Made by a program: the position numbers and the translations under genes | Part shown: positions 1-64,000 of the stretch, piece after piece | Layout: each line of letters opens with the position of its first letter | Numbering within the stretch: the first letter of the stretch is position 1 | The notes under the pieces: generated by a model | Seen by the model: the letters and a program-made list of their open reading frames with translations, nothing else | Told to the model about the DNA's origin: nothing | Database searches by the model: none | From: a virus | Virus record (IMG/VR): IMGVR_UViG_3300030419_004788 | Span: 10,642 to 74,641 of that record | Strand: one strand, 5' to 3' | DNA length: 64,000 nt

Positions 1-824
1 TCTCTAATCTCTGCCAATCTTTCAGGAATGAATTCATATTTTGCATCATCCCCTCCAACCATTTTGACCAAATCAAATATGTTATAAGAATTTCCAGTAC
101 CTATATTAAATATTTCTCCAAACGCATCTGGATTTTCTGTGGTCGCTGCCTTAATATTTGCATCTACAACATCTCCGACATAAGTAAAATCTCTAGTTTG
201 TTTTCCATCACCAACAATGGTCATTGGCAGTCCTTCTTCATGTTGTTTTTGAAACAATCCAATTACTGGAGCATACTGTCCTTTGGTTGGTTGTCGTTCA
301 CCATACACATTAAAGTAACGAAATGTAATTGTTTCCAATCCGTACATATCATAGAACATTTTACATAGGTCTTCTCCTGTGCATTTTGTAATAGAGTATG
401 CATTTAAACAATCTTTTGTCATGTCTTCGGTAACAGGTGGTTTGTTTTTTAAACCATATGCGGCAGAAGTTGAAGAATATACTACTCTTTTTACTCCATT
501 CTCTCTGGCTGCCTGAAGTATGTTGCATGTTCCTAATACATTAGTTCTTGTGGTTAGTGAGGGATTCTTTATTGCAGGTTGAATTCTTGCTTCTGCGGCT
601 AAATGAAATATTACATCTATGTCCTTTGTCAGAATTTCCATTGCCCAATCTTCAGAAGTTCCTATATCCCACTTAAAATTTTCAGTAGAATCGTTCCAAT
701 AAAAATGTTCATGGGCATCTGTGGATTCGTTGTCTACCACACGAACTTCATGACCATCATTCAACAATCTATCTACAAGATTTGAACCTATAAATCCTGC
801 TCCACCTGTAACTAGTGCTTTCAA
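1..824 (-). CDS. NAD-dependent sugar-nucleotide epimerase (UDP-glucose 4-epimerase-like), 3' end outside window
   Basis: About 274 residues are visible and the reading frame stays open to the window edge, so the C-terminus is missing. It is a short-chain dehydrogenase of the extended type: a GGAGFIG nucleotide-binding loop lies at residues 6-12, followed by an HLAAEA segment, a serine-rich SSTSAAYG strand and a YSITK catalytic Tyr-x-x-x-Lys. The family interconverts UDP- or GDP-hexoses, typically at C4. The start is inferred to be TTG at 822-824: a GGAGG ribosome-binding site sits 7 nt upstream, and the TTG overlaps the stop of gmd as TTGA. It is the last visible gene of the sugar island. The family assignment is firm; the substrate (UDP-Glc, UDP-GlcNAc or another) cannot be read from the sequence. 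Confidence 0.88.
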   Translation of the reverse strand, partial: MKALVTGGAGFIGSNLVDRLLNDGHEVRVVDNESTDAHEHFYWNDSTENFKWDIGTSEDWAMEILTKDIDVIFHLAAEARIQPAIKNPSLTTRTNVLGTCNILQAARENGVKRVVYSSTSAAYGLKNKPPVTEDMTKDCLNAYSITKCTGEDLCKMFYDMYGLETITFRYFNVYGERQPTKGQYAPVIGLFQKQHEEGLPMTIVGDGKQTRDFTYVGDVVDANIKAATTENPDAFGEIFNIGTGNSYNIFDLVKMVGGDDAKYEFIPERLAEIR

Positions 825-1798
825 GAAAGTTCCTCCATCCAATAATCTACCATTTCGTGCATCATTTCTTTAAATGTATATGTTGGTTTCCAACCAAGAA
901 TTTCTTTTGTCTTACTACAATCTCCCTTGAGATATTTTAATTCTTCTGGTCGCATATATTTTGGGTTTTGTACAACATAATCTTTATAATCCATATCCAA
1001 ATAATTAAATACAACCTCACATAAGTCACGAACCGAATGTGTTTCTCCTGTAGAAACAACAAAATCATCTGGAGTTTCGTGATTAATAATTTGAATCATT
1101 GCTCTAGTATAATCTTTTGCGTGTCCCCAATCTCGATAAGAATCCATATTACCAAGTTCCAATTTGTCCACTAATCCTAATTTAATTTGAACTGCTGTCT
1201 TGACAACTTTATTGGTCACAAAATTTGAACCTCTGCGAGGCGATTCATGGTTAAAAAGAATTCCATTACACGCATGTAGTTTGTATGCATTTCTGTAGTG
1301 TCGAACAAGAGTATATGCCAATAATTTTGAACATCCATATGGACTCACTGGATTCATCGGTGTTGTTTCTCTTTGAAATTTATCTTCATCGAAACTGTTT
1401 CCAAACATTTCAGATGAACTTGCTTGATAGAATTTTGCTTCGGGAGCAAACTCTCTGTAAACCTCAAGTAAGTTTAATACACCAAGACCATTTGCTTGAA
1501 TGGTGTAAGAAGGCACATCAAAACTAATCCGTACATGACTCATGGCGCCCAAGTTGAAAATATGAGTTGGGTTGATGGATGTCACTAAACGAGTTAATGA
1601 TGGAACATCTGTTAAATCCCCATAATAATTATTAACTTGGTCTTCTATGTGTTCTAGTCTTGACTCTTGGTGTTCTGCTGTTGATTGTCTTCTTACAATT
1701 CCATGAACCTCATATCCTTGTTCTAGAAGATGTTCAGAAAGATAACTTCCATCCTGACCAGAGATTCCTGTAATTAATGCAACTTTTCTATCACTCAT
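821..1798 (-). CDS. gmd: GDP-mannose 4,6-dehydratase
   Basis: The 325-residue protein catalyses GDP-mannose to GDP-4-keto-6-deoxymannose, the first committed step to GDP-fucose, GDP-rhamnose, GDP-perosamine or GDP-colitose. It has the family's GISGQDG loop at residues 11-17, an SSSEMFG strand around 127-133 carrying catalytic Ser and Glu, and the YGCSK catalytic Tyr154/Lys158. The PRRG segment typical of Gmd follows. It is slightly shorter than cellular enzymes (about 340-370). It overlaps fcl by an ATGA junction upstream and the epimerase by TTGA downstream, so translation is probably coupled. The adjacent fcl makes GDP-L-fucose the likely product, which suits the three GT10-like transferases in the same island. 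Confidence 0.95.
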   Translation of the reverse strand: MSDRKVALITGISGQDGSYLSEHLLEQGYEVHGIVRRQSTAEHQESRLEHIEDQVNNYYGDLTDVPSLTRLVTSINPTHIFNLGAMSHVRISFDVPSYTIQANGLGVLNLLEVYREFAPEAKFYQASSSEMFGNSFDEDKFQRETTPMNPVSPYGCSKLLAYTLVRHYRNAYKLHACNGILFNHESPRRGSNFVTNKVVKTAVQIKLGLVDKLELGNMDSYRDWGHAKDYTRAMIQIINHETPDDFVVSTGETHSVRDLCEVVFNYLDMDYKDYVVQNPKYMRPEELKYLKGDCSKTKEILGWKPTYTFKEMMHEMVDYWMEELS

Positions 1799-2697
1799 TT
1801 TCTAGCATCCTTATAATTTTCACAAAACCAATCTATAGTTTCTTGTAATCCATGTTGTATAGGCACAAATTCATAATCTGGAATAAGTTTTTTCAATAAA
1901 CTGTTATCTGAAGGTTTTCTTATTTGTCCTTCTCTTTCACCATTATATATAATGCTTCCTTCAAACCCTGTTCTCCATGCAATTTCTTGTGCAACCGTTG
2001 CGATACAAATTTCTTCATCTGGGGATATAACAAAAGGTTCTGGTTCATTATAATTTTCAAGAATCCATTTTACAATGTTTGCAACATCCTTTGAGTATAT
2101 AAATTCTCTGTATGCTTTACCACCACCCCAAATTTCAAATTGTGTATTGTTTTGTTTTGCTAAATAACATTTATGGATAAGACAAGGAATAACATGACCA
2201 TCATCGAGATTAAAATTATCGTTTGGTCCGTAGATGTTGCAGGGAATTACGGTGACAAAGTTGCACCCATACTGTTCCCTGTATGCTCTGCTTTGGACTT
2301 CTAACATCCGTTTTGCATAAGCATATGCATAGTTGGTTGAGTGGGGTTCTCCCTTATGAATTTGGTCTGGATGTAATGGATAAGTAACATCATCAGGAAA
2401 TACACATGTGGACATAAAAGAAACAACCTTCTTAATTCCTGTAATTCTGGCTGCCTCTAGAACATTACTGTTAATGATAATATTATCATAAAAGAATTCG
2501 CCGGGTTTGGTAGTATTTGCTTTGATTCCACCAACCTTTCCCGCACAATGAATAATGGAATCGATTTTATTCTGTGTAATATATCTTACAATGTTATCTA
2601 TATCCATAAGATTTAATGATTTTCTGGTAGGTTTGAATTCCGATTCGATAGCAGAACCTACTAATCCCTCACCGCCTGTTACTAATACTCTACTCAT
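1795..2697 (-). CDS. fcl: GDP-L-fucose synthase (GDP-4-keto-6-deoxymannose 3,5-epimerase/4-reductase)
   Basis: Converts the Gmd product to GDP-L-fucose with NADPH. The protein is 300 residues from the start chosen here. Visible motifs are the GGEGLVG loop at 8-14, the STCVFP segment at 96-101 with the active-site Ser and Cys of the family, the Tyr125-x-x-x-Lys129 pair, and an IYGPNDNF segment typical of Fcl/WcaG. An in-frame ATG 14 codons upstream would add residues that do not match the family. ATG 2695-2697 gives an MSRVLVTGG opening directly at the Rossmann strand and has an AAGG element upstream. It overlaps the preceding aminotransferase gene by 8 nt and gmd by 4 nt. Confidence 0.94.
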   Translation of the reverse strand: MSRVLVTGGEGLVGSAIESEFKPTRKSLNLMDIDNIVRYITQNKIDSIIHCAGKVGGIKANTTKPGEFFYDNIIINSNVLEAARITGIKKVVSFMSTCVFPDDVTYPLHPDQIHKGEPHSTNYAYAYAKRMLEVQSRAYREQYGCNFVTVIPCNIYGPNDNFNLDDGHVIPCLIHKCYLAKQNNTQFEIWGGGKAYREFIYSKDVANIVKWILENYNEPEPFVISPDEEICIATVAQEIAWRTGFEGSIIYNGEREGQIRKPSDNSLLKKLIPDYEFVPIQHGLQETIDWFCENYKDARK

Positions 2698-3394
2698 TTT
2701 TAAATACCTTCTTTTTTGATAAATCTGAATAATGTTCATATGGATTTTCTACAGAAGGTTTATTTATCTTCTGTGAATCCTCGAATAACAATAATCCTCT
2801 AGCCGCATCTTCTGGCGTCATATAAAAATGCCAACCGAGAATCTCAAAGTCATCATCTTCATATGGAGTATTTACTTCTCTGCCATCGTATGATGCTTTC
2901 TTCAACCACCTATAAGCATTCTCATCGTCTGTGAGAATCATTCCTCCCCTTCCAATTGGGATTGTTTTTTTAATTTGAAATGACAATACTTCAAATCCTT
3001 CTTGATACATACCTTCTGTGAATTGAATTGCACAGTCCCATATGGGATAGGGTTTTAATTGATATTTGTTGAACCATTTTATATCTTCAAACTCCAACTT
3101 ACATCCAGCGTGTAGAATTTGCATCGGCACCGATGCATAAGTTCTTGCAGGAATCGTTATTGTACCACAGGCTTCTAGATATTTCAAGCATAAAAACAAA
3201 CCATGAGTGCAACAATCTACAGATACTGCATATTTACTTCCTGCGAAATTAGCGATTGTCTTTTCAAATAAATCTACTGCATCTCTTGGGTCTTGAATTG
3301 GATATCCTTTTTCTCTTAAAACATCAAGTTCTGGTCTTTGATGTTTTTTAGGAATCTGTCCAAGTGGCCATGGGTTGTAATTTTTAGTTGTCAC
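2690..3394 (-). CDS. Short DegT/DnrJ/EryC1/StrS-type sugar aminotransferase
   Basis: The 234-residue protein resembles PLP-dependent sugar aminotransferases of the DegT family, which transfer an amino group to a keto-sugar nucleotide. It has the aspartate expected to contact the PLP ring nitrogen (Asp120 in WDCAIQF) and an SFQIKK...GRGG segment at 138-151 whose second lysine (Lys143) fits the Schiff-base lysine. It is far shorter than the usual 360-400 residues: most of the C-terminal small domain is missing, although the frame is intact. The start is GTG at 3392-3394. With Gmd nearby, a perosamine-type 4-amination is conceivable but unproved. Activity is uncertain because of the truncation. 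Confidence 0.72.
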   Translation of the reverse strand: MTTKNYNPWPLGQIPKKHQRPELDVLREKGYPIQDPRDAVDLFEKTIANFAGSKYAVSVDCCTHGLFLCLKYLEACGTITIPARTYASVPMQILHAGCKLEFEDIKWFNKYQLKPYPIWDCAIQFTEGMYQEGFEVLSFQIKKTIPIGRGGMILTDDENAYRWLKKASYDGREVNTPYEDDDFEILGWHFYMTPEDAARGLLLFEDSQKINKPSVENPYEHYSDLSKKKVFKNE

Positions 3395-3914
3395 CCTTAA
3401 AAATTACTCCATATAACTCCAACAATTCTACATTATATGTTTTACAAGTATTCTTTACTCTTTCTTTTAATTGTAAATATAATTCTGTATCATTATTAAC
3501 ATCTGTATATAAATCTTCTGCATCAAGCATTATATGCTTCACACATCCTGTTTCAAAAATAGATGCGAGGTTTATTACGCCGTCCAATGTTTCAATTTTT
3601 GGCACAAAACTAACATGCTTTGGTAAAACACTAGAAATCATTTTAACTTCTGATGGTGTTTCAATATTTGATACTGCAAAATATTTAATATTTGGATATT
3701 TTGCCATCATCTCCAATGCATCTGGAACATGAAGTGTTGGAACTGGTGGTTTACTTCTTCCCTTTGGGTAATCTAAGAAAACATCAGAATTAATATTTAC
3801 AAATTTTTTAAGTTCTGTTTTGTCTTTAACATGAGCCATATTGATTCGTACAACAACATTGTCAACATTTTTAAATTCTTCTAAAGTTAATAAGTGGTTT
3901 GATAGTAATATCAT
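3384..3914 (-). CDS. Pyruvate-kinase/HpcH-aldolase-like TIM-barrel protein (putative)
   Basis: The 176-residue protein is not confidently recognised. The stretch VVRINMAHV, a central FAVSNIETPSEV, the strand FVPKIETLDGV and the later HIMLDAEDL recall the phosphoenolpyruvate-binding TIM-barrel superfamily (pyruvate kinase, HpcH/HpaI aldolase, citrate lyase beta). In those families a PKIE-type strand and following acidic residues bind a divalent metal and enolate. The protein covers only about half a barrel. It lies in the sugar cluster, joined by TAATG to the cupin gene upstream and overlapping the aminotransferase downstream, so a role in sugar precursor metabolism (for example aldol chemistry with pyruvate) is an inference only. 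Confidence 0.45.
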   Translation of the reverse strand: MILLSNHLLTLEEFKNVDNVVVRINMAHVKDKTELKKFVNINSDVFLDYPKGRSKPPVPTLHVPDALEMMAKYPNIKYFAVSNIETPSEVKMISSVLPKHVSFVPKIETLDGVINLASIFETGCVKHIMLDAEDLYTDVNNDTELYLQLKERVKNTCKTYNVELLELYGVIFKGDN

Positions 3915-4336
3915 TATTTAATCCTTTCTTCTGGAACAATTGATTTAACACGAAATGTATCGGATTCATAATCCATACCGCCTCGTACTCCTTCACCAAA
4001 AACAATAAATTGGTTTCCTTCTTCTCCTATTACAAGAGCATGAGCCTCCCAAGGTGGAGTACTAATTAAGTCACCTTCTCTTGCAACTACCATCTTTGCA
4101 TCACAGTTTGCACATTCTGCTGGCGAATACCAATATTCTAAAGAACCTTTTGTTATCAACATGTGTTGTGTGCTTTGTTTGTGGTAGTGATTTCCACGAA
4201 GCACATTTGGTTTAGAATCGATGATTGCAACATGGTGTATATTTTCGTTATAAAATACATCAGCGATTGAACCCCTAGCATCTGTATGAAGTTCTAGTGG
4301 TTCTTTAATATCTTTCCAAACATTTTTAATTTTCAT
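3914..4336 (-). CDS. Cupin-fold sugar isomerase/epimerase-like protein
   Basis: The 140-residue single-domain cupin has an RGNHYHKQSTQHMLITKG core that supplies two close histidines and a third downstream, followed by a GDLISTPPWEAHAL strand. This is the arrangement seen in WxcM/FdtA-like and RmlC-like proteins that isomerise or epimerise keto-deoxy sugar nucleotides. The cluster contains a C-methyltransferase directly downstream (ATGA overlap), and such pairs are common in deoxysugar pathways. An exact reaction (3,4-ketoisomerase or 3,5-epimerase) cannot be assigned. A CANC pair near residue 80 might bind metal. Confidence 0.65.
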   Translation of the reverse strand: MKIKNVWKDIKEPLELHTDARGSIADVFYNENIHHVAIIDSKPNVLRGNHYHKQSTQHMLITKGSLEYWYSPAECANCDAKMVVAREGDLISTPPWEAHALVIGEEGNQFIVFGEGVRGGMDYESDTFRVKSIVPEERIK

Positions 4337-5526
4337 TTAATTTCTCCTGGCAATGATATGAATTTAATGTTTTCATTTATTCTCTTTAAGTTTTCTTTTA
4401 TTATATCTGATATGTTCCAAGATAAAATTAATGCATAAACATCTTCATACTCGGAAAATATTTCGTCACCAACAATTGGTATTCTAGTAAGTGGGGTATA
4501 TTTTCCTTGCTTGTGTTCAGAACTATCTGTAATATAGTCCAATGTTTTATTGTCTAAATTATAGAAGTTTAAGAATGTGTTTGCTTTTGCGGCAGCCCCA
4601 ACTCCAATTATAGAATACCCATCGGATTTTATTTTGTAAATTTGTTTTAGTAGAATATTTCTTTGATTGTGTAGTGTGTTCATAAATGTTTTATATCTGT
4701 CTTCGTTAAACAAACCAAAAGAAGTTTCTTCTAAAATCATTTCAGAAACCTTTTCTGTAAGTTTGACTTCCCCTTCAACCTTTCTTGCAAAGACTCGCAA
4801 AGAACCACCATGATAATCTACAATATCTATATCAACTATTTCTAGACCTGCCTTCCTAAGCAATTCATAAGAATATTTTGCTGTAAAGTAAGTTACATGT
4901 TCGTGGTATATTTGGTCAAACTTACCATCCTTAATTGTATGATACCAATATGGCAATTCATATACAAATGTTCCACCAAAAACTAACAGATTAGAAATAC
5001 CATTAATAAAATCTAATGGGTCGTTTGAGTGGTTGAAAACATTATTTGCAATAATCAAATCAGCAGAACCAAAATCATCTTTTATTATTTTGCTTGCTTC
5101 ACTATTAAATAATCTAACATAAGTTTTGATTCCCCTCTTGTCTGCGAGGTCTGCCATATATTCCGATGGGTCTACACCAACCACATTAAATCCCAAATCC
5201 TTCATCTCTTTTGCTAAGAATCCGTCATTAGAACCAATCTCAACCACTCTAGAATCTTTTTGTAAATTTACTTTTTCACTTACTGTCTTTGCATAATCTA
5301 TCCAATGTGATTTGGAGAAATTAGAATTTGAAGAAGTATAAGAATAATCATATAGATTATATCTATCGTCTGCTTTTGTGTCGATTCCTAATTTAATTTC
5401 GCCAAAGTCTTTGTTTAAAAAACATTCCAATGGATATACTGGTTCTGATAAAGAAAGTTGTTCAGAACTAATAAATGTGTCTGCAAAGGGATGCATCCCC
5501 AATTCTATTATTTTCACCTCACTCAT
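4333..5526 (-). CDS. SAM-dependent sugar C-methyltransferase (TylCIII/NovU-like)
   Basis: The 397-residue protein has three recognisable parts: a short N-terminal segment corresponding to the zinc-binding domain of this family (but lacking the first CxxC), a central Rossmann SAM domain with VVEIGSNDGFLA and VGVDPS, and a C-terminal domain with the hallmark IIGVGAAAKANTFLN. Members methylate keto-deoxysugar nucleotides at C3. ATG 5524-5526 is preferred over a TTG two codons upstream: it overlaps the previous stop as TAATG and has AAAGG about 9 nt upstream. The reduced zinc site is odd and could mean metal binding has been lost. Confidence 0.85.
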   Translation of the reverse strand: MSEVKIIELGMHPFADTFISSEQLSLSEPVYPLECFLNKDFGEIKLGIDTKADDRYNLYDYSYTSSNSNFSKSHWIDYAKTVSEKVNLQKDSRVVEIGSNDGFLAKEMKDLGFNVVGVDPSEYMADLADKRGIKTYVRLFNSEASKIIKDDFGSADLIIANNVFNHSNDPLDFINGISNLLVFGGTFVYELPYWYHTIKDGKFDQIYHEHVTYFTAKYSYELLRKAGLEIVDIDIVDYHGGSLRVFARKVEGEVKLTEKVSEMILEETSFGLFNEDRYKTFMNTLHNQRNILLKQIYKIKSDGYSIIGVGAAAKANTFLNFYNLDNKTLDYITDSSEHKQGKYTPLTRIPIVGDEIFSEYEDVYALILSWNISDIIKENLKRINENIKFISLPGEIK

Positions 5527-6266
5527 TACCAAGTACCTTTCTTTCTTTTATCAAATTTAATCGGTTCATCTAATTTAGAAGATGAATATGGGTTGATAAA
5601 AAGAAAATCTTCACAATCTGTAGAATATGTTCCAACATGACAATTAACGAAAATTGATTCCTTTGGTACACCTTCTGTATTATTTATATCACAACAATCC
5701 CATACTGTAAACTTCTCAGATAAGTTTAATTTCTTCTGGTTTCCAGAAAATCCTCCAATATATCTAACTTCATCATTGTCAGTAATAATATAATCGTCTG
5801 AATTAATCAAGCATTTTTTAAGTTGAAAAGTTAATACTTCATTGGGTGTTGGTTCATTGTGTAGGATGTGGTTGGTGCCTCCTATTCTATAATCATACCT
5901 ATGATGAAGAAGTTCCCCCCAACCATAATTATTAAATGTTATTTTATTTAATGATGTTACATTATCCAAAAAATTAGTATATGCAACAATACAACCTACT
6001 ACAACTATACTAGAATTTGGCGAAAAACCACAAATCAAATGAGGTGCTTTACAGCCCAACATCCAAAGTGTTCCTTGTCCAGAATCATTATATTCTATTA
6101 GAGTTTGATGTCCATCTACAATTACGGCATTTATAGAAACTTTCAAAGACTCGCCTATAACTTTAAATATAGACTCTTTTGGATTCTTTGCACGAAGGAT
6201 ATTTCCTGTTCCAATATAATCAAAATCTTCTTTAATAAGAATTGGATTGTCAATCATTTCAAACAT
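5526..6266 (-). CDS. Hypothetical protein of the sugar island
   Basis: The 246-residue protein belongs to no family I recognise. It has no signal peptide or clear membrane helix. The N-terminal half contains short beta-type hydrophobic strands (INAVIVDG, SIVVVGCIVAY) and the C-terminal half several cysteines and aromatic residues (WDCCD, FVNCHVG). It sits between two genes likely to act on sugars, with an 8-nt overlap to the cupin gene upstream and a TAATG overlap to the methyltransferase. A carbohydrate-related enzyme is plausible from context only. The start is ATG with AAGGA 8 nt upstream. Confidence 0.6.
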   Translation of the reverse strand: MFEMIDNPILIKEDFDYIGTGNILRAKNPKESIFKVIGESLKVSINAVIVDGHQTLIEYNDSGQGTLWMLGCKAPHLICGFSPNSSIVVVGCIVAYTNFLDNVTSLNKITFNNYGWGELLHHRYDYRIGGTNHILHNEPTPNEVLTFQLKKCLINSDDYIITDNDEVRYIGGFSGNQKKLNLSEKFTVWDCCDINNTEGVPKESIFVNCHVGTYSTDCEDFLFINPYSSSKLDEPIKFDKRKKGTW

Positions 6267-6672
6267 CTAAATTTTCCTTATCTGCTTCTATACCACAGTA
6301 AGGTCCAGTTTTAAATTCATAAAAAATTGTATCTTCTTCTAAAACTTCCAACGAATGTCCACCCCTGTATAATACTATACAATCTCCATCTTTAATTTCA
6401 GTTTCAAATATAACGGAATCGTCTAAATCATAAAATACACTCTTTACTCTCCCTTTAAGGACCACCCATGCTTCTTGTGTGATGTCTGTGTGTCTGTCAA
6501 GTGGTATATGTTTGTGTGCATCAACTTTTGTATTCTTTTTTAAGTATCTACCAGACACCTGCAAATATTCTTCTGTTGGACTTATATCTGTTCTATATTC
6601 TGATAAATCTTCATATCTCAATAATGAAAACAATAACTTATCTGGCTCTATTTCTGAATACACCTTTTGCAT
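6259..6672 (-). CDS. Small cupin-like protein
   Basis: The 137-residue protein has a cupin-like pattern: VDAHKHIPLDRHTDITQEAWVVLKG provides histidines and a glutamate followed by the turn glycine, then GDCIVLYRGGHSLEVLEED gives the second cupin motif with His. WbuC- and dTDP-sugar-isomerase-like small cupins look similar. It overlaps the GT10-like gene by TAATG and the unknown protein by 8 nt. It probably modifies or binds a sugar nucleotide, but the reaction is unknown. Confidence 0.55.
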   Translation of the reverse strand: MQKVYSEIEPDKLLFSLLRYEDLSEYRTDISPTEEYLQVSGRYLKKNTKVDAHKHIPLDRHTDITQEAWVVLKGRVKSVFYDLDDSVIFETEIKDGDCIVLYRGGHSLEVLEEDTIFYEFKTGPYCGIEADKENLDV

Positions 6673-7514
6673 TATTCATTTTCCTCAAAATGATTTCTTA
6701 TAGCATTGGCAATATCTACATGTTGTGAAATACTATAATCTCTCATAGCAACTTGAAAGTTATGCTCTACTGCTTCTTTCATTTCTTCATATAGTTCAGG
6801 ACTTACTCTGTCTAAAATATCTGCCAATTCTTCTATTGTATTAAACCTAAGAATCCCATCTTCTCTGAAACCGAAGTCAGATATGTTTGGACAACCAAAA
6901 TAAATAGGAACTGTTCTAGTCCAAAAACAACCAAGTGGTTTTTCCTGCCAATGGTTTTTCTGTATATGATTTTCGGTTGCAATAGAAAACATTGCATCAA
7001 ATATAATTGTTTTATTATAATCGTCTAGAACCTCTGGTGGATAAGTTTGAGGTAGCAATTCTATATTTGGATATGGTGTCCTTCTTCCAGAATAAACTTT
7101 ATGAGGAACACTATGATTTAACAACAACTCTGTTGCAGGTTTTCTAATCCAGAAGCCATGTCTAGATTCTGACCAATTAGAAACCAAATATGAAACGCAA
7201 AATTTCTTTTCATTAAATTCTGGTTTATAACTTGGGTCCATATATGGGTCATGTCTTACATGGTGGAAAAAAGAATTGGGTATTCTTTCTAAAATTTCTT
7301 CATTGTATGTTGTCATTATTGCATCGTATCTGGGAGCATTCTTTACTAATTCATCCAGAGGAGTACATGCCCAAGGCGGTTCACTATCGATGTAGACATA
7401 CTTTACTCCCTCTTGTCTTTGAAATGAACTAATGTCACGAGTATCAACATGACATTCAAAAGGAAGTTCAAGTTTTAAGTTTTGCCATGGTCCATAGCAT
7501 TTAGCGAGGGGCAT
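6672..7514 (-). CDS. Fucosyltransferase-like glycosyltransferase (GT10 family)
   Basis: The 280-residue protein has the GT10 donor-binding region in its C-terminal half: FSIATENHIQKNHWQEKPLG followed by RTVPIYFGCPN, matching the family pattern of a Glu-Asn, a downstream Glu-Lys and a VPxxxG loop. GT10 enzymes transfer L-fucose from GDP-fucose, usually alpha-1,3 or 1,4. Gmd and Fcl in the same island provide the donor. The N-terminal acceptor half is not recognisable. The gene overlaps the sulfotransferase gene by 14 nt. Family confidence is good; linkage and acceptor are unknown. Confidence 0.8.
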   Translation of the reverse strand: MPLAKCYGPWQNLKLELPFECHVDTRDISSFQRQEGVKYVYIDSEPPWACTPLDELVKNAPRYDAIMTTYNEEILERIPNSFFHHVRHDPYMDPSYKPEFNEKKFCVSYLVSNWSESRHGFWIRKPATELLLNHSVPHKVYSGRRTPYPNIELLPQTYPPEVLDDYNKTIIFDAMFSIATENHIQKNHWQEKPLGCFWTRTVPIYFGCPNISDFGFREDGILRFNTIEELADILDRVSPELYEEMKEAVEHNFQVAMRDYSISQHVDIANAIRNHFEENE

Positions 7515-8157
7515 AATTCATTTTCCTAAAATATAAAGAATCTTTTATATTATAATTAAAATTTGTCAAGTCATTATAGTAAATACTGTCTACCGTTTTA
7601 CAAACAGAGTCTAACTGTTTTTCGGTTAAGTCGTGGTAGTTGTTAAGTCTGGCAGAAACACTAAACTTTACATCTTCAAATTCTTCCAGATTTAGGTCGG
7701 TTTGTATAGAATTAAAACAATCATCTTCCAACTTATAAACCTTATCATACTTGTCATTTGGTAAAGACATTTCCGAAATCGGCATAACATGGTCAAATTG
7801 CGGTGTCCACTCTTTGGTGTTATTTAATACATCAATATAATCTTCAAAGGTGTTCACACCAAAATGACTTGTATCAGATACAACATATTCATAATAATAA
7901 GAAATTATCCTATCATGTGGATTGCGAACAACTAAAAATTTAAAATGATTTGGATAATTGATTAAATCATGTACTGGTTTGACTATAGGCGCCATGTTCC
8001 TATGTAAAGGTGAATCATATACCTCTACCTTTTCTTTTGGTACAACAACCATACCATCCAAATATCTCTGTAGGTGATATTTTAGAGAACTGCTTCCTGC
8101 TCTTGGAATAAAATGGTAAACAAAATTTTTACTGGTTGAAACCAATAGTTGATTCAT
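7501..8157 (-). CDS. Carbohydrate sulfotransferase-like protein
   Basis: The 218-residue protein resembles the sulfotransferase-2 family, which moves sulfate from PAPS to a sugar hydroxyl. The 5'-phosphosulfate loop is FHFIPRAGSSS-like (HFIPRAGSSSLKYHL near the N-terminus) and the 3'-phosphate motif is VVRNPHDRIISYYYEY. ATG 8155-8157 is chosen over an ATG 24 codons further up because GAGG lies 6 nt upstream and the extra residues would be encoded inside the preceding gene. No PAPS synthesis gene is in the window, so PAPS would come from the host. Neighbouring GT10 and HAD genes suggest the target is the phage-made glycan. Confidence 0.78.
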   Translation of the reverse strand: MNQLLVSTSKNFVYHFIPRAGSSSLKYHLQRYLDGMVVVPKEKVEVYDSPLHRNMAPIVKPVHDLINYPNHFKFLVVRNPHDRIISYYYEYVVSDTSHFGVNTFEDYIDVLNNTKEWTPQFDHVMPISEMSLPNDKYDKVYKLEDDCFNSIQTDLNLEEFEDVKFSVSARLNNYHDLTEKQLDSVCKTVDSIYYNDLTNFNYNIKDSLYFRKMNYAPR

Positions 8158-8464
8158 TACAAACCTCAAAAAAAGTATTGGCGAGTTCCGCCTTATCATC
8201 AATATAAACATCAGCAAAGAACTTGACACCAGTTCTCAATTCGTGGTATTTGAGTTCCCAAGAATCTATTTGGTTCTTGGTGATATCATACCAATCCTTA
8301 CCTTTTGTCGCACCACTTCCCCTTGCGGTGTCAATCATAATATAATGTCCTTCATCATAAAGACGATTTACCATAAGAATGCGTTCTTTGAATGGTTCTG
8401 CGTTTTCATAATCTAAAGTCCTCTGCGTACAGAGTGTACCGTCTAGGTCAAAGCAATATCTCAT
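8129..8464 (-). CDS. HAD-superfamily phosphatase-like protein
   Basis: The 111-residue protein opens with FDLDGTL, the DxDGT nucleophile motif of HAD hydrolases, has a second motif IMIDTARG, and a late VYIDDKA acidic motif. The cap is minimal, as in small sugar-phosphate or capsule-associated HADs found next to SIS isomerases. It follows the GmhA-like gene with an ATGA overlap, so it may dephosphorylate the product of that enzyme. The exact substrate is unknown. Confidence 0.8.
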   Translation of the reverse strand: MRYCFDLDGTLCTQRTLDYENAEPFKERILMVNRLYDEGHYIMIDTARGSGATKGKDWYDITKNQIDSWELKYHELRTGVKFFADVYIDDKAELANTFFEVCNESTIGFNQ

Positions 8465-9030
8465 GTTGTAGTGCCATATTTCCTTACAAGTTCTGATTTA
8501 ATAGTTGGACATTCAAACCCAAGATTATATACTATTTCATAAAAACACATTACAGAAAGAATTTCATGTTGATGGAAATAATCATTGCCAAAATCAATTT
8601 CTGGAATGTTGCTATCTAAGCATGTTGATTTTGAACCAGAAATTAAAGCACCGTTCCAATTATGTCTTTCGTTTGCCCAATTTAATGCTGAAACAACATT
8701 CTTTGAATTGCCAGAACCAGAGAAACCAATTACCATACTCTTTTCATTTGGGTTAGAATAATGCTCCAACCAATTCTTAAAAATGCTCTCGTATCCGTAA
8801 TCATTTGCAATTGAAGTTAAAAGTGATTGACTATCAAGACACCATACTTGTTTATCTGTAAGTCGTGTAATATCGGCAGCGGCATGACTTGCTACTGCCA
8901 TGTTCCCACCATTACCAATCACATAAATTGTATCTGCGTCCTTGATTCCACGAATAAGTCTTTCCCACTCTGGCGTTTCTGTTTTTGCTTGAAGTTGTTC
9001 TTCTAAATGTCCAAAAGGTGCGTGATTCAT
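8461..9030 (-). CDS. SIS-domain phosphosugar isomerase, GmhA-like
   Basis: The 189-residue protein is a single SIS domain. IYVIGNGGNMAVASHAAADITR near residue 36 and the later MVIGFSGSGNSKNVV match sedoheptulose-7-phosphate isomerase (GmhA/DiaA group), where these loops bind the phosphate. ATG 9028-9030 is preferred to a TTG nine codons upstream because AAGGAG lies 6 nt before it and it gives an ATGA overlap with the aminotransferase stop. Together with the HAD protein it could form part of a heptose or related phosphosugar route, but no heptose kinase or nucleotidyltransferase is seen nearby. Confidence 0.8.
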   Translation of the reverse strand: MNHAPFGHLEEQLQAKTETPEWERLIRGIKDADTIYVIGNGGNMAVASHAAADITRLTDKQVWCLDSQSLLTSIANDYGYESIFKNWLEHYSNPNEKSMVIGFSGSGNSKNVVSALNWANERHNWNGALISGSKSTCLDSNIPEIDFGNDYFHQHEILSVMCFYEIVYNLGFECPTIKSELVRKYGTTT

Positions 9031-10175
9031 GTGTTTCTCCTTATAATATCCACACAAGTTTTAATGTCGGTTTCCGTTACCGACAAATTTGGTCTAAGTC
9101 TTACTGATTTCTCACCAGTAGGATTACATATCATACCATCATTTCTAATATTTTCAACAAAATTATTTCTACTTTCTCTATTATCCATGTCAAAAGCAAC
9201 CAACAATCCAATCCCCCTAACATTAGATAGTTGCGGTATAGTGTATAGTTCTTTGGTCAGAACTTTACCTTGAATATCTGCATTTTCTAAAAGATTAAAC
9301 TGTTCGTATGCTTTCATAATATATGTAGAACGAAGCATATCGACAATATCCCCATCAAATGTTACACACAATCTGCTTCCCTTCTCAAAGGAAAAATCAG
9401 ATGTTGTCATAATTCCAGATACTTGGCTTTTCTTTCCGAAAATTACAATATCTGGTTCAATTTCTAAGTGCTGAAAATACCAAGGTTTTCCAGTTGTTCC
9501 AAATCCAGTTTGGACTTCATCTAAAATTAAAGGAACATTATATTCTTTTGCTTTAGATGCAATTTCCTTTAAAAATGATTTATTTAAATAGTTATCGCCA
9601 AAAGTTGCTTGAATGGGTTCTACCAGAATTGCACAGATGTCACCCTTTTCTAATTCTTTTATCAGTTCATCTATAGTATTAATCTTTGGCCAATTTAAAT
9701 CTGGAAATCCGTTAAGCCTTTCATTTACAGGATAAAATTTACTAGTTGTAAAATTACCATAAGAATGAATACCATGAAAACTATTGTTGATAGCGACAAC
9801 CCTTGTTCTTTCTGGTGGTGTGTTATCCATCGCCAACTTGATAGCACATTCTACTGCTAAAGAACCTGTACAAGTAAAATGAAATTTATTATATTTACCC
9901 AACCCTGCAAACTTATAAAAATCTTCACAGAACGCATCATATACATCGGTGTGAAATTCGCAGTTTGTAACCTTTACTGTTGATATGCTTTTCATTTGTT
10001 CGTGAAAATTTCTATCAAAAATACTATGGTTATATCCTATAGGAAGTGATGAATACATTCCAAAGAAATCCAAGTACTCTCTATTTGTGTTCTTATCAAA
10101 TAGATAACTTCCGTGACTTTTTTCAAAGTCAACACGAATATTCCAAAAACTCATATTAGTCGTTTTTATAGACAT
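9027..10175 (-). CDS. Class III PLP-dependent aminotransferase (lysine 6-transaminase-like)
   Basis: The 382-residue protein has the class III fold signature: a CTGSLAVECAIKLA cofactor phosphate region, NNSFHG, ILVEPIQ, LILDEVQTGFG with the ring-contacting Asp, and FGKKSQVSG, whose lysine should form the Schiff base. The FGKK-Q-V pattern is typical of L-lysine 6-transaminase rather than glutamate-1-semialdehyde aminomutase. In this context it may aminate a sugar or supply an amino-acid decoration; that is inference. It overlaps the NeuA-cupin gene by 20 nt. Two in-frame ATGs (10175 and 10154) exist and neither has a strong ribosome-binding site. Confidence 0.8.
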   Translation of the reverse strand: MSIKTTNMSFWNIRVDFEKSHGSYLFDKNTNREYLDFFGMYSSLPIGYNHSIFDRNFHEQMKSISTVKVTNCEFHTDVYDAFCEDFYKFAGLGKYNKFHFTCTGSLAVECAIKLAMDNTPPERTRVVAINNSFHGIHSYGNFTTSKFYPVNERLNGFPDLNWPKINTIDELIKELEKGDICAILVEPIQATFGDNYLNKSFLKEIASKAKEYNVPLILDEVQTGFGTTGKPWYFQHLEIEPDIVIFGKKSQVSGIMTTSDFSFEKGSRLCVTFDGDIVDMLRSTYIMKAYEQFNLLENADIQGKVLTKELYTIPQLSNVRGIGLLVAFDMDNRESRNNFVENIRNDGMICNPTGEKSVRLRPNLSVTETDIKTCVDIIRRNT

Positions 10176-11289
10176 GTGCTACATCTGCTCTACTTACTGC
10201 TAATCTTGCGGCTGGTGTATCCCCTGCACAGGTTATACAATGCCATTTATTTTTTGGAATGAAAACCAAATCACCCTTCCTTACCCGATGGACTTCATCT
10301 TCTATTTCAAAATCCCATTCTCCTTTAAGAATGTACCACCACTCATTCCACGATGGATGATAATGTCTTCGATTTCCTTCTCCAGGCCTTTGATGGATGA
10401 TACAACAACTGTTACTTTCTGTATTTACTAGTCTGTGCATCCAAGATTCTTCTCCATATCTCTCCATCACTTCGTCCACACTAACTAGTTGTTTATTTTC
10501 TTCTTTGTAGTTGTCTTTCTCCACACCATCATTACGCAAAATACTTGGCACATGTACTTCCGAGTGAACACCCGAATGTAACTCTGGGTCATAGTACTCT
10601 GGTTCTATATACTCTGTAGAGTTTATGCTATCTACTATTCTTTCTGCTAACATAAAATCATCAACTGTATCAATGTCCACAGAAGAAAAACCACTGATAC
10701 TAAAGAATCCAGTTTTTCCATTTCCACCATGATACGCAGAATTAAACAATCCCATATTTTCTATAAATTTATCACACTCCCATGCCATTAATCCACAAGC
10801 ATATGCTTTAACAGGTTCTAAAGATTGTGATGGCGGGGTTTTCTCTTTCTGTTTAAAATTTAATGGTTGATTCTCATATAAACATTCAATCTGAACATCC
10901 TTAGTTGAAATCAAGGTATCATAGTCACTCTCCATCATCATGTCATAAAATTCACGAATGTCAGAAGATGTCACGAAGGGGGATGTTGGTAAAAATTGAA
11001 ATATAATATCACAATTTATATTCTCTATAAAGTCTAAAACAAAATCATCATTTGTTGCTTTATCAGAAGATAGTCTATTTGGTCTTTTATAAAATTTGAC
11101 TCCGTAATCGTTTGCAATGGATTCAAATATATCAGATTCTGAATTAATATAAATCTCATCAAATGCGCCAGAATTAACCACTGACTCAACAATATAAGCA
11201 ATCAATGGTTTACCACCAATGAGTCTTAAATTTTTATTATGAACTCTTTTACTTCCTAATCTAGCAGGTATCATTGCCACTGTTTTCAT
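10156..11289 (-). CDS. Fusion: CMP-acylneuraminate synthetase-like nucleotidyltransferase + cupin
   Basis: The 377-residue protein has two domains. Residues about 1-225 match the NeuA/KdsB cytidylyltransferase family: MIPARLGSKRVHNKNLR is the nucleotide-binding signature, followed by INSESD, RPNRLSSD and FLPTSPF. Residues about 265-377 are a cupin with RRHYHPSWNEWWYILKG (two His, Glu and turn Gly) and a later KNKWHCI. The first domain would activate a nonulosonic or related sugar as CMP-sugar; the cupin may isomerise, epimerise or bind it. I know of no standard NeuA-cupin fusion. The next gene is GT29-like, the family that uses CMP-sialic acid, which supports the reading. Confidence 0.82.
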   Translation of the reverse strand: MKTVAMIPARLGSKRVHNKNLRLIGGKPLIAYIVESVVNSGAFDEIYINSESDIFESIANDYGVKFYKRPNRLSSDKATNDDFVLDFIENINCDIIFQFLPTSPFVTSSDIREFYDMMMESDYDTLISTKDVQIECLYENQPLNFKQKEKTPPSQSLEPVKAYACGLMAWECDKFIENMGLFNSAYHGGNGKTGFFSISGFSSVDIDTVDDFMLAERIVDSINSTEYIEPEYYDPELHSGVHSEVHVPSILRNDGVEKDNYKEENKQLVSVDEVMERYGEESWMHRLVNTESNSCCIIHQRPGEGNRRHYHPSWNEWWYILKGEWDFEIEDEVHRVRKGDLVFIPKNKWHCITCAGDTPAARLAVSRADVAHVYKND

Positions 11290-11292
11290 ATA

Positions 11293-11988
11293 TTATTCCT
11301 TAATAAAAAACATTTCATCATATTTAACATCGTTCAATATTTCTTCAAAATAAGAATCAATTTCTATCCTATCTTCATTTGGATAAATATCATATTTAAA
11401 GAATTTATATTGTGAATCTGGGTCATGTCTATCATCTCCATTAATAGATAAATGATTCTCAAACTCTGAAATATTCCCACCTTCAGAAAGATATTCTGAA
11501 TCATATAATGTTCTGAAAAAATCTAGTCCAAACAAATGAACCTTTTTAATATCAAACGACAATATATCCACTAATGTGGTAGTACCAGAACTTGGTCTGC
11601 CATATATATTTTCCCTAATTGGATAATAAACATCATCACTCATCCATCTTGTAGGTATTGTGTCATTAAGATTTTCTGACCACTCTGGGTGTGTAAAGTA
11701 TTCTGACTTTGGATATGTACTGCAAACAAACTTAACACCACAATTCTTCCACAACTCTCCTTCAATTGGTCCACCTGCATCTGCAAAGGTATCGAGTGTG
11801 TTGTATAACACATCCGTTCTTTTACCCACATCATTCTCTTTTTCTTCTGGTACAGGCAATGCTCTATTTAATCTAACTACCACATCGAAAGAATCAATAT
11901 ATTCTCCCCTTCCTTGTCCTTTTAGGGAACTACCAGAAGTAACCAATGCAATTGTTTTACCTTTTAAAAATTCAGCATATTCTTTCAT
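11293..11988 (-). CDS. Sialyltransferase-like glycosyltransferase (GT29 family)
   Basis: The 231-residue protein contains a segment resembling sialylmotif L (ALVTSGSSLKGQGRGEYIDSFDVVVRLN-type, with the GSSLKG loop, the IDSFD turn and the RLNRA end) and one resembling sialylmotif S (GRPSSGTTTLVDIL followed by KVHLFGLDFF). GT29 enzymes transfer sialic or related acids from CMP-sugar donors. ATG 11986-11988 is chosen because it forms an ATGA overlap with the preceding stop. The longer version would start inside that gene. The donor could come from the adjacent NeuA-like protein. GT29-like proteins are uncommon in phages, so this deserves attention. Confidence 0.75.
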   Translation of the reverse strand: MKEYAEFLKGKTIALVTSGSSLKGQGRGEYIDSFDVVVRLNRALPVPEEKENDVGKRTDVLYNTLDTFADAGGPIEGELWKNCGVKFVCSTYPKSEYFTHPEWSENLNDTIPTRWMSDDVYYPIRENIYGRPSSGTTTLVDILSFDIKKVHLFGLDFFRTLYDSEYLSEGGNISEFENHLSINGDDRHDPDSQYKFFKYDIYPNEDRIEIDSYFEEILNDVKYDEMFFIKE

Positions 11989-12668
11989 AATCGAATATCT
12001 TTCAACACCGAACCATAAATCTCTGAACCCTGTTCTACTAAAATTGGATGCAACCAATATGAATTTAATCTCTCCATTAAGATAAAATAATTCATTTCAA
12101 AATCTATTGGTCCACAAAACTTCTCAAGTCCATACTCCATCACTTCAGCGGCTTTTCTAGAAATTAAATAAAGTCCTGTCCCTCTTGATTCATTTTTTTT
12201 ATAAAAATATTTTTCTTCTTTAATGCTGTTTGGAACTTGACCACAACATCCACCACATATGTGAACTATGTCTGCACCCTCTGGTAATTCTTTCATAAAT
12301 TTATTGAAATCATCAACAAAATTGTCAGTAAACATAGAATCGTCCTCTGATATCAAAGCATAGTCAGAATCTGTTTCTAAAAATTTTCTATACGCTTCTC
12401 TATGTTTTATTACTAAAGATGCAACTGGTTTTGCCAATACACGAAATGGAGGAGTAGAAAGATATGTTGGTAGATTCATTCTTTCATCCCATAAAGAAGT
12501 ATCAAGAATTTCTTGCTCATAATCATCTTCAAGTTCGTCACCATCATAATCTAAAATCCAAGTTGCATTTTTAACTCCAATTTTTTCCAACTCAGATTCC
12601 ATAAGAACTTTTCTTTCTTCTAATTTCTTACAATGGCAAATATAAAATGGTAATTCGTGTAAGTTCAT
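11985..12668 (-). CDS. Glycosyltransferase family 25-like (LPS-type)
   Basis: The 227-residue protein resembles GT25 lipooligosaccharide galactosyl- or glucosyltransferases. It opens with a short strand then CKKLEERKVLMESEL, and carries the acidic ISEDDSMF motif that binds the metal and nucleotide sugar. A GTGLYLISRKAAE segment, as in GT25 proteins, follows. It is joined to the next upstream gene by a TAATG overlap. No donor can be assigned, but hexoses from UDP-sugars are usual for the family. Confidence 0.75.
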   Translation of the reverse strand: MNLHELPFYICHCKKLEERKVLMESELEKIGVKNATWILDYDGDELEDDYEQEILDTSLWDERMNLPTYLSTPPFRVLAKPVASLVIKHREAYRKFLETDSDYALISEDDSMFTDNFVDDFNKFMKELPEGADIVHICGGCCGQVPNSIKEEKYFYKKNESRGTGLYLISRKAAEVMEYGLEKFCGPIDFEMNYFILMERLNSYWLHPILVEQGSEIYGSVLKDIRL

Positions 12669-13471
12669 TATTCTTGCTCTCCAACTATAGACAAAACTTT
12701 TTCTATTTCTTCTTTATATGAATTGTATGGTCTAATAGAATGGCAATCGTGATACCATCCATTTTTTAAATCTTCTATGGTGTAATCAAAACAATTAAAT
12801 CGAACTATCTCATTATTGTCACCATATTTTATACATTCTTTTCTATTAATTCTTCTATGTCTGTCTTTTGGCGGTAAGTGTGTATCTACACCAGAATCTC
12901 TAACTTTCTTTGTTACTAATACCTCATCAACATTCCATTTTGTCAATTCTGGTCCATCCCAATTTTCTGGAGTGTGTTTATTATCGACTTCAGTTTCTTG
13001 TATTCCACGACTTACAAAGTCATAGAAAGAATCTTCCACTTCCAAAACTTTCTTAAAGTCTTTACCTAAAGCAATATTATAACATATAGGATAATAAACT
13101 CCTGCATATTCTTCTTGTATAGAGGAATTTAAATTTGTCCAAGTTGGTTTATTTTCCATATAGTGATTTATGTTATCTCTCCACCATCTTTTAGAAGCAG
13201 GAAACATATCTATATCACTTGTTATCCATAACACATCTGGTTCTTTCATAGGATACCACAATCTTGCAAGTTGTGCTTGTGTGTGAATTGGTAAAGATTC
13301 ATCTGGAGTAATTGTGTGTATTTCTCCGTATTCGTCCTCTACTTTTTTATTTCCAACATGAATAAGAACTGGCGTTATGTTAAAAACCTCTTTCCATATT
13401 TTAGAAATAGGTTTCCAAAAATCCAAATAGTATGGATTGTCATCACAAGAATGTATAACTTTAACTTCCAA
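12668..13471 (-). CDS. Putative GT-A type glycosyltransferase
   Basis: The roughly 267-residue protein shows a VLWITSDIDMFP segment near residue 80, an Asp-x-Asp motif at the end of a hydrophobic strand as in GT-A glycosyltransferases, preceded by QAQLARLWYP. The rest does not match a family I know. TTG 13469-13471 is the likely start because a GGAGAGG element lies 7 nt upstream; another TTG two codons earlier would overlap that element. It overlaps the previous gene by 11 nt. Its position among transferases supports a glycan role. Confidence 0.6.
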   Translation of the reverse strand: MEVKVIHSCDDNPYYLDFWKPISKIWKEVFNITPVLIHVGNKKVEDEYGEIHTITPDESLPIHTQAQLARLWYPMKEPDVLWITSDIDMFPASKRWWRDNINHYMENKPTWTNLNSSIQEEYAGVYYPICYNIALGKDFKKVLEVEDSFYDFVSRGIQETEVDNKHTPENWDGPELTKWNVDEVLVTKKVRDSGVDTHLPPKDRHRRINRKECIKYGDNNEIVRFNCFDYTIEDLKNGWYHDCHSIRPYNSYKEEIEKVLSIVGEQE

Positions 13472-14303
13472 TATCAAACCTCTCCAATAAAGATTTTACT
13501 CTTTCATCATATGTGTGTTTTTTTGCAAATTCTAATCCAGCCTTTGCAATGTCTGTCATATCTTTATATTTTACCATAGTAATATATTCTGTCAAGGAAT
13601 CTTCATCCTTATACATCAAACAATTAACACCATCTTCAAATCCCAATTCTTCATATTGAGGATTATAATTTGTAAGCAGTATAGTGCCACATCCTATAGT
13701 TTCAAACGACCTATAGTTTATATCGTTTGCTATGTTTAAATTAAAATGACACTTATAAGAATTTATTGCTTCTACCATAGCATCACCAATTACGAAAATG
13801 TCAAGATGTAAGTCGTGTTCCCTCTTTAGGTGTTCTAATAACTGTTCTCTGTTTGCATAACTTCCGCAGAAGCCGACATCGATTGTTTTATCTACATCGT
13901 CCATAGGAAATATCAAAGAATCGTCATAAGCATTTGGAAACCAAATGTGGTAATCTTCTTTAACAAAATCTTTGGTAGAATGAAGTACATAATCATAATT
14001 TCCTTCTTCATAATTTTTCTCTACTTGTTCTTCTCCTAAAAAGTGTGCATCTATACTCCATATAAATTTCTTTGGAGATTTTACCTCTGCTAATGACGGC
14101 ACCCATTTGGTATTATACTGTTCTAGGTTTATTATCCAATCATATGATTCCCAATCTGGAATAGTTTCATAATTATCATGAAGGTTTCCCCACACATCAC
14201 AGTTATGACCCAATTTAGAAAATGACCTCTGTAGGCAAAAACATTCTCTAAAATTTCTGTTTGCATCATGATGACCATTTTCTTGTATCAATAGGATATT
14301 CAT
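13461..14303 (-). CDS. GT-B glycosyltransferase (CgeB/Glyco_trans_1_2-like)
   Basis: The 280-residue protein has the layout of CgeB-like glycosyltransferases. The N-terminal half contains IWSIDAHFLG and a VLHSTKDFV segment. The C-terminal half holds DVGFCGSYANREQLL, FNLNIANDINYRSFETIGCGTILLTN and EELGFEDGVNCLMYKDEDSLTE, the family's donor-binding elements (the Glu in SFE, then a gain-of-visibility loop before a y-x-d-x-x-e-l end). It overlaps neighbours at both ends (ATGA upstream). Substrate unknown; UDP- or GDP-sugars are usual. Confidence 0.75.
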   Translation of the reverse strand: MNILLIQENGHHDANRNFRECFCLQRSFSKLGHNCDVWGNLHDNYETIPDWESYDWIINLEQYNTKWVPSLAEVKSPKKFIWSIDAHFLGEEQVEKNYEEGNYDYVLHSTKDFVKEDYHIWFPNAYDDSLIFPMDDVDKTIDVGFCGSYANREQLLEHLKREHDLHLDIFVIGDAMVEAINSYKCHFNLNIANDINYRSFETIGCGTILLTNYNPQYEELGFEDGVNCLMYKDEDSLTEYITMVKYKDMTDIAKAGLEFAKKHTYDERVKSLLERFDIGS

Positions 14304-15007
14304 GTTTGACTTGCCTCCAACATTACAGCATACTCTTGTGTTGGATTATCATTTTCATCATATACTTGACCAACAAAATCATTCCAATCCTTTCTAGGTT
14401 TAGGAAATGGAACTCCATTAAAATATTCAATTGAATTATTTAGTCTATTCAACAATGGAGTTCCAACAAAAAATTCATCATGAGATAGTGCATTGTTTGA
14501 AATCTTTGGCCAAACATGCTCCCTTAAAAAGTTTTGGTCTACTTGTATGAAATTGCCTTTACTATATTCATTTATAGATTCTGTTATACCTTTAAGAATT
14601 CCGTTTCTGCATCCCCACATACCACCAAGAATTTGTGTGCCATGATATGGGTGGTCCCTCATTATATGGAAATCTTTATCGGACTCTAACCATTCGTTTA
14701 CAGCATAAACTTCTCGTTCAGATACTCTTGAATCTGTATCTCTAGACAGAACTACATCATCACTATCCGCAGAAAGAAATCTCCAAAACATTCCTGTCCA
14801 ATCTCCTTCTTCATCCATCAAAATAACTTCAGTGTTTGAAACTTCGTTCAGTTTATCTAATATATCTTTCGGTACACTTCTGCCACAATAAAACCTACCA
14901 ATCCACCCAGAATAAAGTTCTTGAACCAACTCTGCATTCTTTATTGCTCCGATTGTATATTTTGGGTTATCTCCCCAAAGACTAAAACTAACTATTTTGT
15001 TTGACAT
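14300..15007 (-). CDS. Putative glycosyltransferase with SRDTDSR motif
   Basis: The 235-residue protein begins with VSFSLWGDNPKYTIGA and later has DDVVLSRDTDSRVSERE, where the paired aspartates at the end of a strand resemble a GT-A metal motif, followed by HIMRDHPYHGTQILGGMWG. The combination occurs in small glycosyltransferase-like proteins of viral and bacterial surface-sugar clusters. No specific family or donor can be given. It overlaps the GT10-like gene upstream by 16 nt and the CgeB-like gene by 4 nt. Confidence 0.6.
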   Translation of the reverse strand: MSNKIVSFSLWGDNPKYTIGAIKNAELVQELYSGWIGRFYCGRSVPKDILDKLNEVSNTEVILMDEEGDWTGMFWRFLSADSDDVVLSRDTDSRVSEREVYAVNEWLESDKDFHIMRDHPYHGTQILGGMWGCRNGILKGITESINEYSKGNFIQVDQNFLREHVWPKISNNALSHDEFFVGTPLLNRLNNSIEYFNGVPFPKPRKDWNDFVGQVYDENDNPTQEYAVMLEASQT

Positions 15008-16032
15008 TTTATATTCTTTTCAATTTCTTCTTTTACTCTGTCCCTCAATGGTCTTGCGTATTCTTTTGCTCTCTCATAGTTTTCATCGATATATGGCTTC
15101 ATCTGTTCATATGTTTCTGGTGTAATCTGGTTGCACAATTCTATAATATCTGATTCGCTGTCAACTATTATCATTCCTCTTGTATCAAAGAAATCACCAA
15201 TATTTGGACATCCCCAATAAATTGGCACTGTCTTTGTAATTAATGCATCTATTAATTTTTCAGAAAAGTAGTTTTCGACAGAAGTACTTTCGATTGCAAT
15301 ATGAAATTGGGAACTAAAGAGTTTTGCCTTATCGTCTTCTGGTAAAAGGAACATTGCGTCATCTGCACTCCAAGACATGGGGTCCCTTTGAAAATTCATT
15401 TGTCTGTACATTTCCATACTTTTTACATCCATTCTTACAGGATATCTTGTACTGCTGTAAAATAGAGTAGGATTTTTAATTAGCAACCTTCTAACAAAGA
15501 CATCTTTTCTTTTGTTGTATCCTTCTAAATCTCTGTTATGGAATGTGCAAAGAAAACTTATTTCAAATCTTTTGTTGTCGTGTAGGGTTTCCAATGATAT
15601 ATCATATGAGCCAAGTCCGTCTGGATGGTCTATATTTTCTAAGTTCTTATTTAACCAAGTACTACCATATGGAAACATTACTGCATTTCTGCACTTATCT
15701 AAAATTTCTATATCTGTTGTCAATATTAAATCGTATGCATGAGCCCATTGAAGTACCATATCTATAGGTTCTCTGTTTGGAGAAGTAATTGGTTCTGTGG
15801 CTGTCATATAAACTTTAAAGGCATCTGGATTGTCAAAGTATAATGAATTTGGATGTGAATGTCCATCATCATATGAACCCATAAATGGGTGTTCTTTTTT
15901 CCATTCTGCAAAATCTACCGAACCCATATGCTCATTTTTAAACCTACACACATCTATTTCTACAGGAATATCAAACATCATTGGTTCATCCCCAAACAAA
16001 TAATAAGAATTAAAAGAAATTGCTTTATGCAT
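14992..16032 (-). CDS. Second GT10-like fucosyltransferase
   Basis: The 346-residue protein has a C-terminal GT10 donor region: FHIAIESTSVENYFSEKLIDALITKTVPIYWG, then CPNIGDFFDTRGMIIV. The Glu, the downstream Glu-Lys and the VPIYWG loop are conserved as in the other two GT10-like proteins of the island. The N-terminal half, longer than in the first copy, probably sets acceptor choice and is unrelated by eye. It overlaps the third GT10-like gene upstream by 8 nt, suggesting expansion within one operon. Confidence 0.75.
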   Translation of the reverse strand: MHKAISFNSYYLFGDEPMMFDIPVEIDVCRFKNEHMGSVDFAEWKKEHPFMGSYDDGHSHPNSLYFDNPDAFKVYMTATEPITSPNREPIDMVLQWAHAYDLILTTDIEILDKCRNAVMFPYGSTWLNKNLENIDHPDGLGSYDISLETLHDNKRFEISFLCTFHNRDLEGYNKRKDVFVRRLLIKNPTLFYSSTRYPVRMDVKSMEMYRQMNFQRDPMSWSADDAMFLLPEDDKAKLFSSQFHIAIESTSVENYFSEKLIDALITKTVPIYWGCPNIGDFFDTRGMIIVDSESDIIELCNQITPETYEQMKPYIDENYERAKEYARPLRDRVKEEIEKNIKCQTK

Positions 16033-16936
16033 TTAGTTCTCCTATCTTTTCATATATCATGTCATCTGCTAATTTCATATTTTTTACTCTCTCAAAATTA
16101 TCTTCTATTGCTTCTTTTCTATTGTGATATTCTGACTCGTCAATGTTTTTAATGGTTTCGCACATATCTTCTATACTTCCTTCAAGAAATATTATACCTT
16201 CTGTGTTAAAATAATCACTTATTGACTTTGGTCCATAGTAAAGAGGAACTGTACCTGTTGCAAAACAATCTGTAATTTTTTCTGTAAAATATGTGTCGTA
16301 AATATCATTCTCTACTACTATGGAAAACATATAATCATTTAGTGCTATCGATTTATCGTGCCACATATCGTCTGGAATTCCTTTAATGTGACATCCGTGT
16401 TTATACCCTAAAGGAATTCCTGTTATTGTTCCATAAGAATGTACTATATCTCCTATCTTCTCATATAATTCATGTCTTAACTCATGTCCGTTGCACCTTC
16501 TTTTTTTGGAGGCAAGAAAAGATATTAATTTAGTCTTATCATAAATTTTATAATTCTTTTCTGGAGTCCACGGAAGATTACTGCCAGCAAAACAAAAATG
16601 AATCTTTTCGTGTTTATCCACCAACTCTTTTTCGCATGTGAATATTCCATCATATGCATCTACAATAGAATTTAATATATTTTCATCATCAAATGCTTGT
16701 CTTAAAACAGGAATTATGGCTCTAGATTCGCAAAACCATGCATATCGTTTTTTACCATTTGCTCTGGGGAACATACATCCTTCTGGTATCGAATAGTCCA
16801 TCCAAATCTCAATCTCTTGTTCTGTATCTGTCCATGTAAAATTTTCTGGAGTTCTGTTAGAACAAGAAGATTGATGATGACTAAATGGAATTCCTCTGCC
16901 TTGGATTTTCAATCTATATCTCCTGGCGATTGCCAT
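16025..16936 (-). CDS. Third GT10-like fucosyltransferase
   Basis: The 303-residue protein has the GT10 signature YMFSIVVENDIYDTYFTEKITDCF, followed by GTVPLYYGPKSISDYFNTEGI. An FCESRAI strand in the N-terminal half and a WFCESR-like segment may belong to the acceptor lobe. The gene overlaps the preceding NDP-sugar transferase gene by 28 nt. With two other GT10-like genes and the GDP-fucose pathway it implies a multiply fucosylated, or variably linked, product. Confidence 0.72.
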   Translation of the reverse strand: MAIARRYRLKIQGRGIPFSHHQSSCSNRTPENFTWTDTEQEIEIWMDYSIPEGCMFPRANGKKRYAWFCESRAIIPVLRQAFDDENILNSIVDAYDGIFTCEKELVDKHEKIHFCFAGSNLPWTPEKNYKIYDKTKLISFLASKKRRCNGHELRHELYEKIGDIVHSYGTITGIPLGYKHGCHIKGIPDDMWHDKSIALNDYMFSIVVENDIYDTYFTEKITDCFATGTVPLYYGPKSISDYFNTEGIIFLEGSIEDMCETIKNIDESEYHNRKEAIEDNFERVKNMKLADDMIYEKIGELNA

Positions 16937-17547
16937 TGTATTAATTTTTCATCAAGACCAAGAGTTCTTAAAGATTCCATTTTCCCTTCTGAGTCTGCAA
17001 GTCCCATAGTTATACAAGTATTTTCATTGGTATATCCTGGCCAAGTACAATATTCTCCACCCACCATTGCAACTTTCATTTGTTTAATGAACATAGGTAT
17101 TAAGGAAAAAAGAGGTTCGTGGTCAAATATACCTTTATTATTTTCTATAATATCTCTTGTTGTGGAAATCCATGCATGTATAAATTCTTTTGCTTTTGGA
17201 GTGTTGCCAAAATACATTGGAGATGCTCTTACACCTGATATTTGAGCATTAGACGATGCAATACCCATGTCTGTATCTTCATCAAAGGTATCAAAAATGT
17301 CTAACGGTTTATGCAATTTACTGTCAATGTCCATCCATAAAACAGGACGATTAAGTTCTTCCATTGTGTCTAATATAAATTGTGGTTTGCTAAGACAGTT
17401 TAATTGATAAGAACCAAGAGATTCTTTCTCTTTAATGTGATATGGAATGCTCAAAGATTCGCATTCTTTTATAATTCTATCAGCATTATCACTGTAATAT
17501 GTTCTATCTTCTATGTCACTGTAAAAACTTATAAGCACCGTGTTCAT
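16909..17547 (-). CDS. Putative nucleotide-diphosphosugar transferase
   Basis: The 212-residue protein carries RPVLWMDIDSKLHKPLDIF near residue 68, an Asp-x-Asp metal and nucleotide-sugar motif flanked by hydrophobic strand residues, as in GT77- or capsule-type GT-A transferases. Later NAQISGVRASPMYFGNTPKAKEF fits the glycine-rich region before the acceptor lobe. It is the first gene of the sugar island, 17 nt downstream of regA, so the island may be transcribed together with the replication genes. Confidence 0.62.
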   Translation of the reverse strand: MNTVLISFYSDIEDRTYYSDNADRIIKECESLSIPYHIKEKESLGSYQLNCLSKPQFILDTMEELNRPVLWMDIDSKLHKPLDIFDTFDEDTDMGIASSNAQISGVRASPMYFGNTPKAKEFIHAWISTTRDIIENNKGIFDHEPLFSLIPMFIKQMKVAMVGGEYCTWPGYTNENTCITMGLADSEGKMESLRTLGLDEKLIQWQSPGDID

Positions 17548-17564
17548 AATAAAAAATCCTCATT

Positions 17565-17969
17565 TTAACTGTTTCCTATATGATATTTAGGTATCATTTC
17601 CCACTCACCTTTATCCTTATGAGAAATGATTTTTATTTTATTCACTCCCAGCATTGGCTCATCTTCTTCAAACTCATCTATGACTACCAACAATCCCCAT
17701 TCCTCTAGAAGATTAGTAATCGTGTTTCGTCTGCCAATGTCATCATCTGATATGTCGCTTTCTAACCCGTCTAGAATAAATAGTTCTTTAAAATGCATAA
17801 TAGCATATCTTCCCCTCTTGTGGAGGATGTGACATGATTGATATAATTTCTTTTCTTTTCTAGAAGAAATTCCCATTCTGGTTAAAGTTTCTTTTACTTT
17901 TAAGAAATCTTCGTCTGAATGTAATTTTACCTCGACACCTAATCCGTTAAATATGTCTTCTTGTTCCAT
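17565..17969 (-). CDS. regA: Translational repressor RegA
   Basis: The 134-residue protein matches T4 RegA closely in the core: EDFLKVKETLTRMGI, LYQSCHIL, the HFKELFILDG region, RRNTITNLLEEWGL and the final EWEMIPKYHIGN. RegA binds the translation-initiation regions of many early phage mRNAs, including its own and clamp genes, and represses them. Compared with T4 it has a short N-terminal extension of about ten residues. It lies between gp62 and the sugar island; in T4 regA also follows gp62. Confidence 0.95.
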   Translation of the reverse strand: MEQEDIFNGLGVEVKLHSDEDFLKVKETLTRMGISSRKEKKLYQSCHILHKRGRYAIMHFKELFILDGLESDISDDDIGRRNTITNLLEEWGLLVVIDEFEEDEPMLGVNKIKIISHKDKGEWEMIPKYHIGNS

Positions 17970-18013
17970 AATTAGTATTCCTATTAATCACTCGTTTCAT
18001 AATATATATGTAA

Positions 18014-18400
18014 TTATGGATTTATACCACCACCAGCGAGATAGACTCTCATCTGTTCTATTTCATCTTCACTTAGCAAGTCCATTATTTCTGTTGCTTT
18101 TGTATTTGAGTATCCGTAATACTCCTTTACCGTTTCTAATTTGTCGGTGATTTCTTTTTTCTGCCATTTACTAAACCTCTTTCGTTTTCGGATTGCTTCA
18201 CGATAATAATCAAATTGCATTTTCTTATCTAACGAAGAATGTTTGTTTATTTCGTTTGCATGAATGACAGTATCTATAAAATATGACAAACACCGATTAA
18301 CAATAAAAGGAGCATACTTCTTTTCTATCTGCTCATCCTCTGTATCCATCAGGGGTTCTTTTGTATAGTTTATTGCGTTGAGATAATCACTCAGTTTCAT
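18014..18400 (-). CDS. 62: Clamp loader small subunit gp62
   Basis: The roughly 128-residue protein resembles the gp62 proteins of marine T4-like phages, which are shorter than T4 gp62 (187). Shared features are a basic SIRKRKRFSKW-type segment (here REAIRKRKRFSKWQKK) and the YYGYSNTKATE stretch. One gp62 with four gp44 subunits loads the gp45 clamp. ATG 18398-18400 is used; a TTG two codons upstream is an alternative. The gene overlaps the GroES-like gene by a few bases. Position between regA and the clamp loader is diagnostic. Confidence 0.85.
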   Translation of the reverse strand: MKLSDYLNAINYTKEPLMDTEDEQIEKKYAPFIVNRCLSYFIDTVIHANEINKHSSLDKKMQFDYYREAIRKRKRFSKWQKKEITDKLETVKEYYGYSNTKATEIMDLLSEDEIEQMRVYLAGGGINP

Positions 18401-18695
18401 TTTCAAAAACCACTGCTAGTACATGTTCTCTTTTAATAATATCAAAATTTGCATGGACACCGATTCTTGAAGATGCATCATAAAGAATTGTATTCCCCAC
18501 TTCATAATTTACGGATGGAATATTTCCACTCGCATCTGGTGTACCATTTCCCATAGAAACAATCTTTGCTTCTACACTAGAACTGTCTAATACTTGGCTC
18601 TTTTTGATAATAAGACCACTATCTGTGATTTCTTCTTTTTCATAATCTACTTTTTCTAAAATTATATAATCACCTTGTGCTAATATTTTTGTCAT
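18387..18695 (-). CDS. GroES-like co-chaperonin (functional analogue of T4 gp31)
   Basis: The 102-residue protein has a GroES chaperonin-10 layout: ILAQGDYIILEKV at the N-terminus, a mobile-loop region with SGLIIKKSQ, then AKIVSMGNG, YEVGNTILYDASSRI and a REHVLAVV end. T4 gp31 replaces host GroES to fold the major capsid protein gp23; this protein may serve the same role, although it looks more like cellular GroES than gp31. Its place between gp62 and gp44, with an ATGA overlap to gp44, splits the two clamp-loader genes that are adjacent in T4. Confidence 0.85.
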   Translation of the reverse strand: MTKILAQGDYIILEKVDYEKEEITDSGLIIKKSQVLDSSSVEAKIVSMGNGTPDASGNIPSVNYEVGNTILYDASSRIGVHANFDIIKREHVLAVVFENETE

Positions 18696-19639
18696 TTAAA
18701 TTCACATCCCATCATAAGTTCGACAATACATGCCACTAAATTAATTTCTTGGTCTGCTACGAACGCAGACTTATATTGATATTCCGCTAAAATCAAAACT
18801 GCTTGGGGAATCGATGGTGGTGATATGTGTTCATATAATCCATCATAAATTTTTCTAAACAGTTCTGACGGAGAATTATCCAAATTCTCCACTGCCCATT
18901 TTCTAGCATTGGTAAAGTCTTTATCTTTCATATGACTTACCAAGTCTTTAATATGTATCTCACCTATTTGGGTGAGAATTCCTACATCAATTCCTCCAGA
19001 TACAGAGTATCTTTGTAACTCGTTAATAATCCTGCGGAAATCAGGAAAATGCTTCATAATTAATTCTACAAGAACCTTTTCTTCATAAGAAACACCTTCA
19101 CCATCTAAAATGTATTTTACTCTATCCATAAATTGAGATGCCAGATTTGGTTTCTCTTTCTTTGGAACTGTAAAATTAATTGTTGTACATCTTGAATGTA
19201 ATGGTTCGATGATACGATTCTTGAAATTGCATGTCAGAATAAACCGACAGTTGTTACTAAATTCTTCAATAAATCCACGAAGTGCAGGCTGTGTAGATTG
19301 TGCGTTTGAATAATCGAACTCGTCAAGTATAACAATTTTCTTTCCACCTGTTATAGAAACTGTACTGGCAAAGTTACGAATCTTTGTTCGGAGTGTGTCG
19401 ATATTTCCATCTTCCGAACAGTTAATCATAATATAGTCTGTTTCTAATTCATTACATAATGCTTTTGCAATTGTAGTTTTACCACAACCTGCACCACCAG
19501 CGAGCAATAGGTTTTGTGCTTCTCCCGAATCAACCATTTGTTTAAATGTGTCTTTTATGTTTTGTGGAAGAATGCAATCATCGATTTTCTTTGGTCGATA
19601 TTTTTCGACCCAAAGATATTCTTTAGTATTGGAAGTCAT
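18692..19639 (-). CDS. 44: Clamp loader AAA+ ATPase subunit gp44
   Basis: The 315-residue protein is the ATPase of the sliding-clamp loader. Walker A is LAGGAGCGKTT at 46-56, Walker B is KKIVILDEFD around 98-107, the sensor region is FILTCNFKNRI, and the arginine finger lies in LHSRCTTI (SRC motif). The C-terminal collar region follows. It opens gp45 and places it on primer-template DNA for the phage polymerase. It is separated by only 2 nt from the gp45 gene upstream. Confidence 0.95.
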   Translation of the reverse strand: MTSNTKEYLWVEKYRPKKIDDCILPQNIKDTFKQMVDSGEAQNLLLAGGAGCGKTTIAKALCNELETDYIMINCSEDGNIDTLRTKIRNFASTVSITGGKKIVILDEFDYSNAQSTQPALRGFIEEFSNNCRFILTCNFKNRIIEPLHSRCTTINFTVPKKEKPNLASQFMDRVKYILDGEGVSYEEKVLVELIMKHFPDFRRIINELQRYSVSGGIDVGILTQIGEIHIKDLVSHMKDKDFTNARKWAVENLDNSPSELFRKIYDGLYEHISPPSIPQAVLILAEYQYKSAFVADQEINLVACIVELMMGCEFK

Positions 19640-19641
19640 TT

Positions 19642-20358
19642 TTATCTCGCAGAATCGTAAGGATTGTGTCCATTATAAACAGAATCAGACTCCAGAGCAA
19701 CCCAATATGTAAGGTCGTCATTTACTTTATTAAATTCACTTACAACTTTGTCGCTGATGTTGATATCATAATCACCAGGCAACATTTTAAGATTTTCTGC
19801 TTTAAAGTAAAAAGTAAAATCTGCACCAGTTGGATTGCTACCGATAGTAACAGAATAATTGTTGGTTGTAGAATCTGATTTATCTAGTGCAACGATTTCG
19901 ATATCTTGTTCGTTTGAACGAATCGCAATGTCTGATACTTGTAAAACTGAAGCCGCACGAAGAATATCACTAAACACAGTCTGTGTTAATGTGCAACTTA
20001 CTACTGCTTCTGGCATATTAATTTTTTTGCTAACCGTAGTAAGCAATCTTGGCTCTGAATAATAATAAGTAACTTCAGTTGAATTGTTTTCTTCTAGTAT
20101 TTTAACATGATTTTCATGAAATTCAAATTCTGGTTTATTAAATAATGAAATTGTTCCCAAGAATTTACTCAAATCCCAAATACCAAATTCTGTATCAAAA
20201 TCTTCTTCTACAGTTGCTTCTGACATAACATTCTTAATGGGGGAAATTGTAGTTAGTACATTTCCAGGCTTTACAAGAATGTTTGAATTAATTGTAGAGA
20301 AGTTTTTAAGAACTTCTAATGTTCTGTTTGAAAGTGTTATTGCCGTTTGCGTTGTCAT
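19642..20358 (-). CDS. 45: Sliding clamp gp45
   Basis: The 238-residue protein matches gp45: RTLEVLKNFSTINSNILVKPG and the IWDLSKFLGTISLFNKPE segment correspond to the T4 clamp, and a trimer of such proteins encircles DNA. Besides processivity, gp45 activates late transcription together with gp55 in T4, and gp55 is present in this window. The upstream gap contains a GGAG ribosome-binding site. Length is close to T4 gp45 (228). Confidence 0.93.
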   Translation of the reverse strand: MTTQTAITLSNRTLEVLKNFSTINSNILVKPGNVLTTISPIKNVMSEATVEEDFDTEFGIWDLSKFLGTISLFNKPEFEFHENHVKILEENNSTEVTYYYSEPRLLTTVSKKINMPEAVVSCTLTQTVFSDILRAASVLQVSDIAIRSNEQDIEIVALDKSDSTTNNYSVTIGSNPTGADFTFYFKAENLKMLPGDYDINISDKVVSEFNKVNDDLTYWVALESDSVYNGHNPYDSAR

Positions 20359-20376
20359 AATATATACTCCATTGAC

Positions 20377-20565
20377 TTAATATTCGTCATTCACATAATC
20401 TTGATATGCATCTATATCAACTGTACCATCCATTATACCACGCAAAGCATCTTTGTCAAAATGTCTTTTTGATTTTCTTTGGTGTTTTTTCCTTTTACCC
20501 CTCGCCTTCATTTCTCTATAATCATCAGCGGCAAAGTCGTTGCCTTTTTTCTTCTTTTTGCTCAC
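20377..20565 (-). CDS. Small basic hypothetical protein
   Basis: The 62-residue protein is very lysine- and arginine-rich in its first forty residues (KKKKKG, RGKRKKHQRKSKRH) and acidic at the end. It starts with GTG at 20563-20565. It sits between RNase H and gp45 in the replication cluster, separated by 3 nt and 18 nt. Small basic proteins at this place are seen in related marine phages; a nucleic-acid-binding role is possible from composition alone. Confidence 0.6.
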   Translation of the reverse strand: MSKKKKKGNDFAADDYREMKARGKRKKHQRKSKRHFDKDALRGIMDGTVDIDAYQDYVNDEY

Positions 20566-20568
20566 AAT

Positions 20569-21402
20569 TTAAAACTCCTCTATGTGTTGCATTAAGTTTT
20601 TTAACCTGTTATCAATAAAATAGTTTAGAATGTTGTTTCTACTACCGATAGGCTCTTTTTCAAATTCATCAAGTATGATTTGTCTTATTTCATCTGGTAT
20701 ATAATTAAAATCAATCATTTGTTGATTTCTTTTCCAGTTTGGCTCGGATGTTAATTCGTCTAAAGTTTCTCTTAACATACTCACCTTTTTTGCACCGCAA
20801 GGCTTTTGCCTTTTTTCTTTATTTACAAAAGTATCATCATCAGAAAGAACATTTGGCACTCCATCAGAAGAATCTCCCTTTATTATATGTTCTATGATAA
20901 AATTCTCTGGTTCTTCACAAACAATATAACTTTTCTTCAATGGACTATATTGTTTAACATTTTCATACCTTTGTAATTGTTGAAAATCTTTATCACTAGA
21001 AACAATTAATATTTTTTCTTGTTGGTGATACTTTTGGCATAAAATTGCAATGATATCATCTGCTTCTATTTTATTGAGTTTTATGTTTTTATATGGAAAA
21101 TTTGATGAGATTTCATCATACATTGTGTTCATAATATCGTGAACATAATTCCAATCTAAATCAGATTTATCTCTATTAGTCTTTCTGTTTGCTTTATAGT
21201 GTGGATATAAATCTCTCCTCCAATAGTTGCCTCCATCATGACAAATTACTATTTCTCCATACTGGTTATAAAATTTAGTTCTATACATTCTATATGTGTT
21301 GAGTATCAAATGACGAATTATGTCTTCATTTATCTCCATATTCATTTTTAAAGACTGATATAAACTTGCAATAACTAACTGATTGTTGTCTAATAATATA
21401 AT
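20569..21402 (-). CDS. rnh: RNase H / 5'-3' exonuclease (FEN family), probably ATT start
   Basis: Removes RNA primers from lagging-strand fragments in T4. Conserved motifs are YWRRDLYPHYKANR, EADDIIAILC, IVSSDKDFQQLQ and IIKGDSSDGVPN, which carry most metal-binding aspartates. The first ATG (21345) would give 258 residues but omit the N-terminal strand with the first catalytic Asp. The frame remains open upstream to a stop at 21418-21420 and encodes ILLDNNQLVIASLYQSL, matching the T4 segment around Asp19. No ATG, GTG or TTG occurs there. ATT 21400-21402 has AAGGA exactly 7 nt upstream, so it is the best start; ATA 21399 is an alternative. The final length is about 277 residues. Confidence 0.85.
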   Translation of the reverse strand: MILLDNNQLVIASLYQSLKMNMEINEDIIRHLILNTYRMYRTKFYNQYGEIVICHDGGNYWRRDLYPHYKANRKTNRDKSDLDWNYVHDIMNTMYDEISSNFPYKNIKLNKIEADDIIAILCQKYHQQEKILIVSSDKDFQQLQRYENVKQYSPLKKSYIVCEEPENFIIEHIIKGDSSDGVPNVLSDDDTFVNKEKRQKPCGAKKVSMLRETLDELTSEPNWKRNQQMIDFNYIPDEIRQIILDEFEKEPIGSRNNILNYFIDNRLKNLMQHIEEF

Positions 21403-21417
21403 AACAAAATCCTTACT

Positions 21418-21726
21418 TTAAATTTCTGCCCATTGGGTGGCGCCACTATCAGATTTTAGATAAACAAATAATTTTCCACTATCGGTATTGAACCACTCAT
21501 CTCCTTCTTGTGCCATTTCTGGTGCAGAAGTACTCTTGGAGAATTTGGTGATTCTTGTTTTGTTTATTTCTCTCCATCCTCGTCTTTCTCCATGTTCAGG
21601 AGAATATCCTCGAATAGTTTTGGTGGCGATATATTCTTTACCGTTTTTTCTAACGACATCACCCTGTTTATATTCTTTCAAATTTCCATTTGATTCACGA
21701 ATTTTAAAATCTTGTATGTTTTCCAT
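21418..21726 (-). CDS. Hypothetical protein with tail-fibre-type C-terminal motif
   Basis: The 102-residue protein has two recognisable pieces: KQGDVVRKNGKEYIATKTIRGYSPEHG near the N-terminus, like small carbohydrate-binding or fibre-associated beta repeats, and PEMAQEGDEWFNTDSGKLFVYL ending in QWAEI, a pattern common in tail fibre or structural proteins of marine phages. It may be a virion or adhesin-linked protein placed in the early block. Its TAA lies in the same frame as RNase H and 16 nt before the proposed ATT start, so a readthrough fusion is formally possible but not required. Confidence 0.6.
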   Translation of the reverse strand: MENIQDFKIRESNGNLKEYKQGDVVRKNGKEYIATKTIRGYSPEHGERRGWREINKTRITKFSKSTSAPEMAQEGDEWFNTDSGKLFVYLKSDSGATQWAEI

Positions 21727-21731
21727 ATTAC

Positions 21732-22115
21732 CTATGACTTCTTCATGTTTTCAAATAACTCTTGTGTACTACCAACATTTGCAGGTTTGTTCTTTCTGAC
21801 TACCTTCTTTGCTGGCTTTTTCTTAACTATAGCATTTCTACATGCATTAATTTTTACATCTGCATGACGGCGCATATATATCCTATCTTCTTTGTTGGTG
21901 TTTCTTTGCGACCAAAAAGGTTTTTCTGTAATCCACTCCCAAATACAATTACCATTCCAACAAATTTGAATTCTTAGGTCTTTACCCCTTTCAAATCCAT
22001 TCCAATCTTCTTGGTTCGCAGTTTTGTAAGTCTTTAAAGAAAAATTAGAAGACAAAAGATTTAACTGGTCTTTCATATAATTTTCGTATGAAACATTTGA
22101 CATTTTATTTTTCAT
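21732..22115 (-). CDS. Hypothetical protein
   Basis: The 127-residue protein is not recognised. It contains tryptophan-rich stretches (CWNGNCIWEWITEKPFW) in the middle and a lysine-rich segment (VKKKPAKKVVRKNKPAN) in the last third. An internal ATG at 22103 could be the true start; no clear ribosome-binding site separates the two. It is wedged between the glutamine synthetase fusion (1 nt gap) and the small fibre-like protein, in the same operon. Confidence 0.55.
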   Translation of the reverse strand: MKNKMSNVSYENYMKDQLNLLSSNFSLKTYKTANQEDWNGFERGKDLRIQICWNGNCIWEWITEKPFWSQRNTNKEDRIYMRRHADVKINACRNAIVKKKPAKKVVRKNKPANVGSTQELFENMKKS

Positions 22116-22116
22116 A

Positions 22117-23610
22117 TTATGTAGTTATAAGAAGTTCTTCGTTTACTTTAATTATTGTTGTGTACAAGTAATTAAATGCTTCATATGGGTCGATATTTGC
22201 CGCTGGTCGCCTATCTTCTAGGTGTCCTTTTCCACCACTTTGCATGGTAGATTGTGGAATACGAATAGAAGCACTTCTATCCATTTCTCCCCATGTAAAT
22301 TCGTCCATAGATGAAGTTTCATGTTTGCCAGTAAGTCTTCTATTATTTTCTTCACCATAAACACCTATTGATTCTTGGTGATATCTTTCCATACTTGCAC
22401 AGAGCAAATTGAGATATGAAGTATCAGATTCTCTCCTCATATAATCTGTGGAAAAATTAATATGTCCACCAGAACCATTCCAATCACCATCTACTGGTTT
22501 TGGGTTATAAGAAATTGATAATTGCATATCTTCTGCCAATCTCTGTAATAAGAATCGAGAAATGATTACATCATCCGCTGCCTGTATTACCATCTTTGGA
22601 GCGGTTTGATATTCCCACTGTGAAAGCATTACTTCTGCATTTGTTCCTGCAATACCTATGCCAACTTTGTTACATAAAACAGCATGTGTTTCTGCCAATT
22701 TTCTTCCCTTTGTCACATCTGCACCAACACCACAATAATACTTTCCTTGTGGTGGAGGAGTATCATCATCATAATCCGACCAACCGAATGGATTTCCTGT
22801 AATTGGATTGGTTATAATATATTCTTGCTCAAATCCTACTAGCAACATATCACTTTTTTGTTCTGCTTCTCTTAGTCCCCTTTCTCTTTCAGAAACAGTG
22901 CTTGATAATTTTGCTCTAGTATTTGTTTCGTGGGGGTTTCCTTCAACATCTACTACCTCACATAAAACAATATATGAAATTGGTTTTCCACTTAACATTG
23001 AGGGTGGGTCTAATGGATTTTCAACAATCTTTATTGGATTTAATCCGCAATCACTTTCTGTTGTGGTTGCTTGTAATGTTGAAGAACCATCAAATCCCCA
23101 TTTTGGTATAAATCTAATCATAGCATTCACATTATCTGGCATTCTTGACAAATCCATTCTTTGATATCGTGTTTTGCTTCTAATATTTTTTGGTGTGTCG
23201 CCATCTAACCAGATATATTCCAACTTTAAAGTTTCAATTTGTTGTTGTGGTGGTTGTGGTCTTTGGGGTGGTGCAGGCATTTCCTCACCTTTTGCCCACT
23301 TTTCTAAATCGTTTTTTTCTCTAAATCCACAAATCTGATTACCAGTTTCAGCATCAATAAACTGTGGTGTACCACATTGTGCATTATATTTTGCTTTTAT
23401 TTCATTTGCTCTTTCAGCCTCATCGGGTTTGGTAACATCCAATGTGGTTATGTCATAACCTTCTTCTGTTAATTCTTTAACTACTGGGTCTGCTTTCTTA
23501 CACCATCCACAGCCAGGATTCATGATATAAAGAAGGTCGTGCTTTTCTTTTTTTGCTCGTTTTGATTTCGACTTCTTTTTTTTATCTTTACCACACTTTT
23601 TACAAGCCAT
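22117..23610 (-). CDS. Fusion: thioredoxin/glutaredoxin-like domain + type II glutamine synthetase
   Basis: The 497-residue protein has a lysine-rich start with CKKC, then a redoxin domain (about 25-108) with a PGCGWC active site (Cys34, Cys37) and a GTPQF cis-proline loop, a proline/glutamine linker (111-124), and a full eukaryotic-type (GSII) glutamine synthetase domain (125-497). The latter shows WGFDGSST, VGFEQEY, YYCGVGAD, GTNAEVMLSQWEYQ, NGSGGHINFS, RRLTGKHETS, SASIRIP and HLEDRRPAANIDPY, which carry the metal, glutamate, ATP and ammonia ligands. It makes glutamine from glutamate, ammonia and ATP. Glutamine feeds nucleotide synthesis, so this would be an auxiliary metabolic gene. All key motifs are intact; the redoxin fusion is unusual and may regulate the enzyme or act separately. 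Confidence 0.93.
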   Translation of the reverse strand: MACKKCGKDKKKKSKSKRAKKEKHDLLYIMNPGCGWCKKADPVVKELTEEGYDITTLDVTKPDEAERANEIKAKYNAQCGTPQFIDAETGNQICGFREKNDLEKWAKGEEMPAPPQRPQPPQQQIETLKLEYIWLDGDTPKNIRSKTRYQRMDLSRMPDNVNAMIRFIPKWGFDGSSTLQATTTESDCGLNPIKIVENPLDPPSMLSGKPISYIVLCEVVDVEGNPHETNTRAKLSSTVSERERGLREAEQKSDMLLVGFEQEYIITNPITGNPFGWSDYDDDTPPPQGKYYCGVGADVTKGRKLAETHAVLCNKVGIGIAGTNAEVMLSQWEYQTAPKMVIQAADDVIISRFLLQRLAEDMQLSISYNPKPVDGDWNGSGGHINFSTDYMRRESDTSYLNLLCASMERYHQESIGVYGEENNRRLTGKHETSSMDEFTWGEMDRSASIRIPQSTMQSGGKGHLEDRRPAANIDPYEAFNYLYTTIIKVNEELLITT

Positions 23611-23622
23611 TATCTTACTTCC

Positions 23623-25224
23623 TTATTCTGGTTTCCAAAATATAAATACAGGTTCATACTTTAAGTATTTCCCATCAACTTGACAGTAATTTTTACATGT
23701 GGGTTTACCATCTTCACCCATTCTGTTTTGTCCAGGCATTCCTTCTAATGCCATCTTTATCGTATATTTATACATCATACCACAAGATTCAAGTATGTCA
23801 ATACTATCTTTCTCTATAGGCAGATATTTCCCACTCACCAACAAATCTGCGACATTCCATGCCATATATCTGCCTGGTCGCAAGTATTCTGCACAGGTTT
23901 CCAAAGTCGGTGCAAGGAAGCCATGCCTCCACGACTCATAAGATGAGCCATACTTTTTATAAGATTGGTTTTCATCTTCACTATATGCTTCACGGTTAAA
24001 ATATGGCGGGGAAGTAAATATAAAATCTACTTCTCCTTTGTATTGTTTAAAGTCGGGATGGAGGTGGATTTCTTCCGAACCTTCTTGAAAAATGTGGTAA
24101 GTGTTTGTTTCGGAAAAGAATGGATTTCCTCTATAAGTTCTGGTATTGTAAAAATCAGCCAAAGACTCATATTTACTACCTGACACATCGCCATAAAAAT
24201 TATCAGGATTAGGGTCAGTACCAACATAATGCACCCTACGGTCATCCCTAACACCCATAGCACCAAGTATACGACCACCCCAGCCAGCGGACGGGTCATA
24301 GATGACAATTCGTTGTTGTCCTTTAACATCTTCAGTAAATCTCTCATATAAGTATTTAGCAGTCATTGGTGGGAAGTTTACCGCAGGTTGAATATATCCA
24401 ATACGATATGCGGCAAATGCTTTTGGAAACATCTTCTTTCCCTTTTGATATACACGAATATTGTATCTTTTATCGTCTGACATATTCTCGATATCAAATG
24501 TAGAATAGTGTCTGTACTCCAACCACCCCTTATCTTTATATTCTTGTACTTCATCCTTTGTTAAATTAAGAATTTCACTTTGTTCTACTTGGAAGTATCC
24601 ACTATTTAACCCTTCTCGTATCTTTACTTCTTCTAACATAAAATCATATCCCTTAAAGATATTACGATTATTATGAAATGCATCCATCCATGCATGTGCA
24701 TCTTCTGTTGCAACTATTGCATACTTCTTATTGTTTGTGAACGCACTCTTTGCGTGTTCATATAGGGAATCTCTACGAAAATGGCGCATTCCACCCTTTA
24801 CCATTTTATCTAAATGTCTATCATCTGCAAATAAATCATATATGGAATATCCGTTATCTTTTTCTGTATAGTTGATGCGTGTCTGCATCATATTACTGAA
24901 CCATTGGTCTGCTTCACCGCCAATTCTGGACTTGTTAATAATTACATCATCTTCAACATCAGAAAGTTCATCACTATATGCAAACTTATGTACAGGGTAT
25001 TCTGCAATCTTATTAAATTGCTCTATAATTGCTTCTTCGTTTTTTCCTGTTCTTGGTGGGCAGCCATACTCATCCCATGATTCTTTTACTACCTTTCGGA
25101 ATTTGATTACCCATTCCCTAAACTGGTCGGGTGTCATTTCCAAAAGGTCTTCAAAATTGCAATTAATATCTGAATTAATCACATGGTCGTTTCGTTCGTA
25201 AAAATGTTTTGTATCGGTCATCAT
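23623..25224 (-). CDS. Solitary DNA amino-methyltransferase
   Basis: The 533-residue protein contains a SAM-binding motif I (YDPSAGWGGRILGA) and a catalytic motif IV (FTSPPYF) of N6-adenine or N4-cytosine methyltransferases, in the order I then IV. The N-terminal 280 residues are unassigned and may recognise DNA. A GTDPNPDNF segment follows motif I. There is no restriction enzyme nearby, so self-protection or regulatory methylation is likely. It is joined to gp46 by ATGA and followed by the glutamine synthetase fusion 12 nt later. Confidence 0.8.
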   Translation of the reverse strand: MMTDTKHFYERNDHVINSDINCNFEDLLEMTPDQFREWVIKFRKVVKESWDEYGCPPRTGKNEEAIIEQFNKIAEYPVHKFAYSDELSDVEDDVIINKSRIGGEADQWFSNMMQTRINYTEKDNGYSIYDLFADDRHLDKMVKGGMRHFRRDSLYEHAKSAFTNNKKYAIVATEDAHAWMDAFHNNRNIFKGYDFMLEEVKIREGLNSGYFQVEQSEILNLTKDEVQEYKDKGWLEYRHYSTFDIENMSDDKRYNIRVYQKGKKMFPKAFAAYRIGYIQPAVNFPPMTAKYLYERFTEDVKGQQRIVIYDPSAGWGGRILGAMGVRDDRRVHYVGTDPNPDNFYGDVSGSKYESLADFYNTRTYRGNPFFSETNTYHIFQEGSEEIHLHPDFKQYKGEVDFIFTSPPYFNREAYSEDENQSYKKYGSSYESWRHGFLAPTLETCAEYLRPGRYMAWNVADLLVSGKYLPIEKDSIDILESCGMMYKYTIKMALEGMPGQNRMGEDGKPTCKNYCQVDGKYLKYEPVFIFWKPE

Positions 25225-26933
25225 TTTATTTTACTAAAATTGTTCTTTTTCTCAAACACAATATGGTTCTCAAACTTATCTGTCATTGTATCAGATTTAT
25301 GAGAAATTACAAATATATTTGCTCGATTTCCGAAAGAAGTTAATATTTTTAAAAATTCTTCAGTGCCAACTGCATCTAGGCTGGAATCAAATACCTCATC
25401 CAGAACCAATAAGTTACAATTAACACTATTCTTTAATCTGGCAATTTCTCTCCATGCTAAAAGCAAAGACAAGTCAATTCTTAGTCGTTCTCCTTCACTG
25501 AAACTGTTGTATGTAAATTCATCTCTATGTCGGCTTTTTATAGTTTCTACAAAATTCTCATCTAAATTAAACTGACAAAAGAAATCCATGTCTGTAAGGT
25601 ACTTATTAATAAGTCTATTCATTATTGGTAAATAGTGTTTGATAATCTTTGCTTTAATGCCACTATCTTTTAAAAGAGTAGAAGCAATGCTATAATAATG
25701 CTTATCTTCCACCAATTCTTTTCTTCTTTCGACATGTTCTTTACCTTCACCAATTAATTTATTTAATTCATCTTTTGTTTCTTGTACTTCTGTTCCTTCG
25801 TTCAACACTTCTTCAATTTTATTTTGTATTGTATTGATATATTTCAGTGCTACATTTATTTTGGTTTGTTTTTCATTCATTTCAACTTCAAAATTATCTA
25901 TAGAATTCAATATTTCATTAATTTCCGTCATTCTTTCACCAGTAATTTTTATGTTTTCTGTCAAGTCTGAAATACCATCTTCTACTTCTTTTCGTTCATT
26001 TGCTTTATCATCAAACATAGATTTTTTGTGATGTTCTTTAATGTCTTGTTTACATGACGGACATGTATCATTTTGTTCATAGAACTTTACATTCTTTTCA
26101 ATGTTTTTAATTTTATTATTAAGTTGTTGTTCCAATCCTTCCATTTTTAAAAGTCTTTTTGGAACATCATCTTTATCTTCTACTTTATTAAAAAGAGATT
26201 CAATCTTATCTTGTAATTCTTTAATTTCTTCTTGTAGTTTTGAAACTTCTTTATTGTTGGTTTCTATTTCGTTTTTATATCCTTCTATTGAATCAGAAGA
26301 TTTCTTTTTGAGTGTATCGATTAATTTTTGTTTTTCGTCTATCTTACTTTTAGCAATTTCAATTTTAGTATCAATATCTTTGATATATTCTTTTACCATC
26401 TGTAGTCTTGAACGAACTAAAGTATTCATAATAGAAAATACATCAATATCTAAAAGGTTCTCTACAACCAATCTTCTATCTGTTGTGGATAATTTCATAA
26501 ACGGAACATAATTAGATGAACCAAGAATAACTACCTGACAAAAGGATTTATAGGTCATTTTTAAAATCTGTTCTTCTAAAATCTTTTGATAATCTCTAGA
26601 TTTAGCATCTTGGTCCAATAAATCACCATTCTTATAAATTTCAAATATCTTTGGCTTCAATCCACGAATTATTTTATAATTATCTCTACCAACTGAAAAT
26701 TCTATTTCTACTACACAATCCTTATTATTGATAGAATTAATTAATTGGGGTATCTTTGTCCCTCGAAAAGACTTTCCAAATAAGGCATATGTTAATGCAT
26801 CAAGCATTGTTGATTTGCCCGCTCCATTATACCCAGATATTAATGTGTTGTTACTCTTTATGAGATTTATAGTTGTTTTATAATTTCCTGTTGAAAGGAA
26901 ATTTCTATATGAAAGTGTTTTAAAGATTATCAA
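25221..26933 (-). CDS. 46: Recombination nuclease ATPase subunit gp46 (Rad50/SbcC-like)
   Basis: The protein has a Walker A (SGYNGAGKST) near the N-terminus, long coiled-coil arms, a zinc hook CPSCKQ in the middle, an ABC signature around FSEGERLRIDLSLLLAW and a Walker B LLVLDEVFD. With gp47 it processes DNA ends for recombination-dependent replication. TTG 26931-26933 is proposed as start: GGGAG lies 7 nt upstream and TTGA overlaps the previous stop. An ATG seven codons further up lies inside the previous gene and lacks such support. From this start the length is about 570 residues, close to T4 gp46 (560). Confidence 0.93.
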   Translation of the reverse strand: MIIFKTLSYRNFLSTGNYKTTINLIKSNNTLISGYNGAGKSTMLDALTYALFGKSFRGTKIPQLINSINNKDCVVEIEFSVGRDNYKIIRGLKPKIFEIYKNGDLLDQDAKSRDYQKILEEQILKMTYKSFCQVVILGSSNYVPFMKLSTTDRRLVVENLLDIDVFSIMNTLVRSRLQMVKEYIKDIDTKIEIAKSKIDEKQKLIDTLKKKSSDSIEGYKNEIETNNKEVSKLQEEIKELQDKIESLFNKVEDKDDVPKRLLKMEGLEQQLNNKIKNIEKNVKFYEQNDTCPSCKQDIKEHHKKSMFDDKANERKEVEDGISDLTENIKITGERMTEINEILNSIDNFEVEMNEKQTKINVALKYINTIQNKIEEVLNEGTEVQETKDELNKLIGEGKEHVERRKELVEDKHYYSIASTLLKDSGIKAKIIKHYLPIMNRLINKYLTDMDFFCQFNLDENFVETIKSRHRDEFTYNSFSEGERLRIDLSLLLAWREIARLKNSVNCNLLVLDEVFDSSLDAVGTEEFLKILTSFGNRANIFVISHKSDTMTDKFENHIVFEKKNNFSKIK

Positions 26934-27397
26934 ACTGATGCTCCCGAATACCAAGATGGAACATTACCATCTTTCCATTTCGCAAACTCTGATTTCTCGT
27001 TAATATAATAATTACGATACGACTCAACAACTGATTCTGTCTTGCAGTAATCTGGCATACAAGTTGGTTGCTTTGTTAATCCGATGTTTGGTAACTCTGG
27101 ACGGTTATTGTCGCACCATTCTATAACTTCTTCTGTTTTATGCACCTTACCATATCTTCGAGTGTATTCATCGCACAATGCATACGCATGTAGTAGTAAC
27201 CACTCGTAATTTCTTGCAGATTCACGAACCCACTTAGTGCATGGGTGATTATAGAATGACCTCTTATATGGTGCTGTTCCCTCTGGGTGAACGGCACACA
27301 ACATCTGTGCAGATTCTAAAATCATCTTTACCACATGTTTGTCACATGCATACTTGGCAGAAACCACTGGACTTTCATCCAGAACAAAAATATTCAT
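26930..27397 (-). CDS. Conserved hypothetical protein between gp46 and gp47
   Basis: The 155-residue protein begins NIFVLDESPVVSAKYACDKHVVKMILESAQMLC and has several Trp, His and Cys residues further on (HPCTKWVRES, WYSG). This family occurs in other marine T4-like phages from memory, often near gp46/gp47, but its function is unknown to me. It is not DenV by sequence. It overlaps gp47 by ATGA and gp46 by TTGA, so all three are probably translated as a unit, suggesting a DNA repair or nucleotide role. Confidence 0.65.
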   Translation of the reverse strand: MNIFVLDESPVVSAKYACDKHVVKMILESAQMLCAVHPEGTAPYKRSFYNHPCTKWVRESARNYEWLLLHAYALCDEYTRRYGKVHKTEEVIEWCDNNRPELPNIGLTKQPTCMPDYCKTESVVESYRNYYINEKSEFAKWKDGNVPSWYSGASV

Positions 27398-28440
27398 AAC
27401 GACAAACTCTCCATATACAAATCTTTGATAATCTTCTTCATTTTTGTTTTATCTTTTACTTCTTCAATTAAATCTATTTCGTTATTGATTAGTGTAACAG
27501 TATCTTGCGCCAAGTCAACAATTTCTTCCTGAGTCCATTCGGAATTAATTAATTCCTCTACTACTGTAATCTTAGCCACACCACAATCATAGAGTTTATC
27601 CATAAACCTTTCAAACGAATATGGATGTTTTTTATTTTCCACATATAATTTTACATACGCACCCCTTAAATATCCACAATCTAATTTGTCGATATCAACT
27701 GGTCCATCTTCATCGTTATATGTTACTGAATGAAACATTTTATGGGGGTTTTGAATAAATTCAATATCTCTTGTTTCTGTATCTAATACATGAAACCCCT
27801 TTTGTTCTTTTAAATCTGCAAAGGTTATTTGATACTGTGTTCCTAGATAATGAATGTTTCCGTGTTCTTGGCGACAATGAAAATGTCCTGTGTATACCTT
27901 CTCATATCTACCAAATAATTTTGCATCCATTCCACCGTCATATTTAACCCCTCTCATTACATCATACCCCTGTAATTCAAGATGTCCAATAAGAATTGGT
28001 GCCGCTGCAGTCTTGATAAACTCTACAGATTTATCATAATTTTCTTTATTTACCCAAGGAAGAAGTGCAATATCTAATCCATCGAAATTTACCACATCAG
28101 GTTCTTCATATAAAATTAAATCGTTACCAAACAATTCCCGAATTGAATTTATTACATTCGTATTTCGGTAGTAGACATCATGATTGCCAAGAATACAATG
28201 TAATTCTACATCCATATCTCTCAACCTGTCCATAAATCTTGTTCGGACTTGATTAAGAATATTGAAGTTTACAAACTTCCTTCTATCCATCAAATCGCCT
28301 GCATGGATTATCGTCTTTATGTTATTCTTTTTGATGTGTGGGAAAAATACATCGTCAAAGAACTCCATAAAATAATCTAAAAATAATTGGCTATCGCCTC
28401 TTGCACCGAAGTGCGTGTCATTTATCAGTGCTATCTTCAC
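27394..28440 (-). CDS. 47: Recombination nuclease subunit gp47 (Mre11/SbcD-like)
   Basis: The 348-residue protein is a calcineurin-like metallophosphoesterase. Its signature motifs are INDTHFGARG, IHAGDLMDRR, LGNHDVYYR, and GHLELQ and TGHFHCRQ, which coordinate two metal ions. It is the nuclease partner of gp46. The start is GTG 28438-28440, with AGGA upstream, and the gene overlaps the end of gp55 by 23 nt. Length is near T4 gp47 (339). Confidence 0.95.
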   Translation of the reverse strand: MKIALINDTHFGARGDSQLFLDYFMEFFDDVFFPHIKKNNIKTIIHAGDLMDRRKFVNFNILNQVRTRFMDRLRDMDVELHCILGNHDVYYRNTNVINSIRELFGNDLILYEEPDVVNFDGLDIALLPWVNKENYDKSVEFIKTAAAPILIGHLELQGYDVMRGVKYDGGMDAKLFGRYEKVYTGHFHCRQEHGNIHYLGTQYQITFADLKEQKGFHVLDTETRDIEFIQNPHKMFHSVTYNDEDGPVDIDKLDCGYLRGAYVKLYVENKKHPYSFERFMDKLYDCGVAKITVVEELINSEWTQEEIVDLAQDTVTLINNEIDLIEEVKDKTKMKKIIKDLYMESLSL

Positions 28441-29056
28441 TTACTTCATCCTGTAAAACTTTGTCTAAATTATTTTCTTTTACTACTTTCTTTTTAGATT
28501 TCTTTTTAGATTTCTTTTTGGGGGTAAATTTTTCTATATCATTTTCATTTAATTTAAAATGCTTGGCAAGAAGTTTATCAGAAGATAATTCTTCGTTAGT
28601 GTCTTCTTCTATTGTCTTTTCTTTTTCAAAATAATTTTCTTTAAACCAATTTCTAATTTGAGCATCTTCGGCTGTTTCTAATACTTTATATTTAATATAG
28701 TTCTGTTTCTTTTCTTTTTCTATTCTCCTAAGAAAAGCATAATATATTATTTGAGTAAAATATGAAAATGGATTTTTTGATTTTTCTGGATTGAAGTTAT
28801 GAGCATACATCAAACAATTTTCTATACCATCACCAATCATTTCTTCTCTAAAGGGATAATTTATAAAATTAGGTCTATAAGACAAATGCTCTGCAATCTT
28901 TAAGAAACATTCGCCTATATAGTCCGTAACTGGCGGTCTTGCTTCATCACACGATTCTGCTTCTACTACAATTCTTTTCCATTCAACCATGCATTTAAAG
29001 AATTCTTTATTATCTACATAATGTGGTTTAACAGGTTTTTTATCTTCTTTACTCAT
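28418..29056 (-). CDS. 55: Late-promoter sigma factor gp55
   Basis: The 212-residue protein resembles gp55, the sigma-family factor that directs host RNA polymerase to TATAAATA late promoters. The centre has INYPFREEMIGDGIENCLMYAHNFNPEKSKNPFSYFTQIIYYAFLRRI, equivalent to sigma region 2 (core binding and -10 recognition). The C-terminal third is low-complexity and lysine-rich (KKKSKKKSKKK), longer than in T4 gp55 (185). TATAAATA boxes occur upstream of fibre, neck and sheath genes in this window, consistent with its function. A TATAAT box lies just upstream of its own start. Confidence 0.9.
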   Translation of the reverse strand: MSKEDKKPVKPHYVDNKEFFKCMVEWKRIVVEAESCDEARPPVTDYIGECFLKIAEHLSYRPNFINYPFREEMIGDGIENCLMYAHNFNPEKSKNPFSYFTQIIYYAFLRRIEKEKKQNYIKYKVLETAEDAQIRNWFKENYFEKEKTIEEDTNEELSSDKLLAKHFKLNENDIEKFTPKKKSKKKSKKKVVKENNLDKVLQDEVSEDSTDK

Positions 29057-29173
29057 ATGTTACTCATTATACATTGATTTTTTAAAATGTACACAAAAAT
29101 ATTATTTTTTTACTTGACAAAATTGCATTTATAGTTTACACTTATCTGTGCCAGGGAAATAAAATAGATTTAA

Positions 29174-29860
29174 TCACTTTAAATAATCTTCTGGGTCTGG
29201 ACTCCAATCTTTCCAGTCCATACCGAAGTCTTCTTCTGTTTGTCTTTTCTTATCATTACCTTTATAATTATCATTTCTCATAGAATCGATTAATGCGTTT
29301 ACATCTTCTATGTCCAATAGTCCTGCATCAACTAAAGATAGGAGTGCTTCTGGTGGGAGGAATATTGACATAGTTATAAAATTTTTCATGTTAGGTGGCA
29401 TTAATGATTGTTCATCTTCAAATGCATCTGGATTTTCATCCATTTCTCGTTTTACCATATTTAAAAAATCATTTAAATCTTCTGGTGTCATATCATCTAG
29501 TTTTTTAGGTTCTTTACTAGAAAACGGATTATCTTTTTTTGTATCAATGATTTTTCTTTTTGGATTTAAATCTTTATCTTGTTTTTCTTTTTCTAGGTTG
29601 TAAAGTTCTACAACATCGTTATCTGGTTTTAAATATGTTGCAATAAAGTCTTTTGGTATTTTAGTTTGAATTTCATTTGTGTGAGAAAGCCAATTTTTAA
29701 GAATTGTTATTTCTTTTTGTTTTCCAAATGGGTCGGGAATAACTATACTCTTAAAAATCATTGGTCTTTGTAGAATTAGTTTGTTGTTGGATTCACCACG
29801 AAGTTCAGCAATAAGTTCTTCTCCACTTCTTAATTTTAATATTCTATATGAATTTTTCAT
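29174..29860 (-). CDS. Conserved phage protein with Sm-like N-terminus
   Basis: The 228-residue protein opens with RILKLRSGEELIAELRGE, a pattern resembling the first Sm/LSm beta strands (strand, Gly-x-x, strand), then continues with IPDPFGKQKEITILKNWL and a charged proline-rich middle. The end is acidic (EEDFGMDWKDWSPDPEDYL). Similar proteins occur near uvsW in other T4-like marine phages from memory, with no known function. A gap of 117 nt separates it from gp55 downstream and 11 nt from uvsW upstream. Confidence 0.6.
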   Translation of the reverse strand: MKNSYRILKLRSGEELIAELRGESNNKLILQRPMIFKSIVIPDPFGKQKEITILKNWLSHTNEIQTKIPKDFIATYLKPDNDVVELYNLEKEKQDKDLNPKRKIIDTKKDNPFSSKEPKKLDDMTPEDLNDFLNMVKREMDENPDAFEDEQSLMPPNMKNFITMSIFLPPEALLSLVDAGLLDIEDVNALIDSMRNDNYKGNDKKRQTEEDFGMDWKDWSPDPEDYLK

Positions 29861-29871
29861 ACTACATTTCC

Positions 29872-31362
29872 TTATAGTTTTATTTTTAGTATATTAAAAA
29901 CAAAGTTCTCTCTATTATATATCTTTATTCTTTCATCGAAGTGTCGCATAGTGTGATTCTTATACTTTTTAAAGTTTAAATTATCACTTATATCATACAA
30001 TTTTACATGGTCTTTGTTACTTGATTTTCTTAATCCCCTACCAATGGACTGTAATACCCTTATGACCGATTTAGAAGGTGAAGAAAATATAATGTTATGA
30101 ATATTTTTGATATTAATTCCTGTAGAACAAGTTCCATATGAAGCAATTAATATAGCATTTTTTTCTTTGTCTATAATCTTTCTAATATACTCTCTTTGTT
30201 CGGTTTCTGTACCACCATGAATAAAAAATACTTTTCTATCGCTGCATTCACGCCTAATTCTATCGAATAGTGGTTTACCATGATTCTCTACATAATTAAA
30301 TAGGAGTAAAGTATTACCTTTCATACTGGAACATAAAGAAGTAATAAATTTATTTCTTTTTTCATGTGCAATTATCCATTTAATCTCGTCTTGATATGTT
30401 GCTCTTTTTACAGATTCTATATCCTTTATCGGATATTGTAAATTTATACAATCAATTTCTAATCTAGAAAGTAAATCCTTTTCTATCAATTTTGTGGTGG
30501 TGGTAACATTATAAACCCCACCAAACAATCCTTCTATTACTAACTTGTGTGTATGTGTTCCGTCTAAAGTACCTGTCGTCCCTATACGGTATTTGCAGTC
30601 CTTTAATTTTGTCATTAGACTAGTTAAGGACTTAGATTTAAATAAATGGCATTCATCACCAAATATAGCACCATATTGAGAAAAATATTTTTCGGACATC
30701 TTATATAAACTTTGCCATGTAGATATCACCACCTTTTTCTCTGTTACTTTATCCTGTCCTGCATATACCACATGACATTTATCGTCAACATTCCAATTAT
30801 TCTTAGATGAGTAATCTTTAAAATCATTATACATCTGAGAAACTAGTCCTGTTGTTGGTACAATAATTAATATCTTTTTATCTTTTGGCAAAATAGATTC
30901 ATAATATCTAACCAGGCTGTAAATTATCAAAGACTTACCACTTCCAGTTGGAGAAAGAAGAAGACACCGTTCTTTGTTTATTGCATGAGTAATGGCATCT
31001 ATTTGATGGTCGTGTGGTTGTATTTCTTTTCCATTTACAGTTGGTTGTATCTTATCTAGAATATAAGAATTTACATCTTTGTGTGGTATGGCACTTTGTG
31101 GTTTTTTAATATCTGTTTCAACCGTATAGTTTCTTTCCTGTGCGAACTTATAAACATAATCAAGCAATCCCGAATATAATAATTGTGTGTGGACACTATA
31201 GAGTCTAATTTGACCGTCCCATATTTTATTTTTATATGCAGGGGTATATTGATAGTTAGGAACAGTAAAGGTGAAGAAATCACTCAGTTCTTTTGCAATC
31301 GACCTTTCACATCTAATTTTGATATGAACAGAATCTATTTGTTGTACATCTAAATCACTCAT
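29872..31362 (-). CDS. uvsW: RNA-DNA and DNA helicase UvsW
   Basis: The 496-residue protein is a superfamily 2 helicase: Walker A is LSPTGSGKSLI, motif II is GDECH (DECH instead of DEAD), motif III is GTTGTLD, motif VI is SIGRGLRK. UvsW unwinds R-loops and branched DNA, switching T4 from origin to recombination-dependent replication. The N-terminal 100 residues contain the small DNA-binding domain. It overlaps uvsY as ATGA. Length matches T4 UvsW (about 500). Confidence 0.94.
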   Translation of the reverse strand: MSDLDVQQIDSVHIKIRCERSIAKELSDFFTFTVPNYQYTPAYKNKIWDGQIRLYSVHTQLLYSGLLDYVYKFAQERNYTVETDIKKPQSAIPHKDVNSYILDKIQPTVNGKEIQPHDHQIDAITHAINKERCLLLSPTGSGKSLIIYSLVRYYESILPKDKKILIIVPTTGLVSQMYNDFKDYSSKNNWNVDDKCHVVYAGQDKVTEKKVVISTWQSLYKMSEKYFSQYGAIFGDECHLFKSKSLTSLMTKLKDCKYRIGTTGTLDGTHTHKLVIEGLFGGVYNVTTTTKLIEKDLLSRLEIDCINLQYPIKDIESVKRATYQDEIKWIIAHEKRNKFITSLCSSMKGNTLLLFNYVENHGKPLFDRIRRECSDRKVFFIHGGTETEQREYIRKIIDKEKNAILIASYGTCSTGINIKNIHNIIFSSPSKSVIRVLQSIGRGLRKSSNKDHVKLYDISDNLNFKKYKNHTMRHFDERIKIYNRENFVFNILKIKL

Positions 31363-31793
31363 GCGCCATTAGTGAATTTCAACCAATCAATGGCTGCACG
31401 AATATTCCACTGCCTATTGTTGATAATTTTAATTACACTTTCTAGATAGTTTACTTTTTCTTTTTGAAAGAGTATTCTATTCGCCAATTTAATCAAATCT
31501 TCATCCGCACTTAAAAATTTCTCTATGTCTGTTTTGAGAATATTTAGGTCAAATGTATCCCACCCTCTATCTTTTAGTTGTTCTGGACTCATTTTTCCTG
31601 TGTAATATAGCCACTTGTCCCTTTTAAGAATGTTTAAATCTGATTCGAGTTTGCCCATTATTAATTTTTCATCTGTGTACATTACGAGATATTTGTTATG
31701 AATTTGTGGCGTTTTCATTGATTCTATATCTAATTCAGTTTTATCCATAACCAAATCATCACTTACCATTTTTCTTAATTCTTCTATATTCAT
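31359..31793 (-). CDS. uvsY: Recombination mediator UvsY
   Basis: The 144-residue protein corresponds to UvsY, which loads UvsX recombinase onto gp32-covered single strands. Shared traits are its length (T4 137), the alpha-helical heptad pattern, the KWLYYTGKMSPEQLKDRGW segment, LSADEDLIKLANRI, and gene order uvsY-uvsW. A sigma70-type promoter (TTGACT, 16 nt, TATAAT) lies 18 nt upstream of its ATG. Confidence 0.85.
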   Translation of the reverse strand: MNIEELRKMVSDDLVMDKTELDIESMKTPQIHNKYLVMYTDEKLIMGKLESDLNILKRDKWLYYTGKMSPEQLKDRGWDTFDLNILKTDIEKFLSADEDLIKLANRILFQKEKVNYLESVIKIINNRQWNIRAAIDWLKFTNGA

Positions 31794-31810
31794 AATAAAT
31801 CTCCTGACTA

Positions 31811-31838
31811 ATTATAACACAAAAAAAGGTAAAGTCAA
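31811..31838 (-). promoter_or_regulatory. Sigma70-type promoter for uvsY
   Basis: On the minus strand TTGACT (31833-31838) is followed after 16 nt by TATAAT (31811-31816), one mismatch from the consensus -35 and a perfect -10. It is just upstream of uvsY. It suggests that uvsY, uvsW and following genes can be transcribed by host polymerase with its housekeeping sigma, independently of gp55. Confidence 0.7.
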
Positions 31839-31843
31839 GTTAA

Positions 31844-32428
31844 TTAAAGTGCCGTGACACTATATGATGTGTATGTAAATGTTGCGTTCGCAATCACTGG
31901 TTCATTTTCGGTTAATGCCGAATTGAAATCTATTCCAGATAAGGCGATAGGGAAAGTGTCCTTAAATCGAACATGATATTTTGGTTTATATACACTGTTA
32001 GTTACTACAAGAAGAATATCAGAAAAGAATTCCATAGTTTGTTTTCTGTCTATGACTGGTTTATCTAGTTTTTCCATAGTACCAATATCTTTCATCCAAT
32101 TGAAGACTTCCAGCCAATTCAGCATATTTTCATCTACTATAAAACTAACATTTAAATCGTCAAATGCATATTTACCACCTATAAATTTTGGATTTAAACC
32201 TAAAGCAGTAGGTTGTTCAACTGGAGTTAAAGTCAATGCAGGTAAACCAACACTTTGGCAGAAATATGTTACAGTGGGGAGTCTTGTAATTTCTAATCTA
32301 AAAAAGTTGGTAGAAAGATAATTATTGGTAGACGGTTGCCTAGGATTATAAGACCTAGTTACATCGGGTATTCCAGGACCAGTGTATCCACCAGTAGTTC
32401 CCTGTGCATTTGGATTTGAATATACCAT
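31844..32428 (-). CDS. Tail-tube-like structural protein following gp23
   Basis: The 194-residue protein has LSTNFFRLEITRLPTVTYFCQSVGLPALTL near its N-terminus, which resembles tail tube (gp19-fold) proteins: an F-x-V-x-I strand then a cysteine/serine loop and a leucine-proline turn. It is the second such protein in the window besides gp19. In related phages a tail completion or tube-like gene (often called gp3) is found after gp23, so tail terminator, initiator or a minor tube subunit are alternatives. It is preceded by a strong terminator and a TATACATA promoter-like box. Confidence 0.6.
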   Translation of the reverse strand: MVYSNPNAQGTTGGYTGPGIPDVTRSYNPRQPSTNNYLSTNFFRLEITRLPTVTYFCQSVGLPALTLTPVEQPTALGLNPKFIGGKYAFDDLNVSFIVDENMLNWLEVFNWMKDIGTMEKLDKPVIDRKQTMEFFSDILLVVTNSVYKPKYHVRFKDTFPIALSGIDFNSALTENEPVIANATFTYTSYSVTAL

Positions 32429-32440
32429 AAACTTCTCCTA

Positions 32441-32456
32441 CTATATGTATAAAAAG
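32441..32456 (-). promoter_or_regulatory. TATACATA-type promoter-like box
   Basis: Minus strand TTTTTATACATATAG. It is one base from the late box TATAAATA and is 13 nt or more before the start of the tail-tube-like gene. Near-identical copies lie at 38713-38727 and 45448-45464, all between structural genes. It overlaps the T-tract of the gp23 terminator. Confidence 0.45.
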
Positions 32457-32459
32457 ATA

Positions 32460-32481
32460 GGGGAGTCCCGAAGGACTCCCC
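32460..32481 (-). terminator. Rho-independent terminator after gp23
   Basis: The minus strand has a perfect 9-bp stem GGGGAGTCC with a stable TTCG loop, followed by TATCTTTTTAT. It lies 39 nt after the gp23 stop, where transcription of the abundant capsid protein would end or be reduced before the next gene. This is one of the clearest terminators in the window. Confidence 0.85.
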
Positions 32482-32520
32482 ATCTATTACCTAGTAGATT
32501 GCTCTACATTAATTTAGGGT

Positions 32521-33900
32521 TTATGATGAACCACTAGTGTTACCATGTAGGTTAGTGATTGCAAAGAGTCTGTAGTAGACATTCTTACTTGCAACTAGTT
32601 CACCACTTGACATTACGGCAGAACCGTCATCGTGTGCGAATGGGTTTGCTACCATACCATATCGAGTCTTGAACCCGATTTTTGGTTGGAAGGTGTTTTC
32701 CCCAACGGCACGAACCATTTGTAGTGGAACATATGGACAGTAGAACAGTCCAGCATCGTATGGGTTGCTACCTCTGTAACCAACACATGCGAAGTTTACA
32801 TCTGAAGATGCTGTATCTGATGCACTGTATGGGTCGATGTAAACTTTCATCTTACCATTCAATGTACCTACAAAAGTGTTACCAGTGTCATCAACATCTA
32901 GATTAGTGTTGAGTGCTGGCGATAGTTGTAACCAACCACCCATTGCGAGTGCGGAAGCAACATCGGATGAACAAACAACGAAGTTACCTTTGCCTCTACG
33001 GGTTTGCTTTGAGATTGTGTTTGCTTCTCGTTCGAGTTGGAACATCAAACCACGGAATCGTTCTGCACTCCATCGTCCGTCAGAGTCAACATTTAGGTCA
33101 TAAGTACCCGCAGTTGTGAGGTCATTTTGTTGTGCGCCGTCTTTAGCAGTTACATAAACACTTCGGATTACTTCTCGGTTAATTTCTGCGAGAATTTCTG
33201 TGCTAAGAATATTAGCAAGTTCACTTTCTGCATCTAAACCATGAACTGCTTTCAAGTCTTGAGCAAGTTCAGTGGTGTATTCTGCTTTCAATGCACGAGT
33301 TCTGGCTTCTACAGCAACTCGTTCGATGCTGAATGCCATTTCTCGGAATGTAGTTGTGTCACCAAGGCCTTCGGCACTTGCTGTTAGCAATGCACGGAAA
33401 CCTGTGAGTGCGGCACTTGTTGGGTTGATACCATCTTTTGATAGTGTTACACCACCAACTGAAGTGTTACCTGCACCAGAGAATTTAGCAAATGCTTCTT
33501 GATACAATGCTTCTGCACCACTTTGACTATCATATTTTGCTCTCATAGCAAAGATAAGTCCAGTAGGCGCACTCATTGGTTGAACACCAACGAGGTCATA
33601 TGCAAGTAGATTTGGCATTGCACGACGGACCAAACTGATTAAGATTGGGTCGTAACCTGCGAGGTTTGAAGAACCTGCTTGTGCGGCTTGAGTAACGGTA
33701 AAGCCACCACCACCCATTGCGTTTGCGGGTGCTTCTGTTAAGTGCTGTTCCCTCAATGCTTGTTCTTGATTTTCCAAGAGTACGGCAGTTACTTTTTGTT
33801 TGTAATTGTCGTTGATGCTTGGTAAATCGGGATGCTCCAGTACTGGAGCCCATTTTTCAGCAAGTACATCTGCTGTGCTGTTTTCTTTGTTGAAATCCAT
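32521..33900 (-). CDS. 23: Major capsid protein gp23
   Basis: The 459-residue protein is the precursor of the hexameric capsid shell. Recognisable features are the N-terminal prohead-binding helix (DFNKENSTADVLAEKW), PILISLVRRAMPNLLAYDLVGVQPM, and the C-terminal GFKTRYGMVANPF. In T4 the first 65 residues are removed by gp21. Here a likely site lies in the region LTEAPANAMGGGG, by analogy only. The ribosome-binding site AAGGAG precedes ATG. Host GroEL with a GroES-like co-chaperonin may fold it. Confidence 0.97.
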   Translation of the reverse strand: MDFNKENSTADVLAEKWAPVLEHPDLPSINDNYKQKVTAVLLENQEQALREQHLTEAPANAMGGGGFTVTQAAQAGSSNLAGYDPILISLVRRAMPNLLAYDLVGVQPMSAPTGLIFAMRAKYDSQSGAEALYQEAFAKFSGAGNTSVGGVTLSKDGINPTSAALTGFRALLTASAEGLGDTTTFREMAFSIERVAVEARTRALKAEYTTELAQDLKAVHGLDAESELANILSTEILAEINREVIRSVYVTAKDGAQQNDLTTAGTYDLNVDSDGRWSAERFRGLMFQLEREANTISKQTRRGKGNFVVCSSDVASALAMGGWLQLSPALNTNLDVDDTGNTFVGTLNGKMKVYIDPYSASDTASSDVNFACVGYRGSNPYDAGLFYCPYVPLQMVRAVGENTFQPKIGFKTRYGMVANPFAHDDGSAVMSSGELVASKNVYYRLFAITNLHGNTSGSS

Positions 33901-33954
33901 TATAGATTCTCCTTGTTATGTTGATTTACTTTCTTATATATAAAAATCTTATTC

Positions 33955-34917
33955 TCAAGATGTTTTATCTGCTTTACTGTGTCTGTGAATTGAGTTCATG
34001 TAAATGTCCATTGGACTTCCTGCTTCTGGAGCAGGTTTACTTTCACCGGCGCTCTCAACTAATTCTTCTGTTGTTGAAGGAGCATTTGTGAAGTAACTTT
34101 CTCTTAGAATGTTAATCTTTTCTCGATATTGATTTTCATCATCAAACTCAATACCTTCAGATAAAGAAGCAAGTTTATCTACTTCAACATCTGTCAAACC
34201 ATCAGTTTCTTCTGCAAAAATTTCACCGCAACGATGTGCAGTAATTTCTTTATGAAGTGCAATGTTTTCTTCGAGTGCTAGATTTAGATTTTCTTCTAAT
34301 TGTTCGTTTGCTTCTGTGATATCACCAAGAACATCATATTTTTCATCTGGCATATCAATATATGAATTTTCAAACAATTCTTTTAAACCAGAGATAAAGT
34401 TTTCTGCAACATCTGTTCGGATACCATTTTCAACAGCAAGTTTATTTTCTTCCATCCATTGTTCAACAACATAACCCAAGTAGTCATCTAATTTTTCTAT
34501 TAGGTCTTTAGTTGTTTCTTCGATAGATTCTGTAAGATGGGCTTGATATTGTTCTATGATAGCATCTTCAAATGCACCAACTCGTTCGTTGATTGCGGCT
34601 TCAAAGATTGTAGCAGCCTTACCCTGAAATGCTTCAGAAAGTTCTTCACCATCAAAAAGAGTGGCTAAGTGATGTTCTAATCTTTCTTTAGAAGTACCAC
34701 TTGCTTTTGGCTTTTCAATGGTAGCAGATGCTTTTGATTTACCTTTTAACTCATTACCACCTTGAGAAGTACCTTTATCTGTGTCAATCTTAGCATGACC
34801 GCCTTCAGCGTCCTGATAGAGTTTTGGGTCTTCTTCACTCGATGTATCAAGGGTAGGAGTTTCAGGTTTCTTTCCTGCCTCTGATAATTCTGTTGTATAA
34901 TATTCTGTTTCGGACAT
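33955..34917 (-). CDS. 22: Prohead scaffold core protein gp22
   Basis: The 320-residue protein has the features of gp22: acidic and alpha-helical throughout, with a characteristic SKERLEHHLATLFDGEELSEAFQGKAATIFEAAINERV core, ending in GSPMDIYMNSIHRHSKAD. It forms the scaffold on which gp23 assembles and is cut up by gp21 during maturation. The N-terminal 100 residues are low-complexity. It lies between gp21 and gp23 as in all T4-like phages. Confidence 0.9.
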   Translation of the reverse strand: MSETEYYTTELSEAGKKPETPTLDTSSEEDPKLYQDAEGGHAKIDTDKGTSQGGNELKGKSKASATIEKPKASGTSKERLEHHLATLFDGEELSEAFQGKAATIFEAAINERVGAFEDAIIEQYQAHLTESIEETTKDLIEKLDDYLGYVVEQWMEENKLAVENGIRTDVAENFISGLKELFENSYIDMPDEKYDVLGDITEANEQLEENLNLALEENIALHKEITAHRCGEIFAEETDGLTDVEVDKLASLSEGIEFDDENQYREKINILRESYFTNAPSTTEELVESAGESKPAPEAGSPMDIYMNSIHRHSKADKTS

Positions 34918-35007
34918 GTTTACTTAACTCCTTGTTGTAGTCTTGTTTATTTTAAACTATCTAATTATATATATTTTTTAATAATTCTACAGGCAATTTT
35001 ACTTGGG

Positions 35008-35277
35008 TCATGCCTTACTTAATAGTTTATGTACCCATTTACCACCCAATTCTCCTGCCTTTGCAATCAAAGCAGCCTTTGCAGATTCTCCTGCGGCAGT
35101 AATTGCTTGTTTACCAACCTTTTCTATTTTATCTGTTGTTTTCTGACCTAACTTTTCTACACTCTTTTTCTTCGCTTTACCATATACATCCTTTACTTTA
35201 TCCACAACTTCAGATACATCTTCTTCATTGATTAGTGCTTGTTTTGATATGTGTACTAGAGAATTTTGTTGTGTCAT
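35008..35277 (-). CDS. Small hypothetical protein between gp21 and gp22
   Basis: The 89-residue protein is helical and lysine/alanine-rich (GKAKKKSVEKLGQKTTDKIEKVGKQAITAAGES), with no family I recognise. It lies 9 nt after the gp21 stop and within the head gene cluster, so an internal head or core protein is plausible from position and composition. Confidence 0.55.
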   Translation of the reverse strand: MTQQNSLVHISKQALINEEDVSEVVDKVKDVYGKAKKKSVEKLGQKTTDKIEKVGKQAITAAGESAKAALIAKAGELGGKWVHKLLSKA

Positions 35278-35286
35278 TATAATACC

Positions 35287-35934
35287 CTATAGTTTTGATA
35301 GAAAATCTTTAAAAGCATGAATTGCTTTTTCTTCCAGTTCTCTTGCAGATGCTTTATTAATCATCTTGCAATATTCATTAATTTGTTGTTCTTTGATTAC
35401 ACCATTTTCCCAAATCCATTCTTTACCTTCCATGATACCATTTACAAATGCGCCAGGTGCAGATGGGTCTGCGACAATATCTACTGCTGAAAGCATGAAG
35501 TCATCCTTTACATAATTGACACCACCTTTTTCTTCCAACGAACCCATCCCTCTAGATGAAACACCAAGTTGTGCGCCTTCATTTACTAAATTTTTTGCGA
35601 TATTACCCATAGGAGTATCAAGAAGTTTCGCTTTACCTTGAACATCATTACCGTCAACCTTTAACTCTTTAATCATGTGAGAAACACGGTCAAGATTTAC
35701 AGTTGGACCTTGAGGATGGTTAAGTTCACCCATTGCACGATTACGAGATACTAAATCTTTATTATATCTTGCAACTTCGTTTTCCATGATTCCGAGAGGA
35801 TAGATTCTACCATTTCGATTCTTTTGCTCTGCTTGCATAAAGATACCTTGAATGTAGTGATTCTTGGCGCCAGTACTTTTATCTTCTTCGATAAGAACTT
35901 GAATATCTTCGGTCATTTCCGTAATGAGTTTCAT
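35287..35934 (-). CDS. 21: Prohead maturation protease gp21
   Basis: The 215-residue protein is the serine protease that cleaves head proteins. It has the catalytic-type histidine in GELNHPQGP (His73), the serine in GVSSRGMG (Ser126/Ser127), and an acidic DIVADPSAPGA segment, matching the T4 gp21 and herpesvirus-like prohead protease group. It overlaps the following head gene by ATGA. Length is close to T4 gp21 (212). Confidence 0.93.
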   Translation of the reverse strand: MKLITEMTEDIQVLIEEDKSTGAKNHYIQGIFMQAEQKNRNGRIYPLGIMENEVARYNKDLVSRNRAMGELNHPQGPTVNLDRVSHMIKELKVDGNDVQGKAKLLDTPMGNIAKNLVNEGAQLGVSSRGMGSLEEKGGVNYVKDDFMLSAVDIVADPSAPGAFVNGIMEGKEWIWENGVIKEQQINEYCKMINKASARELEEKAIHAFKDFLSKL

Positions 35935-36518
35935 GTTGCTTTTTCCTTTTCTTCTTTAGATTGGGTAGCGTGCCATTTCGCTTTTATTTTGGATTTTAGA
36001 GCATCAGTTAATTTTTCATACTTCTTAATTTCTATCCCATAGATGTATTTGGCTCTACCATCACCCCTAGAACCTTCATCCAAATCTTCATCTTCAGTGG
36101 TTGTATCTTGATACAAAGCCTTGGCTGCTTTTCTACCGGGACCAGATTTGGGTGCAAGTTTTAGATTTTCATCAACTTCTTCATCATCTTCGATTTCTTT
36201 CTTACGAACCTTTCTTCGGTTCTTTAGATAATCGTCAGATTCATCGTTATCTCCATCATTATCAACATCACTATCTTCTGCATCAACAGGGTCTAATCCT
36301 TCACCGTCATCTTCTTTATCAGTTTTTTCTGCATAATCATCTTCATCATCATCTTTCTTTTTCTTCTTTTCATATATGCCATATACAGACCCAGTTATAT
36401 CTTCTTTCATATCACTAAGTACTTCATTTACTTTAGAATATAAAAGATTATCGGTTGCTTCTTTTGCAGCCGAAATGTTTCCGTCTAGTAGGTCTTTGAT
36501 GATGTTTTCCGTTGTCAT
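35931..36518 (-). CDS. Acidic prohead core-like protein
   Basis: The 195-residue protein starts with a helical segment (LLDGNISAAKEATDNLLYSKVNEVLSDM) then has a long Asp/Glu-rich low-complexity middle (DDDEDDYAEKTDKEDD, DNDGDNDESDD) and a basic C-terminus. This type of protein lies next to gp21 in marine T4-like phages and is probably a prohead core component or gp68 counterpart. It overlaps gp21 by ATGA. The negative charge may help displace during DNA packaging. Confidence 0.65.
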   Translation of the reverse strand: MTTENIIKDLLDGNISAAKEATDNLLYSKVNEVLSDMKEDITGSVYGIYEKKKKKDDDEDDYAEKTDKEDDGEGLDPVDAEDSDVDNDGDNDESDDYLKNRRKVRKKEIEDDEEVDENLKLAPKSGPGRKAAKALYQDTTTEDEDLDEGSRGDGRAKYIYGIEIKKYEKLTDALKSKIKAKWHATQSKEEKEKAT

Positions 36519-36529
36519 ATTTACTACCC

Positions 36530-36964
36530 TTATTCGTTAAATTGATTATTACAGAAGGTTAATACTTTTGTATAATCTTCCTCTGATTCTTCTAATAATG
36601 CTCTCATCTTCTTTTGATTTTCTTCATTTAAAGTATCATGTACAGAAGTGATATTGGTTGCATCTTCTTGTGTTATATGTATATTTGTTCCGTCTTTGGG
36701 TTCAAAATTTACGCCATTTTCATTATCTAGTGCTTCTTGTATTGATGATATGATGTCATTCATAGTAGTTTCTTCCTTTATTGCTTTCATCTCATGTGAT
36801 AAAAAGTCCATCATAGTTATCATTTCTTTATCTTTGATATTAGAAATACTAACACTTTTTGATATTGTTTTTATGTTTCGTTTGTTTACCCCTGCATTTA
36901 TTATAGAAGATGCAAACTTTTTAGCATCTGATACATTTTTAAATTTATACTTTATGGGTTTCAT
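36530..36964 (-). CDS. Hypothetical head-cluster protein (gp68-like position)
   Basis: The 144-residue protein has a mixed charge, an N-terminal KYKFKNVSDAKKFASSIINAGVN segment and an acidic end. It begins immediately after the stop of the next upstream gene (TAAATG). Its location between gp20 and gp21 matches T4 genes 67 and 68, which encode prohead core proteins. Similarity to either is not visible to me, so the name rests on position. Confidence 0.6.
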   Translation of the reverse strand: MKPIKYKFKNVSDAKKFASSIINAGVNKRNIKTISKSVSISNIKDKEMITMMDFLSHEMKAIKEETTMNDIISSIQEALDNENGVNFEPKDGTNIHITQEDATNITSVHDTLNEENQKKMRALLEESEEDYTKVLTFCNNQFNE

Positions 36965-37156
36965 TTATGATTCTTCCTCTAAATCGTCTTCCTCTGAACT
37001 ATTTATTAAATTAGAAGAAATTTCAGATTCTTTATTTGCCATTTTTTGTCCAATTCTTTCTCCGATTTCAGCCTGAAATGCAGAAGAAAATTCTTCCCTA
37101 TCTCCATCGAAAATAGAAGCAATCATATCATCCATATAATTTTTCTCATCGTCCAT
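36965..37156 (-). CDS. Small acidic head-core protein (gp67-like position)
   Basis: The 63-residue protein is acidic with a predicted helix (YMDDMIASIFDGDREEFSSAFQAEIGERIGQKM) and an acidic end. It immediately follows the portal gene by a TAATG overlap, as gene 67 follows gene 20 in T4, where the product is an 80-residue prohead core protein. The assignment is from size, charge and order. Confidence 0.6.
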   Translation of the reverse strand: MDDEKNYMDDMIASIFDGDREEFSSAFQAEIGERIGQKMANKESEISSNLINSSEEDDLEEES

Positions 37157-38685
37157 TAATACTCTCCTTCTTGTCCCATCATATCTTCTTCAGGTTCTAA
37201 ATTAGACCCTTCTTTTTGTATCTGTGCATCAATTTGCATAATTTCTTCTTCTGATTGTTGTAATACATTCTTTCGTATCCAATCTGTAGAATAATATTTA
37301 CCAACATATTCCTCCATTTGAGTTAATATATCTAATCTATCCTTTAAAATTTCTGTTTGTTTTAATTCTGAAAAATAAGAATCCTGATTAAAATTAAATT
37401 TAATATCTGGAGAGAGTTTATCCCAATCTTCCTGTGACATTACACCCTTGAGTATTAGTTGAACTCGTAGTAATTGTAGGAACATATCAGAAAATCTCAT
37501 TCTCAGTTTTTCAATAAACTTATAGAATTTAACTTCATCTCTAGTAATTTCAGCAGAGCGACCCATGTTGAATCCGTTTTCTGCTTCCATTCTACTGATA
37601 GGAACATTCAAAGAACGATATACTTTCTTGAGTAGATATTCAACATCTTCCATTTCACCAAGATTTTGTCCACCATCAAGTGTAGTAATCTCTGTTCCTC
37701 TACCACCTTCTCGTCTTGGTAGCCAGAAGTCTTCTAGCATATGAAGATGGTTTCTCCCATCCTTAATTTCACCAGTACCTGCATCGTATGTTAATTTATT
37801 TCTATAACGATTCATAATATCACGAAGATATTGTTCTGCTTTATTCTTTGGAAGATTACCAACATCAATATAGAATATTCTTCGTTCTGGCGCACGAGAG
37901 ATTCGATAGATAACAACTGCATCTTCAATTTGTCGTAACATATTTGTTGGTCGTATGGCTTTTTGTAGATACCCAACAACTCTTTTAGTGGATAAATCTA
38001 TAACACCAGAATGAGCATAACAGATAGAATCTGTTGAAATTTTAATACCTGATGTCGGTGTTGTATATACCGAATCTTTACTGGTATCCGTATATACATA
38101 AAATTCTTCCACCTTTTTAACAAAAGGAACTTTACCAGTTCCAACATGTCTTTGTTCTTTTTCAACTTTTCTAACTTTTTTAATTTTAACTGGGTCTATC
38201 GCACGAAGTTCTTTAATTCCTTTTTGTGGATTGTCTTGGTCAATAACAATATGATAATATAATTTACTATCAATATACCATCTTCGGAATAAATCTACTC
38301 CCTTTCTATGAAACTCTAACATCCTTAGAATGCCATCATACTCATCATAAATTTTATTTTTAATACCATCAGATAAGTCCACACTCTCTAAATCCAATTT
38401 AACTGGTTTATGGTCTTTATCTAATATAATGGATTCGTTAATAATATCTTCAATTGCTTGGTCTACTTCGGGGAATAACGACATATTCCGATATTGCATG
38501 ATAAGATTGTTTTCATCACGAACAGAACCAGAGAAGTCTACAAGTGTTCCGAAGACTCCGCCGGTTTCTAAAGTATAAGTACCATCGTAACTATCTGGTG
38601 CTACAAATGATACTTGTTTCTTTGATTCTTGTGGTTCTACTGGGGAACTTTTCCCTATGGTGTAACCAAAAAGTTGTATGGGCAT
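37156..38685 (-). CDS. 20: Portal vertex protein gp20
   Basis: The 509-residue protein is the dodecameric portal. Supporting segments are ESIILDKDHKPVKLDLESVDLSD, the NMLRQIEDAVVIYRISRAPERRIFYIDVGNLPKNKAEQYLRDIM core, EDFWLPRREGGRGTEI, and NVPISRMEAENGFNMGRSAEITRDE, all typical of g20, the marker gene used for marine myophages. The start has AAGGAA upstream and a TATACATA box lies further upstream. Length is close to T4 gp20 (524). Confidence 0.96.
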   Translation of the reverse strand: MPIQLFGYTIGKSSPVEPQESKKQVSFVAPDSYDGTYTLETGGVFGTLVDFSGSVRDENNLIMQYRNMSLFPEVDQAIEDIINESIILDKDHKPVKLDLESVDLSDGIKNKIYDEYDGILRMLEFHRKGVDLFRRWYIDSKLYYHIVIDQDNPQKGIKELRAIDPVKIKKVRKVEKEQRHVGTGKVPFVKKVEEFYVYTDTSKDSVYTTPTSGIKISTDSICYAHSGVIDLSTKRVVGYLQKAIRPTNMLRQIEDAVVIYRISRAPERRIFYIDVGNLPKNKAEQYLRDIMNRYRNKLTYDAGTGEIKDGRNHLHMLEDFWLPRREGGRGTEITTLDGGQNLGEMEDVEYLLKKVYRSLNVPISRMEAENGFNMGRSAEITRDEVKFYKFIEKLRMRFSDMFLQLLRVQLILKGVMSQEDWDKLSPDIKFNFNQDSYFSELKQTEILKDRLDILTQMEEYVGKYYSTDWIRKNVLQQSEEEIMQIDAQIQKEGSNLEPEEDMMGQEGEY

Positions 38686-38712
38686 AATATAAATTCCTTT
38701 TGATGATAGTTA

Positions 38713-38727
38713 CTATATGTATAATAC
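38713..38727 (-). promoter_or_regulatory. TATACATA-type promoter-like box upstream of gp20
   Basis: Minus strand GTATTATACATATAG, 28 nt before the portal ATG. It matches the boxes at 32441 and 45448 in ten or more positions, and lies in the 78-nt gap between gp19 and gp20. This is most likely a variant late promoter -10 element. Confidence 0.45.
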
Positions 38728-38763
38728 TTTAATCATCGTATTATTGGAATGTAGCACAGCACC

Positions 38764-39324
38764 TTAGTTGGCGCCAGGACCACCAGCACCACCAGCACCT
38801 TGACAATCTTGCAGATAGTCGTATGCAAGAGTTATTGAATACTCTGTTAGTGTGTCTGCTACATCGTAACTCAAGTCGATTGCACCAACTTCTACAGGCC
38901 ATGTTCGCATAAGTTGTCTACATCTGATGACATTACCCATCATATCTAATTGTTTTACGGTAGCAGTACCGAAAGATTCACCCACACCACTTAATTGGTC
39001 AGGATGCGATACAACATTTTCTTTATGGTCATTGAAATCGTTGTGCCATTTTTGGAATGTACCACGAATGTCGTCAGTAATTTCATCGAGCATTGTGAAT
39101 GTCCACTCTGGGTATGCTCTATCACCGGGAAGTTTAGCAACACGACCACGAAACGGAACTTGAAGTATCCCAACACTTTCTGCTGGCATCGACGCTGCCT
39201 TCACCATGAATTGATTTTTTATATCCCCATATTCACCCATGTCTATTTCGACTACAAATCTATTTGGTCGAGTTCCACCATCAAAATTAGTCTTGAAGGT
39301 GTCTATGTCCATTTTGTGTGTCAT
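38764..39324 (-). CDS. 19: Tail tube protein gp19
   Basis: The 186-residue protein forms the inner tube. It has the gp19 layout: TRPNRFVVEIDMG, FMVKAASMPAESVG, VPFRGRVAKLPGDRAYPEWTFTMLDE, then a C-terminal beta sheet with WPVEVGAIDLSYD. The length is close to T4 (163) and it lies between gp18 and gp20 as in T4. The end is glycine-rich (GAGGAGGPGAN). Confidence 0.93.
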   Translation of the reverse strand: MTHKMDIDTFKTNFDGGTRPNRFVVEIDMGEYGDIKNQFMVKAASMPAESVGILQVPFRGRVAKLPGDRAYPEWTFTMLDEITDDIRGTFQKWHNDFNDHKENVVSHPDQLSGVGESFGTATVKQLDMMGNVIRCRQLMRTWPVEVGAIDLSYDVADTLTEYSITLAYDYLQDCQGAGGAGGPGAN

Positions 39325-39356
39325 ATGCTATTACTCCTTAATGTAATCCTAATCTA

Positions 39357-40655
39357 TTAGGGTGTGAGTCCTGATTCAGAGAGTGAACCAGTTAGGTCAT
39401 CACCTGTATTCTTATTTGTAAATGTTAGTTTGATAAAGTTAATACTTTTTGCTGGCTTGATATAAACATCAGCAACAAATTGGTTTGAATCTATGATGTT
39501 TGAAGTATTATTGGTTTCATCACAAACAACCCTATAGTCATAGATTCCCCTTCGACTTTGTATAGTTTGAAGCACTGGAACTACTGAATTTACAAATGCC
39601 GCCCTTGTTATTTCATCGTTGAATTCAAAGAGTTTATCTCTTGCAGCCGCACCGATTGTCCTCTTGAGGTATATAAAGAGTCTAGAAACATTAATTCTAC
39701 TTAATGTGCTTGTTGACTCTGCACCAGTTTTATCCCCGAACAATACTGTTCCTTCGCCTGGGAAGGTAGTAACTGGATTAATCTTGAGGTCATACATTGT
39801 ATCCATTTCAGAATCTGTTGGATTGTCAATAAGACTTACGACATCCAAGATTGTTCCTCGTTTAAATCCGGCAGGTGACCACCACATATCACCAAGTTTA
39901 TCGTTTCTACAAATACACCCTGCAACATCTGCGGCTATATTTGTAGTGATATAGTTTGGTGAATCTGCTGTACCATAATCGTTGGATGTAGTTCTTGAGA
40001 TGTTAAGGTGTTTCTTTTGTCCAAATACGCAGATATTGAATTCGTCTGCGTTTCCAACAAATGCCGCACTACCCGCTGCCAGTCCTGGCGCTACATTATT
40101 AATTGCTACACAATCTCCTCTTGTGGTTGCGACAGTTGAACAAGTACTTGTACCAGTTGCACCGAAAACTACATCTAAAGCAATACCCTTATCTGTAAGT
40201 GCAGCCACACCACTTGCATAAGACGATTCATCACCTGTTCCTGCAACAACCAAAACACCACCATATTGTAGGAAGTTGTGGGCAGCCCACCATTCATTTT
40301 TCCATGCTCCTGTTGGACCTTGACTCCATCTTGCATAGGTTAATCCTGCAAAGGAATTTCCGTGTTCATAATTGTAAGTTGAACCGGGAGTTAGATGATA
40401 AAAAGGAAATCCTTGGTCGCCTTCCAACGCAGTATCCGTTTGTTCATGTATTGGTTCATTGGTATTCAATCTTGACATGATATCAGCAACACTTTCAAGT
40501 GTCATTAAACCTGCTTTATATTCCGCAGTAGTTCCTATTGCTTGAATCAATCCTTGCGTACTTGGCATACCTCCACGAGCAAGAGAACCTGATTCTGTAT
40601 TTGGAATGAAGAAACTCTGGTCTTCTACTATAACTGTTACATTTGGTCTAGCCAT
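39357..40655 (-). CDS. 18: Contractile tail sheath protein gp18
   Basis: The 432-residue protein is the sheath subunit, shorter than T4 gp18 (659), as in other marine exo-T-evens. Typical segments are SVADIMSRLNTNE, LQYGGVLVVAG, and the C-terminal domain with SRLFIYLKRTIGAAARDKLFEFNDEITRAAF, RRGIYDYRVVCDETNN and VDVYIKPAKSINFI-like strands. It follows gp17 after a 99-nt AT-rich gap that contains a TATAAATA late box. Confidence 0.94.
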   Translation of the reverse strand: MARPNVTVIVEDQSFFIPNTESGSLARGGMPSTQGLIQAIGTTAEYKAGLMTLESVADIMSRLNTNEPIHEQTDTALEGDQGFPFYHLTPGSTYNYEHGNSFAGLTYARWSQGPTGAWKNEWWAAHNFLQYGGVLVVAGTGDESSYASGVAALTDKGIALDVVFGATGTSTCSTVATTRGDCVAINNVAPGLAAGSAAFVGNADEFNICVFGQKKHLNISRTTSNDYGTADSPNYITTNIAADVAGCICRNDKLGDMWWSPAGFKRGTILDVVSLIDNPTDSEMDTMYDLKINPVTTFPGEGTVLFGDKTGAESTSTLSRINVSRLFIYLKRTIGAAARDKLFEFNDEITRAAFVNSVVPVLQTIQSRRGIYDYRVVCDETNNTSNIIDSNQFVADVYIKPAKSINFIKLTFTNKNTGDDLTGSLSESGLTP

Positions 40656-40735
40656 TCTTAATCTCCTAGAAAGATGTGTGCTTTATTTTCATAAAAATAT
40701 ATATTTTATATTACTTTTTATATTCGTATTCTTGA

Positions 40736-40743
40736 TATTTATA
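40736..40743 (-). promoter_or_regulatory. T4-type late promoter box upstream of gp18
   Basis: Minus strand TATAAATA, a perfect match to the T4 late consensus recognised by gp55-containing polymerase. It sits about 80 nt before the gp18 start, in the 99-nt AT-rich gap after gp17. Confidence 0.65.
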
Positions 40744-40754
40744 ATTTTTTGATT

Positions 40755-42407
40755 TTAGGCACTGAACCATCTCGATTCCCCATCCCACTCTCCTTCTTCA
40801 GTTTCGTCCATTATAAACCCAAATGGCAATAGGTCATCTTCTATTTCACGAATTTGACCTTCATATATCTGAGTTCGGATATCACTGTCAGTAAGAGATT
40901 TAAAATATTCTTGCCTAGTCATCCACGCAAACAAAACCAAACACATTACCAAATCGTCTGTATGACCATCATCTGCTTCAAATGAATTCTTTTTTGCAAC
41001 AAAGGTAATCAATTCATTAACTACATCAACATCTTCCACAATAAGTTTATCTTCTTCAATTAGACTTTTTAGTATAGAACACCCAAGTTTTTTCACAGGA
41101 ACGGTTGTACGAACACCTAATTGCGATTGAGTTCTGCTAGAACCAAAACCACCATTCATGACTTGTCCTGCTCTACCTTTATATGCAGTCATCATAATAT
41201 TTTCATATTCTAAGTCTTCATGGAGAATATCTGCAACTTGCCCTCCAATGTCGTTAATTTCCACCAAAACCCCCGCATTATTATACTTTGTTGCAACTGC
41301 TCTTATCACTGTAGGAAACACCATAGGAGAAACTGTATTATTTTTATACTTTGCAACCAACTTATATGGCATTTCTGTTGCATCTATAATAGTGAATGCA
41401 CTATAATCCTTTCCTTGACCACGAGAAGTGTCTACTGTCATAAAATAATCTCTATCTGGTTTGGGTTCTTCATAAACCCATAAACCATCTGCTTCTCTTT
41501 TTATTGGAGTAGACCAGTTCAATGAACGAAGTTTCTGCGAAGAAATCAAAGTATTTTGACTTCCAACAAAATCACATTCAAATTCTTGTCTAAACTGTTC
41601 AGCAGATGTATTTGCAATTGTTTCTGCTTTCCACTTTTCATCTCTTAGAGGACCACCGGGATATTGTGGGACTTGTTGCCATTCTACTTCAATTGGAATG
41701 TATTCGTTCTTTCCGTCTTCGCCAGGCTTCTTTGTTGCACCCTTCCAATAATAATAAAACATATTCAATCCATTTGGAGTTGAAATCATAATAACTTTTG
41801 TATTCTGTCCCGCACTGATTGTAGGATATACAGAATTAAAGAATTCTTCAGCAATGGTATTAGGAACATGTGCAAATTCGTCAAGCATAATAATGTTATA
41901 TGAACCACCACGAATCGCACTTGATGATGTGGAAGATGCAATAATCTTTGAACCATTTTCAAGTTTGATAGAACCTTTGTTCCATTCTACAATTCCTTGT
42001 TGCAACCAAAGTGGCAGATATTCGTAGGTGAGTTGCAAACGACTCAAAATATCTTTCGCGACGGATTGTTTATTTGCTAGAATAGCAACATTCATACTTT
42101 GGTTGAAAAGGATATAGTGTAGAAGGTACGATACCATAGTGGTAGATTTACCAGACTGTCTTGGTAATTTACCAATAACAAATCTGTTGTTGTGTACCGC
42201 ATCAATCATATGTTCTTGAAAGTCATACATCTTAAAAGGAACAAGTCCTTCATCCAAAGAAACAACCTTGATATACTTCTCGATAAAGTATATGGGGTCT
42301 GTAGCACAACGCATATATTCCTTCACCTGTTCTTTGGTGAATTCGATATTGACACCAGCCTCTTTAAGATTCTGGTTTCCTAAATAACCTTTTTGTTTAT
42401 CAGTCAT
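40755..42407 (-). CDS. 17: Terminase large subunit gp17
   Basis: The 550-residue protein is the DNA-packaging motor. The ATPase domain has Walker A LPRQSGKSTT at 81-90, Walker B IIMLDEFAHVP around 172-182 and the coupling motif MISTPNG. The nuclease domain has MTVDTSRGQGKDYSAF and the later LVEINDIGGQ, then a DDGHTDDLVM acidic end. It overlaps gp16 by 8 nt. Size is near T4 gp17 (610). Confidence 0.96.
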   Translation of the reverse strand: MTDKQKGYLGNQNLKEAGVNIEFTKEQVKEYMRCATDPIYFIEKYIKVVSLDEGLVPFKMYDFQEHMIDAVHNNRFVIGKLPRQSGKSTTMVSYLLHYILFNQSMNVAILANKQSVAKDILSRLQLTYEYLPLWLQQGIVEWNKGSIKLENGSKIIASSTSSSAIRGGSYNIIMLDEFAHVPNTIAEEFFNSVYPTISAGQNTKVIMISTPNGLNMFYYYWKGATKKPGEDGKNEYIPIEVEWQQVPQYPGGPLRDEKWKAETIANTSAEQFRQEFECDFVGSQNTLISSQKLRSLNWSTPIKREADGLWVYEEPKPDRDYFMTVDTSRGQGKDYSAFTIIDATEMPYKLVAKYKNNTVSPMVFPTVIRAVATKYNNAGVLVEINDIGGQVADILHEDLEYENIMMTAYKGRAGQVMNGGFGSSRTQSQLGVRTTVPVKKLGCSILKSLIEEDKLIVEDVDVVNELITFVAKKNSFEADDGHTDDLVMCLVLFAWMTRQEYFKSLTDSDIRTQIYEGQIREIEDDLLPFGFIMDETEEGEWDGESRWFSA

Positions 42408-42873
42408 CTATAATATCCGTATCAATAATATCTTCTGTTGTGATTGCTTTTGTTCGACTTCTTTCTTGATTTATTAAGTCCTGCAAATCACTAGTAGAAC
42501 CAACATAGATTGATTGGTTTGTAGTATTGTTGATATTAACTTCTTCCTTGTTTATATCTTTTACTTTCTTGTGTAAGTCTATCAAGTCTTTGTTCACTTC
42601 AGCAACCGTCTTAATCATTTGTGCTGCCACTTCATATGCTCGTGGAGAATCCCCTTCAGTTGCGACTTTAATAATACCTTCTATTGCATCTTCACCAGTA
42701 GATATTAATTCTTTCATGTTCTTACGAACTAACCAATAATCCTTCTCGCTATCAACTGCATTCACCTCAATTGCTTTTGCGTGTGCGGGTACAGGTTTTG
42801 ATAACTCTTTAGTTTTAAATTCTGTATCCAATGCTTCAGATAATTTTTCATCTACACTTTTCTTATGTTTCAT
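42400..42873 (-). CDS. 16: Terminase small subunit gp16
   Basis: The roughly 157-residue protein is helical and resembles gp16 of marine T4-like phages, e.g. DYWLVRKNMKELISTGEDAIEGIIKVATEGDSPRAYEVAAQMIKTVAEVNKDLIDLHKK. It recognises DNA and stimulates gp17. ATG 42871-42873 (MKHKK start) is chosen because GGAG lies about 9 nt upstream; longer starts would read into gp15. Gene order with gp17 supports the call. Confidence 0.88.
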   Translation of the reverse strand: MKHKKSVDEKLSEALDTEFKTKELSKPVPAHAKAIEVNAVDSEKDYWLVRKNMKELISTGEDAIEGIIKVATEGDSPRAYEVAAQMIKTVAEVNKDLIDLHKKVKDINKEEVNINNTTNQSIYVGSTSDLQDLINQERSRTKAITTEDIIDTDIIDD

Positions 42874-43660
42874 AATAAAAATCTCCATACCATTCGTTAC
42901 CTGCTGTGAATCCACCCGCGAATTCACCTGTTGCGCCAGATGCTCCACTGTATCCACCTGTTATTCCAATTCTTAAATCGTGTGCGCCAGTTACAGGATA
43001 GTTGAATTTTTCTGATGTACCAAATATATCTATCTCTGATGTTGTAATAATTTTGCTTGTCTTTGGTGGTCCATATATGTAAGTCTTTGCTGTAAACTCA
43101 AAAGTGGTAGTTAAGTTTCTGCGAGTATCAAATTCGCCTTCATATTCTTCTGCTGTGCTTACTCCACCCAAAATAATAGGAACATCAACATTAGGATTAA
43201 TTCTATTAACCTTTATCGAAACATTAAACTCTGGAGTAAAATAAGGAAGTATTTGTTCTATAATCTGCAAGTTGTCTGTTTGATTTCTTGAGAATGCATA
43301 TAATCCAAATGAGATATTATATGGAACTTCAGAATAATTATAAGAAGTAGTTGTACCATCTGATGATTTCACGGAAGTTTTTCTTAGTTTATTTCCCTTT
43401 CTTTGAGGGTCATACATTATTCCAGTGATATCAAATCCCAATCTTGGTAAAGTTATTTGGGTATGTGTACCATTTGAGATACTACTACTCTCTTGTATCC
43501 TTCTTATAAACTTTTCTTTTGGACCATAAGACAAAGGAACACGAATGGTTTCTTTGGTAGTTCCATCCGCATTTTCTCTTTTGACCACTATATCATTAAA
43601 CAGTGAACCAAATCCAATTACTAATTTTCTAATAGATTCATTATAGAATTGTCTAAACAT
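42863..43660 (-). CDS. 15: Tail sheath stabilizer gp15
   Basis: The 265-residue protein corresponds to gp15, which caps the tail and joins it to the neck. Recognisable segments are FYNESIRKLVIGFGSLFNDIVV, RVPLSYGPKEKFIRRI, ITLPRLGFDITGIMYDPQRKGNK and NVDVPIILGGVSTAEEYEGEF. Its C-terminus is glycine-rich. It overlaps gp14 by TAATG and gp16 by 11 nt. Length is close to T4 (272). Confidence 0.92.
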   Translation of the reverse strand: MFRQFYNESIRKLVIGFGSLFNDIVVKRENADGTTKETIRVPLSYGPKEKFIRRIQESSSISNGTHTQITLPRLGFDITGIMYDPQRKGNKLRKTSVKSSDGTTTSYNYSEVPYNISFGLYAFSRNQTDNLQIIEQILPYFTPEFNVSIKVNRINPNVDVPIILGGVSTAEEYEGEFDTRRNLTTTFEFTAKTYIYGPPKTSKIITTSEIDIFGTSEKFNYPVTGAHDLRIGITGGYSGASGATGEFAGGFTAGNEWYGDFYYET

Positions 43661-44589
43661 TAATAATCACCCTCCGAGAATGGGTCAGTATCTGTAAAGT
43701 CAAATATATCATCTTGGTCACGAATCAATTCAATATCTTCATTATCACCAACTGGTGAATCATCTTCTGGTTCATGTGGTATAATTATAGTAGTTGTGGT
43801 GGATGTTGTTATTGGATATTCTGCACTAGATACCGCACCCTTAATTGTTTCCGAAGCAGAAACATTAATAGTACCCACAATATTTGTAACTGTTAGTTTT
43901 GTTAGTGTAGAATCCCAATCAGTAACAACAGCAGTAGCAGTTGCATTGGCAAGTTCAGCAGTTGCACCAGTAACACCAGATACTTGATATACAGTTTCAC
44001 CTTCAAAGAAATTGGTGTATGTACTGCTACTAACTCTAGTTCCTAAGTCCCATGTAACTGCAAACTTCTTGCTTACATCTTCTACTGTATCAATATCGGT
44101 ATATCCAGTATCGATTTCTTCTTGACTGTATGTGAATACCTCACAAGATAATCTATAAGTGTATAATTTACCCAACTGATAAAATGGATTTTCATGTTCT
44201 ACAAAATTGATTTCAAAAAGAGTTTTACTTAAAGGGAAGAATATTAAATCACCTTCTTTTGGTCTAGTAATACTTTCATAGTCCCCAACAGTCTGTTCAA
44301 ATCTTTTTCTGGAAACTATAAGTTCTACTCTATCTCTAATCTCTAATCCAAACTTTGAAAGTATATCTCCTTCACCTTCAAACCCATCAATGGAAGCAAT
44401 ATACATTTCTAGTTGATATCCGTCATCAAACTTAGAAATAAGGTCTTCCCCGAAAAGTTTATCTTGATTAACTAGAGTTCTAGGAATATAGACCATGTCC
44501 TTACCCATTGCTTTTATTGTTTCAATGGTAAGGTCTTCAACTACATTCTGCTCTCCAGAATATTCTTTAAAGTGTGGATTACGAGCCAT
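43660..44589 (-). CDS. 14: Neck protein gp14
   Basis: The 309-residue protein has the N-terminus of gp14 (ENPFYQLGKLYTYRLSCEVFTYSQEEIDTG region and DMVYIPRTLVNQDKLFGED) which completes the head-tail connector with gp13. In the centre is a 100-residue insertion of beta-type sequence with VSGVTGATAELANATATAV, a low-complexity alanine/threonine segment absent from T4 gp14 to my knowledge. The C-terminus is acidic (DDIFDFTDTDPFSEGDY). Confidence 0.9.
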   Translation of the reverse strand: MARNPHFKEYSGEQNVVEDLTIETIKAMGKDMVYIPRTLVNQDKLFGEDLISKFDDGYQLEMYIASIDGFEGEGDILSKFGLEIRDRVELIVSRKRFEQTVGDYESITRPKEGDLIFFPLSKTLFEINFVEHENPFYQLGKLYTYRLSCEVFTYSQEEIDTGYTDIDTVEDVSKKFAVTWDLGTRVSSSTYTNFFEGETVYQVSGVTGATAELANATATAVVTDWDSTLTKLTVTNIVGTINVSASETIKGAVSSAEYPITTSTTTTIIIPHEPEDDSPVGDNEDIELIRDQDDIFDFTDTDPFSEGDY

Positions 44590-44599
44590 TTATAAACCT

Positions 44600-45409
44600 T
44601 TAACCTATATCAAAATTAATTGGTAGTTCATATGTTAATTGGAGTTCTTCTTCTAATCTTAATATTTCTTCATTTGCTTCCGAATATATTTCTCCCCCTC
44701 GCAATGAAACTCCACCCGGTAATTGAACACCTTCAAATTTAGATAAATTAGACCCCCATTGTTTTTTAATAAGTGCTGTTGTGTATTTTCTCAACCAAAT
44801 ATCATTAAATATTTCAGAAAATGTAGACGATTTTAATTTTACATATGCTTCAACAACAACATATCTACCAACTGTAAGGTCTGATGGTCGCATATCTAAA
44901 AAGAGTCTATTTCTAACCTTATTAAATCTAATCATTCTTTCTGGTTGAAAGAAGTCTTCAATCATGTTGATATATCTTTTAGTTTGGTCGTATCTTGCAA
45001 GACCCATAGAACTGTTATATCCCAAACCTCTATTAATTCCAAAATAATCACTTAATGCCATCTGATATCTTACATCGAACATATCAATACTAGCAAAATT
45101 TCCAAACTGAAATATTCCAGACACAGTTAATATGTCTGCTCCAGTTGGAGCGTCAACATCAGCAGTAAGTCCATTAACTGGACCAAAACCACTAGTATCA
45201 ATCCACAGGTTATCTTTGTCTGCCTGTGTTATTTGATATTTGAAATATGCTTTTTCCGCACCGTCATGGTGTCTTTCAGCAAATAGCAAAAGAGCCTCGT
45301 CAAGACGGTCTTCGCATTGCTGTCTATCGACATTTATTTCTACTACGGGGTCGCCCAATTTTCGTAGAGCATAATCGATTAATTCATCTCTAGTAGTAAG
45401 ATTTGCCAT
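44600..45409 (-). CDS. 13: Neck protein gp13
   Basis: The 269-residue protein matches gp13: DYALRKLGDPVVEINVDRQQCEDRLDEALLLFAERHHDGAEKAYFKYQIT at the N-terminus and VVVEAYVKLKSSTFSEIFNDIWLRKYTTALIKKQWGSNLSKF at the C-terminus. With gp14 it closes the head after packaging. A perfect late box TATAAATA is 22 nt upstream, with a CAGGAG ribosome-binding site between. Confidence 0.93.
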   Translation of the reverse strand: MANLTTRDELIDYALRKLGDPVVEINVDRQQCEDRLDEALLLFAERHHDGAEKAYFKYQITQADKDNLWIDTSGFGPVNGLTADVDAPTGADILTVSGIFQFGNFASIDMFDVRYQMALSDYFGINRGLGYNSSMGLARYDQTKRYINMIEDFFQPERMIRFNKVRNRLFLDMRPSDLTVGRYVVVEAYVKLKSSTFSEIFNDIWLRKYTTALIKKQWGSNLSKFEGVQLPGGVSLRGGEIYSEANEEILRLEEELQLTYELPINFDIG

Positions 45410-45430
45410 TTAAAATACTCCTGATGCTTA

Positions 45431-45438
45431 TATTTATA
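45431..45438 (-). promoter_or_regulatory. T4-type late promoter box upstream of gp13
   Basis: Minus strand TATAAATA, perfect match. It is 21 nt from the gp13 ATG, leaving a short leader that includes a GGAG ribosome-binding site, as in T4 late genes. It may be the main late promoter for the gp13-gp14-gp15-gp16-gp17 unit. Confidence 0.75.
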
Positions 45439-45447
45439 GAAATTTAC

Positions 45448-45464
45448 ACATATATGTATAAAAG
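45448..45464 (-). promoter_or_regulatory. TATACATA-type promoter-like box upstream of gp13
   Basis: Minus strand CTTTTATACATATATGT, ten nt upstream of the TATAAATA box. It resembles the copies at 32441 and 38713. Possibly a second promoter or an upstream element. Confidence 0.35.
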
Positions 45465-45493
45465 CACCATGAGCAAGATTGTATATTAAGCAG

Positions 45494-46009
45494 TTAAGAT
45501 TCTTCTTTTGTGTCTTCTTCTGGTGTTGTTTCTTCACCAATTACGACAGAAACCTTTTGAACTTCACTATAATCAATATTTTCAATATAGTATTTTCTTG
45601 TTACTGGTTCTTCTGCTTCGTCTGGAGAACTTACAACATAATTAGTAAATCCTGGCATTTGAAGGGTACATGCTACTTTCGGATAATCTAATTTACTATA
45701 GTCTTCTCCCTCTGCGACTAACCATGTCATCTTACTATCACCACACCCACAAGCACCGCAATAGTGTTTACCCTTACCAGTTTCACTTTCCGTTAAATAT
45801 TCACAGGGTGGTAGTTCTCCGCCATTCTCTAAATTTCCAAAACAACTCAAAACTCTTAGTTGTTTAATGGGTTTATTGATTTTATTATTGTTTATATTTC
45901 TAGAAGCAAGAGCCACTGCAAAACTTTGAACCATTCCTAATTTCTTCTTTAATCCTCTATGGTTTGGGTCGATAGGTACTTTTCTGAATTGCTTTTTTTC
46001 TTCTGACAT
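45494..46009 (-). CDS. Small zinc-ribbon-like protein under a sigma70 promoter
   Basis: The roughly 171-residue protein has a cysteine cluster in the middle (PPCEYL ... HYCGACGCGD), likely a metal-binding ribbon, then a MPGFTNYV segment and an acidic C-terminus (GEETTPEEDTKEES). I do not recognise a family with known function; similar proteins are found between neck and tail genes of marine phages. ATG 46007-46009 is selected because GGAG lies 6 nt upstream. The near-consensus promoter indicates expression from host sigma70, unlike the flanking late genes. Confidence 0.65.
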   Translation of the reverse strand: MSEEKKQFRKVPIDPNHRGLKKKLGMVQSFAVALASRNINNNKINKPIKQLRVLSCFGNLENGGELPPCEYLTESETGKGKHYCGACGCGDSKMTWLVAEGEDYSKLDYPKVACTLQMPGFTNYVVSSPDEAEEPVTRKYYIENIDYSEVQKVSVVIGEETTPEEDTKEES

Positions 46010-46038
46010 ATACATCTCCATTTTAAGAATTTAATAAT

Positions 46039-46066
46039 ATTATACAACAAATATTACTATTGTCAA
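46039..46066 (-). promoter_or_regulatory. Consensus sigma70-type promoter
   Basis: On the minus strand TTGACA (46061-46066) and TATAAT (46039-46044) are both perfect matches, spaced by 16 nt. It lies 30 nt before the zinc-ribbon-like gene start. It is the best sigma70 promoter in the window and lies in the 72-nt gap after the fibre gene. Confidence 0.78.
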
Positions 46067-46081
46067 ATATATTTATTGGTT

Positions 46082-47788
46082 TTACCCAACGATTTCGATT
46101 GCCAAACATGCTCTTGCTCTATGTTTATTATCTCGTCTAGACAAAACAATCATAGGAGAATCACCGAAAGATTGGCAGTATGCTAATTGTGTTTTAGTTC
46201 CATAATCAAAATTAGTTTCAAAAGTAGATGTCCAATAGAATGTTGCATTACTTCTTTGTAAACCTGTGTATGGATAGTTTGGAGAATCATCAGATACAGT
46301 TGTGTTGGAAATAAAATCCAAATCGTCTGTTTGTTTCGCTATGAATCCCCATAAATCTTTTGATGGTATACCCCAATTCCACCAAACATTTTTATTATAT
46401 GTTCTATTAATATTTTTTGTTAAATTTAAATTGTTGTGTGCATGGTTATACCAAGAATCCCAATTAGAACTGCTTAATACATCAGAAGAATTTAAATCTG
46501 GTTCATATGCTAAACTAGAACTTCCAAAGTCGCTCTCTGCAATTATTATAGCAAATGTTTTATTGGAGTTTTTAGTATTATCATTATTCTTTGGATAATA
46601 AGTATAACAAATTCCTGTATTTTCTGATGTACCAAAACATTCACTGCCTGGACTATGTGTACTGTCTGCAACAATGAACTCCCCTACAAATCTACCCTGA
46701 TTTAAAACTCTGCTTCCAAGTTTCCAAGTGTCTACAGTGCTTCTTGGTATTTTGTTTTTATTTGTCATGTAGTTTTGTATATCTGTAGTAATTGTATCCG
46801 TACATAATACCTGTTTACCATCTTTATTATATCCTGCCCAAATTCCATTCTTTTTATCGCATATGGTTTTAGTTTCATTATTACAAACTAATTCTTTAGA
46901 AGATGAACTTGTCTTTCTTAAATATGAACAACTAGATTTTAAATCATCGGAATGAACATCAAATAATAAATTATTAATATTACCCTTTGCAGTGTAAACA
47001 TTTGTTCTTCGGTCTTTTTCGTAATATCCTTCACTTTCTGCTTTTTCATATTCTTCACTATCACATGATGATAAGACAATATTTACTCCCTGATTATCTG
47101 GGTCATAATAACCATCACCTATCGGCATCACACAATAGTTGGCAGGATAGTAAGCAATTCCTGTTGCTCCATGAGCATTACCAAAAGTTGCACATTCTTT
47201 TGTAGAACAAGCACTATCACAAGTAATACCAGAACAACATGCACCAGGCCATCGGACATCGGGAACTGTACCACCCTTTGTACATAACATGTGTGCGCCA
47301 ACCCTAACTGCAAGGGGAGCATTTGGACCGTCATTTAAAGGAACTATATCTGTATATGCACCACAAGATATACCTTGTGCCCATACACCACCCTTATCAG
47401 AACATTCACAAAAAGTTACATCGTCTTGTAATCCGCCTTGATAACAAGGGAAAGTATAATTTCCATAGTTTATGTTTTCACAATTAGCACTCAATTCATT
47501 ATAGGTGTCAAAGAATCCAGTCGCACCCGCTGGTCCTCCAACACCGTCCCCCCAATTATCTACATAACTGCAAGAACAGCAACAACCAGTTGCACCCAAA
47601 CTTGGGCATGAAACTTGTGTGATGTCATTGTTTTCAACAGGTTGCCAATGACCACCATTTGCAACGCAAGTATTATAATATTCCAGAATAGGACCATCCG
47701 CACGAGCGTAGCAACATGCACCTTGACTATTTGCGTTCGAGGTGTAGTCTGCAACAGATTTTATTCTAGACCTGTGTTGAATACTCAT
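46082..47788 (-). CDS. Cysteine-rich fibre-like protein with DUF1566/Lcl-like C-terminal domain
   Basis: The 568-residue protein has cysteine-rich repeats in its first half (GACCYARADG at residues 23-32; GCCCSC; PGACCSGITC around residue 185), then a longer domain with SRVLNQGRFVGEFIVADSTH, and a C-terminal 100 residues (WGFIAKQTDDLDFI ... FYWTSTFE ... ARACLAIEI) similar to the DUF1566/Lcl C-terminal domain of bacterial collagen-like adhesins, which has a C-lectin-like fold. It is likely a receptor-binding fibre or its tip. A late box TATAAATA is 17 nt upstream. It lacks the collagen-like start of its larger neighbours. Confidence 0.7.
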   Translation of the reverse strand: MSIQHRSRIKSVADYTSNANSQGACCYARADGPILEYYNTCVANGGHWQPVENNDITQVSCPSLGATGCCCSCSYVDNWGDGVGGPAGATGFFDTYNELSANCENINYGNYTFPCYQGGLQDDVTFCECSDKGGVWAQGISCGAYTDIVPLNDGPNAPLAVRVGAHMLCTKGGTVPDVRWPGACCSGITCDSACSTKECATFGNAHGATGIAYYPANYCVMPIGDGYYDPDNQGVNIVLSSCDSEEYEKAESEGYYEKDRRTNVYTAKGNINNLLFDVHSDDLKSSCSYLRKTSSSSKELVCNNETKTICDKKNGIWAGYNKDGKQVLCTDTITTDIQNYMTNKNKIPRSTVDTWKLGSRVLNQGRFVGEFIVADSTHSPGSECFGTSENTGICYTYYPKNNDNTKNSNKTFAIIIAESDFGSSSLAYEPDLNSSDVLSSSNWDSWYNHAHNNLNLTKNINRTYNKNVWWNWGIPSKDLWGFIAKQTDDLDFISNTTVSDDSPNYPYTGLQRSNATFYWTSTFETNFDYGTKTQLAYCQSFGDSPMIVLSRRDNKHRARACLAIEIVG

Positions 47789-47804
47789 ATAGTTTCCTTT
47801 ATAT

Positions 47805-47812
47805 TATTTATA
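47805..47812 (-). promoter_or_regulatory. T4-type late promoter box upstream of the 568-residue fibre gene
   Basis: Minus strand TATAAATA, perfect match, 16 nt before ATG. AAGGAA lies between and the leader would be very short, so a partly leaderless transcript is possible. It also overlaps the end of the 1653-residue gene. Confidence 0.55.
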
Positions 47813-47816
47813 ATCA

Positions 47817-50800
47817 TTAACATCGAGGCCACTCACAATTTCCTTCACAATACATTTCTTGACATATACCATTTACCAAATATCTACCAATTCCTTCTGT
47901 GGAGTTCTTTGTTGTTTGTTTTTGTATATTGCTTGATGTTTCATTTGTTTGAACTTCTTCTTGTGTATTATGGTAGTATGGAATATAATCTGGCATAGAC
48001 GGGTCCATACCTTCATTATCTGGTGCAATTGCTGGTTCTGCCACATAGTTTCTTTCGTCTGGTAATAGTGGTGTAATAATATCTCCAGCACAACCCCAAT
48101 GCGAATCACAGTCAGGGTCATCGCAATTTTCAGGGGTGCAATCGCCTTCCGTAGCCGCGCATTCCGTGCAACAAATCGAATCTGGGGCACCACACTGGTT
48201 ACAACAAACTGGCGAACCCTCACTACAAGCAAACCCTTCTACATTGCAACAATCAACACTTGGACCCCCTGGGACATCGGGTACTATAGTTGTATTACCA
48301 TCTTCTGACAAACATTGGAAGAACCAAGGATGAACAATGCAATCAGGATTCGTACAACATCGTTCTGTGTTTTTATCGTAACATGTCCCACCACAACATT
48401 GCTGGTCTGTTCCGGGAACATCAGGACAACAAACACAATCATAGGGAAAGTCCATATCATATTTACAACAACAAGACTCTGAGCCAGAGTCAGCATTAAC
48501 CATGTCTGGACACATGGTGTTGTTTTGGCAACAGTGTGAACCATAGTCTGGTCCTCCATCTCGATTGTCGTAACATATTCCGTTACAACATCCAGAGTCT
48601 GGATGCCCATACGGGTCGGGATTAACTTTTTTATTCCAACCAGTACTTTCTGTACAGAAACATTCCTCTGTAGTACCCAACCATTTACAAGGAAGAACAC
48701 ATTGTCCAGTTATTTCACAACATTCCTTTCTAAGCATATGTACACCATTACAACATTCATCATAATCAGGGTCATTCTCATAGCACGCGCCCTTTCCTTC
48801 CCAACCACAGTGATTCACTCCTTCGCATGGCGACCCACCTTCACTATTTCGATATAGACAAGGACAATCTTGTCCTGTAAATGCACCAATTGCATCAACA
48901 TCCACACCATCACATCCTTGTACTGTTGAACAACAAACCCAGTTTCCAGTCGCTGTGCAATTAAAGTCATTTTCTGGGTCGTAACTTATATTACCACCAC
49001 AATCCCACTCCATTGCCCATCCTGTACAACATTCTCCAAACCATTCTGGTTCGTGTTCGTGTCCAGGCTTGGGTTCACCGGCATCATTACACTCATTTGC
49101 AACACAGTTATAACCCATCTCAGTACCGCACACTCTCGGAATAACATAGGAATCCCCATTGCAGTGGTATCTTTCTTCCCAACCACAACAATTTACATTA
49201 CCATCCCAGCCAGGACAACACGATTCGGGGGTTTGTATCGGGTCACCCAATTTGTCTACTGCATCTGGAATAGTGTTGCCGTTATCACAACAAAGTTTTT
49301 CTTTAGAATCAGCACCTTGAATACTCAGACAACAAGTTTCACCCGGATGAGTGATTATATTATTTTCAATATGTGGATTTAGACAACACGATGGGTCGGG
49401 GTCATGCAAAGAATGAGCGCAACATGATTCTCCAGGTTGAGTCCACTTTGTTTTACATGTTTGATTTGCCCTGAACTGGTAAGAACCATCATCAACAGGA
49501 CAAGTATTATGGTCTGTAATATAACAACCAACATCACCCTCTGTGCCTGTGGGGAAACATGCACCCCAATCGCAAAAACCTGCTGGACCAGGCAAATCAT
49601 TCCATTGTCCACCAATACCGATACATCCATTTACAGTATTACATCTACTGCACCAACACTTTCCTGTGTTAGAATCCCACATACCACCCCAAGTATTACA
49701 TCCACTTTCTTGATAACAATTTTGACATCCACATTCTATAATGTTCGCACTGCCAGTACATGGGTCGGGGTTATCATCATAGAATATACCACCCTCTTTA
49801 CAACATGTAGCGGGTTCATAACCAATACCATCAAACCATTCAGAGAAACAACAATACTCTGCATCACCATGCCCATCTACTTGCCGTGTACCACCACAAC
49901 ATTTTCCACTTGCAGAGCCGCAACATTCTTGTCCAGGCATACAACAATTTGCAGGGTCGCCACTCCCCATAGTTGAACCACAATAAAAACCACCAGGACA
50001 ATCTGTTGGCCAGTATCCGCAACATCTTTCTTCTACACAATCACCATCAATACATGTCCAACCGCATGTATCTTCACATTCAAAAGTAACTGGACCACCA
50101 ACACCAAAACAATCTGTTCCAATTCCACAATCGTTTACCCCATCACCATCTAAATCTAAACACCCGTTACAGTTTGGAAAATCCCCTTCTTGTTGTGCTG
50201 GTCTACAACATCTATAGAATACACTTCTCATCCACGGTGGATTGTTTGAATCGATATTTTCACAATCATCTAATGGACTAGGTTCAAATGGATGCCAACA
50301 AGTTCCACTACATTGACCACCAAACTGTGGCCAATATGGTAAACATGAATCACCACCTGCCCAACAACAACAACAATATTGTGATGGCTCCCAACACATA
50401 AATGCTGTCATAATGTCACATACACTATCACACCCATGAAATCCACCACCTCCTGCTTGACATGAACCCTCTGTGGTGTGTATGCATCGTGCGAAAGGTG
50501 TATTTGGGTCTACACAACATGCACCATAACAACTACCTACATTACAATCTATACATTGTCCTGGATTTGATAAATCATTTTTCTGGTCACCACATTCTCC
50601 ATTACAACAGCAAGAACCATCTGGACAATCAGAATCAGTTGCACAAAGTTCACCAGGGCACACTTCACATACTCCATCATCATTACAACAGAATTGATAC
50701 CCACCAAAAAGACAATCAGGAACTGGTCCAGTGCCCACACAACCAGCGCAACAAGAGAAATCACTTGATAAATTTTCACATGTAGTATTGGAGAAAGAAC

Positions 50801-52778
50801 CTCCCGATGCCGTACATGATTCTTGTGTACTATCATTTAAAACTGACTCACCATCCACACAAGTACAGCAACAACCACCGCATGAAATTGTATCACAAGA
50901 TGTACCACTTCCTTGAAATTCACCACCACATGCACTTTCTTCTGTCATGGAACATACACCATCAGTGCAACATGCACCAAAACCAAAATTACAAATGCTT
51001 GATTTTCCACATTGACAACTTCCTATTGAAGCATCTGGACAAACGCCTGAGTGCCAACTACCACCAATATATTCACACTCTGAGAATGTTAAATTTTTAC
51101 AACAGTTAGTTTGTTCTTCTATAGGAGCATCACAACAATTACACTGTGAAGAATTTAAACAACAAATTCCTGTGTCACCAAAACAACAAATATCCGTTTC
51201 ACAGTCAGTTCCTGGTCCCATGAATATACCACCAACAGATAAACATTCTTGATTTGTTACATCATAACATTGTTCAAGTTGTTCAAGACAACATGCTCCA
51301 ACTACAACACTATGGTCGCAACAATCAACACTTCCACAAACACCACCTTCTACTGGAACACCACCTAAAACATATTTGCAAATATTTGATGACACTGAAC
51401 CAAGTTCACTAGAACCTATACTATCTGCAACACAGACACCATCTTTACAACAAGCAATTTCATCACAAGGGCTTGCACACAAATCTTCCATGATATAACA
51501 ATCAATTGGTATTGGAGTTTCTAGTTCTTTTAAGTACCATGCACCATCTTCTGTTTCTGCATCTTCATAATATAAATGAGTCCAGAAACTCCCACCAAAG
51601 TAATTACATTCTGCTAAACCCTTTCCTTCTACACAAATACCAGTTCCAATATAATTTCCCCAATTTCCACCATCACTACAGCAAATTCCTTCAGCAGTTC
51701 TTCCACAATTTTCTGAACAGTCAGAAAGCATATTCCATATTGCCATATTCTTTTCTTCACATATATTTTTTGTTGTATATTCTATACATTGATTTTCGCC
51801 TTGGTCATCAACAAAACAACAAGAACCAATGTTTATTATACCATCACAATCTCCCTCTGATACTCCATATCCTCTAACTGTAAATGAAGCATTCCATGTA
51901 GAACCGCCATCGGTACTTATAAAGTTTATAATATCTTCTGCACAAGAAAAGTATGCATCATCTTCATCAAAATAGACATTTACTGGCCAGTCCCATATAT
52001 TATTACTTTGCATAATAATTGTAAAACTAAATACTTCATCTGAATTAAAGTCACCAGTAAATCCTGCAATCCCTATTGGTGTACTAACTTTATATACAGA
52101 AGCGTGTCTGACTTCTAATTGTATTCCTGTTCCATCGCCAGCAGTTGGACCAGAATTATCCCAGATTCCACCAGTAATTCCAACAATTTCAACAGATTCT
52201 ATTTCTGGTAAAAATATAATATTTTCTTCTGGGTCTAGTGTCACATTATTATCTAAAGACATTATACCACCAGACTCGAAAGTCAACCCCGATGCACTAG
52301 CAGTTCCCCCATCAGAAAGATATAAGAATCTGTCTGTAGCAAGTGTTCCCGCAGATGATACTTGTTTACTATTATCACCACTGATTGCAATTGTTTTACT
52401 ATCTTGTGAAAGATAAACAGAAACAGAACCATCTGAAGTGATTCCTCTGAACCACAATGTGGCACCAGTAACACCGTTACCCACTGTACTGAATACAGTT
52501 ATACCATCACCGAGATTAACCCCATTAACAGTCCCTGTTGCTCCTGTAATCCCTGCAACACCCTTTATTTGGACTATAGAACCATCTGATAGGTTTAAAT
52601 TTAAATATGGAAATTCTTTGCTAGTAGAAACAACATGGATACCAGTTGCACCAGTATTTCCTGTAGCACCAGTTGCACCAGTATTTCCTGTAGGTCCAGC
52701 AACAGTAGCACCACTTGGACCTGATGGACCAATTGCGTTAAAGTCTGGTGTTATTGAACTACTTCCGATTACTGGCAT
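47817..52778 (-). CDS. Giant cysteine-rich fibre/adhesin protein (1653 residues)
   Basis: This very large protein has three parts. Residues 1-46 are MPVIGSSS plus a collagen-like Gly-X-Y tract (GPSGPSG, GPTGNTGATG). Residues about 47-310 form a beta-type, fibre-head-like module with IVQIKGVAGITGATG and GDGITVFSTVGNGVTGATLWF. From about 320 to the end are irregular cysteine-rich repeats with CC pairs, such as GACCLEQLEQC, GACCTDGVC and GACCVDPNTPFARC, and longer CCxC variants, presumably paired as disulfides or metal clusters. It ends NGICQEMYCEGNCEWPRC. There is no signal peptide; the N-terminal module is nearly identical to that of the next gene. A tail fibre or whisker-like adhesin is the best guess, but no known phage family matches. 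Confidence 0.72.
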   Translation of the reverse strand: MPVIGSSSITPDFNAIGPSGPSGATVAGPTGNTGATGATGNTGATGIHVVSTSKEFPYLNLNLSDGSIVQIKGVAGITGATGTVNGVNLGDGITVFSTVGNGVTGATLWFRGITSDGSVSVYLSQDSKTIAISGDNSKQVSSAGTLATDRFLYLSDGGTASASGLTFESGGIMSLDNNVTLDPEENIIFLPEIESVEIVGITGGIWDNSGPTAGDGTGIQLEVRHASVYKVSTPIGIAGFTGDFNSDEVFSFTIIMQSNNIWDWPVNVYFDEDDAYFSCAEDIINFISTDGGSTWNASFTVRGYGVSEGDCDGIINIGSCCFVDDQGENQCIEYTTKNICEEKNMAIWNMLSDCSENCGRTAEGICCSDGGNWGNYIGTGICVEGKGLAECNYFGGSFWTHLYYEDAETEDGAWYLKELETPIPIDCYIMEDLCASPCDEIACCKDGVCVADSIGSSELGSVSSNICKYVLGGVPVEGGVCGSVDCCDHSVVVGACCLEQLEQCYDVTNQECLSVGGIFMGPGTDCETDICCFGDTGICCLNSSQCNCCDAPIEEQTNCCKNLTFSECEYIGGSWHSGVCPDASIGSCQCGKSSICNFGFGACCTDGVCSMTEESACGGEFQGSGTSCDTISCGGCCCTCVDGESVLNDSTQESCTASGGSFSNTTCENLSSDFSCCAGCVGTGPVPDCLFGGYQFCCNDDGVCEVCPGELCATDSDCPDGSCCCNGECGDQKNDLSNPGQCIDCNVGSCYGACCVDPNTPFARCIHTTEGSCQAGGGGFHGCDSVCDIMTAFMCWEPSQYCCCCWAGGDSCLPYWPQFGGQCSGTCWHPFEPSPLDDCENIDSNNPPWMRSVFYRCCRPAQQEGDFPNCNGCLDLDGDGVNDCGIGTDCFGVGGPVTFECEDTCGWTCIDGDCVEERCCGYWPTDCPGGFYCGSTMGSGDPANCCMPGQECCGSASGKCCGGTRQVDGHGDAEYCCFSEWFDGIGYEPATCCKEGGIFYDDNPDPCTGSANIIECGCQNCYQESGCNTWGGMWDSNTGKCWCSRCNTVNGCIGIGGQWNDLPGPAGFCDWGACFPTGTEGDVGCYITDHNTCPVDDGSYQFRANQTCKTKWTQPGESCCAHSLHDPDPSCCLNPHIENNIITHPGETCCLSIQGADSKEKLCCDNGNTIPDAVDKLGDPIQTPESCCPGWDGNVNCCGWEERYHCNGDSYVIPRVCGTEMGYNCVANECNDAGEPKPGHEHEPEWFGECCTGWAMEWDCGGNISYDPENDFNCTATGNWVCCSTVQGCDGVDVDAIGAFTGQDCPCLYRNSEGGSPCEGVNHCGWEGKGACYENDPDYDECCNGVHMLRKECCEITGQCVLPCKWLGTTEECFCTESTGWNKKVNPDPYGHPDSGCCNGICYDNRDGGPDYGSHCCQNNTMCPDMVNADSGSESCCCKYDMDFPYDCVCCPDVPGTDQQCCGGTCYDKNTERCCTNPDCIVHPWFFQCLSEDGNTTIVPDVPGGPSVDCCNVEGFACSEGSPVCCNQCGAPDSICCTECAATEGDCTPENCDDPDCDSHWGCAGDIITPLLPDERNYVAEPAIAPDNEGMDPSMPDYIPYYHNTQEEVQTNETSSNIQKQTTKNSTEGIGRYLVNGICQEMYCEGNCEWPRC
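52253..52778 (-). repeat. Direct repeat copy A: shared N-terminal module of two giant fibre genes
   Basis: This stretch encodes the first about 175 codons of the 1653-residue protein and is closely similar, base by base without visible gaps, to 58052-58577 (offset 5799). Examples include the collagen-like tract and the TGIHVVSTSKEFPYLNL segment. It marks a duplication of an assembly module, followed by diversification downstream. Confidence 0.85.
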
Positions 52779-52805
52779 TTTTTATTCCTATAGAATCTCC
52801 ATTTT

Positions 52806-52813
52806 TATTTATG
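52806..52813 (-). promoter_or_regulatory. Late-promoter-like box before the 1653-residue gene
   Basis: Minus strand CATAAATA, one mismatch from TATAAATA, 27 nt before the ATG and overlapping the stop of the 1922-residue gene. Likely a weaker late promoter. Confidence 0.45.
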
Positions 52814-55800
52814 TTTCGTTTGTACATGCAGGATATGGACAACCTTCCTCATCACATCCAATCCATTCACACCTTCCATCTGGAAGTTGAAGATATTGAA
52901 TATTTCCACTTTCATACCATATAAAGGTACTGCAACTGAGGGGGTCACATGTAATACAGTTATCCCAAAAACTACAATCCAAAGTTTCACAACCGCCTTC
53001 AGTTCCATCCGCAGGACACGCCCATGAGTTTGCAGTTGCTCTACAGCACGGTGACAACGACTCACAATACAAATGCGCCGAGTCTGGACTATCTGAATGA
53101 TGAATAGGCACATCTGCACAACATGCATTACCCTCACAATATTGGTCATATAAAGAACAACAACAACAACTATATGAAGGGAAACAGTCTTTCATATTGT
53201 CTTCACAAGTTGTGCCTAAACCTTTCCATACACAATCAGAACCACTAATTTCACAACTGAACGCATCAGGTTTCAGTTCGCATTCGCAACTTGCATCATC
53301 ATCCGAAGAACATCCACAACAACAAGCACCTTCTTGACTGCCCTGCTGACACACAACACTCCCGCAATCTACGAAGCCCTCCCACGAACCTTCATTTGTT
53401 TCACATTCATCTTCATTCAACTCATAACAAGTTTCATTTATACAACAAGCACCAATTGTTGCACAAGGATTGTTGGTACAGTCTGAACCAGTACCTTCAA
53501 AGTCATTTGTACTACAATTATCAACAATTTCTACCGTACAATTTTCACCATCGCAACAAGCACCGCAACATTCATCATATTCAGCATCTCCTGGTGAGTA
53601 ATCACCACAAGTTATAGTAGTACAATCAATACCACATAAATCATTTGTACAGACAGAACCCAGACCTTGAAATTCTCCACCTGCAGCGTCACACTGCCAT
53701 TCTGGAACTCCCTCTAAACCGACTCCATCCGCACCTATACAAACCTTCCCAAATGTCGGTGATGTCAGACAACACGCACCGCAACATTCATCAAATTCAT
53801 CATCTCCTGGCGACCAATCACCACAATCTATGGTGCTACAATCGAGAGTACACTCTGATTGATAATCATTACATGTACTTCCACACCCTTTCCAAACATA
53901 ACCACTGGTAGTACAGTTTGATGGGATTTCTTCAGAACAATTAGCACCACAACAATCATCATCCCAACAACATGCACCAGTAGATACTAAACAGTTCGTT
54001 CTTGTTGCACATGACTTTTCTTCAAATTGACCTCCAAAATCATAACATTCAGAACTCAACAAATTATCTTCACAAACAACACAACCATTGTCAATTTGTA
54101 TGTAACAACAAGAACCATAACAACTATCGATACAATCATTACAATCATGAATTATACTATCACAATCGTATGCATTTCCTTGAATAATCTCATCACAACT
54201 ATATGGACAATTATTATTACAACAATACTTTTGTGGACAGGTAATACCAGCACAAGTATTTGCATCATTCCAATCACCGCCTGCGTCAGTGCAAACAGTG
54301 TCTACAATCCCCACCTCACAAGCACCCCAAGGCCAACAACATCGACCAATTGTTATGTTATTGCAGTCAGTTCCTGGTTCATTATTACCATTACAGTCTG
54401 CTACACAACAAGTATTACAACCAAGCCAAGTTCCACCTGCACCTTTACACGCATCCTCACTACCTCGTTGCTCACATGTTTCATCTGGCATACAACATGC
54501 ACCATCATAAGATTCCGCAAGGCAGACCGGTCCATTTGGAGGGCATAAATGCGTGCCACTAAATGTACCACCATTAGGACAACATTGTGACAATGTATCT
54601 TTGCAATCCGTTGGGTTTTCACAATCACCCCAACAACATGCACCACAATCGTTACAAGGACAATCATTTGCACATACTTCATTAGGACGCCATATTATGT
54701 TTGAGTCTGTTCCCCATCCCACACAGTCAACCTCTAATACATGGTCGAAGCAAGTTATAGGGCAATCTCCAGCACATGGGCGTTCGCATATTGTACCGAA
54801 ACGATGGTCACAACACATTCCATAAACTGGTTCATCACATATAGTACCATCACCACATGAAGTATTTTTTCCTTTGAATTCATCACCTCTACCGTCACAA
54901 ATTTCAAAAGTTGTTATATAACACCCACTACCACCAGAAGAACAACATGCACCTGTTATATCTGAATTACACCAAGTACTTGTTTCAATCCCAGAACAAT
55001 CTAAATTTGCATCCCATAACCCAAATAATTCTTCACATGCACATTCACGCATACTCTCACATACCACAGAACCTGTTCCATCGATATAACAACAGTGGCC
55101 ATTCACTCCAACATCTAGACAACAAATAGTATTAGAGCATAATGTTCCTAATCCATGCCAATGATAAGTCCATTGGTTACATTGTTCTTCGGTTTCGATT
55201 GTACATGTACCTGTACTATAATCACAGCAAGCACCAGTTAATTGTTCAAGTTCATCCCCACAACATTTCCTTCCACCCACATCTTTAATCTGCTCGCATG
55301 TCAGGTAAGGATTCCATCGGTTACATGCTTCCCCACCTCCTGCAACATTTAAACAATAGTCTTCGTCCCAAATAACTCCATCAAAACAAGCATATTCACA
55401 GGAATTACATTCTGGATAGTCATTCGAGGATTGTTTAAAACAACATGCACCGTATCCATTCCCGCTTGGTGGACATACGAAATCAACACATGTCGTTTGG
55501 TTGCCATGAAAAACTCCACCGAGAGTAGTGCAATCATCCTGTGTGTCCACCATTTGACATTCATCTAGTACACAACATGCACCTATTACTGCATCACCAC
55601 ATGAAGTTGTATTACAAGATGTATTTGCTCCTTGCCAGTCGTTTATTGGCATCCCCCAACAATCACACTCGGTCATTTCAATACATGTCTTTGCATCTAC
55701 ATCTCCATAGCAACACGCACCTTCATCGACATCATTACAGTTTTGCCAACAATCCACATCACCATCATTGCAATCAGAAGCATCACCGTAATATATTCCA

Positions 55801-58577
55801 TTCAGTTTATCACAATCCGATTCTTCTCGAACAGTGCATTGTTGGTGGATGCAACATGCACCTGTTGGAATTAATTCACAATCAATGCATGTGTCTGTAT
55901 CGTCCCCTTGATATACACCACCAATAGCATCACATTGAGATTCTTCGTTTATAATACAAGTATATTTCCAACAACACGCACCTGTTGGTGTTACGGGACA
56001 ATCAACTCCCTTACATGTAATACCGTCACCTTGATATACCCCATCGGCATCATTACATTCTTGTTCAGTATATACATCGACAGCATAACATGTACCATCA
56101 ATACAACATGCACCTGTCGGGTCTGGAATAATACAAACATCATCTGAATCACAGTTTGTATTATCACCCTGATAAGTACCTTCTCCGCTTTCACAATTTC
56201 TCTGATTTGTTATAGAACATTTACCATTAATACAACATGCACCTGTCGGGTCTGGAGTACCACAAGTGTCAGACTTACATTCTAATTCTCCCTGCCACTG
56301 ACCATCATCATTAATACAGTCGGCTTCTGTTTCCGTTGTACAGGTATATCCTCTACAACAAGCACCAAATGGGTCTGATTCACACTCTAAACCATCAATA
56401 CATTTTTTAGAATTCCATTTCCCACCAATTTCACCACATTGACAAATATTTAAATCATCACATTGGAATGACTTTAACCCTGTGTCAAACCAACAGCATC
56501 CACCAACCGTATCATCCTCACAACACTTTATACCATCACAACTATCAGAACCGTTCCAAGTATATCCAAGACTTAGACATATTGTTTCATCTTCTATATA
56601 ACAATCACCATATCCTCTGCAACATGCACCAATATCATCAGTTACCCATCCACATAATTCATCATCACAAGTACTATTATCTCCCATGTATTCACCACCA
56701 AGTAATGTTTGGCAATTATTTTTAGTTTGATTGTTATAACATTGGTTTGTATAATCCCCATTAATACAACACGCACCTGTTGGTTCGTCTGGTTCTATAC
56801 AAGATGAAGAAGTCCCACACTGACAACTACTATTTTCTATACAAGTTCCTTTTTTCCAACTACCTCCAATTCTTTGGCATATCGAATTATTTAAATTTTT
56901 ACAACAGTTAGAATTTTCTTCTCTTGAGCCACAACAATCACACGCATTAGAATTTAAACAACATATTCCTACCTCATCAGAGAAACAGCAAATATCATCT
57001 AAACATTCAGTATTTGGACCCATGAATATACCACCACTTGTCGTACATTCTAATGCAGATGTTACAACACATCCTTCCATTTCTGGATAACAACATGCAC
57101 CTTCCATCTTACTATAATTGCAACAATCTACTTCACCACACACTGCGTTTTCTATTACTTGTCCACCAAAAACTCTTTTACATATTAGTGGTGAAACAGA
57201 ACCATGTGTTGTACTTCCTATAGAATCACCAATACACATACCATCTTTACAACAAGCACTTTCTATACAGGGTTCTGCACATAATTTATCATAACCCGCT
57301 GGTAATTCCATAGTGCATTTAATTTCTTGTGGTTCTTCTAATAAATCCCCTTCAATATCATAATAGAAATAATCCCAGAAACTCCCACCAAAGTAATTAC
57401 ATTCTGCAATTCCTGCACCTTGAATACAGAGTCCAGTTCCATCAAACAATCCCCAATCACCACCTTCACTGCAACAAACACCTTCAGCAGTTCTTCCACA
57501 ATTATCCGCACAGGAAGTCTGCGCTCCCCAAATTCCATGATTGAAGTCTTCCTTGCATGAATTTTGAGTAATATATTCTATACATTGTCGCATTCCATTA
57601 CCATCAATAAAACAACAAGAACCAAATGTTTGTATCCCATCACATTCTCCATACTCTGCACCATATCCTCTGGCAGCAAATGAAGCATTCCATGTAGTAC
57701 CACCATCTGTTGTTATAAAATTGACTATATCTTCTGCACAAGAAAGGTATGCATCATCTTCATCAAAATAGACATTTGATGGGAAAGTCCATATGTGATT
57801 TCCATTAATAATAGCAGAGAAACTAAAGACTTCACTAGAATTAAACTCCCCAGTAAATCCACCAATTCCTATAGGTGTATTAATTTTATATACTGAGGCA
57901 TATCTAACTTCTAATTGTATTCCTTTACCATCCCCAGCAGTTTCTCCGCCTACAACAACTTCCCCGCCAGTAATTCCTACAATCTCACCAAAACTTTCAA
58001 CAGAACCAATAGAGATAATATTTTCTTCTGGGTCTAGTGTCACAGTATTATCTAAAGACATTATACCACCAGATTCAAATGTTAATCCTGAAGCACTCGC
58101 AGTTCCTCCATCAGAAAGATATAAGAATCTATCATCAGTAAGTGTTCCCGCAGATGATACTTGTTTACCAGTATCACCACTAATAGCAATAGTATTACTA
58201 TCTTCAGATAAGTAGATAGAAACAGAACCATCAGAAGTGATTCCTCTAAACCATAATGTAGCACCAGTAACACCGTTGCCTACTGTACTAAATATTGTGA
58301 TACCATCACCGAGATTAACACCACGAACTGAACCAGTAGAACCAGTTATTCCCGCAACTCCGTCTATTTGGACTATAGAACCATCTGATAGATGTAAATT
58401 TAAATATGGAAATTCTTTGCTAGTAGAAACAACATGAATGCCTGTAGAACCAGTATTTCCTGTAGCACCAGTTGCACCAGTATTTCCTGTAGGTCCAGAA
58501 ACAGTAGCACCACTTGGACCAGAAGGTCCTATTGCGTTAAAATCTGGTGTTACTGAACTGCTTCCGATTACTGGCAT
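52809..58577 (-). CDS. Giant cysteine-rich fibre/adhesin protein (1922 residues)
   Basis: The largest gene here. It shares its first about 310 residues and, more loosely, up to about residue 600 with the 1653-residue protein: MPVIGSSSVTPDF, collagen-like triplets, then the fibre-head module. After that are about 20 exact GACC starts of a unit of about 40-45 residues with the pattern GACC-x(2-6)-C-x(5-8)-C-x(5-8)-G-x-aromatic-x-G-x(4-6)-C-x(3-5)-C, e.g. PTGACCINGKC. Nearby copies of this unit at 55.5-56.8 kb are the most regular. The end is GRCEWIGCDEEGCPYPAC. Cysteines are about one residue in seven within a regular unit, so a disulfide-knotted or metal-rich extended fibre is likely. A perfect late box is 33 nt upstream. 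Function is not known. Confidence 0.75.
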   Translation of the reverse strand: MPVIGSSSVTPDFNAIGPSGPSGATVSGPTGNTGATGATGNTGSTGIHVVSTSKEFPYLNLHLSDGSIVQIDGVAGITGSTGSVRGVNLGDGITIFSTVGNGVTGATLWFRGITSDGSVSIYLSEDSNTIAISGDTGKQVSSAGTLTDDRFLYLSDGGTASASGLTFESGGIMSLDNTVTLDPEENIISIGSVESFGEIVGITGGEVVVGGETAGDGKGIQLEVRYASVYKINTPIGIGGFTGEFNSSEVFSFSAIINGNHIWTFPSNVYFDEDDAYLSCAEDIVNFITTDGGTTWNASFAARGYGAEYGECDGIQTFGSCCFIDGNGMRQCIEYITQNSCKEDFNHGIWGAQTSCADNCGRTAEGVCCSEGGDWGLFDGTGLCIQGAGIAECNYFGGSFWDYFYYDIEGDLLEEPQEIKCTMELPAGYDKLCAEPCIESACCKDGMCIGDSIGSTTHGSVSPLICKRVFGGQVIENAVCGEVDCCNYSKMEGACCYPEMEGCVVTSALECTTSGGIFMGPNTECLDDICCFSDEVGICCLNSNACDCCGSREENSNCCKNLNNSICQRIGGSWKKGTCIENSSCQCGTSSSCIEPDEPTGACCINGDYTNQCYNNQTKNNCQTLLGGEYMGDNSTCDDELCGWVTDDIGACCRGYGDCYIEDETICLSLGYTWNGSDSCDGIKCCEDDTVGGCCWFDTGLKSFQCDDLNICQCGEIGGKWNSKKCIDGLECESDPFGACCRGYTCTTETEADCINDDGQWQGELECKSDTCGTPDPTGACCINGKCSITNQRNCESGEGTYQGDNTNCDSDDVCIIPDPTGACCIDGTCYAVDVYTEQECNDADGVYQGDGITCKGVDCPVTPTGACCWKYTCIINEESQCDAIGGVYQGDDTDTCIDCELIPTGACCIHQQCTVREESDCDKLNGIYYGDASDCNDGDVDCWQNCNDVDEGACCYGDVDAKTCIEMTECDCWGMPINDWQGANTSCNTTSCGDAVIGACCVLDECQMVDTQDDCTTLGGVFHGNQTTCVDFVCPPSGNGYGACCFKQSSNDYPECNSCEYACFDGVIWDEDYCLNVAGGGEACNRWNPYLTCEQIKDVGGRKCCGDELEQLTGACCDYSTGTCTIETEEQCNQWTYHWHGLGTLCSNTICCLDVGVNGHCCYIDGTGSVVCESMRECACEELFGLWDANLDCSGIETSTWCNSDITGACCSSGGSGCYITTFEICDGRGDEFKGKNTSCGDGTICDEPVYGMCCDHRFGTICERPCAGDCPITCFDHVLEVDCVGWGTDSNIIWRPNEVCANDCPCNDCGACCWGDCENPTDCKDTLSQCCPNGGTFSGTHLCPPNGPVCLAESYDGACCMPDETCEQRGSEDACKGAGGTWLGCNTCCVADCNGNNEPGTDCNNITIGRCCWPWGACEVGIVDTVCTDAGGDWNDANTCAGITCPQKYCCNNNCPYSCDEIIQGNAYDCDSIIHDCNDCIDSCYGSCCYIQIDNGCVVCEDNLLSSECYDFGGQFEEKSCATRTNCLVSTGACCWDDDCCGANCSEEIPSNCTTSGYVWKGCGSTCNDYQSECTLDCSTIDCGDWSPGDDEFDECCGACCLTSPTFGKVCIGADGVGLEGVPEWQCDAAGGEFQGLGSVCTNDLCGIDCTTITCGDYSPGDAEYDECCGACCDGENCTVEIVDNCSTNDFEGTGSDCTNNPCATIGACCINETCYELNEDECETNEGSWEGFVDCGSVVCQQGSQEGACCCGCSSDDDASCECELKPDAFSCEISGSDCVWKGLGTTCEDNMKDCFPSYSCCCCSLYDQYCEGNACCADVPIHHSDSPDSAHLYCESLSPCCRATANSWACPADGTEGGCETLDCSFWDNCITCDPLSCSTFIWYESGNIQYLQLPDGRCEWIGCDEEGCPYPACTNET
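55560..56800 (-). repeat. Tandem GACC coding repeats, about 120-135 bp per unit
   Basis: Within the 1922-residue gene, units begin on the minus strand with codons for P-T-G-A-C-C. On the plus strand an identical stretch of at least 20 nt, starting ATACAACATGCACCTG, recurs at 56101 and 56230, spaced by 129 nt, with further similar copies at about 55850, 55975, 56355 and 56770. They are direct in-frame protein repeats, not a CRISPR array. Confidence 0.85.
58052..58577 (-). repeat. Direct repeat copy B: shared N-terminal module of two giant fibre genes
   Basis: The partner of 52253-52778, encoding the first 175 codons of the 1922-residue protein. Third-base differences predominate, which suggests selection to keep the protein module unchanged after duplication or gene conversion between the copies. 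Confidence 0.85.
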
Positions 58578-58610
58578 TGTGTTTCATTCCTTGTAGAAGT
58601 TTCCATAATA

Positions 58611-58618
58611 TATTTATA
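58611..58618 (-). promoter_or_regulatory. T4-type late promoter box before the 1922-residue gene
   Basis: Minus strand TATAAATA within GATATAAATATATTATGG, perfect match, 33 nt before ATG, with AAGGAA as ribosome-binding site. Spacing and setting fit a T4-type late promoter. Confidence 0.7.
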
Positions 58619-58622
58619 TCAA

Positions 58623-61600
58623 CTACCCACAGGAATTGCCATCTGGGCATTCACCGCCAGCAACACCACCATTACATGTTCCTCGATGTACCCAACAACC
58701 ACCGAAAAATTGACAACGAGTTTCATTCATTTGGTGTGCATAGTATCCACTCCATCCTTGTTCAATACAATCTCCTGCTTGTGGAATTTGCCAATCGTTA
58801 AATTCATATAACCATGTTAGATGGGAAGGTAATGCCCAATTATCTGTGAAGCAACAACAACCATCCATATTGACATTATTACAATTATTATCTGGGAAAG
58901 AAGTACCATGTTTAAGTGCCATACAAACTTCATCAGCACTTAGCCATGGATGAGCGGGGCTTCCTTCACTACCAATCCATTCACACGAACGACCAACAGT
59001 TTCGTTGATAGCGTCCTCTCCTTCATTCAACCACCAACAACATGATGTCATTAGTTCTGAAGTATCAAATCCATCTGGGCAGGGTTCACCTCTTTCATCA
59101 CAGCAAGACATATTGGTTTTGTCAGTAATTCCTTTATCGAAATTACCACCAATATTTTTCCCCTGCAATGCAGTACCATCATAGTCACAACAACACTCAT
59201 AAGGAGTGCCATCTGCTAATATAATACTACCTGTCTGCATTGATGTTGTGGAAATTGTAACATCTTCACCACCACATGAAATTGCATGACCAATTTGATT
59301 TAAAGTGTCTTTTATATCATTAATTCCAATCATTGAATAATATTCACTGCTTGTTGCAAGGGGACTTACCCATTCAGGGTGTGTATTTTCTGTTCCTACA
59401 TCAACACATATAGCGTAAATGATAACACCATCATTCTTTAGATTTTCCGCTTCTGCTATCGCTGCCTCTGCTTCTGCTGAAGAACGGAAGTTTCCATTGG
59501 ATATTATTATTAATATTTTTCCATGAGTATGATTCAGTTCAGTGTTTATTCTATTTGTAACAATTTCAAAATCACCCCTAACAAGTTGCAATGGTCTGGT
59601 GAGTACTCTATCACCTATTGCCATACTGTATATGCCTTCTTTTACTCTTGCATAATTATTGGTAAGAGAAATATCTACTGAAGTGTCTGTAAATACTGAA
59701 TCATTAAATCCTATTTTTTCATATCTTGAATCTAATTGGTCTACAAACGAAGTAAGTGCAGGTTTAATAATATTTGAGAATTGGAACATTTCTATATTTG
59801 TATCTGCGAGCAACATAACATCTGGACTGCTTGTTAAACTTCGACATTCATCTGCAAGTAAGTGTTCACCACCCAAAGAAGTTGGGGGTCCTATTGGGTC
59901 GGGTGTATTATAATTGTTGGTAGAACATCCACTCCAGAAAATATGAGAGTAAGAATTATCGATACCATCATTTAAATCTGAACATGCTCGACTTGTTTTC
60001 TGCTCACATCCCCATACACCTTCAAAAGTGAGATGACAACACATACCTAAACATTCTTCTTCTATATTCACACTGCCTGGTTGACATATTGGAAGGTCTT
60101 CTATATAACACTGACCAGGTCCATCACCATAACCAACTTCAGGACATTCACAAATATTCCCACCAAAGTCTTCACACACACCACCTATACTTTGTTGCCA
60201 TCCACGACATAAAGGACATGGTGCATATATTGGTGGGTCGTAAGGAACTCCATTTTCATCTAAACAAAGTCCATCAACATTAACAAAACCAGCAGGACCA
60301 CCATTCTCTGTTGGCCAGTTATCAATATCTGTTCCACTTTCACGACACCATGTACAACTAAATGGTGCATATGCCGCACCTTCATAATCTCCACCACCAC
60401 CAATCCTATTTGGTCCAGCACAACGAGAACCAACACCCCAGAAAGTTCCTTTAGAACCATCCGATGCAGTAAGATTTACACAAACTGAAGGGGAAGTTTC
60501 ATAACATCTAGCAGATGTATTGGTATCACCGACACAACAAGCACCGATGCTTCCTTCTAGGCAACAGTTTACAGCATCTTCTCCTGTACACGAACCACCA
60601 ATAAAGAATACACTATTAGGTTCAAACGAACATTGATATTCACTCATTTCATAACAAGCATTTTCTACACAACAAGCACCTGTTTCTTGACACGGTTCTG
60701 GACAACCTCCTAAAATTTCAACATCAACACAAGTCTTTCCTTCAACATAGAAACCACCATAAATATTTCTACATCTATTCAAAGAAGTTTCTGCACATAT
60801 TCCATTTACACAACAAGCACCTTCCGAATAACAATTTGGTCCTTCTGGTCTTGAAAGACAAGTTGTTGTATCAAATACACCACCCAGATTTGTGCAGTAA
60901 TCTTCTGTAACATAATCCACACATCCAGGATAATCATCTTCACCTATTGTATTATCTGTACAATAACAACAAGAACCTAGATTGCTAGAATCTGCGGCAT
61001 ATAAAGTATCATTTATAGTCTTTGAATTATCAAATACATGTTTTACATCTGTGGAAGTTCCTAATACAGAATCATGTGTTTGTCCCATATGGAATCCAGA
61101 ATATATTTCAGTTTTACCATCAGCATTTGTGCTGATATATGTGAATGGAACAAATTCACCAGTTTGACCAGCAGTAGAACCAACAGTCGAAGTGTTTTCA
61201 ATAGAATCTTCTTTCTCTAGATTGACTGATGATTTTGCTTCTCTAAATGTTGTTAATCTTGCTATAAGATTTTTCTTATCATCATCCCAAAAAGTATTTA
61301 ATGAACCATGTGCGGATAATCCATCATATATGTGTACCAATTCTCCAGTATTTCCCATAATACCATATTGATATGTTGCACCCCTTATTCGTATATCATA
61401 ATCTGTGACTCCGAGTATAGAAATATCTCTACCACTAGAAGTAAGGGTTCTAAAATATGCAGTACCGCCAGCAGTACCGTCTGATATTAATTCTTTAAAA
61501 ATTTCACTATATGGAGAATTGGTAGTAGCATTATCAATATCAGAAGATGTATGCCATTGACCAGAATCAAAAGTAATACCATCACCTGTTGCACCTGTAC

Positions 61601-61886
61601 AACCTTCGACTGCAATTGTTGTTCCTGTGTCGATGGTAAATGTAAGTGTTCCAAGACCATACGAATTACCACCAGAGGTTATACCATATGAAAATCCTGA
61701 AGTTCCATCATCAAAATCATACCATTCAAATGTAATTCCAGAACCAGTAATACCAGTAGCACCTGTTGGACCAGTAACACCAGTAGCACCAGTTGGACCT
61801 GTTGGACCTGTATTACCTGTGGGTCCTTGAATCGAACCCATAGCACTCGTGTCGTGTATTCTACTTGAGCCGTGAATTACTGCCAT
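58623..61886 (-). CDS. Cysteine-rich fibre protein with collagen-like start and von Willebrand A-like domain
   Basis: The 1087-residue protein begins with MAVIHGSSR and a collagen-like tract of GPTGNTGPTGPTG type to about residue 50. A beta-rich module follows to about 300. GACC units (GACCVNGIC, GACCVENAC, GACCVGDTN) occupy about 360-560. At about residues 690-870 there is a von Willebrand A-like domain: VMLLADTNIEM begins it (a degenerate MIDAS with Asp-Thr-Asn rather than Asp-x-Ser-x-Ser), KILIIISNG and VIIYAICVDVG are inner strands. Cysteine-rich segments then run to the end (GGECPDGNSCG). Likely a virion adhesin. It starts 1 nt after the previous gene's stop. Confidence 0.75.
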   Translation of the reverse strand: MAVIHGSSRIHDTSAMGSIQGPTGNTGPTGPTGATGVTGPTGATGITGSGITFEWYDFDDGTSGFSYGITSGGNSYGLGTLTFTIDTGTTIAVEGCTGATGDGITFDSGQWHTSSDIDNATTNSPYSEIFKELISDGTAGGTAYFRTLTSSGRDISILGVTDYDIRIRGATYQYGIMGNTGELVHIYDGLSAHGSLNTFWDDDKKNLIARLTTFREAKSSVNLEKEDSIENTSTVGSTAGQTGEFVPFTYISTNADGKTEIYSGFHMGQTHDSVLGTSTDVKHVFDNSKTINDTLYAADSSNLGSCCYCTDNTIGEDDYPGCVDYVTEDYCTNLGGVFDTTTCLSRPEGPNCYSEGACCVNGICAETSLNRCRNIYGGFYVEGKTCVDVEILGGCPEPCQETGACCVENACYEMSEYQCSFEPNSVFFIGGSCTGEDAVNCCLEGSIGACCVGDTNTSARCYETSPSVCVNLTASDGSKGTFWGVGSRCAGPNRIGGGGDYEGAAYAPFSCTWCRESGTDIDNWPTENGGPAGFVNVDGLCLDENGVPYDPPIYAPCPLCRGWQQSIGGVCEDFGGNICECPEVGYGDGPGQCYIEDLPICQPGSVNIEEECLGMCCHLTFEGVWGCEQKTSRACSDLNDGIDNSYSHIFWSGCSTNNYNTPDPIGPPTSLGGEHLLADECRSLTSSPDVMLLADTNIEMFQFSNIIKPALTSFVDQLDSRYEKIGFNDSVFTDTSVDISLTNNYARVKEGIYSMAIGDRVLTRPLQLVRGDFEIVTNRINTELNHTHGKILIIISNGNFRSSAEAEAAIAEAENLKNDGVIIYAICVDVGTENTHPEWVSPLATSSEYYSMIGINDIKDTLNQIGHAISCGGEDVTISTTSMQTGSIILADGTPYECCCDYDGTALQGKNIGGNFDKGITDKTNMSCCDERGEPCPDGFDTSELMTSCCWWLNEGEDAINETVGRSCEWIGSEGSPAHPWLSADEVCMALKHGTSFPDNNCNNVNMDGCCCFTDNWALPSHLTWLYEFNDWQIPQAGDCIEQGWSGYYAHQMNETRCQFFGGCWVHRGTCNGGVAGGECPDGNSCG

Positions 61887-61887
61887 A

Positions 61888-64000
61888 TTATTGATTAATT
61901 CCTTGGTCTGAATCTCTTATTACTTTTGGTAAATCCCAAAGTTTTTGGTTTGCATGACCACCAGTAGCATATTTACCATCGCATCTGATTAAACGAATTG
62001 GTCTTACCTTATATGTATTTCGTGTTCTGTTTTTCTTTCCTACAAGGAAATTATTTTCTTTTTCATTTATATCGAACTTCATTGCCCATGCAAGACTGCC
62101 TGCATCTGCGGTAGAACCACCACTACCTATAACTCCTTCTCCCGATGCAGTTCTTCCTTTTGTTTCATCGAATGCACCAGTAGATGTCCAGTGCCAACCA
62201 TCAAGTGGAACAGCACCTTTTATTAAGAGAGAAGCATTTAAATCAAAATCGTGTGGATTACTGCTTACACAATTTGAAGCAATGAATGACATTTCATCAT
62301 GACTTGGAATATACCACGATGAAACTACAGCATCATTTGTTCCAGTTCCACCAGTAATAGTTGTTAAGTTATCATCCATTAATCTTGTTGCTCGGAATGC
62401 AGAAATATAGTCACTCGTCAATCCTGGACCAAAGTCTGTTGATGAATAGTGACCATCTTTATCATCATATCCTTCATATAATACATTGTCAGCATTAATG
62501 ATTCTAATGGTATTATAAATTCCCCAGTTCCTGTGCCAAAGTCCATGTGCAGACTGCAAAGGTTTTGTGGTAAGTTTTTGTGCATATCCCGAACCAAGTC
62601 TTCGTGCATTCCTACAAGATGTAAATGTGTGACTTCCTAAAACATTTAATGATTTCTCACCAATATTTTCATTAAACCAATATCCTTCGGAAAGTTTAAA
62701 TACTGTTTGAATATAATTTTCGTGTATTTCATCAACCTGTCCTGTATCTGGATTGTGCAATGGTCCCCATGAACTTCCTCTATTACCCCAATAGAATTCT
62801 TGAGTTGCACCATCAAAGTCTGAATTATAATAGTTTATAACTTGTCTGTCGCCAGTTATTGCAACTGGTGATGGTGAGATTATCATATAATATGCATCTG
62901 GTCTAGATAACTCATCGTCCTCTAATGGTAATCTATCATAATCTGGACATCCTTTTTCTGAAGTAAAACCATATCCATGCCAGTCATATTTAGAACGATA
63001 TAAATCACAGGTTAATCCTAAATTGTCCGATAAAGAACCAGTTGCACCAAGCATTAAGTTTTGCCAATCAGCATCTTTACTTTCACCAAAACTTTTAGAA
63101 CCAAATACCTGTGAACCAAATGGTCTATAGAGTCCAACTACAACACCACCTGCATATTCATCTCCAGGCATAAGGTCTAATCCTGCAACAACTGGAACAC
63201 AACTACTGTGTTCGTCTGTTCTGTGTCTGGTATCTTCACACTTTGTACCCTTGCCTGCATATAAGTTACCACCACTTATACAGTCACTTCCTGTAATCCC
63301 ATTACCACATGTTCCACCAGAATAATAGCAAGCACCTGTTCCTCCATAACAAATTTCAGTTCCATCATCTAATGAACATACACTTCCTTCTCCATGAAAA
63401 TAATAACCAAGTGCAAGACATTCTTTTCTTGTTCTTTGTGAACATCCTCCTCTACCATCACAACATGCACCCAAACCTCTACTAGCATTATCACAGTCCA
63501 TGTTTCTACAGTCTGCTGATAGTCCACCAAATGAAGTTTCTACATCTAAAAGTTCACCGAGATTTATACAATCATCTACACTTAAATCATTAAAACATTC
63601 TATCTTTCCACTGTTTGTGTAGTGAACACAACACGCACCTGTATCAAAACAAATACTTCCTGTCCATCCACTAGTTAGTCCACCACATACTGTATTAGAA
63701 CCGTGCCAATATCCTGTGCATAAATCTTCTATTGTGTGTATACATTCACCTTCTCCTCTACAACACGCACCTGTAGAACCAGTTGCACCAAATAGTTTTC
63801 TTTCACTACCCTTATATGAAACTTGTTCTTCTGGATAATATAAAAACTCACCGCATTGTTTTTCTCTATCATGACAGAAAAATGGGTCATCAGAAGTTCC
63901 TTCTGATATAACAGTACCAGCAGAATTCCATTGAACTATGTTTCCATGCCACGCTACACCATCTGGACAAATTCTACCGCCTGGGCAATCAGAATTTCTT
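61888..64000 (-). CDS. Cysteine-rich fibre protein with DUF1566/Lcl-like C-terminus, 5' end outside window
   Basis: The frame is open from the stop at 61888 to the window edge, so at least 704 residues are visible and the N-terminus is missing; the ATG at 63501 is internal. The upstream part continues the same repeats (GSTGACCRGEGEC, DTGACCVHYTN), preceding GLGACCDGRGGC. From about residue 265 on is a large domain with DEYAGGVVVGLYRPFGSQVFG, and the C-terminus has WYIPSHDEMSFIAS, WHWTSTGAF and YKVRPIRLIRC, a good match to DUF1566/Lcl-type domains. It is most likely a receptor-binding fibre. Confidence 0.75.
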   Translation of the reverse strand, partial: RNSDCPGGRICPDGVAWHGNIVQWNSAGTVISEGTSDDPFFCHDREKQCGEFLYYPEEQVSYKGSERKLFGATGSTGACCRGEGECIHTIEDLCTGYWHGSNTVCGGLTSGWTGSICFDTGACCVHYTNSGKIECFNDLSVDDCINLGELLDVETSFGGLSADCRNMDCDNASRGLGACCDGRGGCSQRTRKECLALGYYFHGEGSVCSLDDGTEICYGGTGACYYSGGTCGNGITGSDCISGGNLYAGKGTKCEDTRHRTDEHSSCVPVVAGLDLMPGDEYAGGVVVGLYRPFGSQVFGSKSFGESKDADWQNLMLGATGSLSDNLGLTCDLYRSKYDWHGYGFTSEKGCPDYDRLPLEDDELSRPDAYYMIISPSPVAITGDRQVINYYNSDFDGATQEFYWGNRGSSWGPLHNPDTGQVDEIHENYIQTVFKLSEGYWFNENIGEKSLNVLGSHTFTSCRNARRLGSGYAQKLTTKPLQSAHGLWHRNWGIYNTIRIINADNVLYEGYDDKDGHYSSTDFGPGLTSDYISAFRATRLMDDNLTTITGGTGTNDAVVSSWYIPSHDEMSFIASNCVSSNPHDFDLNASLLIKGAVPLDGWHWTSTGAFDETKGRTASGEGVIGSGGSTADAGSLAWAMKFDINEKENNFLVGKKNRTRNTYKVRPIRLIRCDGKYATGGHANQKLWDLPKVIRDSDQGINQ

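Follow-up and report, generated by a model that had tools for sequence, protein, structure and literature searches.

The locus analyzed here raises the question of why a phage should carry a glutamine synthetase (GS) joined in frame to a redoxin, and of what the two halves of such a protein might do. The original prediction placed the joined gene at 22117-23610 of the window (the whole 64,000-nucleotide stretch of DNA under analysis, positions 10,642 to 74,641 of IMG/VR record IMGVR_UViG_3300030419_004788), and the frame is indeed there: it starts with ATG on the minus strand and runs for 497 aa with zero internal stops. The anatomy that had been proposed for it, a CGWC redoxin followed by a linker and a GS, is likewise borne out by the predicted fold, by structural matches and by alignment with type II glutamine synthetases (GSII), and comprises the following features:

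22117 to 23610, minus strand: fused gene for redoxin, Pro/Gln linker and type II glutamine synthetase; 497 aa in a single open frame that recurs in 28 other viral contigs
23266 to 23538, minus strand: thioredoxin-fold domain, aa 25-115, supported by alignment, a predicted fold (pLDDT 90.6) and Foldseek matches to thioredoxins
23227 to 23265, minus strand: Pro/Gln-rich linker between the domains, about aa 116-128, poorly conserved and of variable length in the fusion alignment
22117 to 23226, minus strand: type II glutamine synthetase domain, aa ~129-497, with every catalytic motif present

In the window protein the linker reads PAPPQRPQPPQQQ (about aa 112-126), and its residues 114-123 have low pLDDT in the whole-protein predicted structure, the confidence of which is modest (pLDDT 68).

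The source record is a virus of 122,976 bp, possibly a fragment, with the genome of a marine T4-like phage (portal gp20, capsid gp23, prohead protease, gp44 clamp loader, gp45, UvsW, UvsY and RNase H) whose capsid protein is closest, among the best matches listed, to those of Methylophilales, Synechococcus and Pelagibacter T4-like phages (about 58-61%). T4 core genes lie on both sides of the GS gene in the window and in its relatives, placing it on a bona fide phage genome. The fusion loci examined share one operon order (SbcD, SbcC, putative methyltransferase, fusion, two small genes, RNase H, gp45 and gp44), and the neighbors of the fusion include:

23623 to 25224, minus strand: putative DNA methyltransferase (TSPPY motif), the upstream neighbor, bordering a cargo slot of variable content; phrog_498 at 1.1e-6, and PF01555 at 0.0026, below cut-off
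21732 to 22115, minus strand: downstream neighbor with no assigned function; in relatives that lack GS it comes immediately after the methyltransferase gene
20569 to 21345, minus strand: T4 RNase H-like 5'-3' exonuclease of the same operon (PF02739, PF09293)
19642 to 20358, minus strand: gp45 sliding clamp of the same operon (PF09116, phrog_223)

A gap of 12 nt separates the methyltransferase gene from the start of the fusion. The putative methyltransferase, which is conserved in 80 loci, has a conserved N-terminal half of ~280 aa with no Pfam match.

The GS half belongs to type II. Its residues 127-485 match GSII structures such as Streptomyces coelicolor GlnII (4bax, E = 1e-73) and maize GS1a (2d3a, 6e-72), with which it is homologous over this whole span at about 38% identity in the structural alignment and shares the catalytic motifs; matches to GSII structures range from about 1e-73 to 1e-66, and those to type I enzymes (GSI) are at about 1e-6 or weaker. 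In a Pfam search of the fusion protein, Gln-synt_C is found at 1.7e-17, Gln-synt_N and Glrx-like remaining below their cut-offs. What sets the phage protein apart from bacterial and eukaryotic GSII is the added N-terminal redoxin and linker, and the location of its gene inside a phage replication operon. The claim that the enzyme is complete, with all catalytic motifs, stands: as read off an alignment to maize GS, DGSS, ExE (261/263; EQE in the window protein), YYCG, E326/E333, NGxGxHxNxS (NGSG-H-N-S in the window protein), RLTGxxET, R445, R450 and EDRR are identical in nine of nine fusions, and the same residues, Y291 excepted, do not vary among the 16 phage GS compared. The window GS thus keeps all the metal, ATP, glutamate and ammonium site motifs of GSII.

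GSI is regulated by adenylylation of a tyrosine in its C-terminal part, a part that GSII enzymes do not have. The original prediction held that the phage enzyme lacks it too, and this is what we find: the chain ends ~30 residues past EDRR and the Gln-synt_C profile is matched to position 253/344 only, so that the part with the adenylylated tyrosine is absent, as in other GSII. The description of the enzyme as eukaryotic-type, on the other hand, holds as a class name only. In the GS phylogeny, from which one bacterial row (L193, a bad row with a very long branch) was left out, the window GS falls within phage GSII, its nearest relatives being other phage GSII and then bacterial GSII. Whether fused or free, all GS of the operon slot group with two other phage GS in a single clade (support 100/99), separate from the sampled bacterial GSII. 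Recent acquisition from a host is unsupported, the nearest bacterial GSII found being 40-44% identical and lying outside the phage slot clade. GS is present in 576 of the first 600 viral candidates, and hence in at least 576 stretches, mostly as a free-standing gene; viral GSII is frequent and, beyond the T4-like operon slot, occurs in several unrelated genome contexts.

Judging from its motifs and class, the GS half is most likely catalytically competent and would use ATP to turn glutamate and ammonia into glutamine in the infected cell, beyond the reach of the adenylylation control that the host exerts on its own GSI, so raising the supply of glutamine. Nucleotides and many amino acids receive nitrogen from glutamine, and such an enzyme would therefore give the phage a direct handle on the nitrogen flow of infected marine bacteria.

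The active site of the redoxin half, CGWC at aa 34-37, and a cis-Pro-type motif, GTP at aa 80-82, are both invariant in the redoxin alignment. CGWC is present in 25 of 25 distinct GS-linked redoxins and altered in just one of 43 distinct redoxin domains (CAFC in L264). The best Foldseek matches of the predicted domain are thioredoxins (TM about 0.66, probability 1.00), and its CxxC lies at the N-terminal end of helix 1, with a cis-Pro loop present as well, as the thioredoxin fold demands. With the redoxin region alone, Glrx-like, Thioredoxin and Glutaredoxin all fall just under the Pfam cut-offs (21.9 vs. 23.5 bits for Thioredoxin and 19.2 vs. 22.9 bits for Glutaredoxin against the curated values), and we therefore name the domain thioredoxin-like and place it in neither of these two families. 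It shares fold, CxxC and cis-Pro-type motif with the thioredoxin family, and differs from it in having CGWC in place of the usual CGPC and in its length of ~91 aa. No close relative was found among isolate phages at E 1e-5, and a search of 399 bacterial genomes at E 1e-6, run without a positive control, gave no match. The domain would act as a cytosolic thioredoxin-like dithiol reductase on a flexible Pro/Gln tether.

The nature of this domain is best appreciated from the company it keeps elsewhere. Related phages have the same redoxin and Pro/Gln linker on cargos of at least two other kinds. One is a ~65-aa helical domain, which bears them in some ten further contigs of related marine T4-like phages, where the adjacent gene mostly has an AGPMRG motif; these proteins match the window protein in redoxin and linker and differ from it in cargo and genomic neighbor. 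The other is a set of longer proteins of 225-356 aa (L243, L244, L247, L252, L258-L268), headed by the redoxin, in which a W..NDHLPNL motif is repeated and the ends are Lys-rich or coiled-coil; in other T4-like contigs these adjoin RegA-like, gp32-like and UvsX-like genes (names given by reading the sequences, with no family search). In the genome of the window itself GS carries the redoxin, and the helical protein (L205:13502-13744), beside its AGPMRG gene, is bare; in one relative (G027) the helical protein carries the redoxin and GS is lacking, and another (G008), which lacks the redoxin, has GS and the helical protein each on its own. The AGPMRG gene of the window genome (L205:13847-14227, outside the window) is probably deoxyribosyltransferase-like, and in two contigs (L217 and L226) a bare and a redoxin-fused copy of the helical protein lie in tandem.

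Because related phages attach it to quite different proteins, the redoxin resembles a portable attachment more than a dedicated GS switch. We consider it probable, from comparison of the sequences, that the window gene encodes a two-part protein, an active GS and a portable, autonomous thiol-reductase module that is not a switch specific to GS, and that the redoxin acts alone or on a partner common to the other cargos. It is conceivable, if on balance doubtful, that in marine T4-like phages a single swappable redoxin-linker adaptor is attached to GS, to the small helical protein and to the DHLPNL repeat proteins, and either carries them to one shared replication-associated partner or provides that partner with reductant. 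The redoxin might also supply reduction for ribonucleotide reductase (RNR), as the original prediction proposed. No RNR was found in the 123-kb record of the window, which is perhaps a fragment; RNR-like matches occur in two relatives, one of them without the redoxin.

The foremost alternative is that the redoxin couples GS to redox state, as the original prediction had suggested; it would reduce a disulfide or protect catalytic cysteines so that the enzyme is active only under reducing conditions. The strict conservation of CGWC and the in-frame linkage in 28 other contigs agree with such a role, as do four cysteines that are nearly invariant in fused GS (C217, C293, C313 and C404). These four are, however, common to free phage GS, and no cysteine of the GS is specific to the fusions; moreover, free GS without a redoxin occupies the same operon slot in relatives (L018-L024, L029), and the same redoxin and linker are fused to other cargos and exchanged separately from GS. 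We thus regard this coupling as unlikely to be the reason for the redoxin. Nonetheless, the retention of the fusion across distantly related GS could reflect a selected functional coupling, and regulation of the attached GS by the redoxin is possible even with exchange of the module.

Slightly less probable is that the redoxin serves as a tether, binding a common host or phage partner and bringing the cargos, GS included, to it, with reductase chemistry perhaps secondary. Host thioredoxin binds T7 DNA polymerase, which offers a parallel, and the constant N-terminal position of the redoxin, the Pro-rich linker always next to it, the varied C-terminal cargos among T4-like phages and the nearness of redoxin genes to replication genes would all suit this role. 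The candidate partner is, however, only hypothetical, and the CxxC, kept intact in all but the single altered domain, suggests chemistry.

A further reading concerns the GS half, which might act as a GS-like ligase on some other amine, protein or DNA, for instance together with the adjacent methyltransferase. To assess the pairing of the two genes, we turn to the slot itself. In the 80 loci gathered through the methyltransferase gene, the gene immediately after it was scored: 16 loci have the fusion, eight a free GS, 13-14 nothing extra and about 38 some other gene, the remainder being truncated. A 157-kb relative with a portal protein 65% identical (G027) has the same operon without GS, its methyltransferase gene overlapping the counterpart of the gene at 21732, and a search of its record found no GS. 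GS is hence an accessory gene at a fixed position, given that the content of the slot varies and that it is empty in this relative. The putative DNA methyltransferase is constantly adjacent in this clade, as the ligase reading would have it, but the slot next to it often holds other genes or nothing, so that the pairing is not specific; in addition, every ammonium- and glutamate-site motif of true GSII is retained. We therefore deem a ligase of this kind improbable. Among the many different genes seen in the slot of relatives (L276-L354) are an epimerase-like gene and a family of basic proteins of ~230-385 aa with no assigned function.

Finally, the fusion can hardly be an assembly chimera or an inactive remnant, a reading for which we found no supporting point, since an unbroken redoxin-GS frame with the identical joint is present in 28 further, independent IMG/VR contigs at 46-82% identity to the window protein (protein and alignment scans), both halves are under purifying selection, as indicated by the low Nei-Gojobori dN/dS of closely related pairs (redoxin 0.07-0.28, GS 0.10-0.22), and the alignment to maize GS reveals no missing motif or ligand. 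The search for the same fusion in viral metagenomes that had been proposed alongside the prediction has thus been answered, and neither of the two findings that had been named as fatal to it, a chimeric joint or missing ligands, came true.

The redoxin-GS fusion also appears to be new. It was expected not to be a usual phage gene, and some 50,700 phage records contain no instance of it; judging by title and abstract, none of the open-licence papers that came up on the subject deals with such a fusion. Viral GSII, for its part, is already known. A type II GS of ocean metagenomes (GOS viral group) was noted in 2007 (PMC1821046), GS has been reported in aquatic jumbo phages (moraphages) in 2025 (PMC12619734), and it features also in a large jumbo-phage survey (PMC13037316). 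As in the first two of these reports, the GS studied here is virus-borne and aquatic, and it falls among phage GSII; in the relevant passages neither describes a redoxin fusion, and free GS occurs in other genome contexts. It is thus the fusion that appears to be the new part.

More generally, the fusion is a clear natural case of domain shuffling within phage genomes, in which close relatives with the same operon have the redoxin on GS, on another protein or not at all. Because they differ in this way, whether the module regulates its cargo or is a mere fellow traveller is directly testable. The trees point to an eventful history. GS-linked redoxins do not form one clade in the redoxin tree, built on 91 columns, and constraining them to a single clade is rejected (AU p = 0.0015). 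In the GS tree, the free GS of L018 is nested within the fusions (support 100/95), implying either a loss of the redoxin in this lineage or repeated gains of it. In a close subgroup, synonymous distances are mostly 0.24-0.80 for redoxin and methyltransferase (one short pair reaching 1.00) and 0.98-2.15 for GS, and this disparity makes the linker look like a recombination joint for the exchange of halves. RNase H dS is also high in the same pairs, and hence the higher GS values may partly reflect a wider divergent tract. Presumably, a redoxin module used on other cargos was joined, in one lineage, in frame ahead of the slot GS, and has since been exchanged and, in some phages, lost.

Two other regions of the window deserve mention. 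A run of sugar-nucleotide and glycan genes (821-17547, minus strand) adjoins the clamp-loader and clamp genes and comprises a GDP-mannose dehydratase-like gene, a DegT-type aminotransferase, a class III aminotransferase, a cytidylyltransferase-cupin fusion, a methyltransferase and several GT10-like glycosyltransferases; two epimerases of this run are located between gp45 and gp44 in relatives. Further along, at 47817-61886 on the minus strand, GC is raised and GC skew strong in three very long frames of 1653, 1922 and 1087 aa, whose products are probably virion proteins.

Follow-up and report, generated by a model that had tools for sequence, protein, structure and literature searches.

Glutamine synthetase (GS) genes have been reported in moraphages (PMC12619734), in jumbo phages (PMC13037316) and in marine viromes (PMC9083009). 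Redoxins fused to enzymes have been described as well: in one case, a glutaredoxin domain attached to NrdB reduces ribonucleotide reductase (RNR) efficiently (PMC6187632). The GS of plants is thiol-sensitive, its activity being raised by DTT and lowered by oxidation, and overexpression of thioredoxin m raises the activity and stability of GS2 in tobacco chloroplasts, although the authors of that work did not succeed in showing that GS2 is directly activated by redox in their plants (PMC8219043). In the alpha-GS of Phaseolus, Cys159 is essential for quaternary structure (PMC3430217). Here we describe a phage gene in which a redoxin and a type II GS (GSII) are encoded as one chain.

The gene lies in a window of 64,000 nucleotides, which spans positions 10642-74641 of the IMG/VR virus record IMGVR_UViG_3300030419_004788 (122,976 bases, a partial record of 123 kb). 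The original prediction was of a single-frame redoxin-GSII fusion, and an open reading frame occupies exactly positions 22117-23610 on the minus strand, encoding 497 amino acids plus stop from an ATG start. The sequence AAGGAAG (23618-23624, minus strand), a few bases upstream of the ATG, is likely to be its ribosome-binding site; purine-rich stretches resembling it also occur upstream in related loci. All parts of the protein are encoded on the same strand. It begins with a basic tail carrying the motif CKKC (residues 1-24, 23539-23610). This tail is disordered in the AlphaFold2 model (pLDDT <50 at residues 4-20) and differs among relatives, being Cys-rich, Lys-rich or very short in the alignment. 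There follow a redoxin arm of thioredoxin fold (residues 25-107, 23290-23538), a Pro/Gln-rich linker region (residues 108-126, 23233-23289) in which the recombination breakpoint of the relatives falls, and a GSII domain with conserved catalytic residues (residues 127-497, 22120-23232). The model of the whole fusion protein has a mean pLDDT of 87; confidence is lower in the linker, and the GSII domain is complete.

The C-terminal part is, by its sequence and modelled fold, probably a functional GSII, for which a decamer is predicted. Pfam Gln-synt_C (PF00120) matches the fusion protein at 64 bits, above its cut-off of 24. The nearest PDB sequences are all GSII (4bax, 1e-73; maize 2d3a, 6e-72), and Foldseek likewise returns GSII for all of its best matches, the top one being 4bax, the GS of Streptomyces coelicolor, at a TM of 0.93 by target length. 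The GSII fold is collinear with maize GS and therefore lacks the adenylylation insert of GSI, just as had been predicted. Complete catalytic motifs had been predicted too. Indeed, the window protein has equivalents of maize GS1a D56, E129, E131, E192, E199, H249, R291, E297, R311, R316 and R332, so that the metal and substrate residues, whose absence would have pointed to an inactive enzyme, align with those of the maize protein. These residues, to which we assign their roles from family knowledge, are kept in 40 of 40 phage and bacterial GS rows. The description of the enzyme as 'eukaryotic-type' stands as the name of the GSII class but not as a statement of kinship, because the nearest relatives are other phage GSII and then bacterial GSII; identity to the nearest armless bacterial and phage GS is about 45-50%. 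The GlnII equivalog model NF041605 scores 298 bits (E 8e-89), below its cut-off of 500, and we therefore class the domain as GSII without filing it as a GlnII equivalog.

Both halves of the protein are under purifying selection in close pairs, with dN/dS of about 0.04-0.27 where there is sufficient change; for GS the values are 0.04-0.21, except in one near-identical pair. In viral contigs GSII is a very frequent gene (at least 576 and at least 578 confirmed relatives in two broad scans), and stand-alone copies are common. Among 50,697 phage records, matches to GS came only from huge phages, in which GS stands alone.

The arm is recognizable as a redoxin from several sides. Its strands and helices run beta-alpha-beta-alpha-beta-beta-alpha in the AlphaFold2 model (residues 25-106), thioredoxins are among its PDB profile matches, and Pfam matches at residues 19-106 are present below threshold (PF00085, 17.9 against 23.5; PF05768, 20.2 against 26). 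The CGWC active-site motif (residues 34-37, 23500-23511) is a CxxC placed in a strand and helix order that fits a thioredoxin fold. A second motif, CGTP (residues 79-82, 23365-23376), contains Pro82, a putative cis-proline whose role we presume from the family. Four cysteines of the arm, Cys34 and Cys37 of the CGWC motif, Cys79 of the CGTP motif and Cys94, are invariant in all 18 aligned fusions and across three types of carrier. The arm is also the better conserved half: mean identity is 70% for the arm and 55% for GS, and of 153 pairs, not independent of one another, 148 have the higher value in the arm. Its distribution is narrow. A tblastn search of the 50,697 phage records with the arm gave no match, none of 80 bacterial loci carries it on a GS, and no stand-alone arm gene was found, since each arm reading frame that we read continues into a further C-terminal part.

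The same redoxin-GSII fusion is present in at least 29 other IMG/VR contigs from many metagenomes, some of them near-identical to one another, and the genes on both sides of the fusion agree among contigs where flanks are present. Ten of these contigs were added by a search with the arm only and one by a wider scan, to 18 found before. A search of viral metagenomes had been put forward as a check on the original prediction, with an assembly chimera as the finding that would overturn it. Recurrence on this scale is the work of neither chance nor a chimera of redoxin and GS; that an assembly or annotation artefact joined two unrelated genes is hardly credible.

Genes of T4 type in the record (gp44, gp45, RNase H, gp46 and gp23) identify the source as a T4-like phage. 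Judged by the capsid, its nearest relatives among isolates infect Methylophilales, Synechococcus and Pelagibacter, with identities of about 58-61%. GS, a metabolic gene among phage genes in a record with these T4-type genes, is thus an auxiliary metabolic gene. Elsewhere in the window, positions 821-16936 hold a glycan-synthesis cluster with nucleotide-sugar dehydratase/epimerase-like genes (identified by eye), a CMP-sugar synthetase with a cupin, a GT29 sialyltransferase-like protein, two GT10 fucosyltransferase-like proteins, a C-methyltransferase, a SIS-domain protein and a class III aminotransferase. Very long tail- or fibre-like open reading frames, rich in cysteines and with GPTG repeats that resemble collagen, occupy positions 46082-63500.

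The immediate surroundings of GS are those of replication and recombination genes. The order across the GS loci is gp47 (which we name by position and from family knowledge), often a DenV-type gene, gp46, a DNA-methyltransferase (MTase)-like gene, GS, two small genes, RNase H (rnh), gp45 and gp44; in the GS phages that we examined, two sugar-nucleotide genes often lie between gp45 and gp44. In the window the neighbours, all on the minus strand, are the MTase-like gene (23623-25224), which has a TSPPY motif and a weak match to PF01555 (N6/N4 methylase); the SbcC-like recombination gene gp46 (25221-26954; phrog_77, E 1.8e-168); the T4-type RNase H (20569-21345; PF02739 and PF09293); and the gp45 sliding clamp (19642-20358; PF09116, phrog_223), the last three being supported by synteny as well. 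The MTase-like gene is 63-97% identical across GS loci, fused and unfused, and is also kept where GS is missing. The order is unchanged in five phages with an armless GS (L110, L112, L120, L030 and L031) and largely unchanged in three more loci (L033, L036 and L113), which differ by inserted genes or by an MTase-like gene placed after GS. Because armless-GS phages share this order, GS appears to be the older resident of the locus and the arm a later addition in one subset.

The arm is not confined to GS, being fused to at least two unrelated carriers as well. A search with the arm only found it in 49 loci: GS was the carrier in 28, a small domain in 11 and a longer protein in 10. Of 33 loci added by a wider scan, one has GS as carrier, two the small domain and all others long proteins. 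The small carrier is a C-terminal domain of roughly 60 amino acids, giving 164-198 amino acids together with the arm. Its gene order is the same with or without the arm, with a DUF4406 gene before it and a 95992-type gene after it, and the window's own genome encodes it without an arm (G000, 107001-107243). Near the long carriers that we examined are a gp32-like SSB gene and a UvsX-like gene, the latter identified by eye. Long arm carriers (L261, L277, L298 and related loci) contain W..KENDHLPN-type repeats and P-rich stretches, and their C-terminal end is often coiled-coil-like.

One contig of 157 kb (G051) has the locus without the enzyme: gp47, gp46, the MTase-like gene, rnh, gp45 and gp44 are present, GS is absent, and the next small gene directly follows the MTase-like gene. 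No GS was found elsewhere in this contig, and its single arm is on the small carrier. It is the only long contig with a small-carrier arm that shows the GS locus, the others stopping short of gp46. Exactly one arm was found in each of 12 records searched with the wider profile and in ten fused records, a count per contig, in contigs that are fragments of unproven completeness. Large contigs with an armless GS gave no thioredoxin or glutaredoxin matches. A lead to the host may come from one arm-bearing locus (L279, IMGVR_UViG_2785510770_000037), whose IMG number we take to be of the genome type, possibly a single-cell genome.

The linker is where the history of the two halves parts. Loci L007, L021 and L023 form a trio that is about 88-91% identical in DNA over the MTase-like gene and 89-95% over the arm. 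At the linker, identity falls to 68-73%, the level across GS, before recovering to 80-88% over RNase H and 86-96% over gp45. Third codon positions behave in the same way (arm 74-85% versus GS 52-53%; p 3e-4, 3e-9 and 1e-5). The corresponding dS values are 0.2-0.5 for the arm and 1.3-1.8 for GS. An exchange of GS halves beneath a constant arm accounts for this pattern better than protein-level selection alone.

A phylogeny of the GS domain, another of the checks suggested at the outset, gave a divided answer on whether the fusion had a single origin: the tree of 36 GS domains needs two changes for the fused forms, yet a single clade of them is not rejected (AU p 0.076). In the redoxin tree, arms on GS and arms on small carriers are intermixed, and supported branches force at least two changes. 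AU tests on the redoxin rejected neither a single clade of arms on GS (p 0.060) nor one of arms on small carriers (p 0.075). Because none of these tests rejects a one-clade tree, the case for repeated moves of the arm rests on the supported branches, synteny and the breakpoint.

We propose, with somewhat better than even confidence and from sequence comparison, that the fusion is a working GSII and an independent, portable dithiol reductase on one chain. We infer the activity of each half and the timing of their expression. The GSII half would make glutamine from glutamate, NH3 and ATP, probably as a decamer. Made from a replication-gene locus, it could supply glutamine for phage nucleotide and protein synthesis independently of the host enzyme, and it may escape host control, as the original prediction supposed. 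The N-terminal part would be a dithiol reductase of thioredoxin/glutaredoxin fold on a flexible Pro/Gln-rich tether. This portable arm would be carried by GS, by a small protein of ~60 amino acids or by a longer P-rich protein, typically once per genome, and the linker would be the site at which carriers are swapped. Because the arm is portable between carriers, its most likely targets are separate from GS (disulfides of host or phage, with RNR as a candidate), and GS would mainly carry it. An independent reductase is favoured because GS has no cysteine specific to the fusion and because the arm is more conserved than GS. Helping to keep GS thiols reduced may be a secondary role.

Two functions for the arm had been suggested in the original prediction, and the one placed first, coupling of GS activity to redox state, would make that secondary role the principal one. 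The arm would then reduce GS thiols, those equivalent to plant Cys92 and Cys159, or would sense redox, so that GS is active under the stress and oxidation of an infected cell. The thiols are in place: Cys217, Cys293 and Cys313 of the window protein are the equivalents of maize Cys92, Cys159 and Cys179. Taken with the thiol sensitivity of plant GS and the effect of thioredoxin m on tobacco GS2 (PMC8219043), the presence of an equivalent of the Phaseolus Cys159 (PMC3430217) makes an effect of the arm on GS conceivable. However, the same three cysteines have equivalents in nearly all 40 GS rows, armless phage and bacterial enzymes included. A redox cysteine specific to the fusion was sought in these rows and none was found, Cys404 being present in 37 of 40, arm or no arm. 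Moreover, many close phage GS have no arm, the arm also sits on unrelated carriers, GS halves have been swapped beneath it, and even for tobacco GS2 direct activation was not demonstrated. We do not favour redox control of GS by the arm and consider it clearly unlikely. The second suggestion was that the arm supplies reductant to RNR, standing in for T4 NrdC, with GS or another carrier serving only to hold or present it. A PF02867 RNR is present in six arm-bearing contigs (G035, G039, G050, G051, G052 and G061). Two of the RNRs from arm-bearing contigs have C-terminal cysteines and resemble class II enzymes of the monomeric kind, a class that we assign from family knowledge. It is these enzymes, together with the precedent of a glutaredoxin-NrdB fusion that serves RNR (PMC6187632), that make RNR a candidate substrate. 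Co-occurrence nevertheless fails to discriminate, as RNR-like matches are also found in phages that have GS and no detected redoxin (G003, G004, G005 and G014), and no RNR was found in the 123 kb available for the window's phage. Supply to RNR is in any case a narrower form of the portable reductase, with which it overlaps, and as the specific role of the arm we judge it possible but rather unlikely.

Another conceivable reading is a loss or change of substrate in the GS half, which might for instance have become a gamma-glutamyl amine ligase, so that the protein does not make glutamine. Its score beneath the NF041605 cut-off (298 against 500 bits) leaves strict orthology unestablished, and the adjoining MTase-like gene is a possible hint of a modification pathway. 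Against this, the catalytic residues are conserved throughout, the nearest structures are all GSII, and the match to GSII far exceeds those to the models of gamma-glutamylputrescine synthetase (38.6 bits) and GSI (48.7 bits), so that a changed substrate is very improbable. A more daring version of the portable-reductase proposal, which we put forward tentatively and rate somewhat short of an even chance, is that T4-like phages of this group pass one portable redoxin, usually a single copy per genome, among GS, small and P-rich carriers by recombination in the linker, and that the GS decamer displays ten redoxins, possibly for RNR.

In one T4-like group, then, GS is a fixed neighbour of replication genes, and its N-terminus would be a site at which a movable redox domain docks. 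The loci form a natural set (arm, no arm, arm elsewhere, GS missing) for asking what each part does. They also offer an example of phage protein domains swapped through a flexible linker.

Phage GS were already known; for the redoxin-GS fusion and the portable arm we found no report in the open-access literature. Compared with the GSII/GlnII enzymes of S. coelicolor (4bax) and maize (GS1a, 2d3a), the window GS has the same fold, length and catalytic residues and is collinear over the whole domain; the Foldseek alignment puts its identity to 4bax at about 39%. It differs in being phage-encoded, in its N-terminal redoxin and linker, and in falling below the GlnII equivalog cut-off. The GS of the huge phages LR756501/2/3 and LR745206 is also a GSII, about 41% identical to that of the window, but stands alone with an N-terminus of its own and no redoxin arm. 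The likeness to moraphages (PMC12619734) and jumbo phages (PMC13037316) is that of a phage-encoded, stand-alone GS, irrespective of GS type. With the thioredoxin/glutaredoxin family (PF00085, PF00462 and PF05768; PHROG 22) the arm shares its CxxC, its predicted thioredoxin fold and a TP motif at the place expected of the cis-proline, whereas it scores below the curated Pfam cut-offs, has two extra invariant cysteines and occurs, in the sequences examined here, solely at the N-terminus of fusions. The closest counterpart in conception is the glutaredoxin-NrdB of Facklamia ignava (PMC6187632). There, too, a redoxin rides on an enzyme, and its role as reductant has been shown; its carrier, however, is a subunit of RNR, and the protein is bacterial, not phage.
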